A DNA stretch of 64,000 nucleotides from Branchiostoma floridae (Eukaryota > Chordata > Leptocardii > Amphioxiformes > Branchiostomatidae), in the NCBI RefSeq assembly GCF_000003815.2, contig NC_049988.1, positions 15,692,040 through 15,756,039 on the forward strand. Direction: 5' to 3'. Shown piece after piece: positions 1-64,000 of the stretch. The notes below the pieces were generated by a model that saw only the letters and a list, made by a program, of their open reading frames with translations, did no database searches and was not told the DNA's origin. Numbering within the stretch: the first letter of the stretch is position 1; each line of letters opens with the position of its first letter. The position numbers and the translations under genes are program-made.

Positions 1-334
1 GATTAGAGTTCCTCTTTGCTACTAGTATACATTGTATGTAAAGCCAGGTATCACAAAGAGTGGCCTTTGAACGATTTCCCTGGGAAAACCTTTAGAAAAC
101 ATGTATTATACTAACGGCTCCGCCTTTGAGGCGTCGCCAAGAAAAGAAAGTACAACGCAGTAAAAGACTTCGTAGGAGAAAAAAAGTAGTATAACAATAG
201 TCTTCTCTTAGTTACATGTGTCACATGTTTGGTCGTCCTATCATGGAATGCAGCGGATGAATATAATGCCGTCACTGATTATGTAATTGCAAATTAGACC
301 ATAGTTTGCTTAAACTTTATAGCCTGTCATCCAT

Positions 335-440
335 TACAATGAATGAAGACCTTTATTGTACATACATACCCACTGGGTTCAGTACAGGTCACAACAAATG
401 ATACAACATGATATAATGATGCAATGAATCTAGTAGACAC
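335..440 (-). mobile_element. 3' tail of a non-LTR retrotransposon
   Basis: On the minus strand: acctgtactgaacccagtgg ... tgtacaataaaggtcttcat. The same tail ends the elements at 15.4 and 61.3 kb. Confidence 0.6.
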
Positions 441-1703
441 TACTCAAGAATCGTATTCTACTGCGTACATTCGGCTTCTTCTCGTTTCTTTGTGATATTG
501 AAAATGTAAGAACAGATATGCTTTATAAGTAAAGGTTTGTCTAGATTCATAAGGATTTAGAAAGTCTTATTTTATACGAGCTTTATCTATCTGACGAAAG
601 CTAGAAGTGTCGATGGCTACTATACTAGGTTTTGCTTGGGTCGGTAGAGTAACGGGAAACTGAAATTTGTTTCCTAGGCCTAACTTCGTTTTGTCTTCAA
701 ACGTACCAACTTTCGTGTAATCATATTTTGTAACACGAGAACCTTGTAACGTTTGAGACACAGTCAAGGTTAAACAAAATTGAGTTTTCTACGCTGTTGA
801 GTCTGAGCCAAAACTCACCATACTAACCTTTGTTAGCTCAGCTGAAGTTTAAGGACCTGCGATCATCCGTAACTTGTGAAGTGTATGTATTCTTAGAGCC
901 AACTTGAACAGAAGTTTGTTTTCTTTTACTACTAAGTGGGTATCTGACTGAAGCTGCCGCACGTTGGGGGCCTCGCTACAGCCAAGCTCAAGGAAATTCA
1001 TCGACAAATGGCGAATCTTTTTACGCTTTGTGTGTTTTGTTGCCCCAACAGACGTTACAGTCATATTTGTATGATCTTCTGTTATGAGGTCTAGGGCGTT
1101 ATGACGCCGCAGTGCAGTGTACACCCTTTAAAGCATCTTTGAATTGGTCGGTGGGACATCCATTCCGAGTGGAGAAACGTTACTTTAACGGGCTATGAAT
1201 TATTCTATCATAACAATGATGCGACAAGATAGAAAAACTGAAAAATGGGAATGACATAACACTTTCAAATTCTAATTTACATAACTTAAAGCACCATGTT
1301 GCTATCCGAATGTGGTCATGTTTGTCGCAATCGTCATAGTTACCGTCATATTTGACTTTAGAGAATTTGTTGGAAATAGATTTCTAGTGTCCTTACACTT
1401 CTGGCCATGGCTTTGAGTGTCACTTAACCTTGCGGAGTTGGACCGAACTGCAGCCAGGTCTGTGAGGCATGTGATTCGCGCGCAATGTTTGATCGTCCAC
1501 CAGCAGACATAGCTAAGCTTAAACGGGTTAAAGTTCCTGACATTGACAACAGAGTCAGCCAAAACAATCAACAGTCCGGATGTTCCGCTTGGGTGAGGTT
1601 CGGGATTATAAGAGGTCTTTGCACTGCTACATAGCTGGGTATACATACTGTACGTATATGGAAATCAGGAAAATACTTTATTACCAAGAAGGTTATGTTT
1701 TTG

Positions 1704-1882
1704 AACTCTCCAGTCATATCCTACAGTAGCATAAAATGAATTTAGTATCAAAAGCTGGCAGAGGAGTGAAGCCGGCCTAGGACTCACTGTGTGTATGCTA
1801 CCTGTGCCAACTGACTCCCTTTGGCCGGCTATACAACTTGGCTGGCTTTAATACTGTCTGAAGTAGTATCTGCTTGGAAATT
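1704..1882. mobile_element. Palindromic MITE-like element, CTCCAAGCAGA family, degenerate
   Basis: Left end aactctccagtcatatcctacagtagc and right end tagtatctgcttggaaatt. The interior (atcaaaagctggcagaggagtgaag ... cctttggccg) matches the element at 20936..21114. Confidence 0.6.
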
Positions 1883-2778
1883 AATATTTTTGGTTGCGTT
1901 AACATTACCCGAGAAGGCCTGAATGAATCGTTTTGATATTTGGTACATTAGTAGGCCTTTCGTTTTCTGTATTTCAGCATATAAATGTACACATGCTATT
2001 TCAACAACGTTTTGGTTGCGTCAGGAAGCAATATAAGCATAAAAACATCCGCATATGTTGCAAAATAAATCCAGGTTAGCAAATCATCTCCCCTACAAAT
2101 CCCACACTACAATACCATTTGTTGTAAAACAAACTCTTGAGTACCTTCTTTGGAACTGTACCGACATCCTGATTTCCCAAAACTCCCAGTACTGTACATC
2201 CTTCTATTGTTTCGCATGTTTACAATACATAACGTTACATACATGTATCACATCGCAACATCTCAATATCTTAGTGTGTAACTGTGAAATCAGAAATAAA
2301 CATCATTATCCAAATGTACTTGTCTTAATTTTGGTTCAAACGACATCAAGTTTACGCTCCAAAGGGCGTCAAAGGTTTTAATGATGTGCGAAAGTGACAA
2401 CAAACTGCAAGTAAACGTGCTCAGTTTTACAATTATGTCGGAGATTTGTGTGTAAAGTCGGAACCCTTACTGTGTAGATGTCAAAAGGTCGTGTTGAAGT
2501 CGTCACAGCCTAGCTGTCAGGAAACAAAGACAAATCATCCGTCACCTCTGCACACTGACCCGTACTCATTGTTGTCTACTGTTGTAGAGATAAAGACAAA
2601 CAAAGCAGGGAGACTATCCCGTACTGTGTACATGTTGTATGTATAAACCATCTGGTGTGAGATACTTTCCCTGAATCCCCCAGAGAAAATGGTACCTCCC
2701 TCTACAAATCAAGTATAGTCGGTAGTCTCTACAGCAGGCTTCCCTGCAGCTCTTTTTATCGGCGAAGTTTGCCTCTCT

Positions 2779-2932
2779 AATCTCCAAGCAGATTCCTCCG
2801 GTGGCATAAAACAGTAACAGAACTCGCGTAAAATTGGCCACCGCGGTGGCCAATTTTACCCCTCTGCCGGCTGAGGTCCTTCCCCAGCTTATGTTACTGT
2901 TTTATGCCACCGGAGGAATCTGCTTGGAGATT
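2779..2932. mobile_element. MITE with a perfect 41-bp terminal inverted repeat
   Basis: Begins aatctccaagcagattcctc and ends gaggaatctgcttggagatt. Ends match perfectly for 41 bp and TA lies at each border. A perfect 32-bp palindrome sits inside at 2828..2859. Confidence 0.9.
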
Positions 2933-3200
2933 ATGCCTCTCCGTCAAAAAGCTTATGAGTTAGTGTTTTTGGCAGCGTGTGTCTGTAGTTTTAATTTTGA
3001 TTTAGCGCTACAAGTCATAATACTAGTAGTATGAATAGACTATTGAAAGGAGCTTTGATACAGCTTCCCGACTTTTATGATATTTGGTATCTAATTAACC
3101 TTTAGAAGAAATTTGGACCGCCTAGCGACTTTCCTGGGTCCTGCTTCAACACTTAAATGCTAGCTTGACATCAGAACGTAATCATTGAAATACTACATGT

Positions 3201-3385
3201 ACTCTTTAAGCAGAAATTCGGCTCCGGCTGCTTTTGACCTGTTTTTTGGCACTTTTGTCGGCGGTCTTTCCTAGTTTTGTACCGCTTAATGGCCATGTAG
3301 AAAACGGTACAAAATTTAAAAAAAGGTCGAAAAAACGCATAAAACGCTTCAAAAACAGTCCTATCAGAACGTCTGCCTGGAGAGT
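3201..3385. mobile_element. MITE-like element, degenerate, same TIR family
   Basis: Ends actctttaagcaga and tctgcctggagagt are inverted copies, and the interior is partly self-complementary (cctgttttttgg against aaaacag). Confidence 0.5.
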
Positions 3386-3422
3386 AACGAAAAACGAGTC
3401 TTTAAAAAATGCCTGCTGAAGT

Positions 3423-3625
3423 ACTCTCCAAGCAGAGGTTAGGCTAGGGCTGTTTTTTCAACGTTTTTTTAGTCGTTTTTATCGGACTTTCTATATTTTG
3501 TCATTATTCTTGAAGTACACCAGCCAAACTTGACACAGCAAGATATAAAAAACATAGAAAGCCCGATAAAAACGACTAAAAAAACGTTAGAAGAACAGCC
3601 GGAGCCTAACCTCTGCTTGGAGAGT
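3423..3625. mobile_element. Palindromic MITE, CTCCAAGCAGA family
   Basis: Begins actctccaagcagaggttag and ends in its inverse; the pairing continues through aacgtttttttagtcgttt and its complement, so most of the 203 bp could fold as one hairpin. TA at both borders. Confidence 0.88.
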
Positions 3626-6600
3626 ATGCTGAAGCGCCTGCAGCAGAGGCTATCACAGCTCAACCATCCCAGTCTTTCTACTACTACACAAAGGGGAGTG
3701 GAGGGCACAGGTCGGGGGAGCTCATTAATATTCCGGTGCACAGGGGTCGACTTCCTGAGGCGAGGCGTCACTACAGTACAGTCACTCGGCGTCAGAGAGA
3801 GGCGGGCCACGAACGTCCTCTCTGTGGCCGACACACCTGGAGTTAGTTCTCACCTGGACGTGCCAACCGACGCGACACGCCACACGGGAAGTTTCTCACG
3901 GTGGACCCCAAGCATTGAAGTGCCACAAGTTCCCTAACTAGGTAGGTGCGCATGTTTTCTTAGCTGTGATTGCACGAATATTCGTGCTTAAAAGTAAAGC
4001 CCTTACATCTTAAAACAACTTCATTACATAACTCTCTCCCGGCCATGTTATAACATGAGTTGTACAAACCTACCAATCATGTCCAAGTCTAAGTCTAAGT
4101 TATGTTATGTCTCTTGCGTTGCCTTTATGTTTAAGTGTTCTGAACAGACTTAACCGTGTATGTGCAAAAGGTCAGGCTATAATATTCGTTCCACACTAGC
4201 ACTGCAAGCGTCGGGCCATGAATCCTGTTTTTAGACGAACTTTTCAGCAAACACTCCGTATTACAGGTAACGACAAGTCACCGTCAGGGTCGGGCGCAAG
4301 TATATAGAGCCTGTTGATGCGATTTTGACTGTTGCTAGTTGGAAATTTAATGGGACACACCGTCTGTTTTGTGACAATGTTGTATGGTGTTGAGTGACGG
4401 CCGGGGCACAGGCAGTTAATATGGTATGTAGGCCGGGGGATGGGCCAGCAGACCGGTCCGACAGCTCTCGCACAGGCGACCACTTGTTAGATCCGTGCTC
4501 GCCCCCTGTTCCATCTGGCAACTAATAACTTCAGAATTGACCGTAAACCCGTCCTAAGAAATCTCCAGACTACCACAATGGATCAGTGATCATCTTCAGG
4601 ACGTTTTCACATCATCTTTTAGAGCTTATGCGTCAAACAGTCCATTGGGAACTACAGTGATTGATCAACAATACCCAAACCGCAGCTAAAAACATCCCAG
4701 GGCGAATTTTTTTACGCGTTAAGTAAGATGAGGGACTCATTATTTATTCAACAATAAGACAAGTCAACATCTTTATGTACCACGCGAAGAAACAATCATA
4801 TTATCATGTTTTTGACCAAATTTCAGCGCGCAACAGATTGTTTTTGTGTAACACGCTACAATAGTCACACAAACTGTCTACCATCTGTGCGAACATATAT
4901 AATACACTTGCAATCCGGCTTAAAATTCGCCATTTAATTAAACAGCGCTAACCATATTACCTAGCTATTGAAACGAGAAGGTAAATATGTTTATAGTGAC
5001 ACCGAAATTACCAGTTTAAGAGTGCCAGATTCTGCGAAATGGTTGGTTTTAATGACAAAGTTTGAAATGGACTGCCCAGACCGCCCCTCGTTACCCGTCT
5101 TTTGTCCAGCCAGCCTGAGGGGAGGGTAATGTACAATAGATAGCGCCTTATGCACGGTCGGCTTCAACATGGCGAACTCAATCACACTTAAACCCCTCCA
5201 ACGCTACACTGGTCATCAGTTAGACACCAAACTACGGCAGTTAAAGTTTTCTCAACCAAAGCAATCTGGGTTGTGACATCGGAGGGAATCTCAGTGAAGC
5301 TTCTGTTGGTAAAAGAGTGACAGCTTTAAATAAATGGGGCACCTGGCAAAGAAATAGCCTGGAGGAGAAAGCTTAGAAATTTCGTAAACACAGCCAAGGG
5401 AGCAGACATTTTTTTGAAAAGTTAAAAAAGATAGTTTTGATGATCTGGCCCCAGACAACGCGCCCCGTTCCAGCTGACTCATACTTCCTTCCTGCCGACC
5501 TTCTCACAAGTTGGTAGGAAAAACGGAGGCAGAAGTTACACAAAGAGAGGCCCTCTCCTCTCCCGTAGCAGAATAATTGAATGTAGGCCGGACAATGATC
5601 GGCTGTGAAAAGAATTTCTAGCCGGGGGCGCCAGCGACGTGAGGCGAATAACGAGGAGCCCTCTCATGCTCGATGAGGCAAGAGGACGAAGACCAAAACA
5701 CCAGATTCCGTCATTTTCACAACTTTACGACTTTTGCGTAAGACATCAACCTACAAGTTCAAATTTTAGGTTGCTAAAAACGTGGAAAAGTTGGCAGATT
5801 TTTCGTCAGTGGGTTACGGGCAATCGGCTGGCTGAGCCGGCTTTTCAGACCTATTAAGTTCCACTAAAGAGGGGAAAGGTTGAAGCCAAAGGCGACGTTT
5901 TCTTTCTTCTGCTTGATTGGCCTTTTGGACACCTGCCTCTTACCCGCAGCCGGGCTACCCAGGGGACCAGCCATGTTGTTTTTATGTTTTCCTCAAACAT
6001 ATAACCATCTTCCCAACATCTCGCTTCCCTTTATTAAACTTGCTTGGGGATAAGATTGAAGTTTTCGCCGGGTTTGACTCGTTGAGGAGCCGGGTTATTC
6101 TTGGAAAGTACCCGACCTGAGGGGCCTGACTCCCAGGCCTGGCACATTCAAGCCAGCGGCTGAGGTAAGGCGAGATTGTCTGTTCGTGTTCTGTGTTGGA
6201 ACTGACAGCCTTTATGTCCACCTGATCATTTTCGAGGCTGTAATCATGTTTTGAAAATGTCTTACCCACCTTCTGGCCAAACCGAACTGAGGCTATAGAC
6301 TGTTTCCGTCCCAACAACCAGAAGCCCTTATTTTATTTCTCAAACATTTGTTGAAATCGAACCTTGCACTAACGCTCCTAGGCCTGTTTTGACGGTCGGA
6401 CATATTGAAGTTAATCCAACTCCATTCGGGTTAGACGAATAGAAAGTAGCAATAATATGGTAACAATGGTAGCAATTCTCAAGCCGGGCGTCAAGTATTT
6501 AGCGTGTTTTGGCCAGTTGCTACATGTTGTAACGTTATGTCGTGCCGACATAAGCATACAGGAAACCTAACGAAGAAAATCATATCATAGAAACTGTCTA

Positions 6601-7223
6601 AAAATCGCTTCATCACGGCCCATTAGACCAGTCTAATACCCTTAATGCTGAAATATGATTGGTTAATGATTTGTGTGTAAGTCCCGAACACAGTACGGAG
6701 ATTGTGGATGATTATCTTTCCTTTCCAGTCAGTTGGCTTGCTCTCGTTCCCGAAAACCCCTTCTCGAGCCCAGGGTTCCCAGACAACCTTGAAGTAGATG
6801 TTGAGATTGCGTTTAATAGCCATTGTTATGCCACGCAATCCTGATTTTATGAATGGGACCCGAATACAAAATAATCTAGGACCTGTTTCGCACGGTGCAT
6901 AGCAATGCTTGCATCTCTATGGTAGCAAAGGCTAGTTACAAGCGAAATTACAGCTAATATGCAGACGATGAAATATCTGGCTATGTTCCAGGTGCTAAAA
7001 TGCAAGACTTACGTGTTTGTTCCAATGTGTTCTGTCAAAATCGCTTCTTTAAATTGGTATTTTCGTCCCTAGTTTTGTCTCAGAATTTATTGATCTGACT
7101 CTTTGGCACTCAAGTAAAGATTTTCGGGCAGAAACAGAGTGAGTAGGAATGACCTTCACAGCAGCATGTTCTGTGTGACCTTTTATGTACAGTTATTTAG
7201 GTTCTTCGTGAGGAAAAATCTTC

Positions 7224-7453
7224 ATGTTTCAGCCATGTCACGTCTTGTCGTGTCGGTGCCGCGTCTTTATTTTGTTTGCCCTGCTGGTGGGAGCACAGAC
7301 ACACCAAGGACACCCGCAGAATAACAATAATCCTGCAGAGATCCTATCTATTATACGCTTCAAGGGTCAAACCGATCCTACAGGGAACAAAACAGTCTTT
7401 ATGTCTGGAACGATTGGCGAAGTCTGTGTTTCTCAAGAACTAGTTGACATCAA
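7224..7453 (+). CDS. Candidate first coding exon with signal peptide (integrin-titin gene?)
   Basis: An open frame begins with Met, a Cys/Arg-containing n-region and a hydrophobic run (FILFALLVGAQT) that looks like a secretory signal peptide, followed by an Asn-rich stretch. It lies upstream of the integrin exons on the same strand, where a signal-peptide exon is expected. The stop is at 7455; a possible donor GTAATA follows 7453 (phase 2), and a weaker phase-0 donor follows 7286, which would join exon 11634 directly. Neither choice is proven. It could also be an unrelated chance ORF. Confidence 0.3.
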
Positions 7454-7729
7454 GTAATAAGATCGTACAAATAAGGCATAAAGATATCATGTACAGATCC
7501 TTTTCTTAAACTGCGACTAGAGCCTACCTTATAGAGAGGACAATCGGTTTGAGCGGGATTCAATCACGTTATAAGGTACGTAGATTTTAAAAGGGTGATT
7601 GTCCAAGTTTGTTTGTTAGCTTTGATTGATATGTATATCATCACGAAGTTTAGAAATGATAGAAGTTGTCCGATCGTCCTTGGTATGAAGTATTAGCGTG
7701 CATTTTGACTGAAAATCATCTAATTTCAC

Positions 7730-7901
7730 ACTAATGCGCAAGCAGGGGTAAGACACCGTACTGTTTTCAACGTCTTTTTAGGCGTTCTGTTGACTTCACT
7801 ATATTGTAAGTCTTTGTATATAAGTTATTGGCCTTTATATACGGCGAAAACTTGGCAAAACGCGTAAAAAAGACAACACGCCTATCTTCTGCTTGGAAAG
7901 T
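7730..7901. mobile_element. Possible decayed MITE, same family
   Basis: Left gcaagcaggggtaagacac and right cttctgcttggaaagtaac resemble inverted ends, and gtttt-cgtctttttaggcg pairs loosely with the right half. Much decayed. Confidence 0.35.
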
Positions 7902-10211
7902 AACTTAAGACTTGTTGTCTGAGGTCACATAACATAACCAGACATGTTGACACGGTCTTTTCTTGTGTAGTTCTTGAGTAGGTATCGAGTGGATGTGATG
8001 TGATTTGCTGTTATTTCTGTTGAGTGGGGCAGCTAAGATCTTAATCATTTACCTTTACGTCGAATTCCCACTCATTCTAACTTAACTTAACTTAGAGGTG
8101 GAAAAGTTTATTGTGGTTATAGGGTTGATGGCTTGAATCTGATGTTCCGGGTTTGCATCCATAGCAGGATCCAATGTTGTTCCTTTGGAAATGTACTTTA
8201 CACCAGTTGTATCTTCACTAGACTCGGGTGAAAGTAAGGCCATAGCTTCGGCTAAGAGGGAACCCGTCCAAAATGTGGTAAATCTCAATAAATGAATCAA
8301 CTAATCTTTTCATGCTGGCAAATCTCAATAAATGAATCAACTGTCACTATATACAAAACACTCCTGGTAAGCCCAAATCGCAATGACTGTGCAAACGATC
8401 GTGCTAAAATGCACTGAATTGAACGGCGGATTTGCTTATTTGTAATTGAGGAAATAAGGTAGGTAGTTTAAACGTCCTATGACTGTCCGCCTACAAATGT
8501 CAAAAATATTTCTAGACACCTCTTCATCCGTTATAATTTTCCACCGAGCGAAACCGGTAAATCGTTAACATATTTTCAATGTGTACAACAGATATTTGTC
8601 ACTTAAACGGGCCAAAAATCTCTTAAACATGTTTAAGTCCCACGGGTCTGATTCATCATCTAGATCTTCACAAAAGTTCAATGCAATGTCTTTGTATTGT
8701 ATGTCAAGCCTTAGATTTACAAAGAAGATTATATTTTGTGTACAGTTACAACTCAAACTCCAAGATAACTTCACCATGACGGCATAACGACATCCTGTTA
8801 TTTTTTATGTTAAGGTGGGTGTTAAGTACAGGTGTGTCCCCGGGAACAATTACAGTTCACGTTCCATTGTGACGTCTGAACCCTTTTCCTGTTTCCCAAC
8901 CGTGTTTGGTCTTGAACTATCCCACGCATATTTATGAGTGTGTGCAGAACTTTGCAACTTATTTACAGCAAGCTTAGATTTTGTGACAAAGACTGTCATT
9001 CTTAACTTTAGGACTGTTTAGCCATATCTAGTGTTGTTGGGCTGATGTTGTAAGGGTTGTGGGTTTTGACCGATGGAGGCCATATATAGTGGTAAAGAAA
9101 ATTCGTAAAAAGAAGTTTAAGTACTGGCTTTGTTTTGCAGCTGCATGGCTTGAGTAGCTTTACCGAAAAACCAAACGTAAACAGCGCCATTCGTTCACTT
9201 TGCAAATGCAGCTTCAAAGCAAACTCCCCTTTCACACTGCGATCACACTGGGCAGCATGTTTTGATTTTGTTCCTTGACGCTTGTTATTGTGGATCGTAT
9301 AGAGATTAGAGAACTCTTCTGTTATCTGTTGTAGCCATCATCCTTGGAGAAGGGTCTTTTTTCCACATACACACCGTATGGAGGGTCATTCTTTAAGGGA
9401 AAGGCCACACAAGTAGTTACTAGTATATACAAGCCCGTAAGAGTTGTGTATTGACATTCATTTAGTTTAGGTAAAGTTTGCGGTATGAAGTTGTATTTCA
9501 CTTTGACTTTTACTGTGCAGCCTGGTTATCGATCGAAAACTTTTACCTAAAGCAAAAATGTAAATATGGAACACAAACGGACTTTAATATACGCACTCGT
9601 GTGACATTCCTTAACATCCAACAGTCAGATAGTGTGTGTATATTCTTCAACTTAGACGTTTATAAAAAAAGAGAGTCAATTTACCTTTAGTTACTTCTGG
9701 AGTTGGTCTATTGTGAGGTGGCCACAACTTAATATAACATTAACGCTAATACTTCAGTGTGATTTCTACCGTGCTACAAGAATTTTTTCTAGAGTTGGAG
9801 ACTGACAAGTAGACAAAATCCATGCAGTTCATAGTATTACCCCGTCATAAACCTCATAGTAAGCATAAACAAGATAAAGAATGTCTGTGGCAGACTTCCG
9901 CTATAAACCTAACCAAAAACGCCCAATCATTATCATGCCTTAGACGATGATTCATAGAGTTGTAACAGTGCGCCATGACACTGGGTTGGAGTAGAGTAGC
10001 CGGATGATGACATATGAAAATAAAGTATTTTCAAACTATAAACTGGTATTGAGTGTATTGTGTTGTTTTTCCTTTCCTTTGCATAAAATAATCATGTCGT
10101 TCATTGCTGACGGAAAGGGACCGACTTTCTGTTTTACTGTCTGCAACATGAAACAGCCCAAGTGTAACAGTGGGGTTCAAGCGCCGACAAACCGACCATG
10201 TCAAGTGTTCT

Positions 10212-10290
10212 GAGCTTTTGGCGTAACGGTTTAGCGCGCTGGGTTTGTGTTAATCGTAACACTTTGACCGACTCTCTGCATCTTTGACCC
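10212..10290 (+). mobile_element. SINE fragment related to 62.64 kb
   Basis: gagcttttggcgtaacggtt then tagcgcgctgggtttgtg resembles gagccttttggcgaaatcgg..gttgggtttgtg; the B box region is lost. Confidence 0.45.
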
Positions 10291-10877
10291 GCGCTATCTC
10301 TGTGTTGTATCTAGACTTGGCAATAGACACATTGTAGCATAAAACCCGTAACTGTAAACCTGGTGTAACTGTGTAGAAGCAACTTGCATTGTCTGATACT
10401 CGTGTATAGCATAGATTGAATAAATGGGGCTCACAAATAGTAATCCAACTGGTTTGGCTCTGAGTTTCTGATAAGACGATATGACTTAGAAACCAAACAC
10501 CTTAAACGTTTCACAACAAACATGCCAGTGCACTGCCCTACTTGGGAACAATCGAACAGCTTAGGACTGATATAAACAAGAATGCTAAGGCTGTAAATTA
10601 TACCATCTCGCTATCTTTACGTCCAGCCCCGGGGGCCCAAACCTGTTCTACTACTACATCTACCACTACTCGCCTCGAGGTCCCGCGCATGCAGCACATC
10701 ACAGCTCGCTGGTCCTGCCTTCCCATTTCGACGATAGCTTTGTGAGCGTGTCTCTTAAATATGAGTTTCTAAGTAAGAGTGTTTGAATGACATGTGTTTT
10801 GAGAACTAGACAGTGGTTTGGAAAATCCCCGCCACAAAGTGTAGCCAGAAAAAAAGTGAAGAGGAAGAAAGAGAAAC

Positions 10878-11184
10878 NNNNNNNNNNNNNNNNNNNNNNN
10901 NNNNNNNNNNNNNNNNNNNNNNNNNNNNNNNNNNNNNNNNNNNNNNNNNNNNNNNNNNNNNNNNNNNNNNNNNNNNNNNNNNNNNNNNNNNNNNNNNNNN
11001 NNNNNNNNNNNNNNNNNNNNNNNNNNNNNNNNNNNNNNNNNNNNNNNNNNNNNNNNNNNNNNNNNNNNNNNNNNNNNNNNNNNNNNNNNNNNNNNNNNNN
11101 NNNNNNNNNNNNNNNNNNNNNNNNNNNNNNNNNNNNNNNNNNNNNNNNNNNNNNNNNNNNNNNNNNNNNNNNNNNNNNNNNNNN
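10878..11184. other. Assembly gap (Ns)
   Basis: 307 Ns, followed by a long GT microsatellite that probably broke the assembly. The missing first half of the integrin PSI domain could lie here. Confidence 0.99.
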
Positions 11185-11205
11185 CTGTTAGCGTGTTTGC
11201 TGTAT

Positions 11206-11231
11206 GTGTGTATGTGCCGGTGTGTATGTGT

Positions 11232-11305
<74 letters not shown>

Positions 11306-11330
11306 GCGTGTGTGCGTGTCTGTCTACATG
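11206..11330. repeat. (GT)n microsatellite
   Basis: Long nearly pure GT tract with a few A and C interruptions, next to the N gap. Confidence 0.97.
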
Positions 11331-11633
11331 AAGTCGGTGAAGCCTGCCATTTCTCTTTGCCTTGTATCTGTTTTGTTTTGTTTTTTTACCCTTTGCTTAT
11401 TTGTCAGCTATTACTCTAATGTCAATAGCTATGATGAATTATACATAGTTTTATTGCACAACAATTGTACGGGGTACAAAGTATGGCATCTACATAACTA
11501 CAGTTCTGTAACTTAACGCTTATGTAACTAATATAGAAGTTGTAGTATGTGATAAGTTTCTTACAGTTATTGGAGGCTTTTACAATCATTGGAGGAATTT
11601 GTATGTATAATCATTTATAATTTTGCTTTCCAG

Positions 11634-11735
11634 TCGTATACGCGACCAAAATGTGATGCCGCCGACAACCTGAGGAACCTTGGATGTGATATAGCATTTC
11701 TCATCAACCCTACCGCGGATATGGTTGTCACAGAA
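11634..11735 (+). CDS. Exon: C-terminal half of integrin PSI domain
   Basis: Encodes 34 residues with the pattern K-C-D-x5-NLRNLGC and then INP, matching the end of integrin beta PSI domains (RCD...L...GC...I.NP). Acceptor ttgctttccag, donor GTATGT, phase 0 at both ends. The Cys-rich first half (CxxC...CxWC) expected just upstream is not visible. Confidence 0.85.
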
Positions 11736-14700
11736 GTATGTCTTCATTCCTTGTTTTATCTTTCTGTAACTCCGTGAAGACGGAGGCATTGTTATCAGTA
11801 GGTGTAGTAGTAGTTTGAAGTAGTGGTAATTCATGACAGTTCATGCCACTTAGCACTAAGAGTTTTTTGGCGACGCCTGATGGGCGAGCCTAATAGTATA
11901 GTGTGTGACCGTTAGCAAAGAATTCTAAAAACTGTACAGGAATGTCAGGAATTTTTTTTCCGCGCATCATGCCGCGCATCATGCCGGACTGAACCATTAC
12001 CTCCACGGGTATGCTTTCCAGTCGCAGGGCACATATACGTGTGCACAGCAGTGTATTCTCGCGAGGCGATTTTCGATTGATCGCCGTGCAAAATTGAGAA
12101 AAGCCTAGGACTTCAGACGTACCAGAATTGTAGTATGTAGTATGGTGGTCATGGAAATGTAAACATTTGAAACAGGGGATAAAGGATGGTTGAAATATGT
12201 TCCTCGGAAAATGACCCGTGAGTCGTGGAAATCACTTCCGGGTTTTGCCGTGCATCATGCCGGACTGAACCATTACCTCCACGGGTATGCTTTCCAGTCG
12301 CAGGGCACTATACGTGTGGCGGTGTGCACAGCAGTGTATTCTCGCGAGGCGATTTTCGATTGATCGCCGTGCAAAATTGAGAAAAGCCTAGGACTTCAGA
12401 CGTACCAGAAATGTAGTATGTAGTAGGGTGGTCATAGAAATGTAAACATTTGAAACAGGGGATAAAGGATTGTTGAAATATGTTCCTCGGAAAATGACCC
12501 GTGAGTCGTGGAAATCACTTCCGGGTTCGTTCGTTTGGAGTTTGGAAAGTTTGGTGGCCTTCTTCACCCTTGATATCTTTGTTTCAAAAAATGCAAACTA
12601 ATGTTTGAAACAAGCATTGTTTGAGCTTAAACGATGTATAACATGTGGGGTTGTGAGATAGCGATGTGATAGTTAACTTCGCCATTAAAGAACGTTATAT
12701 TTTGGGTAGCGTTTGTATGTGTGTGTGTTTGTAGAAGACCACCATAACTCGAGAACGCCTGGGTGGATTGTATTGATATTCAGTATGTGGGTAGGTCTTG
12801 TTGAGACCTCAAAACGATTAGATTTTGGGTCCCCTAGCGGCCTGTTAAACGGTACTGCAGCGGAACTTCCTGGTTTGATATCTCGAGTTCTGGACATGCT
12901 GCGGCTATGAATTTTAAGTGGTAGACAGCTCTTGATGCCGTGAGTAAGTGGTATAGGTTTGGGCCCCCTAGCGTCTAAACATGCTCAGTTCAATTATAGG
13001 ACCATTGCAACATGTGACCTTTGTAACTTAAAAAGAGAATATTGATAGATATATATTATGCAAAATAAAGACCTAATTTTCATAATTAATGAGAAAATGC
13101 TTTCATGTCATTGTGGTAAATGGCGGGAATGTCATACTTGTAGCATTTAGAAGTTATGTACAGGTGAACATCGTTGAACATTAATTATGCAAATGAGGTC
13201 CTTATTTGCATAAATTATCAGAAAAAGCGACAAAATCCTTCTTTCTTAACATATATTGCGCACGTCTGTTTGGTGAAGGAGATGATCAAGCTATATAATT
13301 TATGGAAATGAGAGCTTTATTTGCATAATTAATGACGAAGGTATGGGGTCGTGGAACTCTAGTTCAACATGTGTGACTTGCTCTAAGTGGTGCGCCGCAT
13401 CCGGACCATGAAAAACGGCCGTATCTAGAGGCGTACGTGCGCGTATGACTCTACATCAGTTATCAATTCATAGCCGCGTAATAGGGCACTCAGTCAAACA
13501 TATAGCATATGTAATTTAAAAATAGAGAAATATAGATAGACATAAAATAATACAAATTGTTATCTAATTTGCATAATCATTGAGAAATTGTTATAATATC
13601 AAAGTGATTGATGATGATAATTTCATTCTTGCAACATTTGGCAACTACGATATTTGAACGTTATTAGACATACATCAAGTAAATTAGGGTCTCATTTACA
13701 TAAATTATTAGAAAAGACTACAATAGCTTTCTTTGCTAAGACTTTGATATTTCTAGCATATTATCATTTAGCTAGAGAAGATGATCAACTGATATGATTT
13801 ATGTAAATGAGGGTCTGATTTGTAAAATTGATGAGAAGCATTTACATTATTAGTTTACCCTTCACTCACAAGAGAACCCCTTTTGACAGCAATGCTCTCT
13901 AAACATTAATCGCCAGGCGAATGGAATACGACTATTAAAACCCATTAATAACAACAATCCTTAATATTTATAAACAATAAAACCGTCGCCATGGCAATAA
14001 TTTTAATTGCCACACTTTTTGTGTATTTGTATGTTTTCGCAATTATACTTTTCCATGGCGATGCTAGTTAAGCCAAATAAGCAATCCAAATTGTTGCATT
14101 TTTATGTCATGCCGATCGCGTTTTGTCTGCAAAGTTCACCAAGACAGATACATATACAAATCTGTTTGCCCCCCTCCCCTTTGCAGCAAGGTGTCATCAC
14201 TAAAAACATCGACCTGGGCGGGTCAGGAGGAGGGGGCATCAAGGCCAATGGGCAGCGGTGGGGCCACGCCGAGTGTTTGGCAGACCCTATCACCTGCGGA
14301 GAGGTCGGAGGAGAGCTAGCAGGGAGGACAGGAGGAGGAGGAGGTAGTTCTGGAGGAGGAGGAGGAGGAAGTATCGGAGGAGGAACCAGTGGGAGCTTCG
14401 GAGGAGGAAGTTTCGGAGGAGGAGGAACAGGTGGGAGTTTCGGAGGAGGGAGTACCGGGGGTACTTTCGGAGGAGGCGGTTTCGGAGGAGGAAGTACCGG
14501 AGGAGGAGGTATAACCGGTGGAGGTTTTGGAGGAGGGAGTACAGGTGGTGGAGGTACAATCGGTGGAGGAGGTACAATCGGTGGAAGTTTTGGAGGAGGG
14601 AGTACCGGTGGTGGAGGTACAATCGGTGGAGGTACAATCGGTGGAAGTTTTGGAGGAGGGAGTACCGGTGGTGGAGGTACAATCGGTGGAGGAGGTACAA

Positions 14701-17700
14701 TCGGTGGAGGTGGTGGCTCGATCTCAAGAACTGAAATAAGTCGTACGTTTTGGACTTACGTTCATTGTAGAAGTTTTTGAAGTTAGAATGACTACATTGT
14801 CCCCTTTTTAAATTGTCATATTTCGTACATACTTAAACGCACTTTTTGTTACATCTTGCACATTGTTGTACATAGCCCGAGTCTTTGTTGTATTAGGTTG
14901 TATGTGAGAGTGCTTCAGTGGTCTCCCGCTAGATGTAGTAGATGCATGGCAATGGATGTTCTGCACAGATTACCAAAAACATGTTTTTCTTCTTCGCTTT
15001 CGTTCCGCGAATGTAAGATGACTAGATTGTTATTCCAAATGTAGGAGGATCATCATCATCGTCGTCATCATCATCATCGTCCTCGACGTCCATATCTGGC
15101 AGTTCATCTGGGGGAGGCTTCAAGTAAGTGATAACCGACGCCGATTTCGTATACATACATGTGTCCTTTGTATGATAGCGATATTCCTCATTCTATTTGA
15201 CTATGTGTTGAATAAATATCCCCACTTCAGATACTTAAATAGTAAAGAGAAATTTATATTCCTGATAGCTTTTGATAAACCAAATCTAACCAACCATACA
15301 GCTAACTACATTTATGCAATTACCAAGAAGCGAGAGGAAGTCGAATGTCCTATAATAGATTAGACGCATATCTGCATATATAAATGTGTATGATTGTTTT
15401 CCATTGTTACATATATATGATTGCTACCATGTGACCTGTACTTAGCCCAGTGTAGCATAAATGTGCAATAAAGGTCTTCATCCATTCTTTATGATATAAC
15501 AAACTTAATCATTGTCTCAAGGTTCATATCTTTTGATCAACACTTTTATGATCCACAAGTTTATGATTCATCTATGACTCCGGCTCAAGAACGCTTGTAT
15601 GAATCCAGCCTATATTTGGCTGTACATTTAGATCTTTTTGCCGCGCATTTGAACATATATTCTCAAGACTTAGAGATGGTTTTAATCTCTCCCTTTTGCT
15701 AGCTTCGGAGGAGGAGGAAGTTCCTTTGGAGGAGGAGGAGGGAGTTCCTTCGGCGGAGGAGGAAGCTCCTTTGGAGGAGGCGGCGGCGGCGGAGGAGGAG
15801 GAGGAGGGGGAGGAGGAGGTAGTTCCTTCGGAGGTGGAGGCAGTTCCTTCGGAGGTGGTGGAGGCAGTACCGGTGGAGGAGGCGGTAGTTCCGGGGGAGG
15901 CCTTTTCTTCGGAGGAGGAGGGACTGGAGGCAGCGGAGGCAGTGGCACTGGAGGTATTTTGCTGATCATGTATTTCTCATGAAAAAAATGAAATGTCTTC
16001 ATACCTTCATCAGACAAGATCATCAGGCTTCATCATTTACCCTAACGAGTGCGATGTGCATCTTCTTGTGTATAATTATCTGATTAAAATCTCAAGAACT
16101 ACTAACCGGTCAATCCGTACGCAGGTTCCGCGTCAGGTTCCAGTAGCAGCAGTTCATCTTCGTTCTCTGGTACGATTGGAGGAGAAGGCGGTTTGACTAG
16201 CGATGACTTCTTTACCAGGTCAGTGACAATTATGCCTGAGATTTGATGGTAAAATAAAAGTAAAGAAAATTAGGTACCACAGGCGTTGATGATTACGATT
16301 ATAATGTTAAAAAAGGAATTTCTCAAATAAAACACAGGGATCCATCGGCAAAATTCCCCTATCAGTATCACTAGAATTGGTCATGTTGTCAAAATGTTCA
16401 ACTTCATGTTCCGAAAGTAAGGCCTAGGGTAAGTAGAATTTTTTTCTTGTACATTGTTTTCCATGGGTTTCTGTAAACGACCTCAAGGAGCGAATCCCAA
16501 TAGTGCAGCATTGTGTGCAAATAATTATGCAGGAATTTCTTGTAATAAAGAAACCCACGTATATTGAAGAAAACTCTTTCTGTTTTTTTAGCCTTGATGA
16601 GTTTATGAATTCCGGAGGGAGTGGCAGCGGACGAAAGAAGCGCCAGATTGACGACGACACCTTAAGTAGAATCAACCGCATCTCTCCAAAGCAACTCAAG
16701 CTGGACATGAGAAAAGGTGACTAATTCTCTGTCGTGTTGAAAACATGTTCTGTATCTGTATGTCATATCTCAGTTACATGTACTTGTTAGATATACTGTT
16801 AACGTATACTTAGTATTATTGCTTTGTGTATAATAATAAAACTATAAAAGAATGTTTGTCTATGCAGGCAGTCGAGTAGCAACGTCGACATAGAAATGTC
16901 TGACTTTTTCTGTCATTCTGTCAAAATTCTGTCATTGTGTCCAAACTGTTACTCTTCTACGAAAAGATCTAAAAAAACCTACAGATTCAGGAAGCACTTG
17001 TTTAGCGATATATAGCTACCAGGCATATTAGATATCATAACCATACATTTTCCGGAGTTTGATTGATAGTTCGCACACTCAGTAAAAAAGCAAATCCGAC
17101 GGAATTAAAAACGTAAAAGCAGGTTCAAGATCAGATTATTACATGATTACATGACACTAATGAGTACCATCAAGTAAACTCAATCTTCCTTAGTCAAATT
17201 TTCATTTTTATCATTCTGCTTTTGCTTAATAATTAATTCTAAAAACAAATCAATTTTTTTATTTCACACCAACTCTCCAGGATCGACCTACAGTTTCACA
17301 ATGAACGTGTACCGCCCGAAGGACTACCCTGCCGACCTGTACTACCTTATGGACCTGTCAGACTCTATGAAGGACGATTTGGAAAACCTGCAGGGACTCG
17401 CTACGACGCTGAGTGAGTTCTCACACGCATTCTGGTTATAATCACAGCTTGTTCTACATGAGGATCTTGAATGTGCATCCATATGTCACAACAATTACAA
17501 ATTACTTATATGCAAAGGTGCACTTGCGTCAAGTTTGCGTCACTGCGGGGTTCATTCACCATGTTCACTGTGTCACTGTTTCGTTATTTTCTCCGATGTT
17601 TTATAATTTAGATATTGCGTGATACGTAAAAGTATGACTTAGAAGACGACAAAATACACAAAAAGTATGAAAATTCGTTCTTTATCTCTGTAATCCGTTG

Positions 17701-20700
17701 AGAACCTTTACATAAGTAATTTTTGTGACATATGGACAGCTAACACAGATTTACTTTGTGTCCAAATGTGGCAATACGGACATATACACTGTAAATACGA
17801 ACAGTGTGGAATTCCCTGACGTTCGTTCTTTATTCCGTTTCATTTTTCTAGCCACCGAGTTGAGGAAACTTACCAAAAACTTCAATGTTGGCTTCGGCGC
17901 TTTTGTGGACAAGACCGTGTCTCCCTACGTGGATACATCACCAGCAAAGTACGTATGCATCATACTCATGCCTATTTCATTTTGACTAGGCCCTCTTTCC
18001 ATTAGAGGTTGTGACCGCTAATGATCAGAGACGGAAGATATTACAGATTAGTCAATGAATTTCACAGATAAGAACAATTTTAGACGTTTTCGTGTCTTTT
18101 GGGTCGTTCTATTAGATCTTGTATGAGATTTTTCTAGATCAATGGTCAATCAACGGTCGCCGACTTATTGGAAAGGCCGTACCCTAGTTAGTCCAGGAGG
18201 AGATTCTAAGAAGAGGCCGAGGCCAAGAAAGTGAGAAACATAGCCCGCCCAGCACATACGTAATCAGCCTAGTATCATAAAATGATAGCTTGATCTCTTC
18301 CGATAATTCCTCGTTATTATGTTCTATGGTCCAGGTGGGGTATCATGGTCCAGGACTCTTTATGCAAATTTATGACAATTAGACAATTGTACCTCGAATT
18401 TGAATATGCTGTTCTCCTATCTTCCAGACTGAAGGAGCCCAGCCCCGGCGCCGCCCCTCCCTTCAGCTACATCAACGCCCTGTCGCTCACGGACGACGAG
18501 GACCTGTTCAATGACGAGATCGAGAAGATCAGGAGCTCCGGAAACCTGGACGCCGCGGAGGGAGGGTTCGACGGCATGCTACAGGCGCTGGTTTGCAGGG
18601 TGAGTAGTAAAGCCTCCACCGCGGGTTGCATATACCTTGGAGAAGCTCTGCTAATGCTTCTGTCACAATAGCGCAGGTGCCCGTAGGGATGTAACCTCGG
18701 CCAGACATTTTTGCCCGGTAGACCGCGTGGGTGCTCTCTCGGTGTTCTCGCGATTATGTCACGGCATGTGGCCTTGTCCCGGGTTGATTTTAACTCCCTG
18801 GTAGCCACAGGGCCATATAGAGCTCGAGGTCAGGCTCGAAAGAGCACACAAAAAATGGTATCCCAATGTCACTGCAGCCCCGGCCCGGCCTCGAAGCCAG
18901 AGATTTGTTGCGGTGGACTTGCCGAAATGATGAAAAAAAAAGCCCAAGAGCTGCCCGGCGTTGCCGCTTTTTCCAAAGCATTAGTCCGGACAAACAGCAC
19001 GATATGATGATATCATTTGTTGATGACGTGTATTCTTTTTCCACCAGGATAAGATCGGTTGGCGGGAAGCCTCGACCCACATCATCCTGTACGCCAGCGA
19101 CGCGCAGTTCCACTCGGCAGGGGACGGCAAGCTGGGCGGCATCGTGCAGAAGAACGACGAGAAGTGCCACCTGGACATCAAGGGGAAATACATGGAGGAG
19201 TTCGCAAACTCACAGGTATGTCTAACGCAACTTTTTATCTTCACTATGAAGGGTATGTTATTGGTTGCGTTTCCATCAAGGGGAAATACATGGAGAAGTT
19301 CGCCCACTCACAGGTCTGTCAATTGCAGCTTGTTACCCTCGCCAAGAATGTTTTTGGTTGCGTTTATTATACTACCCCGCCACACAATACAAAAGGTTAT
19401 CGACCTACAAGTCTGTCATGTGTGCACTAAATTATATTTTCGGTAGCAATACAATAGTTGTGCGGCTTATCAAAAGCTATAAAATCCGGACGTTTTCAAT
19501 GCACATGCTACTACACACACATATCATCTCACCTTCTTTCTTTTTCTTTCTTTCAGGATTACCCGTCAATCAGTCAGATTAGATCCCTCCTGGAAGCAAC
19601 CAACACTCTGCTCATCTTCGCCGTGGACAAAAAGTACCAGAGCGTCTACGAGGTATGCTGTTTCAAACGTAGGATACATGTAACCAGGCAGTAAGGTGGT
19701 AATGAGTTTACGTCCTGAAGTAGATGTATATATAATAACGAGAGTTCTTAGACCTCATACCCCCATGAAATAAAATTCTTTTCTTAAAATTCCTAGCTTT
19801 GATTATCATTTGTCATTAATTATGTAAATAAGGCTTCATCCATCCAAGATGAACTTCATTTTGAATACAAAGTGAAAGCACTGACTAATTTTTGATTAAC
19901 GATTGTATGACCAAACTTTGTCAAACGATACTGACAATTCTGTACCCAACAGAAGAGTTTAATCGTATCTAGCCAAGTGTGCCATAAGTAGAATGTATAC
20001 TATAGTAGCTTGGTTGTCAGGAAAATACCTTTTCACCTTTGTTCTTGCAGAGCTTGGCGAACAGCCAGTTCGCAGGCCTGGCCACCGCCGGTGTCCTGGA
20101 AGCGGACTCCAGTAACATCATCGCGCTTATCGAGCGATCCTACAACGTAAGTTGTTTCACAGGTGTATCTTAATCTATTTCTTATGTTGCAGGCGTTCAA
20201 GACATGCGGAATTTTTTATATCTTGAACGATGAATGCTGGAAAGTTATTACCAATATTGCATCGTATATGTACGATGCAATAGGAAAATATTACAAGTAG
20301 ACCCTTGAAATGTAGAATTGATAGACTCTTTTTTTTAACCTTTCAAACTAACTTTCAAACTAAATCTTACTGAATTTAGCTTTCTTACTGAAAATGGGCC
20401 AATAATACGCAATAAATGCAATTGTCATCGTCATTGTCATCAAAAGCCATGGATTGATCCTATACCTACCTTTTCGTCTATAGCAACTGCTGTCCCAGAT
20501 CGAGTTGAGTTTCGTGGACTTCCCCAGCGAGTACATGTCCTACACTGTCACTCCCAACTGTGGTAACGGACAGAGAGACGGAAAAAGATGTACCAACGTG
20601 CAAGTAGGGGACGAGGTAAGGCGGTCTTAACACCTTCTAATCGTAACGATGAAGTAAAAATTTGTATGTCTGCACTTTGTTGTCGCTATTGCAGTGGAAG

Positions 20701-23700
20701 TAAACTCAAATTAAATCAATGAAATCAAATCAAAACCAAATAAAATTGATGAATAACTGTTGACAAATATGGCAATCATCCGCCCAAACTCAATTGTCAC
20801 ACCTATCTACCATGTTCAACCATACTGCCTTGCATGTTTCTTTTCCAATAGCCTATATTACTTTTCTGATATCACCATCATCAAGTGAATTTGTGCCCTA
20901 CTGTTTGAAAATATCAATACATGTACAGAAAACATAATCTTCAAGCAGATCCTACGGTAGCATAAGATAGTATCAAAAGCTGGCAGAGGAGTGAAGCAGG
21001 CCAAGGAGTGTGTAACCGTAGACGACCTGTGCCCGTCTGACTTCCTTTGGCCGACTGTGCTCATTGGTCAGCTTTGATACTAACGTATGGCGCCGTAGGA
21101 TCTGCTTGGAGATTACAGAAAACAGGCAGTTCACATTGCCCGCTTATCGTCGCTTCTGATGTTTTCAGGTGACCTTTGACATAGAGCTGAAGATGGACGA
21201 CATCCCGTTAGACTCCGCACAACTGAACGCCGAACACGAGTTCAAGATCAAACCGGTCGGTTTCCACGAAGAGCTGGTGGCCAAGCTGCGGTACCTTGGG
21301 TCTTGTGACTGCGAAGCACAAGCAGTGAGTATCATGATAAGAAACTATCTTTGTAAATTATCGCAAGAAGGATAAGATTTAGTTTTCTTAGAAAGTAGAC
21401 CCACTCATGAAGTTGACAATGATGCATATAGATTACGAAGATAAGTTACTGCAAAGCATAATATGAAGGCTAATTACAGATAACAATGGTACAATAAATA
21501 GAAAAACAATGACAGTATGAATGACATAGTAATAGATAATATTCATCACCACTGCCATTTTGAAGCAAATGACTGAATGATCAAATGTTTTTTCAGGTTC
21601 CGACAAGTGGCAAATGTAACACCCATGGCACATTTGAGTGCGGAAAGTGTGTCTGTGACTCTGGATGGTAAGTAACTTGCCTTTTCTTACTGTGACGATT
21701 ATAAGTTCATCTTTTTACCTCAAGTGCGGTGGAAGCGCACCTTTATCCTCATGGATTAGCCTGATGACAAAACAGAACACTAAGAAGTCAAATATCGCTT
21801 GTTGACTCTTACAGGCTGGGGAACACGTGTACCTGCGACGCCTCCAACAACACCGTCGCCGCTAACAACGAGGCGTGCATCCAGCAGGGAAGCATCGACG
21901 TGTGCCAGCGGAGAGGAACGTGCCTGTGCGGGGAGTGCATCTGCGACAGGCCCGACAGATTCTCCGGAAAGTTCTGCGAGTGTGACAACCAGGCCTGCGA
22001 GCGCTTCAACGGGGCTATCTGCGGAGGTTCGTATGGGTATTCACGTACAGCGTATACTACTTAATAAAGTAGCAATATTAACGTTACAGTACCTTGAATT
22101 ATCCTATGTTAATTGGTTTAAATCTACGTCAAACTAGATCATACTCAACTTTTGCTTAGGCCCGGTTTACACGAGGGAAAAATGACTTGTCCTAAAAATG
22201 TCCTACGACGTTCGACGCGCGGCGCGTGTCCTAGGACACATTTTTGTCCGTGTAAAAACGAAAACGACCCGCTGTGGCGCGCCGCAGTGTGGGTTTTATT
22301 TTTATTCTAGCTTTTTCGAGGCGATATATTACAGTTTGGTGCAAGTGTTCTATTTTCTTTAGACGAATAAAAAGAAATTGAAAACACTGTGATCAGTTTT
22401 TGTAGTGTTCTACGTTCCTTCATACATACAGGAGAAAACCATTAGCTTTGTACTAGTTGTATCTCACCAGTATAGTAATCCCTTTGTCTCACGAGACGAT
22501 GCTATCGCTCTGTCATTGTTTTTCGACCTTACCAGTGATGTAAAGTAAAACAAAGCTACCCTGACAGCATTTGCGTGATAACATGATACCTTTTGTGTCT
22601 AATCGCCGCTTTCTTTAGATTCTAAGGTTACATTTCAACATGGATAGTTGTGTTTTACATGTAGACATATTAAGCATGTTTTGAACATTTTCTATGTCTA
22701 CCCAGGTCCAGCGTTTGGAACATGTGACTGTGGCACTTGCAAATGCAAAGAAGGCCGGGAGGGTAGCGCCTGCCAATGCCCGAGCGACCGATCCGTCTGC
22801 AAACCAAGCAACGCACCGGACGATGCCGTAAGTTAAACTTGTACTATGAAGTAAGAATAGACCCATTTAAGATTACACCACACTTGTATATAGCATTATG
22901 GGTTCGCCTCGACGATGTGAGAACAACTTCATCAAAATCATCTTGAGCTATCACGTTAGGTGAAAAACTTGAAAAAAATGCAAACAAAAACGTTTCACCC
23001 ATCGGAGGTAAACCTCTCTTGCCGGTGGTAATAACGAATGAAGACCTTTCTTGTACATTTTTGCCAAACTGGGCTAAGCACATCTCACGTGGTAACAAAG
23101 TATAACGTTACACAAACGTCTAATCTATTCTTGTACTTTCGTCTGGTTGTACTAAAGCTACACGCTAGGTGCCGCTGCAATGACGCGCATCCCTCTCGTC
23201 ACGGCTCATACCGGTGTAACGGTTATATAAATACACAATAAGTCGTGAATTGTGAAACGTATCCCCTAGCGATGTACTAACCTGATGAAACTTATCACGG
23301 ATGTTTTCCTTGTTCAGGACCTGTGTAACGGCCATGGTGAGTGCGCCTGTAACGAGGGGGAGGAGCAGCGCTCGTGCGTGTGCGAGGAAGGGTACAGCGG
23401 CAGGTTCTGCGAGGAATGTCAGGTACGGTCCATCGGGAATCTAATAATGATTTGAGTTTTATTTAGTTTCCTTTATCTTAATATTGCCAAGTATCATAGC
23501 ATTTGCATCATTCGTTAATTTTGTAGTATTATATAGAATGACAACATGTAGCACTGACAGCGAAAGCTTGCTGGTATGGCCACAAGTTACCTCAAATGAA
23601 ACCTGCATTCGACTCAAAAGTACGCAACTTCGAACATATATAGTTCGGGTTCTGTGAAAGAGATCCTTCATTTTGCATTTCTTATCACACATCTTAAGTG

Positions 23701-26700
23701 TGTGCAAGGAAACATGATGTGAGGACAACACTTCATACATTATGTTCAGGCATATGTTCACCTTCTTGGATCGTGCTTGTGGTTGCGTCTGCTTTGTCCG
23801 TAAAACAAAACGTACTAGGGAGGTTGGTTAACAAAAGTGAGAGTGTATTGCTTAAAAGAAGGGTTAACTTAAGTTAACGTCTTTAACTGTTCCGTCCGTC
23901 TGTAGGCATGTCCAGGGAAGTGCGACGTCCTGAAGCCGTGTGTCCAGTGCCACGCCTGGGGGAAGAACTGGACAGAGGAGATCTGTGTCAACAAATGCGT
24001 GGACAAAGTCTACATGACTGACCGGCTGCGAGACGGTTCGTTAAGTTCCCTTTTTCTTACCATGTTATTTCGGTTCCTTATATATTCCAATCAACACTCC
24101 TGGTTATAAATCACATGTTAATAAGATCACGTGTTAATAAGATGACGTGTTAATGAGACCACGTGTCAGTAACTCTCGCGAGTTTACGTTCTGAAGGGAT
24201 TGGTCATCAGTTTTAATCCAAAGATGGCGACAGTGGTCGTTGAAAATTTGATCCGTGTGTACTTTTGTGTTGGAAGAAAGTTTAGCATTGTACTATGATT
24301 TCTGGTTATGATTGGGTCATATTTTCCAAAGCTGGGTCCCGTCAGGCTGTTTGTGGGAACGAAAAATAAAAAGGCACATCACGAAATGCACATTATGATT
24401 ATGCCTGATGTAGTTTTGTTGTCTCTTGTATCACACTTATCGTTTTGGCAAAACTATGCGTAGGGGCCAAAACGTGACCTTAAGCACAGCAAGAACCTCT
24501 TCACAACACAAGCCCAAAAACACATGAAAACACAGTGAACCTTCTTCTATTGTACAATATCACTCTACACTCATTCAAACCCTACAACTGGATAAAAATG
24601 TGAGATATATATACTTACAAATGTCCGAATGTAAATGTTTATGTTTCTACAACAGATGTAGGAGTGACGCGTTGTTCGTACACCGATGATGACGGCTGCA
24701 CGGTTCACTACACCTACGGCACGGACTCCTACAAGGGACAAACGTCAGACGACTTCGTGGTGGAGGTCCGCAAGGACAGAGGTAAATGTCATTCATCAGT
24801 TTAGTTCAGTTCATCCTCGGAGAGGTGCCACCATCGTCTCCACATGTTCCTGTCCAGCATGATCGAACGGAGCTCGCCGGCCTGTAAACCCGTGTCCTCG
24901 AGCAGTAGCTTCCTGAGTGTGGCCGAAGGGCGGCCACGCCTGCGCGGCTCTCCCGGTTCCCAAAGCAAGACCTCTTCTGCCATTTCCTCGTTTCATTCAT
25001 ATCGTTGCAAAAACGAGATAATGCTATATTGACATAATGTTTTGAAGTATTAGCTTGTTTAATATCAACTAGATTGTCTATACCGTTAGATTAGATTAGA
25101 TTAGATTAGATTAGATTAGTTGTTAGATTATTTTCAACCCATGATACAAGCAAATGATTGATTTAGATTCTTTAAATAGTACATAGTTCAACCCATATAA
25201 ATACAGATTGCCATACATTGTACCTGATGATATTGTCGCGCTATATTGACAATTCTCCCATCCTAAAGCCTATGTTTGGTTTAAAGCAGTCATCAACCTT
25301 AACGAAAGATAGTCTTATTGCTACCAAGTACTGTGGGTGTATTTTCACTAGATAACTTCAAACTACGCTTGCAGATAGATGTGCAACGTTACAACCAGTT
25401 GCTAACATAATGCGTCCCTGCGAAGCTTGTGTGTCACGCCGGACGGCGGTTATACCGGCTACGCAGACAAAGATCATAAGATAAAGTACGTAAAAGCCTA
25501 CACAGGAGCAATGTCACAAGAAGTACCAATGTCTTCCACAACCGTGTTATGGGTCTGCTCATGTCCTTATTCAAAGAACCACATTTGTAGTAAAGGAAAA
25601 TTAAAAAGCATAGGTGCTATTTAACACATACACTGACAAAACAGCTGTACAAAAATAAATGAAGTTAGATGAAAGAACGTACCTTCATTCATAGTTAGAG
25701 TATAAAAGAGTATAAAAGACCTGTTTCTTCCAGATCACTTCAGTGTCACTGACGAAGGATAGTGGATATATCCGAAACGTCTGACCGTTTCCAAAACCAT
25801 ACCCAGTTGCTTGAGTAACTACTTTTTGTTGTATCTTATTACCTGGATGTCTAACCTACATCGACGTACCTATTTTGTTTTCTTCCAGACTGTGTGACCC
25901 CGTTCCCGTGGTGGTGGCTGGTGCTGGGCATCATCCTGGCCATCCTGCTGCTGGGCCTGTGCTGCCTGTGCTGCTGGAGATGTTGGGCATACTACAAGGA
26001 CAAGCAGGAGTTCCTACTCTGGCAGGACGAGATGAAGCAACAAGCTGTCGGATGGGACACAGTGAGTAGACTGGATACCTAGTATAGGGGAGAATAAGAT
26101 GAGACGTGCACTCTTTGGTTGCCTGGTCAGAACTGCTCTGGACAGACTGGGGGTCTGTCCCTTTATTGAACACTTATCAGAAACATATGTGGGGTGGCCC
26201 TGTCCTAGCTAGGACCACCTATGGCCAGTTTTATAGATCTTCCTGTTATCTCACATTGCGACATCCATATGTGCTTCTAAGACTAGTAACGTATTAGTGA
26301 TGAGGATAGCTAGGGTCACATTGGACATAATCCAGACCATTGGGCAGCCGATGGGTGAACAGCAAACATTGGTCATTGAGATCGTTAGTCATTGAGATAA
26401 ATTCAAAGTCAAGGAGTTCTTGCTCTGGCAGGACGAGATGAAGCAACAGGCTGTCGGATGGGACACAGTGAGTGGACTGGATATTATGTAACGTATTCGT
26501 GTTGGTGATAGCTAAAGTCCCATTGGACAGGACTGAGATTGTTGGGCAGCTGATGAGTGAACAGCAATCATTGGTCATTGAGATCATTAGTCATATGAGA
26601 TGATTTCAAAATTAAATCTTTGAAAGATCCTTCAAAAGTCATTTGGAGACGTAGGAAAGTGAAAAGTAATAGTGATATCGATTCAGTTTCGCTCATTGAA

Positions 26701-29700
26701 AAGCTATTGTTTTGGACGCTCATTGCTGGTGTGATATGTTTATGTCCTGAATGCTTGGTGAAGTCTTAACCACTGTGCTCCGTATGGACTTCATTGAAGT
26801 AAGAGCTTTCATGGATTTTTTACATCGACTTTTTTGCAGGCAGAGAGCCCAATCTACACCGGTGCGGTCACGACACACCAGAATCCTGAATTTATCGGTG
26901 GAGGCGCCGGTAAGATTACAAGTTTGCTCCTCTAAACAAGCTGCATGAAATTTCTAAAAGGGAATCTCAAGATACAAACGAGTCCGATAAAAGACTTAGC
27001 TTTCAAAGAAATTTGTTCTCAAAGTTGTCACTTGATGCATAAATGTTTTATAGCCATTGCAGGTGCGTCCGTTGTTGATGCTGGACTAGTAAACGCATCC
27101 GCTCCAGTTGCAGCAGGTACGTAACCTCCTGCCAAGCGTCGGTATTTGATATTTCTATGAATCAGACATTGAAAACAATCTCTTTTCACTCAAGAACGCT
27201 ATAAACAAACAAAACGTACATGTATTCAATATAACAAAGAAAAAAGAGTCAGCAAGTAGAATTGAATACATAGAAGAGAGCACGTATTGATGTAACAGTC
27301 ACACGCTTCTCTTGATGGCCACCATGTTGGTGGGTTAGTGCGTCATAGTCACGTGATTGCAAACTACAACCTTACCTTGTACATCTTGTCTCGTGCAGCT
27401 GCTCCGATGATTAACCTTGATCTGAAGGACAAGTTGATCGTGAAGACCGGGTCAGTCATCATCCTGGACATCCCCTTCAGCGGCCGCCCCTCCCCGGACA
27501 TCGTCTGGACTAAAGATGACGTGGAGATCTACAGGTGAGGATGTCAATCAATCAATCAATCGGTTAATTTATCAGTCGATCGTTATTGACCAATACGCAG
27601 TAGAATACAAAAGAATGAAACTTGAATAATGTTTATTTACAAACAGTTCCAACATCCACAATATAAAACTCTTTCAGAGAGAGAGGAGAGAGAGAGAAAG
27701 AGAGATGGAGATTTGGGATAGTTCCATACTGTAGATGTTGCAACTGTTTTGAAAAAAAAATGATACTCAGTTTTATTCTAAATTCCCATCGACCATCAAA
27801 GTGCTGAAAAAATCACAGAGCATCATTTACTCATGCCAGCTACCATTGCTGCTTCAACTGCTGCTGCCAGCTCTTTTCCAAGCCTTTCTCCTTATTTTTT
27901 TCAGTGGGGATCGGGTGACCATTGAGAACGCGGCCACCTCCACCACTCTGTCTATCAAGAACTGCCAGCGGTCGGACGCCGGGAACTACAGACTCGCCCT
28001 GGCTAACACGGCCGGGCGCGCCAAGGCCGATGTGGACGTCGTCGTCATTGGTAAATATCTCTTGCAATGAAAATGTTTTACATATTCTACCTAAAGACAT
28101 TTGATAGTTTGCAATATATCTCAAAGGTTGGCGGATATATGTATGTATGTTTGTTTGTGTGTGTGTGTCTTGTGGTGTGTGTGTGTGTGTAGGTGTGTGT
28201 ATATGTGCGTGTGTGTACGTGTGTGTGTGTAGGTGTGTGTATGTAGGTGTGTGAGTGTAGGTGTATGTGTGTAGGCTTATATGTGGGGTTGGTGTGGTCT
28301 GTGTGTTTCTGTTTGTGTGTGTGTGTATGTGTGTGTGTATGTGTGTGTGTATCATGGTGTGTGTGCATCTGTGTCTGCAAGTGTGTATACACTATTATTA
28401 CATGTCATCATTTTATCCCACGCAGACAAACCGGGACCTCCAAAAGAAGTGCGTATCGATGACGTCATGCAGGATTCCGTGGCGTTGTCATGGCGACAGC
28501 CAATGGACGACGGCGGCAGCAACATCACTAACTACGCGGTTGAGAAGTTTGATTATGACCGTAACAACTGGGCCATGGTCAACCCTTATGTCCCAGGTAC
28601 TGAAGTAATTTTTTTTCAAAAATTACACGTATTAAACTCTAGTATACATATCTTACGTCTTGCTCGACAGTTAATAACTTTTGCATCGGACCAGACCTGT
28701 GCATTGGTAGAGGTCCTCTACAAGGCTCCCAATGTCGCTGAAAATAGTAGAAATCGGACAAATACAAGATACAGACAAATAAAACACTAGAGGAAGGGGT
28801 TAATCGGCCCAAATTCTATTTTTGAGGCGACCAACTCCTCAAGTCACACATTTGTGTTGTCTATCTGGCCAATTTCTACCTTTTCCAGCGACATGTAGAG
28901 CCTGGTAGAGGCTGGGCCAAGCCTTGTAACAAAGATTTTGTTGACCTTAAGCTTGTACTGCTATATTTTGTTGCAGGTTTCAACTACACCGTGCCTAACC
29001 TGGTGCCCGGAGCGGAGTACCTGTTCCGTGTGGCCGCTGAGAACCAGTGTGGGCTCGGGGAACCGACAGAGAGCGAGAGGATCGTGGTCCAGAACCGGCA
29101 TGGTAAGGGTTGTGCTCCTCAATTTCTGCAGTAAGGTTCAGTGGTTTGAAATAAAACCAGTCAAACTAAATCCTAAAAGCATGGCAAGAATTTTTCTCAT
29201 GTGGTGTGAGGCTAAGTGGTATTGGCAGATATCAAGTCAGTCAAACTAAAGCCCTCCAAAACTACCCAAAAGGGAAGAAATGTATTCATGACTTACACAC
29301 CTACATAAACACTATGCATAACAGTACATATACAGTACTGCACAGTCTCTCCGTTTGAAGAATTTCTCTACTGTTATATATCTGAATTCGTTTTCACCAT
29401 TACATGATATACGCTTAAACTACCAAAATGATTGCCACGGTCCAGCCCTTGGAAACAAGAACAGTGAAAGTAGGAAAAGTAATCTAACATAGATTTGATT
29501 GAGATTGAGATAGTATTTACTACATACACGGGTGCAACAATTGCAAATGTTCTTCAATGTCCTTAAACTGTGCTCAAACTGATCTATCAACCCTTATCTC
29601 CAGGCCGACCCCCGGGCGTTCCCGGTACCCTGACCTATGAAGAAGTGACCGGTGACCGGGTGACCCTGCGCTGGAGCCCGCCATTGGACGATGGAGGTAG

Positions 29701-32700
29701 CGAGGTGAGTAGGGCACATTTGTGTATGACTCCTGCTGATCAATACTTTGGCTTCAGTAAAAATGTGAAGAAAAGTTAGAATTCCTTTCTAAAGAAATCT
29801 CTCCTAATTACACTGTCCCCTGTTGGGAAAACACAACTGACATAAGTGTATCTACAAGTGAAAGTACGATGAAATTAAGGCAGGGTGTGTGCGGGTCTGT
29901 ATGTGCGAGCTTATTTTTTCAACACACGACCTCAAAGTCTTTTTCAAGTCATTTTTTCCACTAGATATCTATATCAAACAGGTTAACTCGTGTCTTTGCA
30001 GCACAGACATGTTTATGGCCTCCTTCAGTCCATATCGACCATGGTAAAGTTCTAATTTAAGTAGTAATTGGTGAAATGAACATTCGTCATATTCTCTTTG
30101 AAATCGTTCATTCCAGATCACCAACTACGTGATCCAGAAGCGTGACTCTAACGACCCCCACGGTTGGACCACGGTGTCCTCCTCCGCCACCCGCACCACT
30201 CACCGGGTCGGCAACCTCAACCCCGGCGGTAACTATCGCTTCCGAGTCCGAGCGGAGAACTACTACGGTCCGGGGCCCTGGACGGAATCCGGCGGAGTCA
30301 TGCTGGGTGGAGGTTCTCTTGGTAAATTTTCCCATAACTCAGGTCTAACTTCGTAACAACCGCGATCCTAACTTGTGTGCAGTCTGGCATTCAGTTCAAT
30401 GTTTGGTCCAAAATTGTGAAACTACAATGTTTGTAGACTGAACTTCGTCCGAACAATGTTTGTTCCAAAATTTGTAAAAATCCGATGTTTGTAGAATTAA
30501 ATTCATCCTTAACAACCATGATCCTAACTTGTGTGCCGTTTGCCCTAAATTGACATTCAATATCTAATGGCTTCTGCCTGTAGCGACATCGATGAAAATC
30601 CATCGAATGCATATGTGGCTGCAGTTTAGAGACTTTCACTAATTAAGATCCAAAACGTGGAAAAGAAACATGACCGTAACATTTCTCTTGAAAGATGACA
30701 GATTGAAGACACAATCACTAATTGAACATTCTGTACTTTTTTGGTTACACGAATCCAGTCTGCCTTATTTCTAGATTATTGGCAATGGTACTTTTTTTCA
30801 AAATCAGCAAAAGAGTGGTTATTAAGAAAGCATTAATTGGCCGCTAGAAGCCACTGCAAATGTCAAATCGGTGGAGGCCAGCTCACATATCTTTTACAAT
30901 GCACCACAACTTCATCCACGTTTTCAGGAAGGGGACCGGTGCAACAGAACATGTCGTCGTTTAGCTCGGGGCAGTTTTCCACTCTGCCCGCCGGGATGAG
31001 CTTCCAACAGCCGGCCTACATCATCGCTCAGGCGCCCCCCATGAGCTCGACCCTGCCGTACGGAGCCAGTTTCCCGTCCATGGCGTCCTGGGGATCATCC
31101 ATGCAGCAAGAGGTTCCACAACAGCAGGCCCCTCCTCCGAAACCTGATCCAAGTGAGGCCCCCTACCGTTTGCAATTGGGACTGCCGCCTTCCTCTGCTG
31201 CCCTTCTCTACCACTTCTCCACCTTCCCGATTGCTTTTGATCCGCCGCGTTTCAACAGCACAGCAATTTTGAATGTCCCATCACTGCAATACATATCTTT
31301 GTTCCTTGTCGCGCTTGCTCTGCATTCTCAATGTCGCGCTCATAATCGCGCTGTGCCCCTCCCCTTTAACCCTTTTAAATAGGCTACAGGATTAGTTTCC
31401 AGTATTAGACAGCTTTGCCTATCCCTCTGAGTATTCAAATATCGATCCATTGCTCTCTGAGCAGTAGCGTCATTTTCGCTGTAGATAGTCTTTTATCCCG
31501 CCCTTGCCTTGGCTAGCGTCTGTAGTGCTTTTGTCATATTCACTTCCACATGTAACGTGCTATGCTGATACTGAGACCACTCACACATTGTTGCGGTATC
31601 GCTTACCTGTTCTGCAATGATGCAGCTGTGTGCAACATAGGGCACTATTGTGTAGTCTATATCATAGAATTTAGTTGCCTCCTGCACTAAATGCCCTGCG
31701 CCTAGCCTTGGTCATTCCTCTAGCGATACTCACGTTGCTTTTCCTTTGGCGCAACTATACTGTACCCTTGTAGACATGCAGTAGTGCAATGCATGCGATT
31801 CCTTAGCCGTCCAGCCTAATAAACATTAAACGTGCTTCTTGTAGTTTTCATGGTTACCTTCCCTGCCGCTTTGTAAAAGATTCATGGAGTATCATGTGCG
31901 AATGTCATGGGATTGTTGCCTTTATTCCATTGTAGTTTTCTTTTGATAAATGATTATTGCTTCTCGCTGAAATATTCCTGTTCCGGTATGCTGCTCATGT
32001 AGTTAATGCTGGTAGACATTGAAACATATGTGTTAAGATCCCCCACGTCATAATTTTCTACTTGTACATACTATCGGGAATGGCATTTGTATCGAACTTG
32101 TAGGATCTCGTGAAATGGCCAGACATCATGTACTTGATTTTTAAAGCCTACTTACAGCTGACAGAAGATGCTTACCTTGAAATATTACATACGCTTGTAC
32201 ATGCATTAACAAAGATAGTCTTCGATGCCCCCGGACGCTGAGAAAGCTGCTGAATAACCCCGTATTTGCGTAGACCGACAGAAAGATAGTAATCCTTGCG
32301 CCACCAGATTTGTAGTGAATTGGATGAAGTTCCACGATCGAAGCAAGGAGCTCCTTGATCGAAGGGACCAAGAAGACGGTAAGATGCTTGAAAGGAAGCT
32401 AACAAATGACGCTTGCATAGCCATCAGGCAGAGATAACCCGCAGTACCTGCAGATAGATCCTCAGTACCTCCTGATAGACCCGCAATACCTCCAGATAGA
32501 CCCGCAGTACCTCCAGATAGGCCCGCAGTACCTCCAGATAGGCCCGACATTCTGACGTGTGTTGCTCGTCCCAGTTGGCCCGGTGCTGCGCCAGGGAGTG
32601 ACTCTAGTGGGGAAGGACTTCACCGAGGTGCTGCTGCTGCTGATGCGGGGGGACACGGGCATGCCCAGCCCGCTGGCACGCTTCTACACGCACCAGCCCA

Positions 32701-35700
32701 TGGACCAGATGGGCGAGCAGCAGCTCAACGACTGCACCGGCGGCCTGTGCGGGTTCAAACCTGCCGAACTGCTCATCCTCTGCGGACTCACGCCCAACAG
32801 GTTAGTTTCTTTTTTTCCCGGGCTTTATTTATTTTGTGTTCTACGGCCAGCGTAGCTCAACTCAGTGTAACCACACTGCTTTACAGTGGGGCCCTGGATA
32901 ATCTTTATAAACAACGAATGAAGACATTGACCTCAGGCACTTGCAAGTACAGTAGAAACTAGTTAATTGCACAGCGGATTAACGCACACTTCTGTTGACT
33001 ACACGATATCCCAAAATCCCGAACCGGTGCGGTCAAGCTGGATAACTTCGCATTATTGCACCAGTCGGATAATTGCACGAAATACGGCTTTTACTGTATT
33101 GATATTGGCTTGAGTTTGTTTTTGTTAAATTTGGGGGGCTGTTTTTTATTGGCGGTTTCTGCTTATTATGACATGGGCATTCGCTGTATGCAATCAGTGA
33201 AACGGTAATATCAAAACGACTACCGTATTAAGAGCTGTATGAAGGTCAGCAACACGTATGGATAAGTTAGATTAGGAAAACCTTATGAGAACATGATTAT
33301 TTTGTCATTAGCGGAATATTACAACGCCAAAAACCTTATTTCATAATCAAGAATAAAACCTTACCGTCAGTATTGGCCTCCGAGTAGCCGTTTCAGAAGA
33401 TAAACGTGAAATCCAATGTTTAAAGGCTGACGTTAAGACATTTTAGTAATACATACTGAAGATTTAACTGTTGTTTTTCGCAGGTCCAACACGCTTAAAT
33501 TGTGCCATTACCTCATCATTCTGGCTAACGAAGAACGGAGCCACCACCCAAGTTTTAATGTGAGTTTGCTTTATCTGATAAGGTATACTAATAGTCACAA
33601 GCTACATGTAGTCTAACATCGCTGTACAACCAGTAGAGATCAGAGGTTACGTTATGTGAAATCAGATAAGAGATGAGGGACGGGTTTATGTAGTTGCCCT
33701 GTTCCTACATACTCCCCCCCCACGTTTATTTTATGAGAAAGATTGTATCATTATGTAAACAAAGTTGCAAAAATGCAGTGTTGATGTTTGCTTCACCATA
33801 CTTTGATTGTAAAAGAAAAGTAAACATTAAACTGCCTTTTTTTTCTTTCCATAGAGCCTGGATGATGTCCTAGTTACTGTGAAGCAGATCTGTAAGAAGC
33901 AGGACCTGTCCTATGACGCCATCTCTCTCATCAACGCCCTGACCATCCTGGTGGATCTCGGTAGGAAGTACCACCACCAGGACCTCCAGAAGTTCGAGAA
34001 GGCGCTGCACGAGGCTCGCACCAACATCACCAACAGGGAGCTTGGCAGGGTCATCCTTACCATCCTGGGTACACTGAGGTTTCCACGTATCTACTGCAAA
34101 ATGATGGAGGCATAGGACAAGCCACTTACTGCTTACAGCGAGGAAATGCTGCTTCAATGCCGTGCATTGCCGACCACCCCCCCCCGCAATTTAGCCTATT
34201 ATCCATCCCTATATAGCTCTTTATAGGCTATATCCAGTAGTACCAGTACCCGTCGCAAAATACAAGGCTAACCACAATCAAGTGTTATCTATTTCATTCT
34301 CGGCTTATGAGCTGAACGTCGATGACTGTAGCAGGGGTAGTAGTAGTTTGTAGTCTCAGTCTTTGTTGCCTGTAAATATGTTGAGAGCATCAGGCAATGA
34401 ATAATCTCTTTATTAAAAGCATTGTCTTTGCGTTCTGAATGGTCGTTCACCATCCTGGATTCATCCAACCCCTGCCACCATGGTGCCTGCGGCAACAATC
34501 TTTGATCGCTCTCGCGTCTTCTTCGCACGCTTTGCAATCGACCCGCGTTTGCTGGTAAAGGCTCAGTGCTTATGTGAGATTGCTGCGCCTCTCTTTCCTT
34601 TCTTCTTTTCCCCACGAGTATTCGCGTTCTTTCTACACCTCTATTCCGATTTTCCTCACTTATGGTGGGAATGTGGTAGGAAGTCACATTATCATTGACA
34701 AATTATGTTTTGTAACGTAACGTGAGGAGATTTCAATTATCTTTAAAATGTCATGTGTTGGACTTTATCTAATTGTTTCGTCAATAACTTTGAACACATT
34801 TCAACACATTGTAATAGATATTTAATCTAAAACGCTTATGGCAAACACAATGTCACTCAGGGATTAAAAGGGAAATTAATTTCTCCTTATCAAATTATTA
34901 ACTTCTCGTCAGCCCTATAAAGCCCACAGCCAAATCTAAAACATGACGTCACTATTGCTCCTTAGGCTTGAACGTCGTTGTCGTCAAGGTGAACGTGACC
35001 TTGAAGAACAAGGACATCACCCCTCTCCTGCTGAGCCTGAAGGACGGCGACGTGGACCTGCCGCCTAACGGCGATGACCTGTGCCGCTTCAAGCTGGACA
35101 CGCCCCTGGACCAGATGACGGACGACGAGCTGCGTGAGAACATCGAGGAACTCTCGGGCTTCACCCCGGAGAACCTGCTGGAGCTGATCCAGATGCCGGC
35201 GACGCGCCAGAACGTGCTGGCCCTGGCTCACCTGATGATCCAGCGCGCCAACGAGGACCTGCCCGTCACCCCGGCGGCGCTGACACCAAAGGCCCGCTCA
35301 CGGACGTCCTCACAGTCAAGTGGCACGGGCCAAGAGGTGGGTATGAAAAGGTCAGTATCGGACACTACCTGCGGTACGTATCTTATCCGCCGCCGGCCGC
35401 CTCGCCTCGGCTGGCGATCTCGTCTTGAACTAACCGCCAACCGTGTCTTCCACAGGGAAAAGGTCGCAAATTTTCACGTATTCCTCAGATGAGCAAGACA
35501 GGTTTTCACTATTGCAAAGCTGTTATTAATGCCTGTGAACTCCTAGCAGACGTTTTGAAGCATTTTCATAGGGTAATTTGCCAGAAAAACTGGGTAGACG
35601 GAAAGGGGTTGCGGTCTTCTTTACCGGCATCTGCTTTGAGCTTGTTTGTCGTACTTTGTTCTTATGACTCCTTTGATGAGTATGTGTCAACTGTCAACTA

Positions 35701-36866
35701 CAGCTTACTTTTGGGACACGCTGCCCAACGAATCGGTGACGTCAGTGAATCTTGTTTACACATGCTCATCCAATGCAACGTCATCAGAACAAATGTTTAT
35801 CATCTGAGAACCTTTTGAAAACTTGAGACCTTTTCCTGTTACAAAATGCCGCTTACTAAACTTGTCAGACATGCATTGAGTTACCATTTCTAAAGCAAGG
35901 TTTTGAAATGAGAAAGACCTTCCCTCGGATTTCTTTCTTTGACAAGGTGTGCATGAAATTAAATTACTTCTGATCATTTTTTTCCTTTTGTGTCAGAGCT
36001 AAGGAATGTGTTAATTCTTGAAAAGTACTTACCGTGGACGTGTCAATGTTTGGGGCTTTTGTTGGGTGCACTTCTGGAGGTGGCGGTCTTACTGATTATT
36101 CTTTCATTTGTTATGATAATTAGAAATCCCGATTTAAGTTTTTCCCATAACTTGGTCAACATTGAAGCTAAATATGAAGCACAAAATGGTGCATGTAATA
36201 CTGCTTAAGTTTTGTTGTTGCTTTCTTTATAAAAGTGCAATCTACGATACAAAAGCACTTTTGTTGTATTAATACGTTTCTTCAACGCTTGCATGATCTA
36301 TTTCTTTGGATCACAGATTTGGTATCACACTTTTAAAATCAATTTGCACCAAAATCCTTATCGTTAAATCCAAGCCTTAAACACGGTGAATGAAAATTAG
36401 CGGTCTCCTAAACTTCGCAGCAACTTTCTTAAAACTCTTCACACTTATCTGTAGTTCTGTTTTCATTTCACCGTCAATTGCTAAAGGAAGCAATGTCATT
36501 AGACATCTTTCAAAGCCAATGTAAATGTAGTTCTCAAAGTTTTGTATTTCTCTCTTCTGTTAACAGTTAACCGGCCCGGAGCGGGCAGCCAGAGTGGGGA
36601 GGAAACTTGATTGGTTAGAGACAGCGTTGGAAGAGGCAGCTGTCAAACAAGCGTTAAACTGTGCAAGACTTTCAGCCTCCAAACCAGCAAAAGACTTTGA
36701 CAGGGACAGCCTTTTGATCAGTTTAGAAAATCTGCAGGACGTCACGAAACAGTACCAACATCCGGAGTGGAGATATTACCAGGAAACATTGACGATAGCG
36801 AGACAAAGTATGTCGGACCCAAACCTTGGCAAGTTGGTTCTGGCGCTTATTGGAAAACCGAGTTAG
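11634..36866 (+). CDS. Integrin beta subunit fused in frame to titin-like Ig-FN3-FN3 and two novel repeats (34 exons traced)
   Basis: Type I membrane receptor, predicted to pair with an integrin alpha chain and bind ligand through the beta-I metal site. Exons joined at GT..AG sites give 1,860 codons without a stop; exon lengths and phases are consistent at every junction. Numbering from the first supported exon: PSI end 1-34, Gly/Ser-rich 35-349, RKKR 364-367, hybrid/beta-I from about 380 to 690, hybrid and EGF repeats to about 911, beta-tail to 996, membrane span about 1004-1026, WDT plus SPIY and NPEF 1052-1072, Ig 1095-1190, FN3 1190-1288 and 1289-1390, Gln/Pro linker to 1465, repeat 1 1466-1637, repeat 2 1638-1860. 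A normal integrin beta tail is about 50 residues; here the cytoplasmic part is about 830. The 5' end is incomplete. Integrin identity is certain; the single-transcript fusion rests on frame and splice-site continuity and needs RNA evidence. Confidence 0.85.
11977..12528. repeat. Tandem direct repeat, two units of 276 bp
   Basis: Unit starts at 11977 and 12253 begin catcatgccggactgaacca and stay nearly identical to cacttccgggtt. Each contains a tctcgcgag motif. In the intron after the PSI exon. Confidence 0.93.
13050..13850. repeat. Degenerate array of ATGCAAAT-containing AT-rich units
   Basis: About six copies of atgcaaatgagg..tttgcataaattat.aga spaced roughly 110-240 bp (near 13070, 13190, 13320, 13560, 13690, 13805). 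The octamer and its inverse recur. A relic copy is near 19815. Confidence 0.75.
14187..14709 (+). CDS. Exon: Gly-rich extracellular insert, part 1
   Basis: Starts after a ttgcag acceptor in phase 0 with about 45 non-repetitive residues containing two Cys ([12 protein letters not shown]). It then becomes a long Gly run broken by Ser, Thr, Phe and Ile ([17 protein letters not shown] type repeats). The DNA repeats imperfectly, so it is a coding minisatellite. The donor is uncertain: GT at 14710 or 14713 both leave phase 1, which the next exon needs. No other integrin beta I know has such a segment between PSI and hybrid domains. Confidence 0.75.
14530..14709 (+). repeat. Coding minisatellite in Gly-rich exon
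   Basis: Unit ggaagttttggaggagggagtaccggtggtgg-aggtacaatcggt recurs at 14530, 14584 and 14641 with small length changes of multiples of 3. Confidence 0.9.
15045..15123 (+). CDS. Exon: Ser-tract, part 2 of Gly/Ser insert
   Basis: A TCA/TCG/TCC microsatellite encodes 12 consecutive serines, then [12 protein letters not shown]. Phase 1 in, phase 2 out; donor GTAAGT. The frame links the Gly exons on both sides. The acceptor (tccaaatgtag) has a poor pyrimidine tract. Confidence 0.7.
15170..15484 (+). mobile_element. Non-LTR retrotransposon 3' end (RT C-terminus and tail)
   Basis: The frame encodes [20 protein letters not shown] and ITKKREEVE, then stops; it is followed by gacctgtacttagcccag ... 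caataaaggtcttcat. The protein piece matches the fragment at 60955..61345. It sits in an intron between the Ser exon and Gly exon. Confidence 0.75.
15703..15953 (+). CDS. Exon: Gly-rich insert, part 3
   Basis: Follows ttttgctag. Encodes repeated SSFGGGG units, a long uninterrupted Gly run and then [13 protein letters not shown]. Phase 2 in, phase 1 out, donor GTATTT. The splice phases fit both neighbours. Confidence 0.75.
16125..16218 (+). CDS. Exon: Gly/Ser-rich insert, part 4
   Basis: Encodes [14 protein letters not shown], then GTIGGEGG and an acidic end LTSDDFFT. Acceptor gtacgcag, donor GTCAGT, phase 1 in and phase 2 out. Confidence 0.75.
16592..16716 (+). CDS. Exon: furin-type site and start of hybrid domain
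   Basis: Begins [14 protein letters not shown], then RKKR (residues 364-367) followed by Q-IDDD, and ends [13 protein letters not shown]. The last part matches the conserved integrin beta stretch before the beta-I domain (typically P..L.L.LRPG). A pyrimidine-rich acceptor, phase 2 in, phase 1 out. Confidence 0.9.
17281..17412 (+). CDS. Exon: beta-I domain with MIDAS and ADMIDAS
   Basis: Encodes [33 protein letters not shown] DxSxS is D416, S418, S420; ADMIDAS Asp423 and Asp424 follow. The [12 protein letters not shown] stretch is diagnostic of integrin beta. Donor GTGAGT, phase 1 out. Confidence 0.97.
17520..17706. mobile_element. Dispersed repeat, partial copy of 55748..55955
   Basis: Shares tttagatattgcgt-atacgtaaaa-tatgact and gaaaattcgttctttatc-ctg with the element at 55.75 kb. 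Lies in the integrin beta-I intron. Confidence 0.75.
17852..17948 (+). CDS. Exon: beta-I domain, second segment
   Basis: Encodes [20 protein letters not shown] followed by [11 protein letters not shown], the conserved RxxTxxFxxGFGxFVDK region of integrin beta-I. Acceptor tttttctag, donor GTACGT, phase 2 out. Confidence 0.96.
18428..18599 (+). CDS. Exon: beta-I specificity loop and metal sites
   Basis: Encodes [13 protein letters not shown], then [16 protein letters not shown] and [14 protein letters not shown] ... LVCR. E512 is the MIDAS glutamate; N507 and D509 match the synergistic metal site. The specificity-determining loop is shorter than in human beta-3 and lacks its Cys pair. Donor GTGAGT, phase 0. 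Confidence 0.95.
19048..19215 (+). CDS. Exon: beta-I domain ([10 protein letters not shown])
   Basis: Encodes [20 protein letters not shown], then [20 protein letters not shown] and [13 protein letters not shown]. The IGWR and [14 protein letters not shown] motifs are conserved in integrin beta. Phase 0 at both ends; donor GTATGT. The 3' part is duplicated in the next intron. Confidence 0.96.
19178..19450 (+). repeat. Partial exon duplication in beta-I intron
   Basis: Unit of about 95 bp at 19178, 19275 and (decayed) 19368. The second copy repeats atcaaggggaaatacatgga and cactcacag of the exon end and retains an open frame ([13 protein letters not shown]). Confidence 0.9.
19557..19652 (+). 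CDS. Exon: beta-I domain (DYPS..IFAV)
   Basis: Encodes [12 protein letters not shown] ... [15 protein letters not shown], matching DYPS....L.....IFAV....VY of integrin beta-I. Phase 0 at both ends, long pyrimidine tract before the acceptor. Confidence 0.95.
20051..20146 (+). CDS. Exon: end of beta-I domain
   Basis: Encodes [20 protein letters not shown] then [12 protein letters not shown], the G.L..DSSN...LI...Y motif closing the beta-I domain. Phase 0 at both ends, donor GTAAGT. Confidence 0.94.
20484..20615 (+). CDS. Exon: hybrid domain, C-terminal part (a)
   Basis: Encodes [20 protein letters not shown] ... [20 protein letters not shown]. The C....G..C..V..GD pattern matches the integrin hybrid domain after beta-I. 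Phase 0 at both ends, donor GTAAGG. Confidence 0.92.
20936..21114. mobile_element. MITE in integrin intron, CTCCAAGCAGA family
   Basis: Left aatcttcaagcagatcctac, right gtaggatctgcttggagatt, with TA at each border and an inner inverted pair (tagtatcaaaagctg / cagctttgatacta). Interior shared with 1704..1882. Confidence 0.85.
21169..21324 (+). CDS. Exon: hybrid domain end and first I-EGF cysteines
   Basis: Encodes [20 protein letters not shown] ... [18 protein letters not shown] ... SCDCEA. The KPVGF motif and following CDC are typical of integrin beta. Phase 0 both ends. Confidence 0.94.
21597..21667 (+). CDS. Exon: integrin EGF repeat 1
   Basis: Encodes [19 protein letters not shown], the CN.xGTFECGxCxCxxGW signature of I-EGF1. 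Phase 0 in, phase 2 out, donor GTAAGT. Confidence 0.95.
21815..22026 (+). CDS. Exon: integrin EGF repeats 1-3
   Basis: Encodes [45 protein letters not shown] and ICGG. Cys spacing and the GKFCECDN..C motif match I-EGF2. Phase 2 in, phase 1 out, donor GTTCGT. Confidence 0.95.
22161..22275. repeat. MITE-like short element in EGF intron
   Basis: ggtttacacgagggaaaaatg ... gtcctaaaaatgtcctacga, with inverted tcctaggacacatttttgtc and ccgtgtaaaaacg. Looks like a compact hairpin element. Confidence 0.5.
22706..22827 (+). CDS. Exon: integrin EGF repeat 3
   Basis: Encodes [21 protein letters not shown] then [10 protein letters not shown], matching I-EGF3. Phase 1 in, phase 0 out, donor GTAAGT. Confidence 0.94.
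23035..23095 (-). mobile_element. 3' tail of the same retrotransposon family
   Basis: Minus strand reads cttagcccagtttggcaaaa then atgtacaagaaaggtcttcat, like the other tails. Confidence 0.5.
23318..23422 (+). CDS. Exon: integrin EGF repeat 4
   Basis: Encodes [20 protein letters not shown] ... [11 protein letters not shown], matching I-EGF4, although the usual CGxCxC centre is altered (CACNEG). Phase 0 at both ends. Confidence 0.93.
23906..24035 (+). CDS. Exon: beta-tail domain, part 1
   Basis: Encodes [20 protein letters not shown], then [17 protein letters not shown]. The C..K..CVQC...G motif fits the integrin beta-tail domain; NWT is a possible N-glycosylation site. Phase 0 in, phase 1 out. 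Confidence 0.92.
24656..24781 (+). CDS. Exon: beta-tail domain, part 2
   Basis: Encodes [20 protein letters not shown] ... FVVEVRKDR, like the C...D.DDC...Y.Y......V.V.. end of the beta-tail domain. Phase 1 at both ends. Confidence 0.9.
24795..25000 (-). mobile_element. Non-LTR retrotransposon ORF2 C-terminal fragment
   Basis: Encodes [20 protein letters not shown], then [10 protein letters not shown] and [10 protein letters not shown]. The RRRGRP..T........D...W pattern is the C-terminal end of many LINE reverse transcriptase proteins. Located in the intron before the transmembrane exon. Confidence 0.75.
25087..25120. repeat. (GATTA)n microsatellite
   Basis: Seven pentamer units in the intron before the transmembrane exon. 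Confidence 0.95.
25889..26061 (+). CDS. Exon: transmembrane helix and talin-binding tail start
   Basis: Encodes [11 protein letters not shown], a hydrophobic run of about 23 residues ending in a Cys/Trp cluster (CCLCCWRCW), then [14 protein letters not shown] and AVGWDT. The KDKQEF block corresponds to the HDRxEF inner-membrane motif and WDT to the talin-contact Trp. The Cys cluster could be palmitoylated. Phase 0 out, donor GTGAGT. Confidence 0.95.
26408..26590 (+). repeat. Duplicate of membrane-proximal tail exon segment
   Basis: 54 nt at 26414..26467 repeat the end of the transmembrane exon ([18 protein letters not shown]) including the GTGAGT donor; the following intron text (cattggacaggactgag...gtcattgagatc) also repeats 26300..26395. 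Confidence 0.92.
26840..26909 (+). CDS. Exon: integrin tail with SPIY and NPEF
   Basis: Continues WDT as [18 protein letters not shown], colinear with WDTxxNPxYxxAxTxxxNPxY of integrin beta tails. The first NPxY has Ser for Asn and the second has Phe for Tyr. Phase 0 in, phase 1 out. Reading past the donor would reach a stop within a few codons. Confidence 0.93.
27063..27116 (+). CDS. Exon: short linker after integrin tail
   Basis: An 18-codon exon encoding [17 protein letters not shown], Ala/Val-rich, between the integrin tail and the Ig domain. Phase 1 at both ends, GT..AG sites good. It keeps the frame open into the Ig exon. Confidence 0.75.
27399..27534 (+). CDS. Exon: intracellular Ig domain, first half
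   Basis: Encodes [20 protein letters not shown] ... [15 protein letters not shown]. The G.P.P...W.K strand signature is that of titin/MyBP-C/twitchin I-set Ig domains. The usual strand-B Cys is absent, as in many cytoplasmic Ig domains. Phase 1 in, phase 2 out. Confidence 0.92.
27677..27708. repeat. GA-rich simple repeat
   Basis: agagagagaggagagagagagaaag tract in the Ig intron. Confidence 0.9.
27905..28050 (+). CDS. Exon: intracellular Ig domain, second half
   Basis: Encodes [20 protein letters not shown] followed by [20 protein letters not shown], with the L.I....SD.G.Y.L...N..G core of I-set Ig domains. Ends VVVI in phase 1, joining DKPGPP of FN3 exactly as in titin-type Ig-FN3 junctions. 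Confidence 0.93.
28137..28388. repeat. GT-rich low-complexity tract in Ig-FN3 intron
   Basis: Irregular GTGTGT with A, C interruptions over 250 bp; makes His/Thr and Cys/Val ORF artefacts. Confidence 0.95.
28426..28596 (+). CDS. Exon: FN3 domain 1, first half
   Basis: Encodes [14 protein letters not shown] ... [20 protein letters not shown] and [30 protein letters not shown] is the hallmark of titin/twitchin-family FN3 domains. Phase 1 at both ends. Confidence 0.95.
28714..28911. mobile_element. MITE-like element, CTACCAGGCTC family
   Basis: Left cctctacaaggctcccaatg, right catgtagagcctggtagagg, with inner arms gtcgctgaaaatagtagaaat and its inverse. Lies within an FN3 intron. Confidence 0.65.
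28977..29102 (+). CDS. Exon: FN3 domain 1, second half
   Basis: Encodes [20 protein letters not shown] then [11 protein letters not shown], the L.PG.EY.FRV.A.N..G.G.P motif of FN3. Phase 1 at both ends, donor GTAAGG. Confidence 0.95.
29604..29704 (+). CDS. Exon: FN3 domain 2, first half
   Basis: Encodes [20 protein letters not shown], then [14 protein letters not shown], a second FN3 start. Phase 1 in, phase 0 out, donor GTGAGT. Confidence 0.94.
30117..30321 (+). CDS. Exon: FN3 domain 2, second half
   Basis: Encodes [20 protein letters not shown] ... [20 protein letters not shown] and [10 protein letters not shown]. Closes the second FN3. The donor after 30321 (GTAAAT) or 30312 (GTTCTC) both leave phase 1; the first is better. 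Confidence 0.92.
30928..31152 (+). CDS. Exon: Ser/Gln/Pro-rich linker
   Basis: Encodes 75 residues rich in Ser, Gln, Pro, Met and Gly ([40 protein letters not shown]), probably disordered. Acceptor ttttcag, donor GTGAGG, phase 1 at both ends. The open frame continues past the donor to 31382, so an intron-retaining form with a different end is possible. Confidence 0.8.
32455..32547. repeat. 21-bp minisatellite before novel-repeat acceptor
   Basis: Four to five units of cccgcagtacctccagatag. It lies about 30 bp upstream of the acceptor at 32575. The frame of the next exon is closed here by TGA. Confidence 0.9.
32575..32800 (+). CDS. Exon: novel repeat 1, N-terminal part
   Basis: Encodes [32 protein letters not shown] and [18 protein letters not shown] recognise no known family, but it aligns with exon 34966..35336 (VTLxxKD, P.DQM, GF.P..LL). 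Phase 1 in, phase 2 out. In the frame, a TGA lies just upstream of the acceptor, supporting the boundary. Confidence 0.85.
33484..33559 (+). CDS. Exon: novel repeat 1, middle
   Basis: Encodes [20 protein letters not shown] then HPSFN. The R.N.L.L.H..I..ANE pattern is repeated in the second copy ([18 protein letters not shown]). Phase 2 in, phase 0 out. Confidence 0.85.
33855..34068 (+). CDS. Exon: novel repeat 1, C-terminal part
   Basis: Encodes 71 residues, helical in character, with [37 protein letters not shown] and [13 protein letters not shown]. The last part aligns with the end of the protein ([13 protein letters not shown]). Phase 0 in, phase 1 out. Confidence 0.87.
34966..35336 (+). 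CDS. Exon: novel repeat 2, N-terminal and middle parts
   Basis: Encodes [49 protein letters not shown] and [16 protein letters not shown], then a Ser/Thr-rich stretch ending SSGTGQE. It combines what repeat 1 spreads over two exons. Phase 1 in, phase 0 out, donor GTGGGT. Confidence 0.87.
36567..36866 (+). CDS. Last exon: novel repeat 2, C-terminal part and stop
   Basis: Encodes [52 protein letters not shown] and [13 protein letters not shown], then TAG at 36864. It enters in phase 0, the same intron phase and relative position as before SLDDVL in repeat 1. I found no clear AATAAA soon after the stop. Confidence 0.87.
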   Translation, partial: LTGPERAARVGRKLDWLETALEEAAVKQALNCARLSASKPAKDFDRDSLLISLENLQDVTKQYQHPEWRYYQETLTIARQSMSDPNLGKLVLALIGKPS

Positions 36867-38923
36867 CACACACATATACTTCATATATATGTATATGTCT
36901 AATTTAGACTAAAGCGTCGTTCAAAACGAGCGTCGTTTAAAAAGCACAACTTGAATAGAAAACGTAACAAAATTCTGGATCAGATGACATTTGAAGCTAC
37001 AAGGTGTATTTCGTTGAATACACTAAAACTTTGTGTACTAAATTTTATATCAGATGTCTTACTCGATAGAGAAAGCAATGATGAGACTTAAGAAAATTAG
37101 ATACAGTACCAATTCTCTTAATGAATGTGCGATTGTTGGAATTTACACTATTTTTCAGCTAGTTGCAAACAGTATCGTTCTAGCTGTTCTTATGTACTGT
37201 TAGAAAAAAATCGATTTTATTGTTTAAATGAAGAATGCGCGCAATTTTGATCTTGAAAAAAAAGGAAAAGAGAGTAAATTTGAAAGGAGCTAGAGAGGTA
37301 CTGAATGTTAGATTTACTACTGTCAAGTTAATATATTTATGCTTTAGAAGTATGGAGAAAACTTAGTACTGTTGGGCAAATTGGTGGTAGCGTAATTTCT
37401 AGCGAGTATATATTTGTAGGGTTGCCTTAGGGCAACGGTGTTTGCCATTTTTCACTGATTCCAATGTAGGGCGTTGGACAGTTTTAAGATGATTTGTTTG
37501 TGTTTTGAATTATTTGTGGCCCCGTGCAAGTTCAGATGCAAATGACAGCGTCTAAGTTATTATGGTGAGGTTATTGGCTTCAGTGCATTCAACCTTTCGA
37601 TTGAATAAGACGTATTAAGAAGTAAAGTTACTGTAATTTATGTATGTATATTTGCTTACGTTTTGAATATTGGATTATTTGGGGTGAATGAAATAGGGTG
37701 CTACAGGAGCTGTAATATAAGTTGCAACAGCATCGTAAGCCTGGATGTGCAAAGTCTGTAAAGGTGGGGTCACACATGCGTATACATTCAAGTCCTTTTG
37801 AGGTGCGTATGAAGCTTTTAGTCTCTACCAGGCTCCACAGGTCGCGGGGAAAATAGTACAAATTGAACAAATATAGATACATAACATGCCAGATGAGTTA
37901 GCTGACCGAGAAGTATGGCTAGCGACCCAGCTAACTCGTCTGACATGTTACCTGTTTACGTTTGTCCAATTTCTATTATTTTTCCGACGACCTGTGAGGC
38001 CTGGTATAGGTAAATACTCCCATGAGCGCCTCATATATAAGCACGTGTGACCCCACCTTAACAGACGCCTTAGGTCAGCAATTACCTATAGTAGGGAAAT
38101 GTGCAAGGCACTCTAACGTCCGTATCTGGCATTCCTTTTGATTGTGTCTGAAAGAGACTAGGGTTTGATAGGACGGTGATACCGTATCACGCACTTTAGT
38201 ATCACAAAACAGAATCGTTGCTAAGTTAACAGTTTGCTCGACTGTTAGTTCAGCTTGTCGCTTATACGCTTATCAACAGTAGTGGACACGGGTCGATATT
38301 GTACATTTGAAAATCCAACGAAGGAAATTATCAAGCTGGCTAAACATTTTCCCTTATTATACATTTACCACAGTCTTTTTTTCCTTAATTCAACCATGCT
38401 GTAAGCACAAATCATGCTATACGATGCTTTCTTGTTTTAGATTTGAACATTAAGTCCTAGATATTGTTGGGGATTTTGTATTAAATTATTTGAGGTCTCA
38501 AAAATGCACGGTGTCTGTTTCATTCATAGTTGTTCATTATTTCATTCGTTTATTGATGATCTAAAATACATGGCAGCCCATCCACTACTTTTACATATAT
38601 TATACTGGTTGACTACGGAACAAAAGTTCAATATCTTATGCCATTAGCTTTAGATAACAGTAAATGACTAATGACAAAATTGCAATCGAACATGCACATA
38701 TTCTGCAAACAGACCGGTACAGTACAGTTACTGTCAAAAAAGTTACAGTCATGAGACCACTAAGTTTTCAGACTAAGCTTACAAAACACAACATTAGATC
38801 TGCAAACTTCCTAGCCAATGCGAAGCGTTTCTTTGCTCTATCATTTGTGTGACTACAAAAATATTCCTGCGTGACGTCATAGATCCGAAGGGCTCTTAGT
38901 GCTGTTGAATGCCGTCTTGCTCG
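36867..38923. other. 3' flank of integrin gene and intergenic space
   Basis: AT-rich, with one MITE (37761..38059). It should contain the 3' UTR of the integrin gene, but no canonical polyadenylation signal close to the stop is obvious. A minus-strand AATAAA at 38554..38549 could serve precursor 1. Confidence 0.5.
37761..38059. mobile_element. MITE with TIR AAGGTGGGGTCACAC
   Basis: Left aaggtggggtcacacatgc and right gcacgtgtgaccccacctt are inverted. Inner arms (ctaccaggctccacaggtcg / cgacctgtgaggcctggta) match the elements at 28714 and 52523. Confidence 0.85.
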
Positions 38924-39930
38924 TCACTGCAAAGAAAAGTAAAAAAAGTTTGATGATTGCATGTGCCAGATCAAATGATGAGTAAAACAAGAGAACATTT
39001 ATAATGTTGAGAACTTGACATTCTGTAAACGAATACTCTTTTGTGCACATACATGTATATGCTATAGTTGGGACATGAACAAACACATATTTTACGTAAC
39101 AAGATATTAGAAATACTATTTCTTACTTCTAGTACTCACATAGCTTTTCCAGCACCAATACCAGCTCCCCTTGCTCCAGTCGATACAGATTGTGCGATAC
39201 TTCTTCTTCTTGCCTCTTTTCTGAAGTTCCTCTCCCTTGGCGCTATAATCATAAGCCTCCGAATCGATGGGCAACTCATGTTCAACCGGTGCCATCTTCT
39301 TCGAGTAGTCGTCTCCTTGGTCATTGGCGAGGAAAGAGTCCTGAAAAGTTGAAAGTATTTTATCAGTGCCAGTGCCAATGATTGCTTCCTTCGAGATAAA
39401 AATAGTTCACAAGTTAGGGGCCTTGACCTTTGACATATCATCCACAATGCATGTCGCTACCATGCGTAAGCAGGAACTTGAACCTCGTTGTCTATGGAAT
39501 CTCAAATAACTTTTAACCAATTTGCCCCTTTTTTTTGCTATTTTCAAGATCCTCTACAATACACACTCTACATAGATTCAAATAAACATTGACTTAATTG
39601 GGAAGTAAACTGCAACAGTTTTGAAACGCCTATTTTCAATTTTCTACTGAGGATGTTAACTTTCATATTAAATGCGTGCATACGTTCTATTGTCACAGAG
39701 ATATTTGAGCTAAGATTGTGCTAGAATTCAACATTAAAAGCCAGAGTGAGACTGTCTTTCAAATCTGAACTTACATCTTTGTCGTCCAATCGTTTGAGGA
39801 GATTTCGGAGGGCGGTCAGCCGATCCGGAGAACCGTAGGGCGCAGGCGCAGACTCCGCCGTTGGCAAGGCCAAACACGTCATTAATAGTGACGTCATGAG
39901 AAAGTAAACTGCGACATGTGTGTTGACCAT
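38924..39930 (-). CDS. Secreted cyclic-peptide precursor 1 (join 39775..39930, 39140..39340, 38924..38926)
   Basis: A predicted 119-residue secreted precursor. Met at 39930 has a good Kozak context (aatATGG) and starts a signal peptide (VYFLMTSLLMTCLALPTA). Exon 1 ends LLKRLDDKD at a GTAAGT donor. Exon 2 (39140..39340) begins after ttttcag, is acidic, then reads LQKRGKKKKYR before TICIDWSKGSWYWCWKSY; donor GTGAGT, both phase 0. A third exon after ctttgcag opens with TGA, so the protein ends at KSY. Without that splice it would read VSTRSKK and stop at 39116. Basic sites before a C-terminal Cys loop are the layout of somatostatin, urotensin II and MCH precursors; the loop (10 residues between Cys) is not one I can name. 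Confidence 0.65.
39140..39340 (-). CDS. Peptide precursor 1, exon 2 (acidic spacer, basic site, C-x10-C)
   Basis: 67 codons in phase 0. Acidic spacer DSFLANDQGDDYSKK, HELPIDSEAYDY, then EELQKRGKKKKYR as candidate processing sites, then a loop C-IDWSKGSWYW-C followed by WKSY. The Trp-rich loop is well suited to receptor binding. Confidence 0.7.
39775..39930 (-). CDS. Peptide precursor 1, exon 1 (signal peptide)
   Basis: 52 codons: MVNTHVAVYFLMTSLLMTCL, then ALPTAESAPAPYG and a dibasic-containing helix LRNLLKRLDDKD. Signal cleavage is likely after CLA or AESA. Donor GTAAGT on the minus strand. Confidence 0.7.
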
Positions 39931-42900
39931 ATTTGTCTGAAATGCAAAAACAATGCAACAATGGTATAAGATGCACGCTAGTTTCATTTATATAATGTTT
40001 CAACGTTATTCATGTTAAGTTAAGTATTTATCTATTAAAGTGGCACTGATAGAATAAGCTGTATAGATTGAGTGCAGTGCCAATCCTTGTTATTGTCCTG
40101 TATGATAATACAGTATGATAAAAAAATATGTCGAATGTCGGTTCTGCCATATACCCACTGAAAATCCGACCGGGCCTTTCTCACCAATGCCACTTCTCAT
40201 GTCTTTCTCCAATCACTCTCTTAACACCGGATACCATATCACGAGCACCACAGCACAGCATATGGGCGTTCCTTATAACGGAATGACGTATGTGCCTTCT
40301 GTCAACGGACGAACCTACCAAAGCCATGATTTCAGTATTAATTAAAAAGCTATCAAAGACCTGAAAGTGACGAATGGTTGAAACCCTACTTACATGTCAA
40401 ATTTGTCCTAAAATTGCAGTCGGTTCTCCTGGTTGGATCAAAGAAACGAATCTTACTCTGCCAGCAAAATTTGACGTCTTTCCAAATATGATAAATGGAA
40501 TGCCTACGGCATCAGAAACCGACTTAAGCGTCACATATGACCAAACGATCTCGTTCGACCTATTTTTCCAAAAAAAGCAATAAAACTCAATAACCAACTA
40601 AAGGTGTTATCAATCATGGTCTCGACGCTATTACCTTATGTACCGACATGACGTGAAGACGAGTAATACGTTGACGTAAGCTTAAGATGCCGCACGAGAA
40701 ACTGACCTTTACACATGCAATTATATTATCATCGGTCATGTTTATTGGCTTAATGAAACGAACTTGAGTTTGGTTCTTTTAGTCCACTTTGACATTTCGA
40801 AAGGTGAGCAAGGAATTACAAAAGGTTTGAAATAGTTTTCGTCTCAAATGATGAACGTAGGCCTTTTTTAACCCCTGGAGCAATAAAATGTCACTGAGAA
40901 CAGTAAGAACGGTTGCGCTATACTGTAAATGAAACTAGCGTGGATTAAATGCCTTTTGACTATTTTTTACATTTTACAACTGTAAGACAGGGATTGTCAG
41001 TTAACGTTCCTTCAAAACCTTCAAGTGCCAAACCTTATCATCTCTCTCATAAAGCAATAAAACCTAATAAGGAACAGAAACAAGATGTCATCCATCTTGA
41101 ACCCAGCGTATTTCCCTGTTGGACGGGTTCATGTATAAATGACACCTACATCGACGAAGAACTCATAAAGCCACACGCCCCAGCTGACACGCTAAACCCC
41201 CAATCGATACCCATCAAATCTGACATACTTATATGACACGCAGCTCTTGGGTTGAAAAAATCCTATGTGAATCTCAATCTCAATGAACGGATGTCAGATA
41301 TATATTACCTGCTACATGTGTTAACCAGTGGACTTGGGTACAATATCGAGAGAAAGCGACAAGGTTACGTATACGTTCGCGCACGCTTTCAGAAACTCGC
41401 GTACATATAACGAAAGGTAGAAAAGGCTTTGCTAGCCTGGGCATAGATCTAACACAGACGCTACGCGTCTTAAACTGGTGTCCAACATACCGTCGAATGA
41501 CCCAGTGGCTAGCTAGTGGACACGGGATCAAGAGGCCACGGGTGTGATGCATGGTGTTTCTAGTTAGATGTTATCTCTTAGGAAATGGCACTTAATATGA
41601 CTTTCCCCACTTCTCCAAGGTGTAAAAATGGGTACCTGTCTTCTGTTTGAGACGTAAAATGTGGTTGAAGGAGAGGGATGGGCTTCACCTTCCAATATCA
41701 TGCCGTTGACACAATGCTCAAGAAGGCCATTGTACGACCGTTACCTTTTACCAACCTAACCCATTGCAGGTTGCCACGATTGCCGTGCAGATATGACATC
41801 TTCATGTAGCTCAATTTGGGACACCTGGGTGGCTTGGGTCTTGTCAGCATCAACTGTCATAGCACATGACAAGATTAGGGCTATGACATTTTGAAGACAA
41901 ACTAAAACTCTTCGAGGTATAAGATCATTGATGTCTTGCTGCCAGGTTATTTCATATTTTCAAGGTAAATTTCACGGCACTTTTAATCCTCTTGTGAAGA
42001 ATAGCATAGAGTGGGAAAAGCTTTTAAGTCTAAGCCGAGCTCGGCCAAAGTAAACTTTGATAATCTTATGATCTAACAGTCTCGTCTTCCACATGAGAAA
42101 TAAAAAGATAAAATCCAAGGGACCTAGACAAAAAGTATCTACTCACGTACCCGAGTCATTAGGTCAATGGTACTGTATATACTTAGTAGCTTTATGAGAC
42201 ATTGTAATACATATATATGGATGGATTCACTGGTGATAAGATACGACTGTGACGTACCTTCCCGGGGTTTCAGTTTTGTAATGGTAATTTTAACCTCTTT
42301 TATCAACCGTTCAACTCTGCCCTGAATTTATATTAAAAAAATAATGGTTGCAACTTTTATTATACTTTGTTCTTCGCAAGTAGCAACAAGAAATCGAGGA
42401 ACCTATACCCCCGTGACAAAATATTTCACAGCCATTTCTATTTCACATATCACTTGCATGCTCCCCTCCCGATTATATGCCATCCTTCGGCTGGTTCCTG
42501 CCTTTTGGCTATGGGCCAGAGTTTACTTCCCGCCAGCCTGCAGAAGGAATTTTGACGAACGCCTGTTCAACCAGTCTTCGAAGCTTCGGTTACATCTCAG
42601 CCAGGGAACAACCTTGGACCCGGACCAGTAGGAACACACATCAAGACAAACAGACTGAAAACAATACCTCCGTTTTCCCGGAGGTAATAACTGTTTTTGA
42701 TACATTTCACTCCTTTTCCGTACCGACTTGTCCCTTTGCCTTATTCCTGTGTTCTCTCACGGGCCCAGATCTGCTTTTCTTCATCATGAGCATATTGCAG
42801 ATTAGATAATTGGTCGCGGACGATACCCCGTTCTAGAAGGAACTAAAAGGGCATTTGTGCCATCGTCTGCTGTATACAATTACCTTAAGATATCCAGTGA

Positions 42901-43385
42901 TATAATCCATCTTCCGGTAATATTCTGACAAATGCCAATGCCAAAGAGGCTTTTATACCAAGCAGATGAAGCATATTGCATTCACGGTGTCTTTCCGGCT
43001 CGGCTTGCTGTTCGTCCAGACCATCGCAGTGCTTGTTAGCACATACATGTAGCAAGTCTCCTTCCAGGGTATATTTTCGTAGGGAGGAGTTGGCATCCCT
43101 ACCCTTTAACGTGCTTGTCGCGTGTTGCCCTCCAAATGGTCCCTATTTTATGTCCCTTCCGAAAGATAGGTGCGGCCCCAACCAAGATGCCCTACCCAGT
43201 ATTGAGCCGGAGTCTTCAAGTTATTAATTAGTTGCAACCAGCTCAACTGTGAGGCTGCTCCCGATGGAGCTAGAGGAAAATCCGTTCAATGCATGATTGG
43301 CGTTAATAAATTTTACGCTATCCTCTAATGTGCTTATTTGTAATTTATTGCCATGTCTGTTCTGTTTCCCTCATTGTCTTATTCT

Positions 43386-44052
43386 TTTGGTTCCGGTTCG
43401 GAATTTCAAGTGACCAGATGACCAAATAGTCCCTAAGAATAAGACGCAAGTCAGAGGTTTTCTCCATAGTTTTGGCTCTAGATTTTTCGGCTATCGCTTT
43501 AGAAGTCTATAATCTTTTATACTTCTCCAAATGCTTGTTGTTCGTAGCGTTTTATGGTGTCGGAGATTTGATCGTGCGGCGAACACTTCCTGGTATTAGT
43601 GCGCGCGATAGCGGTAAAGCGTTTCGTCGCCTGATTACCCAAATCGTGCGTTCTATGTGCGTTTTGGGTGTTTTAGCGCCATCGGAGCTCGCGGAAAACG
43701 TATCGGATAACTTTTTTTCCTTTTTACTCAGTATACAGAAGAAGTCTTGACCTTCATTGCCATATCAGTCTTTATCCCAGGAAAACTCATTTTTTCCGTG
43801 TAGCGGCCTGTAAAAAATGGCCCCAAATTAGCAATTTTTGGATGAAAAGCTTATATTTTTGATGTTTTTTTACCAAAAATAACATTTCTACAGAAAATGT
43901 CAAATGAGTCTGTCGGTCAGCGACAACACACACTTTTCTATCGGAAACATTGAATTATCCGAAAAACGATTTTTTGAGAAGCGCTAGTGCTTTTCTCAGA
44001 GACAGTCAAATCGGCCCCAAATCCTAAAAAAAACTCCGAACCGGAACCTTTT
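43386..44052. mobile_element. Possible DNA-transposon derivative with GGTTCCGGTTCGGA ends
   Basis: ttttggttccggttcggaat at the left and ctccgaaccggaacctttt at the right are inverted over about 20 bp; the 660-bp interior has no coding frame I accept. Confidence 0.5.
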
Positions 44053-44885
44053 ACGGGAATTTTAAAAATAGCGTAAGCAAGTCATTTCTACTCATGCCAG
44101 CCTTTATTCGTTTGGAAGTATCGAAGCGAACATAACTCGCATGAATTGATCGCAGAACTCATTTACGAAGACAAGATCTGCCAAATCACACTCATGCACT
44201 TTAGCAGGGTAATTTGTAAGGGAGCTAACTAGGTTAAATCTGTATCAAATGTATCAGCCAAACGCCTTAGCTGCAATTAGCTGTCACTGTCGGCTGCACC
44301 CGATGAGTCCAGGGCGAAAGATCGAGACCTTGTGACACGCCGAAATGGAATTTTGGATAATCCTATTGAGGTCCCGTACTGAAAAAAAAATGGTCAAAGC
44401 GGTGGACCTCAGACTGAGAACGAAACATGGCAATTTTCAATTTAAGAGAGGGTGGCCTCACTACAAGCGTTTTCCCCAAGCACACTGCATGCATTACTCT
44501 ACTCTTCGATCGTGAGAAGTGTGTTCGGATTCTTTAACGTTTGGCGCTTGAGGCTTTAGCCTGAAACCCCCTCATACATGGGCCGTCGCCTTTGTGTCGC
44601 CATCCTAAATGAAATGGCTTTACATGTCAGTATTTTTTAAAGTAAGGTTCAGAATACTTGTGAAAAATGTTTTCATTCTTTATGTTTGAAATACTTTTGC
44701 GTTCTTATATGTTGTCTAGCTATTTCGTCATACATAAAGTTTATCGGCGTACCTTGCACTAGATTATTCTTACCTTCAGAGCTATTTGATCTTTGCTGGC
44801 ACGTCTGTGCTTTATCTATTCTCAACAAATCTCTAACAGATACAGTCAAAGTCTCGTTCATCATGACCCTTTGTCAAGCTATGCA

Positions 44886-45115
44886 GTGATGTACCACAAG
44901 TTTTTTTATGAGATGACGTTCAAGTTCGGAAATATACGATCTTTTAAAGATAGGATGAACTTCCTGTTCACCGGGTTTCTGAAACCTTTGTAAGATAAAC
45001 GCAGTGATTGTACAACAAGTCATGAGATGATTTCAAAGTTTAGAAAAATATGACATAATAAAGATAAAATCAACCTCCTGTTCACCGTGTTTTTGAAACC
45101 TTTGTAAGATAAACG
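44886..45115. repeat. Tandem duplication, unit about 118 bp
   Basis: tgtaccacaag...gaaacctttgtaagataaacg recurs at 45006 with substitutions. Confidence 0.8.
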
Positions 45116-48082
45116 TAGACTTCTACTGAAGGGCCACGGATCATGTCAAAAGCATATTGAAAATGAACTTCACTTTGTTATGAAATGTTCTAGAGTATGA
45201 TATTTTACGCAATAAGTTATTCGCATTTCTATATCTAGATACTAAGGGTTTCAAGATACTCGATACCAGACGTAGATTCGACTATATCTTTAGATCCAAC
45301 AGCTTTCATAACACTAAAATAGGTAAATACATAAGAGATTGCTTGGTAATTAGAAAGGATTATGGTACTCACGTTTAGCCCCACCTAATTTTATGAAGGT
45401 TTTAGTTAACATATATTGTTTTTAATGGAATTCTACGACTTACTCCGTATCCCTATTTTATAGTTTATAGCTGACCGGACCATGCGAAAGTCACTGTACT
45501 TTTTGTCGTGTCAATGAAGCTTGCCTATCTCGATCTGTCTCATACATTAGAAATGAATAAAAAATGACATCACGAAAACGCCTATGCACATAATCCAGTA
45601 AGGATAGTCTAATAAGCCTGGTCCCCTGACATCAATACATTATTGATGCCATCAGAGCATACCTGATGGAAACTCAACTGGGCGTGAAAGAAAATCATCG
45701 GCCATGAAAAATCCGATATGACGCCTTTTCGTGCAGGTAATGATCCCCAACACATCGGGATTAGACGGCAAAATAATGGATGTGTTACTGCTCTTTCACG
45801 AGTTACCGCAAAATGGTGCTCACCGACAAAGGGGCAATTTAGATATAGAACACGAAGGATCGTAGTGCCACTAGTGGAAATGACAAATTGTGAAAATCAC
45901 GAGTGTGCGTTAGTAGAAGAACAACATATACTGCAGCAGCAAGTTCACTCCAATTACTTCTGTATCTGTATCTATGTAGCCGGTATAACCGCCCTTCGGC
46001 GTAACACACCTTTGTTCTAAAACAAAGGAGCGATCTGTACAGCTGCATCCGCTGATGACCGACGTTTTGTACAAGTACAAGCGCCTATTTTTGAGTGACG
46101 GGCTAGAGGTATCTTCATCAACGGTTAGATTTAAATATTAGTTTTAGTATGCAAGGTCTAGATGTTGGCAGATCTTTCTGTGTAATATAACCTGTCAGTG
46201 TGTAATAAATCCTTCTGTGTAATTTCATAAACATATTGCAAGAAACCAATAAAAGCTATGGGACTTATAATGATGATGATGATGCAATAAACCCATTTGG
46301 CGTAATTTGGCATGCAGGTACAATCTAACATTAAATGATTGTAGCATTGTCGTGTTAAGGCCTGTGTTCTTTTGTAGCACAATCATGTTCTTTGGGCATG
46401 AGACTGTAATGATTCTACTTATTTACACCGCAAAGCCAACTAGTTATTCACACCGCAAAATAGACGGATCCAACTGTTTGATGTCACAGGATTTCGCTTT
46501 TCTTTGCTGCCAGTCGGACGAAAGCTGCTGGTCAATATCTAGTGAATCATGTACAGTTCCTGCTATACAACAAGCTGGTTGTACTCATTCATCTAAGACC
46601 TATTGCGTGACTCGGTCTAAATCTTAATAATCAAAATTCAGTTAGACTTTGTATATTTCCTAGCGTGTAGTAAGCCGGATCTACGTGCACAGGGATCAAC
46701 TTGTAATCCTATTATCGTTTAGATGGGATCCACTCAATGGAATCTGCTTGTACGATCATCCATCTTGAAACCGGACACACATTCTCTTACAAATTCATTG
46801 ACCACCTTAAGCATTATCATGCTCAAACAGTGTGGAACAGTATCATGTATTAAAACAAGAGGGAAAAGACTGTCTAGAGTGGTGGGAGTGCGATTTTTCT
46901 AAAAAGTGATCGACAGTCTTGTGCTGCTTTAAAGGTCCGGGTCAGCTGATGGAGTCAAGGGGTCGCTGAAATATTGTTTTCATAAAATACGTGAGAGAAT
47001 ATAGAGTGCGACCTGGTAATCTTGATGTTTTTAATAGCCCAAGGTCATCGCAGGCCAATAAATGTCTTGTTTCTTCTTCCCCAAAAATGAGAAGAGTAAA
47101 AGAAGAGGTGTGCATTAAGTACGTTGGAAAAGAGCCAAAATTGTGGAAAATTGCAGAGCAGGCCACGGGTGACGGTGTAAACCCTAAAACTTGGAAGGAA
47201 TTCAAATTGAAACAATCCACGAAAGTTTCTTTGAAATACATCTTTCTTTTACCCTTATTTCTCGACACAGGATATGTTACTCGCGCTTAACAATAGTTAA
47301 CAACATTTTTGCTCAAAGGGACCGCGCCCAATTTGCAGGCACACCCGCGTGGGGAGTAAAAAGAACTAAAGATTCATGGATTTTTATTGATTCTCATCCC
47401 GAATGCACTTGTTCGTATGCGGGCAATTTCGGTCAGGGTTACCAATAGACACAAAACAACACAAAGAGAGCGGGTGCGTCAAAAGAGGGGGATATAATGC
47501 AGGCAATTGTTAAACGTCATCTGAAAATGACGTCTTCAAGATTAGTTTTCCGGTGGTATTTCCTCCGGGGATTGTCGTTCTTAGAAACTGTCAAACAGGA
47601 GAAAGTAAAAATGACAAAGGCGTCGTAGATGAGGGTTAGGTCCTCACCTTTCTTCTTGCCTCCTTACCGTATTGTAGTCACTTGCTGCGTTTACTAGTGC
47701 GCCTAGGTATGTGCGTGCCAGCCAAGTGCAATGCGGACATTGTGTTAGAGAACATTGCAAGAATTTGATATCTGGTGGCTTTGTCCCGCTTTGTAGACAT
47801 GCAGCATGTGATAACTCATGAACAAACACCCAAACATCTTTTGGTGTGAGGGATACCAATTTAGAGTTAGCTCTTTTTGTGCTTGTTTGTGACAGGTACT
47901 CGTTATGTTATCTATTGTCAACTTTTTGTATGTTTGGCATTGTCTCGATATGAGCCTGATGCAGTCCATCAAAAAACAGAATGATATACACGTCTTATAC
48001 AGCTGCGGGATCCTAACTCTACCTCTGTGAAATACGACTCTTTATACGTCTAAAATAATATGCAACGGAAGTTGTCTGCATA

Positions 48083-48233
48083 ACTCTCCAAGCAAAGGTT
48101 TGCTGCGGAAAATTGTGAACTTCTTATCATATGACGCGTTTTTGTCCACTTTCCCCAACAACAAGAGCGGACAAAAAAGGTGGCTTGTGATAAAAAGTAA
48201 CAGTTTCCCCCCAACAACTTCTGCTTGGAGAGT
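48083..48233. mobile_element. MITE, CTCCAAGCAGA family
   Basis: Left actctccaagcaaaggt, right acttctgcttggagagt; inner parts gtccactttccccaa and complementary sequence pair around the centre. Confidence 0.75.
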
Positions 48234-50189
48234 AGTCTGCACGTCTGCCTCGCGATCTGTCAGTACTGTGGACGTAATCGCCTTAACAACGGTTTAAGTC
48301 ACGAATACCCGCCCTCTTAAAACGTCTGCTGAACACCTGGCAAAGGTTATGACTAAAGTTCTTTGCTCGACATAAGTTGAGACTTTCGAAACCGGCTTTT
48401 CTCACGATTCTCAGACAAAGGCGATTAAAACTTCCACCTACAGAGGTGTTGCTTATGCCATTAAGTCTTTCTAGTTTCAAACCCCGTCCTTTGTAATCTT
48501 CTTTGGATTTTTGAGCCACTTTTCACGGCTGTCCATTAGTGTTGCAATCTAAGGTCTATGTTTTATCCCTTCCCTGGAAGCTAATCTTTCTCCGCTTTTC
48601 ACTCCACTTTTTCCTTAGAAGCGTTTATCCGCAGAACAAATTACAGCTTTAACTTTTTGTGCGTCAAACCAAAAAAGGGTCTTTCTTTAAGTGGTTATGA
48701 TAAGAATTTGTGGGATAAGGCAGCTTGAGTGCAGCGTAAACCGGTGCTTCACTCCTCAGGGTACATCATGGCGAGCGGAACAACGTAGGAACTTTACTTT
48801 CCTTACTTCCTACGGGCTGAAACATCACGTCGTTACTGACGTCTTTTAGTCCATTTGGCTCCATTAGATCTTGGCACGAAAAGAAGCTGCCTTAAATTTG
48901 AGCCTTCCTCTCTTCCGTTCTTCCCTATGAGGTTTACTAACGTGGGTAGCGTTGTGTTAGGTAACACAGTTGCTAATCTTAACGTACAACGAACTCAGAG
49001 TCCATGACTGACCATTAGTGTTTCAATCTAAGGTCTATGAAGCTGTTCTTTGTGCTCAGTGGCACATAGGTTAGCAGGTGAACTTGATGTTTCTGTAACA
49101 GGGTATTTTTCACAGAGTTCGAGAGAAGTTGCCTGCCCTTCCCCTTAATTTAAACGTGTTCGAGGCACCTCTTTTAACACTGAACCCCTATTTCACGTCC
49201 CTGTCGAAAGACGGGTGCAGCCCCAACCGAGATACCTACCGAGGATTTAACCAGGACCTCCCAGGTACCAACTCATTGGAACCAGCAGCTCAACTATGAA
49301 ACTTCTACCAGTTGAGCTTCAGGGACATCCCCTTCCAACGTATACAGTATGTGCCAGTCACGTACGACAATTATCACACTAGTACAGAAATGGAGCTGAT
49401 AATAGAGGCGCAGATTGTTACATTTTCTGGCTGCGAAAATTTTGCGTGCGGGCGCGAGTGGCGCCGCGGGGCCATTACAAGTCGATTTTGTCATCTCTCA
49501 ATAACGGCTTTTGTGTGACTTGAGGCAAGGATTTGAACTTAATTCTCATTCTGGAGATACCCGGGGTGGCACAATTGGATCTGGGAATCTAAAGTGCACT
49601 CTTTGACAACTTTCACACTAGTTTGTGTTTAATAATGGAAAGTGACTTGTTAGAGACAGTTCACAATTGTGTAGATGTGAGGAGGGTGTTAAACGTGTAG
49701 TCTTTTCAACTCCCCGACCCAAGTCTAACTTTAACCAATGACGTTATACGTCCTTGCTCAAACTTAAGTCCCCTCCTAAAAACTGCTACCTTTTACTTCG
49801 GTCCCGATCGGAAAAAGGGACCCCGCTATGTAGTTGACGGGCTGTTCTTTGGCACTTTTGGACGTGATCCCTACGTCGTCGTGTGGGACACCCCGCGCCT
49901 ACGGGCTACTTTTGGTCACGGTTGGTTTTTACTCGGAGTTAGCATCAACCCTGGGAACCGGTAACAAATAGATACCGTATGCTAATCATGAGCACGCCGA
50001 AGGGTACCATCGCCGTATCCGGCATTCCACCGGGTCAATGTCGTGGCTTCGGGGCCTGGCCGGCGCCCAATTCACTTGGACTTCGTTTTGTATTTATGTC
50101 TTATTCACTGTGTACATTTTGTATATGAAGTTATATTTTGTTTCCAATTATTATTGTTATATACCATTTTGTATTATCTACTTGTGTAT

Positions 50190-50302
50190 CTTGTTTGTTT
50201 CAGGGAGACAACATGTAGAGGTGACCTGTTTCCTGTTCTGTCTCGCCCTCGTTTGTGATGGACAGTTCAATAAACAAATAAACAAACAAATAGTCCCTAC
50301 GA
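50190..50302 (+). mobile_element. Possible LINE/SINE tail
   Basis: gacctgtttcctgttctgtc ... ggacagttcaataaacaaat and a (AAACAAAT) end suggest a retroposed 3' end. Confidence 0.35.
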
Positions 50303-51539
50303 GCACTGGTGCAAGCATGACCGTAGAAAGTTACGAAGACATGGAACAGACCACCACGACTTCTGATTCAGAGGCGGCATTACGTTACACGCGACAGTAT
50401 TGTTGAATGAAACAAATATGTGTGGAATGCATTTATTGAACAGCAATTCTAATACCTAGCACGAATAACGTATAACAAGCCGTGTCATTTTAGATTGAAA
50501 ACAAGAGAATGTGTAGCTTTGTGTGTAGCTGTTCTGGCATTGCAAACGTGACGAAAAACGCTGCTTCCGTGTTGAGTGGAATAGGGAGAGATTACGTTTT
50601 GAATATCCATGACAAAACCCTTTTGTAAACAGTAAAGCACAGAAAGTCTGTATCACACGCTAGATGTTTTATCAATAGCCATTCTCAAACTGTTATACAG
50701 ATGACGTAAACTGCCGGTTAAATGACAATAAACCGGCGTCTGCTTAGAAAAACTCGCTCTTTTAATTATGGATAGAGTTGACAGCAGACCTTTCACTGCA
50801 TATAGATACATTTTGAGTTTGATGTAATGCATTCCGTTTCTATCAACTGCAGTCAAGTGGCGTATAGAGATTGAGTCCTTCCGCCTTAAAATGGCCTACG
50901 TCAGGACCTTTGGGTCCTCTTAAGTCATGTAGTAGACTCTCATTGAGAAGTGGAAATTGTTAGAACTCTCTATCATTTTCCTTATTCACTCTACCGTTAT
51001 ACACACCGTTAGTGTGGTCAGAAGTCGTTCAAATATCTCCAAAACTGAAGTGAAATCACTTTCCTCAGAGCTCTCATATATTCAAAAATATTGTGCTTGA
51101 CCCAACTGGACATTTATATGAACATTTGAAGAGACTCATGTTAAATCAATTAATCTTTCTTTCACTTTGTGTAGCTAGTCAAACATACATTACGTTTCAT
51201 GTCAAGCATCTATCTACAACTCTCCTTGACGTTATTCCATATAACGTTACATAGACATAACCACCATAAGATTTTAAAATTACCTAGTTTGATGAGTGAC
51301 CATACGTTCTACTTTAAAAAGTGGAAAGTTTTTTTATTACAACAAAGATGACATATAGTACACAGTTGTGCCGCACTCAAGCAAACTGGCTTATATTAAC
51401 GGCACCACTAGACAGAACATGATACATGACATATAGCAGAAAACAGATAAACTGGAAAGTTCCTACCTGTTCTGTCTTGTTCTGTACTGTTCCGTTCGTT
51501 TCTGGTCGTCTCCAAGTTGACGAAAGCTGCCCTAACGCT

Positions 51540-51720
51540 GCAATCTTGTGCTCGGCGGTTGTAGTAAGGGCGGGAGGCGCGAAATATATGGACCAGGTCC
51601 GCCCGCGCTTTCCGAAACTGTCTCGTGGTTTCCCAGGAGACCAAAACGTCACGCGCTTGTCTGGCGTCTGATTGGTCAACTGTACTCTCGCGAGAATTGC
51701 GCGATATCATCGTGTAACAA
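51540..51720. promoter_or_regulatory. CpG-rich patch with CCAAT and TCTCGCGAGA (possible promoter)
   Basis: GC- and CpG-rich island in AT-rich surroundings, with gattgg (inverted CCAAT) at about 51670 and the palindrome tctcgcgaga at about 51686. TCTCGCGAGA is a known core promoter element of housekeeping genes. No adjacent gene is visible, so this is weak. Confidence 0.25.
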
Positions 51721-52522
51721 CCGCCCTTGTGTTCTTGGTCTTGTTCCGGCTCTTGGTGTTGTAAGGTCATGTACCTTCCTTTGTTACTCAAGGCCGTACC
51801 GATTTGAATATAATGATGTTTATTTGCAAAATTATGCCCAAAGGCTAATTGCACAAGGATTAAGAGAAGTAATCAATGTGGTGGATGGCATCTCAAAACG
51901 TACGCGAGCTTGCGAAAAAGTTGAGACCAAAATTCATTCATAGTGAAATCTTAGCGGACGGGAGAGTTGACAAAATGACACAGAACATTATATATCAAAC
52001 CATATATTCTTCTACTTTTGTTCTTTCACAGTTTCAGAGGTCATATTACAGTGAATTATTTCTTTAAGGTCTACGACATTTCCTGTATTTATTTTGAAAT
52101 TTATGGCACACATTTGGTCATTTTGCAGCTTCGCAAACTTTTGTGAAAAAAAACGAATATTGATGCACGTGTGGATGTCATCCACATGATAAAGGCAATG
52201 TGGCCTGAGTTGTTCTGCACAGTTTCGCGTTGACAAAGCAGTAAAGCTGTCCAGACATGCCTCATTACGTAACCAGGTCATGCTTGCCGCAATATCTTGC
52301 AGCTATCCATGCATTACACTATCATGGCTCTCAACACGAGAGGTATCGAATTTTGGGTCACAGAAAAATAGTTATTGCAGGGCTGTCCATTCACCTAGCC
52401 TCCTTCGTAGACTTCTGGAGCAGCTGCCTTTTCAAGGTGTGCGTGTGTGTGTGTGGGGGGGGGGGGGTGTCTCTGATTCCAATGTCCAACATAGGCTAAG
52501 GTTTACTCCTGCCTAGAAAGCC

Positions 52523-52709
52523 TAGTCTCTACCAGACTCCGAGTCGCTGGAAAAAAATCGTAGAAATGGTACAAATAGAGGAGTATGCCGGCCAGAGGAA
52601 TATAGCCGGCTAGGCAACAGTAACGCGACCTGTTCCCTGGCCGGTTATAATCCTCTCTATTTGTTCCATTTCTACGATTTTCCAGCGATCCGGAGTCTGG
52701 TAGAGACTA
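52523..52709. mobile_element. MITE flanked by a 9-bp target duplication
   Basis: TIR tagtctctaccagactccg and its inverse, extended by tcgctgg-aaa..atcgtagaaat arms. The 9-mer TAGAAAGCC is present directly on both sides, which suggests a 9-bp duplication as made by Mutator-like transposases. Confidence 0.85.
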
Positions 52710-55622
52710 TAGAAAGCCCATGTTGAGAATCGCAAATCAGAGCTCATAAAATGATAAACGCCGCCGTTCCAGAAGTCTGTAAAGGGGGCTTTATTTAACC
52801 TCTTTGCTACATAAAACAAACATATTCAACGACACTTTCACAAGGCAGATGGAAAGGCAGGCTGTTTAAACCACGCCTCCTAGCGGTCCTCACATGACGA
52901 GTACCTAGCACATGAAGAGGTCAATGAACTTCTAATTCTAGGCTCTTACAAGCGCATCAAATCATTGAAGGAACGACTTTGGGAAATTATACAGGACTCG
53001 CATAATAAGACCATGACTAAGGACTGAAGAGACAGAAAGACAGACGGACGGACAGACATTAAAACAAAGATAGGTCCCTACGAAGACCTCCTAACCAGAG
53101 TAAAGAAAAAAGCAACTGAAGTGGTATATACGGTCACGTTTAACGGTTATCGTGCAACAAACGGCCCAGGGAGGAAGACAGAGAGGCAGGCACTAGAAAC
53201 GATGGGTTGATAATATTAGAGAATGGACAGGCATCATGGCACCAAGCGAAATATTAGGAAGAACAGAAAACTGAGTAGGGCGGAGAAAATGCGTTAACAT
53301 ACCATATCTGTGGACAAATGTTTAGACTGGGATGAGGCAAGACAGAGAGAGAAGTGGTTACACTAATCTCACACACTCCCATGATAAAGTTCACCTATCA
53401 TGTCATTAGTATTGTCATAATTGTTGTTTACTACCACCCCTTACCACGTCTGGCGTAAAACATGGGCATCGTCAAATGCTACAGGGCTATACTGATGTAT
53501 CGAACGTTAACGCTTGATTTATCGAAATAAATCCTAGAATTACCTTGGCTTAATAGCTAGACTAACATTACAAGCCATTTAGCTAGAGGGGAGAGGGAGG
53601 GGGGCAACTCGAACAATGTAAAGTTATGTCACTCTGGTACTCTCACATCTTGGTACTGACACCTATAAGTTATGACGTTATGTCTAAATCTTTCGACCAT
53701 GAATAGTCCAATCAGGTTGGTAGGTCACAGGGTAATGTTACTGAGGTTTTGGTTACTGAGGTTTTGGTACCCTTTCTGTTGCCCTATCCAGGACATTCAA
53801 TATTGGCGGTTCTACAGTTACATCTGTCGATATCTCCTACTAACTTGTTCATGTGAAGACTGTATATGGTATATATTGTACATACATGAAGTCTATGAAC
53901 GTTTAAAGTTACTAAGATTTGACCAACCTGTTGCATGTTGATATCACCGCCATGTTGCAGCACTTCGTCTGAACCGCCAGGAAGGTCAAAGGTCAAAGGA
54001 AATTCATATACAGCGGTACAAAGCGAGTTGAGTACAATAGTATCACATTGGTCGATTCTATAGATAAATAAACCAACTATCCATGCTGCTAGTGTGCGGC
54101 ATGTTTTTCTTTTTTTTTTTTTTTTGTTCCTGTAGCACACTGAAGCTGGAGGGATAAATTCTGAACTGTTTTAAGTGTAGAACTATTTCATGCTACTTAA
54201 AATTTGTTCATTTTTGTACTATAACGTTACTTGTATATGTATGAGGTCACGATATCAGCCTGATGCCTAGTGTCCACATTGTATTATTATTGTCGCAAAC
54301 TGACTAAACTCTAAGTCAAACTTTGATTTTCAAGTCTTGGTGCTTTGAAGAGAAACACACTATAAGCAAGCCATATTTCAGCACCAAGGACGGAGCAACG
54401 TTATTCTCAACGGTAGAATTCAGAGAAGGGTCCAAAGGCCACAATAGTTCACGTATCATGTGTTGCGGAGATGTGCATGGTCTGCTTCAAATGTTAACAT
54501 CGCTTTTGAAAAAAAAAGATAAGTAGATAGATAGGCTTCCTACCTCCCTAAACTTACGTCAGGGAAGCCATTCTTGGTGTAAGAAATTCCTGGAGACAGA
54601 AAGGTACCTTACAGTCATGCTCTGCAAGCATCGACATCGCATTGCTCGTGGTGCAGCACGTTCCTGAGCAATTCTACACAGCAGTGCTACCTTGCGGAGT
54701 CTCTTTAAACTGCAGTGTATCCTATATTAATTCTCAAGTATATCAGTTGGCAAAATGACAAGGAGAACAAGGAAACTCCGTTTACTGAGTTTGACACAAT
54801 ATCCTTTATTCAACAAAGGAATATCTTTATTCATTACGTACCGTGGCATCCACGCATGTTCGCGAGAAGACATGGTAAAACCAATATTCCTATCCTAACA
54901 TGTTCAATGCGGGGTTGTGTTTCTTTTTGTTTTAAAATTGATTAAACGGGCGTTGTTGCAATTTTCGGGAGTATCTAAAGAGCTGGGCGATTAATCCAAT
55001 ATAGTTACATTTTCCGGTCATACTATTTCATGGACGTAGTTCTGATCTCTATACAGTGAGTAAAAACAACTACAAAGAAGTACATTTAAGTTGATAGCCC
55101 AAAAATCTCGTGTGCTCATTCTGACTGCATTTGGAAGAATGATTAACGGATCGGGCCGAACCAAAAGTTTCTCATATCACTTTTCTTTTTATTGTGAAGG
55201 TGGCTATATTTGAAAATAACTTGATATGGAGAAGTTGCTTATAAATTCATTTTGTGCATCTGTTACGTTTGGATAGATTAGTAACTCGGACACATTTCAG
55301 TCCCAATTTTCTACAAGGGTATAACAACTATTCCATCAAAAGATTGTCACTGTCCATAAACGTTTCTACCTATCAAACGGCATTATGCCTCACTCCATGT
55401 CCCATATGGTATGTCATGTAACAGTATATATTTATAGACAAATATTAAACAACGATAAATAGTCTTTTACAACATTGCTACAGACTGTAGACAACTTTCA
55501 TAGCATAGAATCGCTCTTGAATTTCGCTGATGTCTTAGTGAAGGTCAGAGGTTAATCCATGACGCATGCGCTTTGGAGTCGGACAAGGCCACGGCGGCGC
55601 TGGGCATGATGGGATTTCCACG

Positions 55623-55661
55623 TCACCAGCGGACCCTGTCCTCGGCCTTACTCGGGTCTCC
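55623..55661 (-). CDS. Peptide precursor 2, exon 3 (terminal, tentative)
   Basis: After acceptor ttttctccag, 12 codons GDPSKAEDRVRW then TGA. With the preceding Arg it makes RGD. Phase 0 matches exon 2. Another frame is open longer but does not fit the phase. Confidence 0.4.
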   Translation of the reverse strand, partial: GDPSKAEDRVRW

Positions 55662-58600
55662 CTGGAGAAAAGTAGATAGATATCAAGGTAAGAGTTACTC
55701 TTGCTGAATATGTGTTTCAATAAAGGTGATATATCTCACTGCGCTTGGGACACCAGTGTGGCACTACGGGGTTCGTTCACTGCGGCACTGTTGTGTTATT
55801 TTCGCCAATTTTTTAACAATTTAGATATTGCGTAATACGTAAAAATATGACTTTAATGGAAGACAACAAAATACACAAAACGCAAGAAAATTCGTTCTTT
55901 ATCGCTGAAATTCGTTGAGTAATCTTTCGAACCCCGCAGTGTCGCACCGGTGACCACAGCGTGGTGAGATACCACCTTTCAGAGACCGTGAATTGATGAA
56001 TTCTGTCGTCACCTTTAGTAGCAAGGCCCATAATTCTTAGCCTAATGTCATTTTTTAGGTGCCGTTATTTCTTCCTTCGGAAGCTAAAATAGAAACAGGA
56101 TGATATTCATTGACTGTAGGATCTATATTGGCACCTATAGAGGTTATAATGACACCTTTAGGAGTTCCCACACTTATATGCTGACATGCCATCCTTGAAC
56201 ATAGCCTTGCTTCAAAATGTATCTATCTCTGGTGTACATGTATAGAACGCAAGATTTACATAAACAGTACAAGATCTATTGGTTGTACCCTTAAAATGAT
56301 ACCCTTGGTGGTTCCCACATTTGCAGACATCCCTGACATCGTGACTTTGACCAGAGTTTACCTCAAAAACACTTACGTATGGTCCCATTGGAAAGAACAA
56401 AAACAAATATAGAAACACCCATGGTGCCTTTTACAATGGCACCATAGAGGGATTCTCCATTTCTAAAAGTTTATGATACTGTATCCGTGACCAAAGGTTT
56501 GCCACAAAATGTACTTTTCTCAGAGAAATGCTCAATTGGACATATTTTTACGATCTGAACTATGAAATTTCTCAAGTCGAACCCTACTATAACATTTTGT
56601 AAATGAGCTATCCTGTGCAGTGGGTTCGTTGAAGTTTTGCTTAATTTGAAAGCCTGTGCCTTCGGGAACTGTAGTTTTTTTCTGGCACTTATTCAAAGCT
56701 GTTTGAAAGCAGCCTACAGGAACAATCCTGTTAACCACAAGGACATGCAAAGAACATGTATCTTGGCGTCCAATCTTCTCTAGTTGAAGCTTCGGTGATT
56801 TATCTCTATCTCATTGACGCTTGCAGAATCTTTCTCGAGAGGCAAATTCCCTGTACCCTCCAGCAAGAATAGCGTTTGTCCATTCTACTGCCATTTGTAG
56901 TGTTTCGAGAACACTCTTTCTTCAAAATAAAGCGATTTATAAATAATCTCTTAGATAAGACACGTATATGTATCTTAAAACAGATCATAATGTGATGTAT
57001 ATGTAAATCTTAAGATCGTATCTTTTAAGTGCTGAAAAAGATAGTATCTTACGAGCGTTGACTTTCCAGAAGTCCCATCAGATGTTATCCAGTAAGATCG
57101 TTTGAAATGATGCCAGCATTGTCTTTTTCAAGTGATTTATTCTACTGCCCTGGTTCTCACTGGAAACATCTCTTTGAAGTGTCTAGATACTCATCGTTTC
57201 GTGCCGTAGTAAACGCACCGTGAAGAAGAATAAAGTGATACTTTGTTGGAGTACGTGTTACTTGCCTGGAGACATATATTCAACCCTTACTTAGGCCTAG
57301 GGGAAAACGTTGGGCGTCTGGTTATTTGAGAAGTCCTAGCGAAAACCTGCCGACCTTTTTTCCTTTTGGAGATATCTAGCGCTAGACTGAGGGTCATCTG
57401 AGCGATTGAATTCAAAACAGACAAATTAAAGTTGATGCAAGAATGTGTAGCAAACAGTCTGTCGCTGCCGAAATTTGAAAAAAGTGAAAATGAAAGAGTC
57501 ACCGTACCAACGGGTTCCCAGTATTCCTCAGGGCCCTATGATAACAAACACATATCAGCTTTTTGTGTGTTTACAAACTTCAAACCATATTTTGACATCG
57601 TGTAGCATATTCCACTTTGAATTCATAAGTCAACAAACTAATCCAATTTGGTTTTGGTCAGAGGTTTCCATCCGTTGGAAACGGGCCTTCAGACCCCCCA
57701 AGTACTGTCTAATTAATATAAATTGGTATAACTTGTTATAATTTGTTAAAGGGAGACCTTCACATAAGCAGGACTTTCAGCCTCCCTTGCACTGTTATCT
57801 CTCTTTTAGATTTCATTGTCACGTATCTGTATTGTTTTTTAAGTGCAAAATAAATCATTTATTTATCTATTCGAATATGTGACAAATACATTACACAGAC
57901 TCACAGGCAGCGTTGCTGATAATGGAGTCTACAAGCAGAGACAAGTACACAAGAATGGTAAACCATAACGCTAAATAAAAAATGATTAGATAAGTATTGC
58001 ATGTGTTTCTGAGCTTTATTGGTAAGTATTTTACGCTAACCTTCAAGTAGACATTATGTACTACACAACCTTCGTTGGCATTCCGTGCGATGCTTGTTTA
58101 TTACTTCATCTTCCTACCACAGATGTGAATATTGTAAGGTCGCACAAAGGTCATCAAGGTCATATAACTGCACGGTCCCAGACCACCTTTTGATTAGCGC
58201 ATCCCAGGGACACAGGATGCCTCTTCCGTCTGGTTCAATGACGCCACCTTTCTGACGTTCCTACAATTAAGACTACCTCTTAAGGTTTCTAAGATTTCTC
58301 TTAAGGTTTCTAAGATCTCACTCTCAAGGATAGCAATGTCAGAAGGTCAGATCCTTAATGTGCGAACAGGTGGTTGGAGTAAAGCCAACTTGGAACGAGC
58401 TTATTAACTTGCTTGATGGATCTCTGTTTAAGCTAGGGGCACAACCCGCCGTACTTGCATGTGCGTGCTGTCTACGTTCCAAAGCGTGGGCAATCTTCTT
58501 GGATCCGCAAGTGGTAAGTACCGCCTCCGTATGAACACGTAGGGGATCCGACGGATTTGGAGCACGCAGACACGCCGTATAAATTTACGTGCAGGCAAAA

Positions 58601-61600
58601 CTTTGTGTGCCATCGGGACACCTTGCGCAACCGTGCGAGTGACGTACTCCCTCCCGGCTCTTTCCAGTCGTTCCCCACGTTTTCAGAAATACGTGGCGGA
58701 CGTGGCCTCCCCAAAGAAAGTACGGACAAATTGCACGTACGACGGGTTTTGCCCTTAGCTTTACAGATGCGCCTTGAAGTCTGATGGTTCAGTGAACCAA
58801 CATGTTTGCCGGGTACAAGGTACCTCATGTAGGAATTAGACTTGTGCAACATGGAGAAACGTAAGCTTTCATCTGGGATTATGTGAAGTGCTGTTGTCTA
58901 TCTTACACAATAAGTTGAATTGTCTATGGCCAGCTATGAGTATCGGGGCGCTGCGCCCCCGTTCCCCGGTTCAGAAAAACCCCTGCGCGGCGGGCGGGGA
59001 TCGCGATCGGATGATAGTATGCATCCTTTGTATTTCTCATTAAGGTTTACCACAACATGCATTTGCTATGGCCTTTCTCGTTAGAACATGCATCGCTTGC
59101 ATTTCTCTGTAAGATTTACGAGGGTACCCTCGTACCATTAAAACTGACTGTGCCGCCTGACAATATATGACCTAGCCATGACCAGGGACTAATTCATATC
59201 AGCATGAAGGCACTTAAAGTTCACTACAATGAAACAACCTACAGCTTTTTTTAATATTTGCTGTGGAACACACGAGGACATTGAGAAACTGCACGCAAGT
59301 TAGTAACTTATTAGCAAGCATGACGTGGCTTTTAGACACATGCATTTGATTTTTATAGGTCCATTTTGGCTTGCTTCCAAAAGCGCTTTTAAAGTCTCTA
59401 CTTTAACTCTGATTGAAGTTCCTAACTAACAAATGTTTACTATTACCATGCTATTATTGCAAACAAACAGGCATATAAACAAACAATGAAATAAAGAAAG
59501 AAAAGAGGACATGACGCGTAGAGTTACAGGCAATGACGTGTCTTTACGGGAAGTGACGAGGACCTTACAGAAAGTGACGTGTGTCCTTACCCTACAGAAT
59601 CGCCACTTGCCAGTCTTCTGGTTGTAGCAGACGTACATCCACCCCAGCCTGGTGTGCAGCGGCTGTGCCTCTACAGGCAGGGCGTCCCTGTCTACATCAA
59701 ACGGTACCGCAGCCTCCACCGGATCAACCTCCGTGTCGTCTTCGCTCTGTCACAAATGTAACAAAATCAGTGAGAAATGTTACAAAACTAGTCAGAAATG
59801 TGACAAAATCAGTCAGAAATGTGACAAAATCAGTCAGAAATGTAACAAAATTAGACAAAAATATCACAAAATCAGTCACAAATGTAACAAAATCAGTCAG
59901 AAATGTTACAAAACTAGTCAGAAATGTAAGAGATCAGTCAGAAATGTAACAAAATCAGTCAGAAATATCACAAAATCAGTCAGAAATGTAACAAAATCAG
60001 TCAGAAATATCAAAATCAGTCAGAAATGTAACAAAATCAGTCAGAAATATCACATAATCAGTCAGAAATGTAACAAAATCAGTCAGAAATGTAACAAAAT
60101 CAGTCAGAAATTATTTATGGTTTCGGCCGCATCAGTTGCAACAATATATATCATGCCTATCATATGGATAGTCCCAGATAGACAAATAATTACGAACAGG
60201 AAAAAAATGAAGCCCGGATATCATTGATAGTTTGTATTTGTTTTTTATAACATTGGCATCGCCATCGACCAATGCAATGTGCTAGGAAGCCGGAGTCTAA
60301 CATCTGTTTAAACTTTAGGGATTCCTCTGCCAAGACAGCTGTTCTCTAAATTAGAGAACATATAATCCCATATCTGCTAAGTAATCTGCTAACTATCTAC
60401 CTAAGTAATTGACTTCATAATTGGAATATCAAAATGTAAAAGTATGTCTGAAAAGACAAAAAAATGCACAAAGCGAAAAAAATCTATGAAATTCGTGGTA
60501 CGCTCTGCCAAATCACTGTCGCGGCAAGCTTAACGTCTCAGTAGAATGTGGACGTCATAAAATGACCTGTTTAAGACGTTGAGTTGAGTTGAGTTTATTT
60601 TGATCCACAATTAGCCTCATCAGAGGCTATTCTTCCTGTAGTCACATACATATCTACACATTACATACGTACAGTATGACGTCAAATCTATTAAGTCAAC
60701 GTGGGCACAAAGGGCCCCCTGTGCCTACGTTGACTTAATAGAAGCTTTTGACATGACCTGTTTAAGCCCCCTTTACAAATCAAGAATTTAGCTCGGCCGA
60801 GTTGTCAGCGAGCTATAAATTACGAGAAGTTATGACCCTGATGCCGACGAAGAAACTCTGCCTTTTGTTCGTAGGTATCAGGGTTATACCTCCTCGTGAT
60901 TTAGAGCTCGCTGTCAACTCGACCGAGCTAAATTCTTGATTTGTAAAGGGAGTCTGCCAATTTTGTGATCTACAACATGTAGAAGATGAACAGCATTTTA
61001 TTTTACACTGTAAATTGTACCATAATGAACGGATTGTGCTTTATGAATATATCAGAAAAGAGTTCCCATATTTTGAACATCTTAATGCAACGGATAAATT
61101 TCTATTTTTGATGCGCCTAGACAAACCCTGTATATCAAACATTATATGTTCTTATATCTACACCTGTACAAAGAAGCGAGAAGATGTCGACCATCCTGTT
61201 AGCTTAGTACCTTCAACTAGTTAAATTGTATCCTGTTGTTTTTTCATATATTTGTTACATGTATTCTGTTATCAGTCATGTCTGTTATCAGTGACCTGTA
61301 CCTAGCCCGTCGAGGCATGAATGTACAATAAAGGTCTTTCATTCATTCATTCATTCATTCATTCATTCATTAAGCCAACATGGGCACAGAAGGCCCTTTG
61401 TGGCCACTTTGACTTAATAGGAGCTTTTGACGTTTTAAACAGGTCATGTCATGACTCGGAGCTTACCCTTTTGACACCAGAGATCACAAACAAGGCTCCA
61501 ACTAAGCCCTAGTAGTGCAAAAACTGTCCCACATATTTTACAGACTGCGAGGAAAATCCGTCACATTGTTAACGTTTTCTCATAGGATTGAGCATGATGT

Positions 61601-63784
61601 TCGGTTCTTGCTGTACGGTCTGACAGTTTTGTGAGTTACAAGGCAATAATGAATGGCAGGTCGTAAGAGTTACTCGGTGAGTTGAACCAACGCCCCGAGA
61701 GAGATAATCAACGCGATTTTGATGCGTTGGTTTTGACAGAAGATATCTTTATTCACATTTCTTTAAATCTCTTGCTCCATCACAAAGCACTGCTTTGACC
61801 CCGAAACACAAGTCTCGTTATAATGAAGAAGCACATCCATATTCCACTTCTGATTGTCTCTCCAATCTTACGTGCACTGAGTTGAAAAGGTACCACTTTA
61901 CTTTGTAGCATTATCTTCCATATCAGAGCCATAACAATATAGGGTTAATGACTCGCCCTGAGGTGAAGACGGTGCCATAATTCATGGCGGCTCATAAAAC
62001 CACCGAATGAACAACTGAGTCCACGCAGCACATCGTCTGGCTATATGATAATAAGATATAATCTTATTGCGTGTTGTGTAGATATATTGCATAAACGTTC
62101 AAACCACCAGACGGTCGTCATCTAGAGCGGTTAGGACAGAAAGTTCTAGATAGTTATCGTTCTTTAAAACATTAAGTACAGGCATTGATGCCATATTTTG
62201 AATGAATGAGGACATTAAATGGTAGATTGTAATGTTTGTTCCCCTGCATCAGTTGTTTGTTTGTTTGTTTGTTTGTTTTGCATAACCGGCAAACCGCCTT
62301 ATGTCTGAACAGTATAATCTGCATATCCGGACAGATTTATCATTTGATCCACCCACACCGGAAAGGACCCCTACTCTTTTCGATAAGTGCAGTGCGTTCT
62401 TTAAGGTGCGGCTCTCCTCAAACACAGGACCTCCATTACACGTCTTATCCGAGGGACTGCCCTAACCTAAGAGCCTAAGAGGTACTCATCTTAACCTGAG
62501 TGAAGTGAGGAAAGTCGTGTTAAGTGCCCTTCTCAATGGCACAGGGCTGGTGGCACATCAACGGATTTGAACCCCAAAACCCTGCTAATTACGCCACACA
62601 ACCCCACACTTGTTTGTTTTTTTAGACGACTAAGGGCTCTGTCCAATGTAACAGCAGGGCTGAGCCTTTTGGCGAAATCGGTTGCGTGTTGGGTTTGTGA
62701 TCTGGCGGCCCGGGATCGACGCGGGTTCGAATCCCGGGAGTCAGGATATTGTTTCCCCGCTGTTACATGTACACCAACAACAAAATAGCGGTTTGAAAAT
62801 TGTGCGAACCCTTTGAGGGTATCTCTGACAGTTTAATTGCATCAGGTGATCACAAGAGAACTCAGATCGATGCCGTAATCATTAACGTGTGCCCAGAGGA
62901 AAGAGCGCGATTTCAGGAAAGTCACGATCCGGATGTCATAGATTAATTGCACCACCCCCTAGGAGAATTGATTCTTCATCAGTGGCGACGTCCAGTGACG
63001 TCAATTATTATGAGGACATGTCAGAGTTCAGAACGTGATTGACAATGATTGGCACATGCCTTAGGCTAATGTCTGCTTCTATACAAGATCAATCGAAACC
63101 ACTTTGGAAACTGGAATCTTCTTTACTGGTTAGCATTTCGTTATGAGTCATCGATACATGTTTTTTACAGATGACACTCTGTTTACTATGTTAGCACATT
63201 TACGCATCGAGTGGCACGGCTGATAATTTCATCTCTTCGAAGTGCATAATTTCCTTCATGCTTTCTTCCTTTCCATCCATCCATCCATCCTTCCTCTCTC
63301 CTACCTCTATCACCTTCCCTCACTTCCCTCCCTTTATCCCCTTCACCCCATTCACCCCATTCACTCCCTTTCTCACTTCCTGATTCCTTCCAGTCTTTCC
63401 TTCCTTCCTTACTTACTTGCAACCTTCTTTCCCCTGTCCCTCCCTCCTTCCTTCCTCCTCCTATTATATACCTGTTCCTCCCGTGCTTCCTCCCTCCCTG
63501 CCTACCCTCCCTTCCTGTCTGTTCTTCCTTCCCACCTTCTTTCCCTGCCTCCCTACCTCCTTCCTTCCTTCCTCCTTTTCTTCATTAACACGTACCTGTG
63601 GAGAGGTCCCATCCCCGGGCATCATAACGCGGAACTCCTCGCCAGACGCAGGTCTCCTGACCCGGGCCGCTTCCGCCCTTTTGAACTCGTACCAGGGGAA
63701 GATGTGGTTGTGCATCACGGCTTGGGCCAGGCACATGGTGGTGGCCATTACCAAAACCACAAGCGCCATCGTCGAGGGCCTCAT
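55623..63784 (-). CDS. Secreted cyclic-peptide precursor 2 (join 63596..63784, 59591..59746, 55623..55661)
   Basis: A predicted 127-residue secreted protein. Met at 63784 starts a signal peptide (MALVVLVMATTMCLAQA); just upstream is an acceptor (tgtttcag), so a 5' UTR exon exists further upstream. Exon 1 has KR and RR sites and ends GDGTSPQ at GTACGT. Exon 2 is acidic (SEDDTEVDPVE), then WMYVC-YNQKTGKWRF-C-R at GTAAGG. Exon 3 reads GDPSKAEDRVRW and TGA. All junctions are phase 0. A possible AATAAA lies at 55193..55188. Exon 3 is short and distant, so it is the least certain part. Introns are about 3.8 and 3.9 kb. Confidence 0.55.
55748..55955. mobile_element. MITE with TIR CACC..GTG..GCAC..CGGGGTTCG
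   Basis: Left caccagtgtggcactacggg and right end gcagtgtcgcaccggtg are inverted; homologous to 17520..17706 and weakly to 60435..60530. Located close to exon 3 of precursor 2. Confidence 0.75.
58431..58760. mobile_element. Palindromic element with 29-bp imperfect TIR
   Basis: Left agctaggggcacaacccgcc and gtacttgca, right tgcacgtacgacgggttttg and cccttagct. It is GC-rich and makes spurious open frames on both strands. Lies in intron 2 of precursor 2. Confidence 0.65.
59591..59746 (-). CDS. Peptide precursor 2, exon 2 (C-x10-C loop)
   Basis: 52 codons, phase 0 at both ends. Acidic start SEDDTEVDPVEAAVPF, DALPVEAQPL, then GWMYVCYNQKTGKWRFCR. The acceptor (tgttacatttgtgacag) is embedded in the last unit of a minisatellite. 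Confidence 0.68.
59750..60113. repeat. Minisatellite, unit aaaatcagtcagaaatgtaac
   Basis: About 17 units of 20-21 bp, with variants (tatcac, gttacaaaactag). It ends at the splice acceptor of precursor 2 exon 2. Confidence 0.97.
60435..60530. mobile_element. Fragment of the 55.75-kb MITE family
   Basis: gtaaaagtatgtctgaaaag followed by acaaaaaaatgcacaaagcg and gaaattcgt resembles the middle of the two larger copies. Confidence 0.4.
60687..60743. repeat. Palindrome CTATTAAGTCAACGTGGGCAC
   Basis: tctattaagtcaacgtgggc and gcctacgttgacttaataga form a hairpin around gggcccc; a related copy is at 61371..61422. Confidence 0.7.
60767..60951. mobile_element. MITE with TIR CCCTTTACAAATCAAGAATT
   Basis: Left ccccctttacaaatcaagaa, continuing tttagctcgg; right inverse aattcttgatttgtaaaggg. 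Arms extend through gttgtcagcgagct. It abuts the LINE fragment that follows. Confidence 0.85.
60955..61372 (+). mobile_element. Non-LTR retrotransposon 3' end
   Basis: Encodes CQFCDLQHVEDEQHFILHCK then LYHNERIVLYEYI, FLFLMRLDKP and CTKKREDVDHP, the Cys/His C-terminus of CR1-like proteins, followed by the shared tail cctgtacctagcccg ... caataaaggtctttcat and a (CATT)n tract. Confidence 0.8.
62252..62279. repeat. (GTTT)n microsatellite
   Basis: Seven tetramers. Confidence 0.93.
62640..62775 (+). mobile_element. tRNA-derived SINE
   Basis: Contains an A-box-like TGGCGAAATCGG and a perfect B box GGTTCGAATCC about 45 bp later. The ends gtaacagcaggg and ccccgctgttac are complementary. It has no clean cloverleaf, so I call a SINE rather than a tRNA gene. 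Confidence 0.6.
63265..63588. repeat. TTCC/CCCT polypyrimidine tract
   Basis: Over 300 bp almost only C and T on the + strand, in intron 1 of precursor 2 next to its donor. Confidence 0.95.
63596..63784 (-). CDS. Peptide precursor 2, exon 1 (signal peptide)
   Basis: 63 codons. Signal peptide with likely cleavage after LAQA, then VMHNHIFPWYEFKRAEAAR, VRRPASGEEF and VMMPGDGTSPQ. Acceptor upstream and GTACGT donor are both present. It is adjacent to a polypyrimidine low-complexity tract in the following intron. Confidence 0.65.
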
Positions 63785-64000
63785 CGCTGAAACAGAAGGA
63801 AATGGTGTAGTTAAAATGTTTCTCATGCTCAAATCAGCTTTGTTTCCATGGGACGCGGTCACATACGTCGTACGATTTTGATGCGGTAGGATTTTTATGC
63901 AGCCTGTGACACAACCAACGACTGACAAGAATCCAAGACTTTTGTGTTACAATACAGATGTACTCTGAAGGAAACATGCATGGCTGTCACCAAAATACTT

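Follow-up and report, generated by a model that had tools for sequence, protein, structure and literature searches.

Does an integrin beta chain of the lancelet Branchiostoma floridae continue, beyond its membrane anchor and short tail, into cytoskeleton-like modules encoded by the same gene, or do two unrelated genes lie side by side? Integrins usually reach the cytoskeleton via separate adaptors, and beta4, which has its own large tail, is the well-known exception. A preliminary description of the window (the whole 64,000-nucleotide stretch of contig NC_049988.1 analyzed here, to which positions refer unless another contig is named) had proposed an integrin beta in which splicing keeps the frame through an Ig domain, two FN3 domains, and about 470 further residues. 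Our preferred reading, to which we give a probability of roughly 0.72 on the basis of sequence comparisons, is that a single gene encodes an integrin beta1-like receptor whose tail runs into a titin-type Ig-FN3-FN3 block and then into two DIRS1-type gag-like domains. Its parts are not equally secure: the predicted continuity from the integrin through Ig-FN3-FN3 is very likely, and the predicted attachment of the C-terminal repeats to this assembly is probable. Shorter isoforms of the predicted gene are possible.

The gene model consists of one open frame on the forward strand, from window position 16592 to a stop codon ending at 36866, with 30 exons, 29 GT-AG introns, and 1,510 residues; it starts at 16592 minus the N-terminal exons. 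Exons were chosen by eye on a six-frame reading, and a script then set the GT and AG sites at most 7 bases from the chosen ends. This hand-guided model is a consistency check rather than an independent gene prediction. No N occurs in window positions 16001-37000. The encoded domain order is an integrin beta head, a transmembrane (TM) segment, a WDT-SPIY-NPEF tail, an 18-residue linker, an I-set Ig domain, two FN3 domains, a Q/P/S-rich linker, and 395 final residues, distributed as follows.

16592..24781, forward strand: integrin beta ectodomain (hybrid, betaI/VWA, I-EGF, and stalk; 15 exons), from PDB integrin beta-1 (535 bits) and Pfam Integrin_beta (306.9 bits).
25889..26061, forward strand: exon for the TM segment and membrane-proximal tail, from the model and reading frames.
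26840..26909, forward strand: SPIY/NPEF exon, ending in a splice donor, from the model and paralog tails.
27063..27116, forward strand: 18-residue linker exon, phase 1-1, from the model.
27399..28050, forward strand: I-set Ig domain, exons 27399-27534 and 27905-28050, from Pfam and PDB.
28426..29102, forward strand: first FN3 domain (FN3-1), exons 28426-28596 and 28977-29102, from Pfam and PDB.
29604..30321, forward strand: second FN3 domain (FN3-2), exons 29604-29704 and 30117-30321, from Pfam and PDB.
30928..31152, forward strand: 75-residue Q/P/S-rich linker exon, from the model.
32575..34068, forward strand: repeat A, exons 32575-32800 (A1), 33484-33559 (A2), and 33855-34068 (A3), with a DIRS ORF1-like first half and a helical second half.
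34966..36866, forward strand: repeat B, exons 34966-35336 (B1) and 36567-36866 (B2), stop codon at 36864-36866, from the repeat alignment and ORF1 similarity.

The head of the predicted receptor is beta1-like. Residues 2-696 of the 700-residue ectodomain query align with integrin beta-1, the best PDB match at 535 bits, and Pfam matches to the 1,510-residue model include Integrin_beta (306.9 bits), I-EGF_1 (36.6 bits), EGF_integrin (30.3 bits), and Integrin_b_cyt (27.9 bits, over its cut-off). Integrin_B_tail (PF07965) is absent among the Pfam families at E <=0.01, though the beta-1 alignment spans nearly the whole query. A 66-residue N-terminal piece has no Pfam match; a PSI domain and signal peptide would be expected in exons ahead of 16592, where the model starts. 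The MIDAS motif DxSxS of the betaI/VWA domain reads DLSDS. Past the membrane, the membrane-proximal D and E-F pattern appears as YKDKQEF (HDRREF in the upstream paralog described below), and the two motifs at the NPxY/F positions are SPIY followed by NPEF. The TM segment, WDT-SPIY-NPEF tail, Ig domain, and both FN3 domains were thus recovered by the model and Pfam where the preliminary description had placed them. Within the intron at 26062-26839, a partial duplicate of the membrane-proximal tail exon and its donor lies at 26411-26473. Long Gly/Ser-rich open stretches were noticed by eye upstream of the integrin head, at 14188-16218, and an RKKR sequence that follows them, near 16630-16645, looks like a proprotein-convertase site.

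Genome-wide, 31 Integrin_beta matches fall into eight clusters, the window's own included, and the stretches of the seven other clusters were screened by motif for TM and NPxY exons. A canonical TM segment and NPxY tail with a stop codon were found in three of these seven loci, namely the upstream locus on the window's own contig (C10), a minus-strand locus on contig C2, and a locus on C267. The plus-strand locus on C2 has a TM exon, and part of the stretch that follows is masked. No tail was found by motif in the three other loci (two on C4 and one on C9) within the stretches examined. Integrin beta1 and the C10 paralog, which lies in tandem upstream of the window gene, are like that gene in head, stalk, TM segment, and WDT..NPxY-type tail, but the paralog stops at NPTYGGK, whereas SPIY/NPEF in the window gene is followed by a spliced extension. 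A separate observation concerns the minus strand of C4:13868560-13876497 (L027 and L028), where a tyrosine kinase domain (151.7 bits, plus a piece of 41.9 bits) lies roughly 3 kb downstream of Integrin-beta VWA exons in two frames (134.9 and 57.1 bits) and shares their orientation. If they form one gene, it is possibly an integrin-beta-like receptor tyrosine kinase.

The three modules that follow the tail are readily classified. Pfam gives I-set at 59.6 bits, fn3 at 108.0 bits over two stretches, and Pur_ac_phosph_N at 38.4 bits on the FN3 block. The titin/twitchin-type motifs named in the preliminary description are present as SDAGNY, DKPGPP, and a W.PP.DDGGS-type motif, and the titin affinity that it had claimed from them was borne out by searches. 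With Ig-FN3-FN3 as the query, titin accounts for the two best PDB sequences and myosin-binding protein C for the third. A search of the lancelet's own genome (135 of 556 candidates scored) gave at least 139 matches, and the five best lie in C18:17.18-17.19 Mb at 33-38% identity, in open frames of 1,917 and 2,045 residues; we infer that this giant Ig/FN3 gene is the titin locus. Six matches are on C10 in the window and, among the matches listed, only these six adjoin an Integrin_beta cluster. The Ig-FN3-FN3 sequence and order are common to the window gene, titin, and myosin-binding protein C, but in the window gene the block sits on a membrane receptor, comprises three domains only, each split by an intron, and belongs to a 1,510-residue model without a kinase family among its Pfam matches. 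The idea that the modules are part of a gene farther upstream was ruled out, there being no Pfam match at E <=0.1 in the three forward frames of window 1-13500.

The nearest working analogue is ITGB4, the vertebrate beta4, an integrin beta that resembles the window gene in carrying FN3 domains on a long extension into the cytoplasm. Passages of PMC4030831 give the ITGB4 tail as Calx-beta and four FN3 domains. The window gene differs in having no Calx-beta (PF03160 is not among the 12 Pfam families at E <=0.01 in the 1,510-residue model), one I-set Ig, two titin-type FN3 domains, and gag-like repeats, and its nearest solved ectodomain is beta-1. With Calx-beta missing, the gene is unlikely to be a copy of beta4. 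Beta4 is not among the best 60 of 90 PDB matches to Ig-FN3-FN3. A Ciona beta4 orthologue has been reported, in an account where short downstream ORFs resembled a beta4/exchanger domain (PMC1145181). Among the open-licence integrin papers listed, no title or opening of an abstract presents an integrin whose tail combines Ig and FN3 domains. The preliminary description, too, knew of no integrin with this order.

Residues beyond the FN3 domains had been left unexplained. Their presence holds, and 395 of them (1116-1510) prove to be one unit in two tandem copies, with a relationship to the ORF1 that DIRS1-type retroelements carry. The two diverged copies of this unit share 28% identity (E 4e-20), with identities of 45, 58, and 36% at codon positions 1, 2, and 3 (171 pairs). 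NG86 estimates over all 171 pairs are dN 0.79 and dS 1.98; over the first 75 pairs they are dN 0.72 and dS 0.86, and over the last 70 dS is undefined. The codon pattern fits selection on the protein, which may in part have acted within the element. Because part of the divergence between A and B may predate capture, selection in the host is unproven.

Standard searches return little for this region: no Pfam match over cut-off in four pieces, no NCBIfam match, and no credible match among PDB sequences (best E 0.53). The predicted structure of B1 is poor (pLDDT 51), leaving the first half uninterpretable in structural terms, and B2 is modeled as a confident four-helix structure (pLDDT 87) with no PDB match below E 0.001. 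The relationship emerged from element copies in the genome. First halves of A and B match the element ORF1 in 8 of 8 comparisons (two repeats against four copies), with E values of 9e-7 to 4e-14 as computed against seven sequences. When the repeat pair was searched against the genome, 31 matches were obtained, five in the window and 26 elsewhere, with a best E of 5.5e-9 outside the window. A small tree with seven element copies places A and B together with support of 0.86 on long branches. For the second halves, 2,000 shuffles were used in comparisons with the second gag segment. The score of A3 was reached by 2 shuffles for one of three copies, by 147 and 1,239 for the others, and by 14 for the profile; that of B2 was reached by 1,007, 1,434, and 1,183 for the three copies and by 251 for the profile. 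The second half of A appears to resemble the second gag segment of the element weakly, and that of B is without such similarity. A tblastn search with one second gag segment gave nothing in the window at E 0.1.

Accompanying element parts were not found near the host copies: the six frames of 31153-40154 gave no Pfam match at E <=0.01, and so none to reverse transcriptase (RT), a recombinase, or a CCHC knuckle, and five element ORFs have no tblastn match in the window at E 0.1. The window repeats have in common with DIRS1-type gag the first-half domain and, apparently, the phase-0 break between halves, but here two diverged copies stand in tandem at the end of a predicted receptor, with no knuckle, RT, or recombinase nearby. 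Together, these similarities make it probable that two domesticated gag-like domains close the tail. Beyond the gene, minus-strand ORFs at 39119-40009 look like a secreted peptide precursor with a hydrophobic leader, a KR site, and a Cys-loop (CIDWSKGSWYWC), and they have no Pfam match at E <=0.1.

Four element loci (L053, L054, L055, and L056) were examined. In three of the four, what lies downstream (a recombinase domain of DIRS type, a CCHC knuckle, or an RVT_1 match) puts the matching ORF1 at the DIRS1 gag position. A knuckle segment follows the ORF in L054 and L055, an RVT_1 match of 27.4 bits, just under the cut-off of 29.6, also lies downstream in L054, and an ALOG domain (98 bits) lies downstream in L053; no knuckle, RT, or ALOG was noticed by eye in L056. 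Text of PMC3537659 maps ALOG domains outside plants to a class of DIRS1-like retroposons and names Branchiostoma floridae among the hosts. ORF1 has 36 genome matches, one of which is repeat B of the window, and the second segment occurs at 24 places. Pairing was done with 32 of the 36 ORF1 matches, repeat B included, after four second pieces of listed loci were dropped. For eighteen of these 32 places, a second segment follows 1.6-2.9 kb farther downstream in matching orientation, and two of the eighteen share one partner. The C17 copy that served as query and a copy on C2 are 99% alike, the kind of similarity that a recently mobile family would show.

The gap between the two segments has features of an intron. 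In L053 and L055, the ORF1 segment reaches a possible donor, GAG/GT, in phase 0, and L054 has a frame shift before the break point with no donor seen. The second segment in L053, L054, and L055 begins in phase 0; it is preceded by an AG that stands directly before GATGA and has a stretch rich in pyrimidines or T ahead of it. The A2/A3 and B1/B2 introns of the window gene are both phase 0 as well. From this apparently shared phase-0 break, it seems that an intron splits the element gag and that the break was retained in the host copies. The words "intron" and "splic" are absent from the main text of PMC3266345.

Coding signals extend well past the integrin tail. Codon usage was trained on the 15 head exons and evaluated against 346 open frames from window 1-13400, a region that was used for the background model as well. 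From 25889 on there are 15 exons, 12 of which rank at or above the 98th percentile, the exceptions being 27063-27116 (73rd), 33484-33559 (83rd), and 36567-36866 (93rd). The linker exon at 27063-27116 is thus without coding bias, and codon usage is not diagnostic for it; the 98-base piece that contains it occurs only once in the genome. With synonymous codon choice alone, 11 of the 15 exons remain at or above the 98th percentile, and 28426-28596 falls to the 93rd. As far as a hand-guided model and this bias can tell, the frame is kept as had been proposed, through Ig, FN3, FN3, and 470 more residues to the stop at 36866. The linker, Ig, FN3-1, FN3-2, second linker, and repeat A are each phase 1 at both ends, and repeat B starts in phase 1. 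In the modeled exons, these phase-1 module borders are an exon-shuffling pattern. Chance agreement of frames over two joins is about 1/9, and such agreement is hence weak evidence alone.

Whether one gene or two occupy the locus turns mainly on the 489 bp that separate the NPEF exon from the first Ig exon, a stretch that also holds the linker exon. If the intron after the NPEF exon is retained, KITSLLL and a stop are added, and a tail of normal length results; this, and a linker frame that is open upstream to in-frame ATGs at 26945 and 27035 (both inside the 153-bp intron before the linker), would suit two neighbors, an ordinary integrin whose KITSLLL end falls before 26936 and, next to it, a titin-like Ig/FN3 gene of its own with either ATG as its start. 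We regard this arrangement as very unlikely, since neither AATAAA nor ATTAAA is present in the two introns of the gap (26910-27062 and 27117-27398), 489 bp leaves little room for a terminator plus promoter, both ATGs have T at -3, and all four splice sites that join the NPEF, linker, and Ig exons score within the best 0.1-6% of background sites (matrices trained on 15 head introns; background of 2,128 GT and 1,868 AG). Among nine starts tested, an upstream ATG is absent from the open frames of both Ig exons, the second FN3-1 exon, A1, A3, B1, and B2; the first FN3-1 exon has one upstream in-frame ATG (28281) and the linker exon has the two already named. A separate promoter and start for the Ig/FN3 part are therefore unlikely, even with in-frame ATGs available, and the one-gene reading draws its support from the size of the gap (489 bp), from the lack of a start codon, and from the loss of the stop. 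That the assembly fused unrelated segments is a highly improbable explanation: the evidence does come from one assembly, but 16001-37000 has no N, and frames and splice phases agree at every join.

The C-terminal end is where the single-gene reading meets its strongest competitor. The gene could be integrin-Ig-FN3-FN3, with its end near 31382 or else, past repeat A, around 34115, and with the gag-like repeats in another transcript or in rare isoforms. In favor of this version, two splice sites that bring in the repeats are weak: acceptor 32574, just ahead of repeat A, falls within the top 30% of background AGs, and donor 34069, which leads from A to B, within the top 28% of background GTs. The last exon has weaker codon bias, and 36867-37600 lacks both AATAAA and ATTAAA. 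In addition, read-through of the donor of exon 30928-31152 leads to a stop at 31382, and because an AATAAA follows at 31818, a shorter isoform or an end before the repeats is possible. We nevertheless consider this version unlikely as an account of the gene: the frames of A1, A3, B1, and B2 hold no upstream ATG and so depend on an exon before them, exons 32575-32800, 33855-34068, and 34966-35336 have strong coding bias, and phases agree. The direction of transfer can also be questioned, because homology alone is directionless, and the intron-like break in the element gag looks as if exon structure had been inherited. The retroelement would then have taken its ORF1 from a host gene, and the integrin would end in a host domain of other origin. 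This proposal is quite improbable given the gag position of ORF1 with a knuckle, RVT_1, or recombinase downstream in three of four loci, and given that GAG is the first ORF of DIRS1-like elements in the description of PMC3266345.

Under the single-gene reading, the last tail exon ends in a splice donor rather than a stop, so that translation would continue into Ig-FN3-FN3 and then into the gag-like copies. The following proposals draw on the functional roles of integrin tail motifs and of these domain families. Ligand binding and alpha-chain pairing would be intact, and talin binding at the first talin/kindlin motif would be weakened by its degradation to SPIY in place of NPxY. The Ig-FN3-FN3 block might serve as a stiff arm in the cytoplasm and dock on a partner in a filament or a muscle attachment, a role comparable by analogy to that of the beta4 FN3 tail for intermediate filaments. 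The gag-like pair might self-associate, clustering the receptor under the membrane and backing up or replacing the talin/kindlin link. We offer only tentatively the full proposal of a chordate integrin with a titin-type arm and tandem domesticated gag domains that still self-assemble, a receptor that would cluster itself from inside via a capsid-derived module.

The predicted gene also bears on a published list of vertebrate-only domain pairs. In Table 1 of a 2024 survey of 22 metazoans, Branchiostoma floridae models included, Integrin_B_tail with Calx-beta and Integrin_B_tail with Pur_ac_phosph_N appear as vertebrate pairs (PMC11788884). The survey and the window model need not conflict, because Pur_ac_phosph_N matches the model but Integrin_B_tail does not at E 0.01. 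A second long integrin tail, differently built from the first, would show adhesion receptors gaining cytoskeletal arms by exon shuffling, and it would offer a testable case of gag self-assembly used on a receptor tail.
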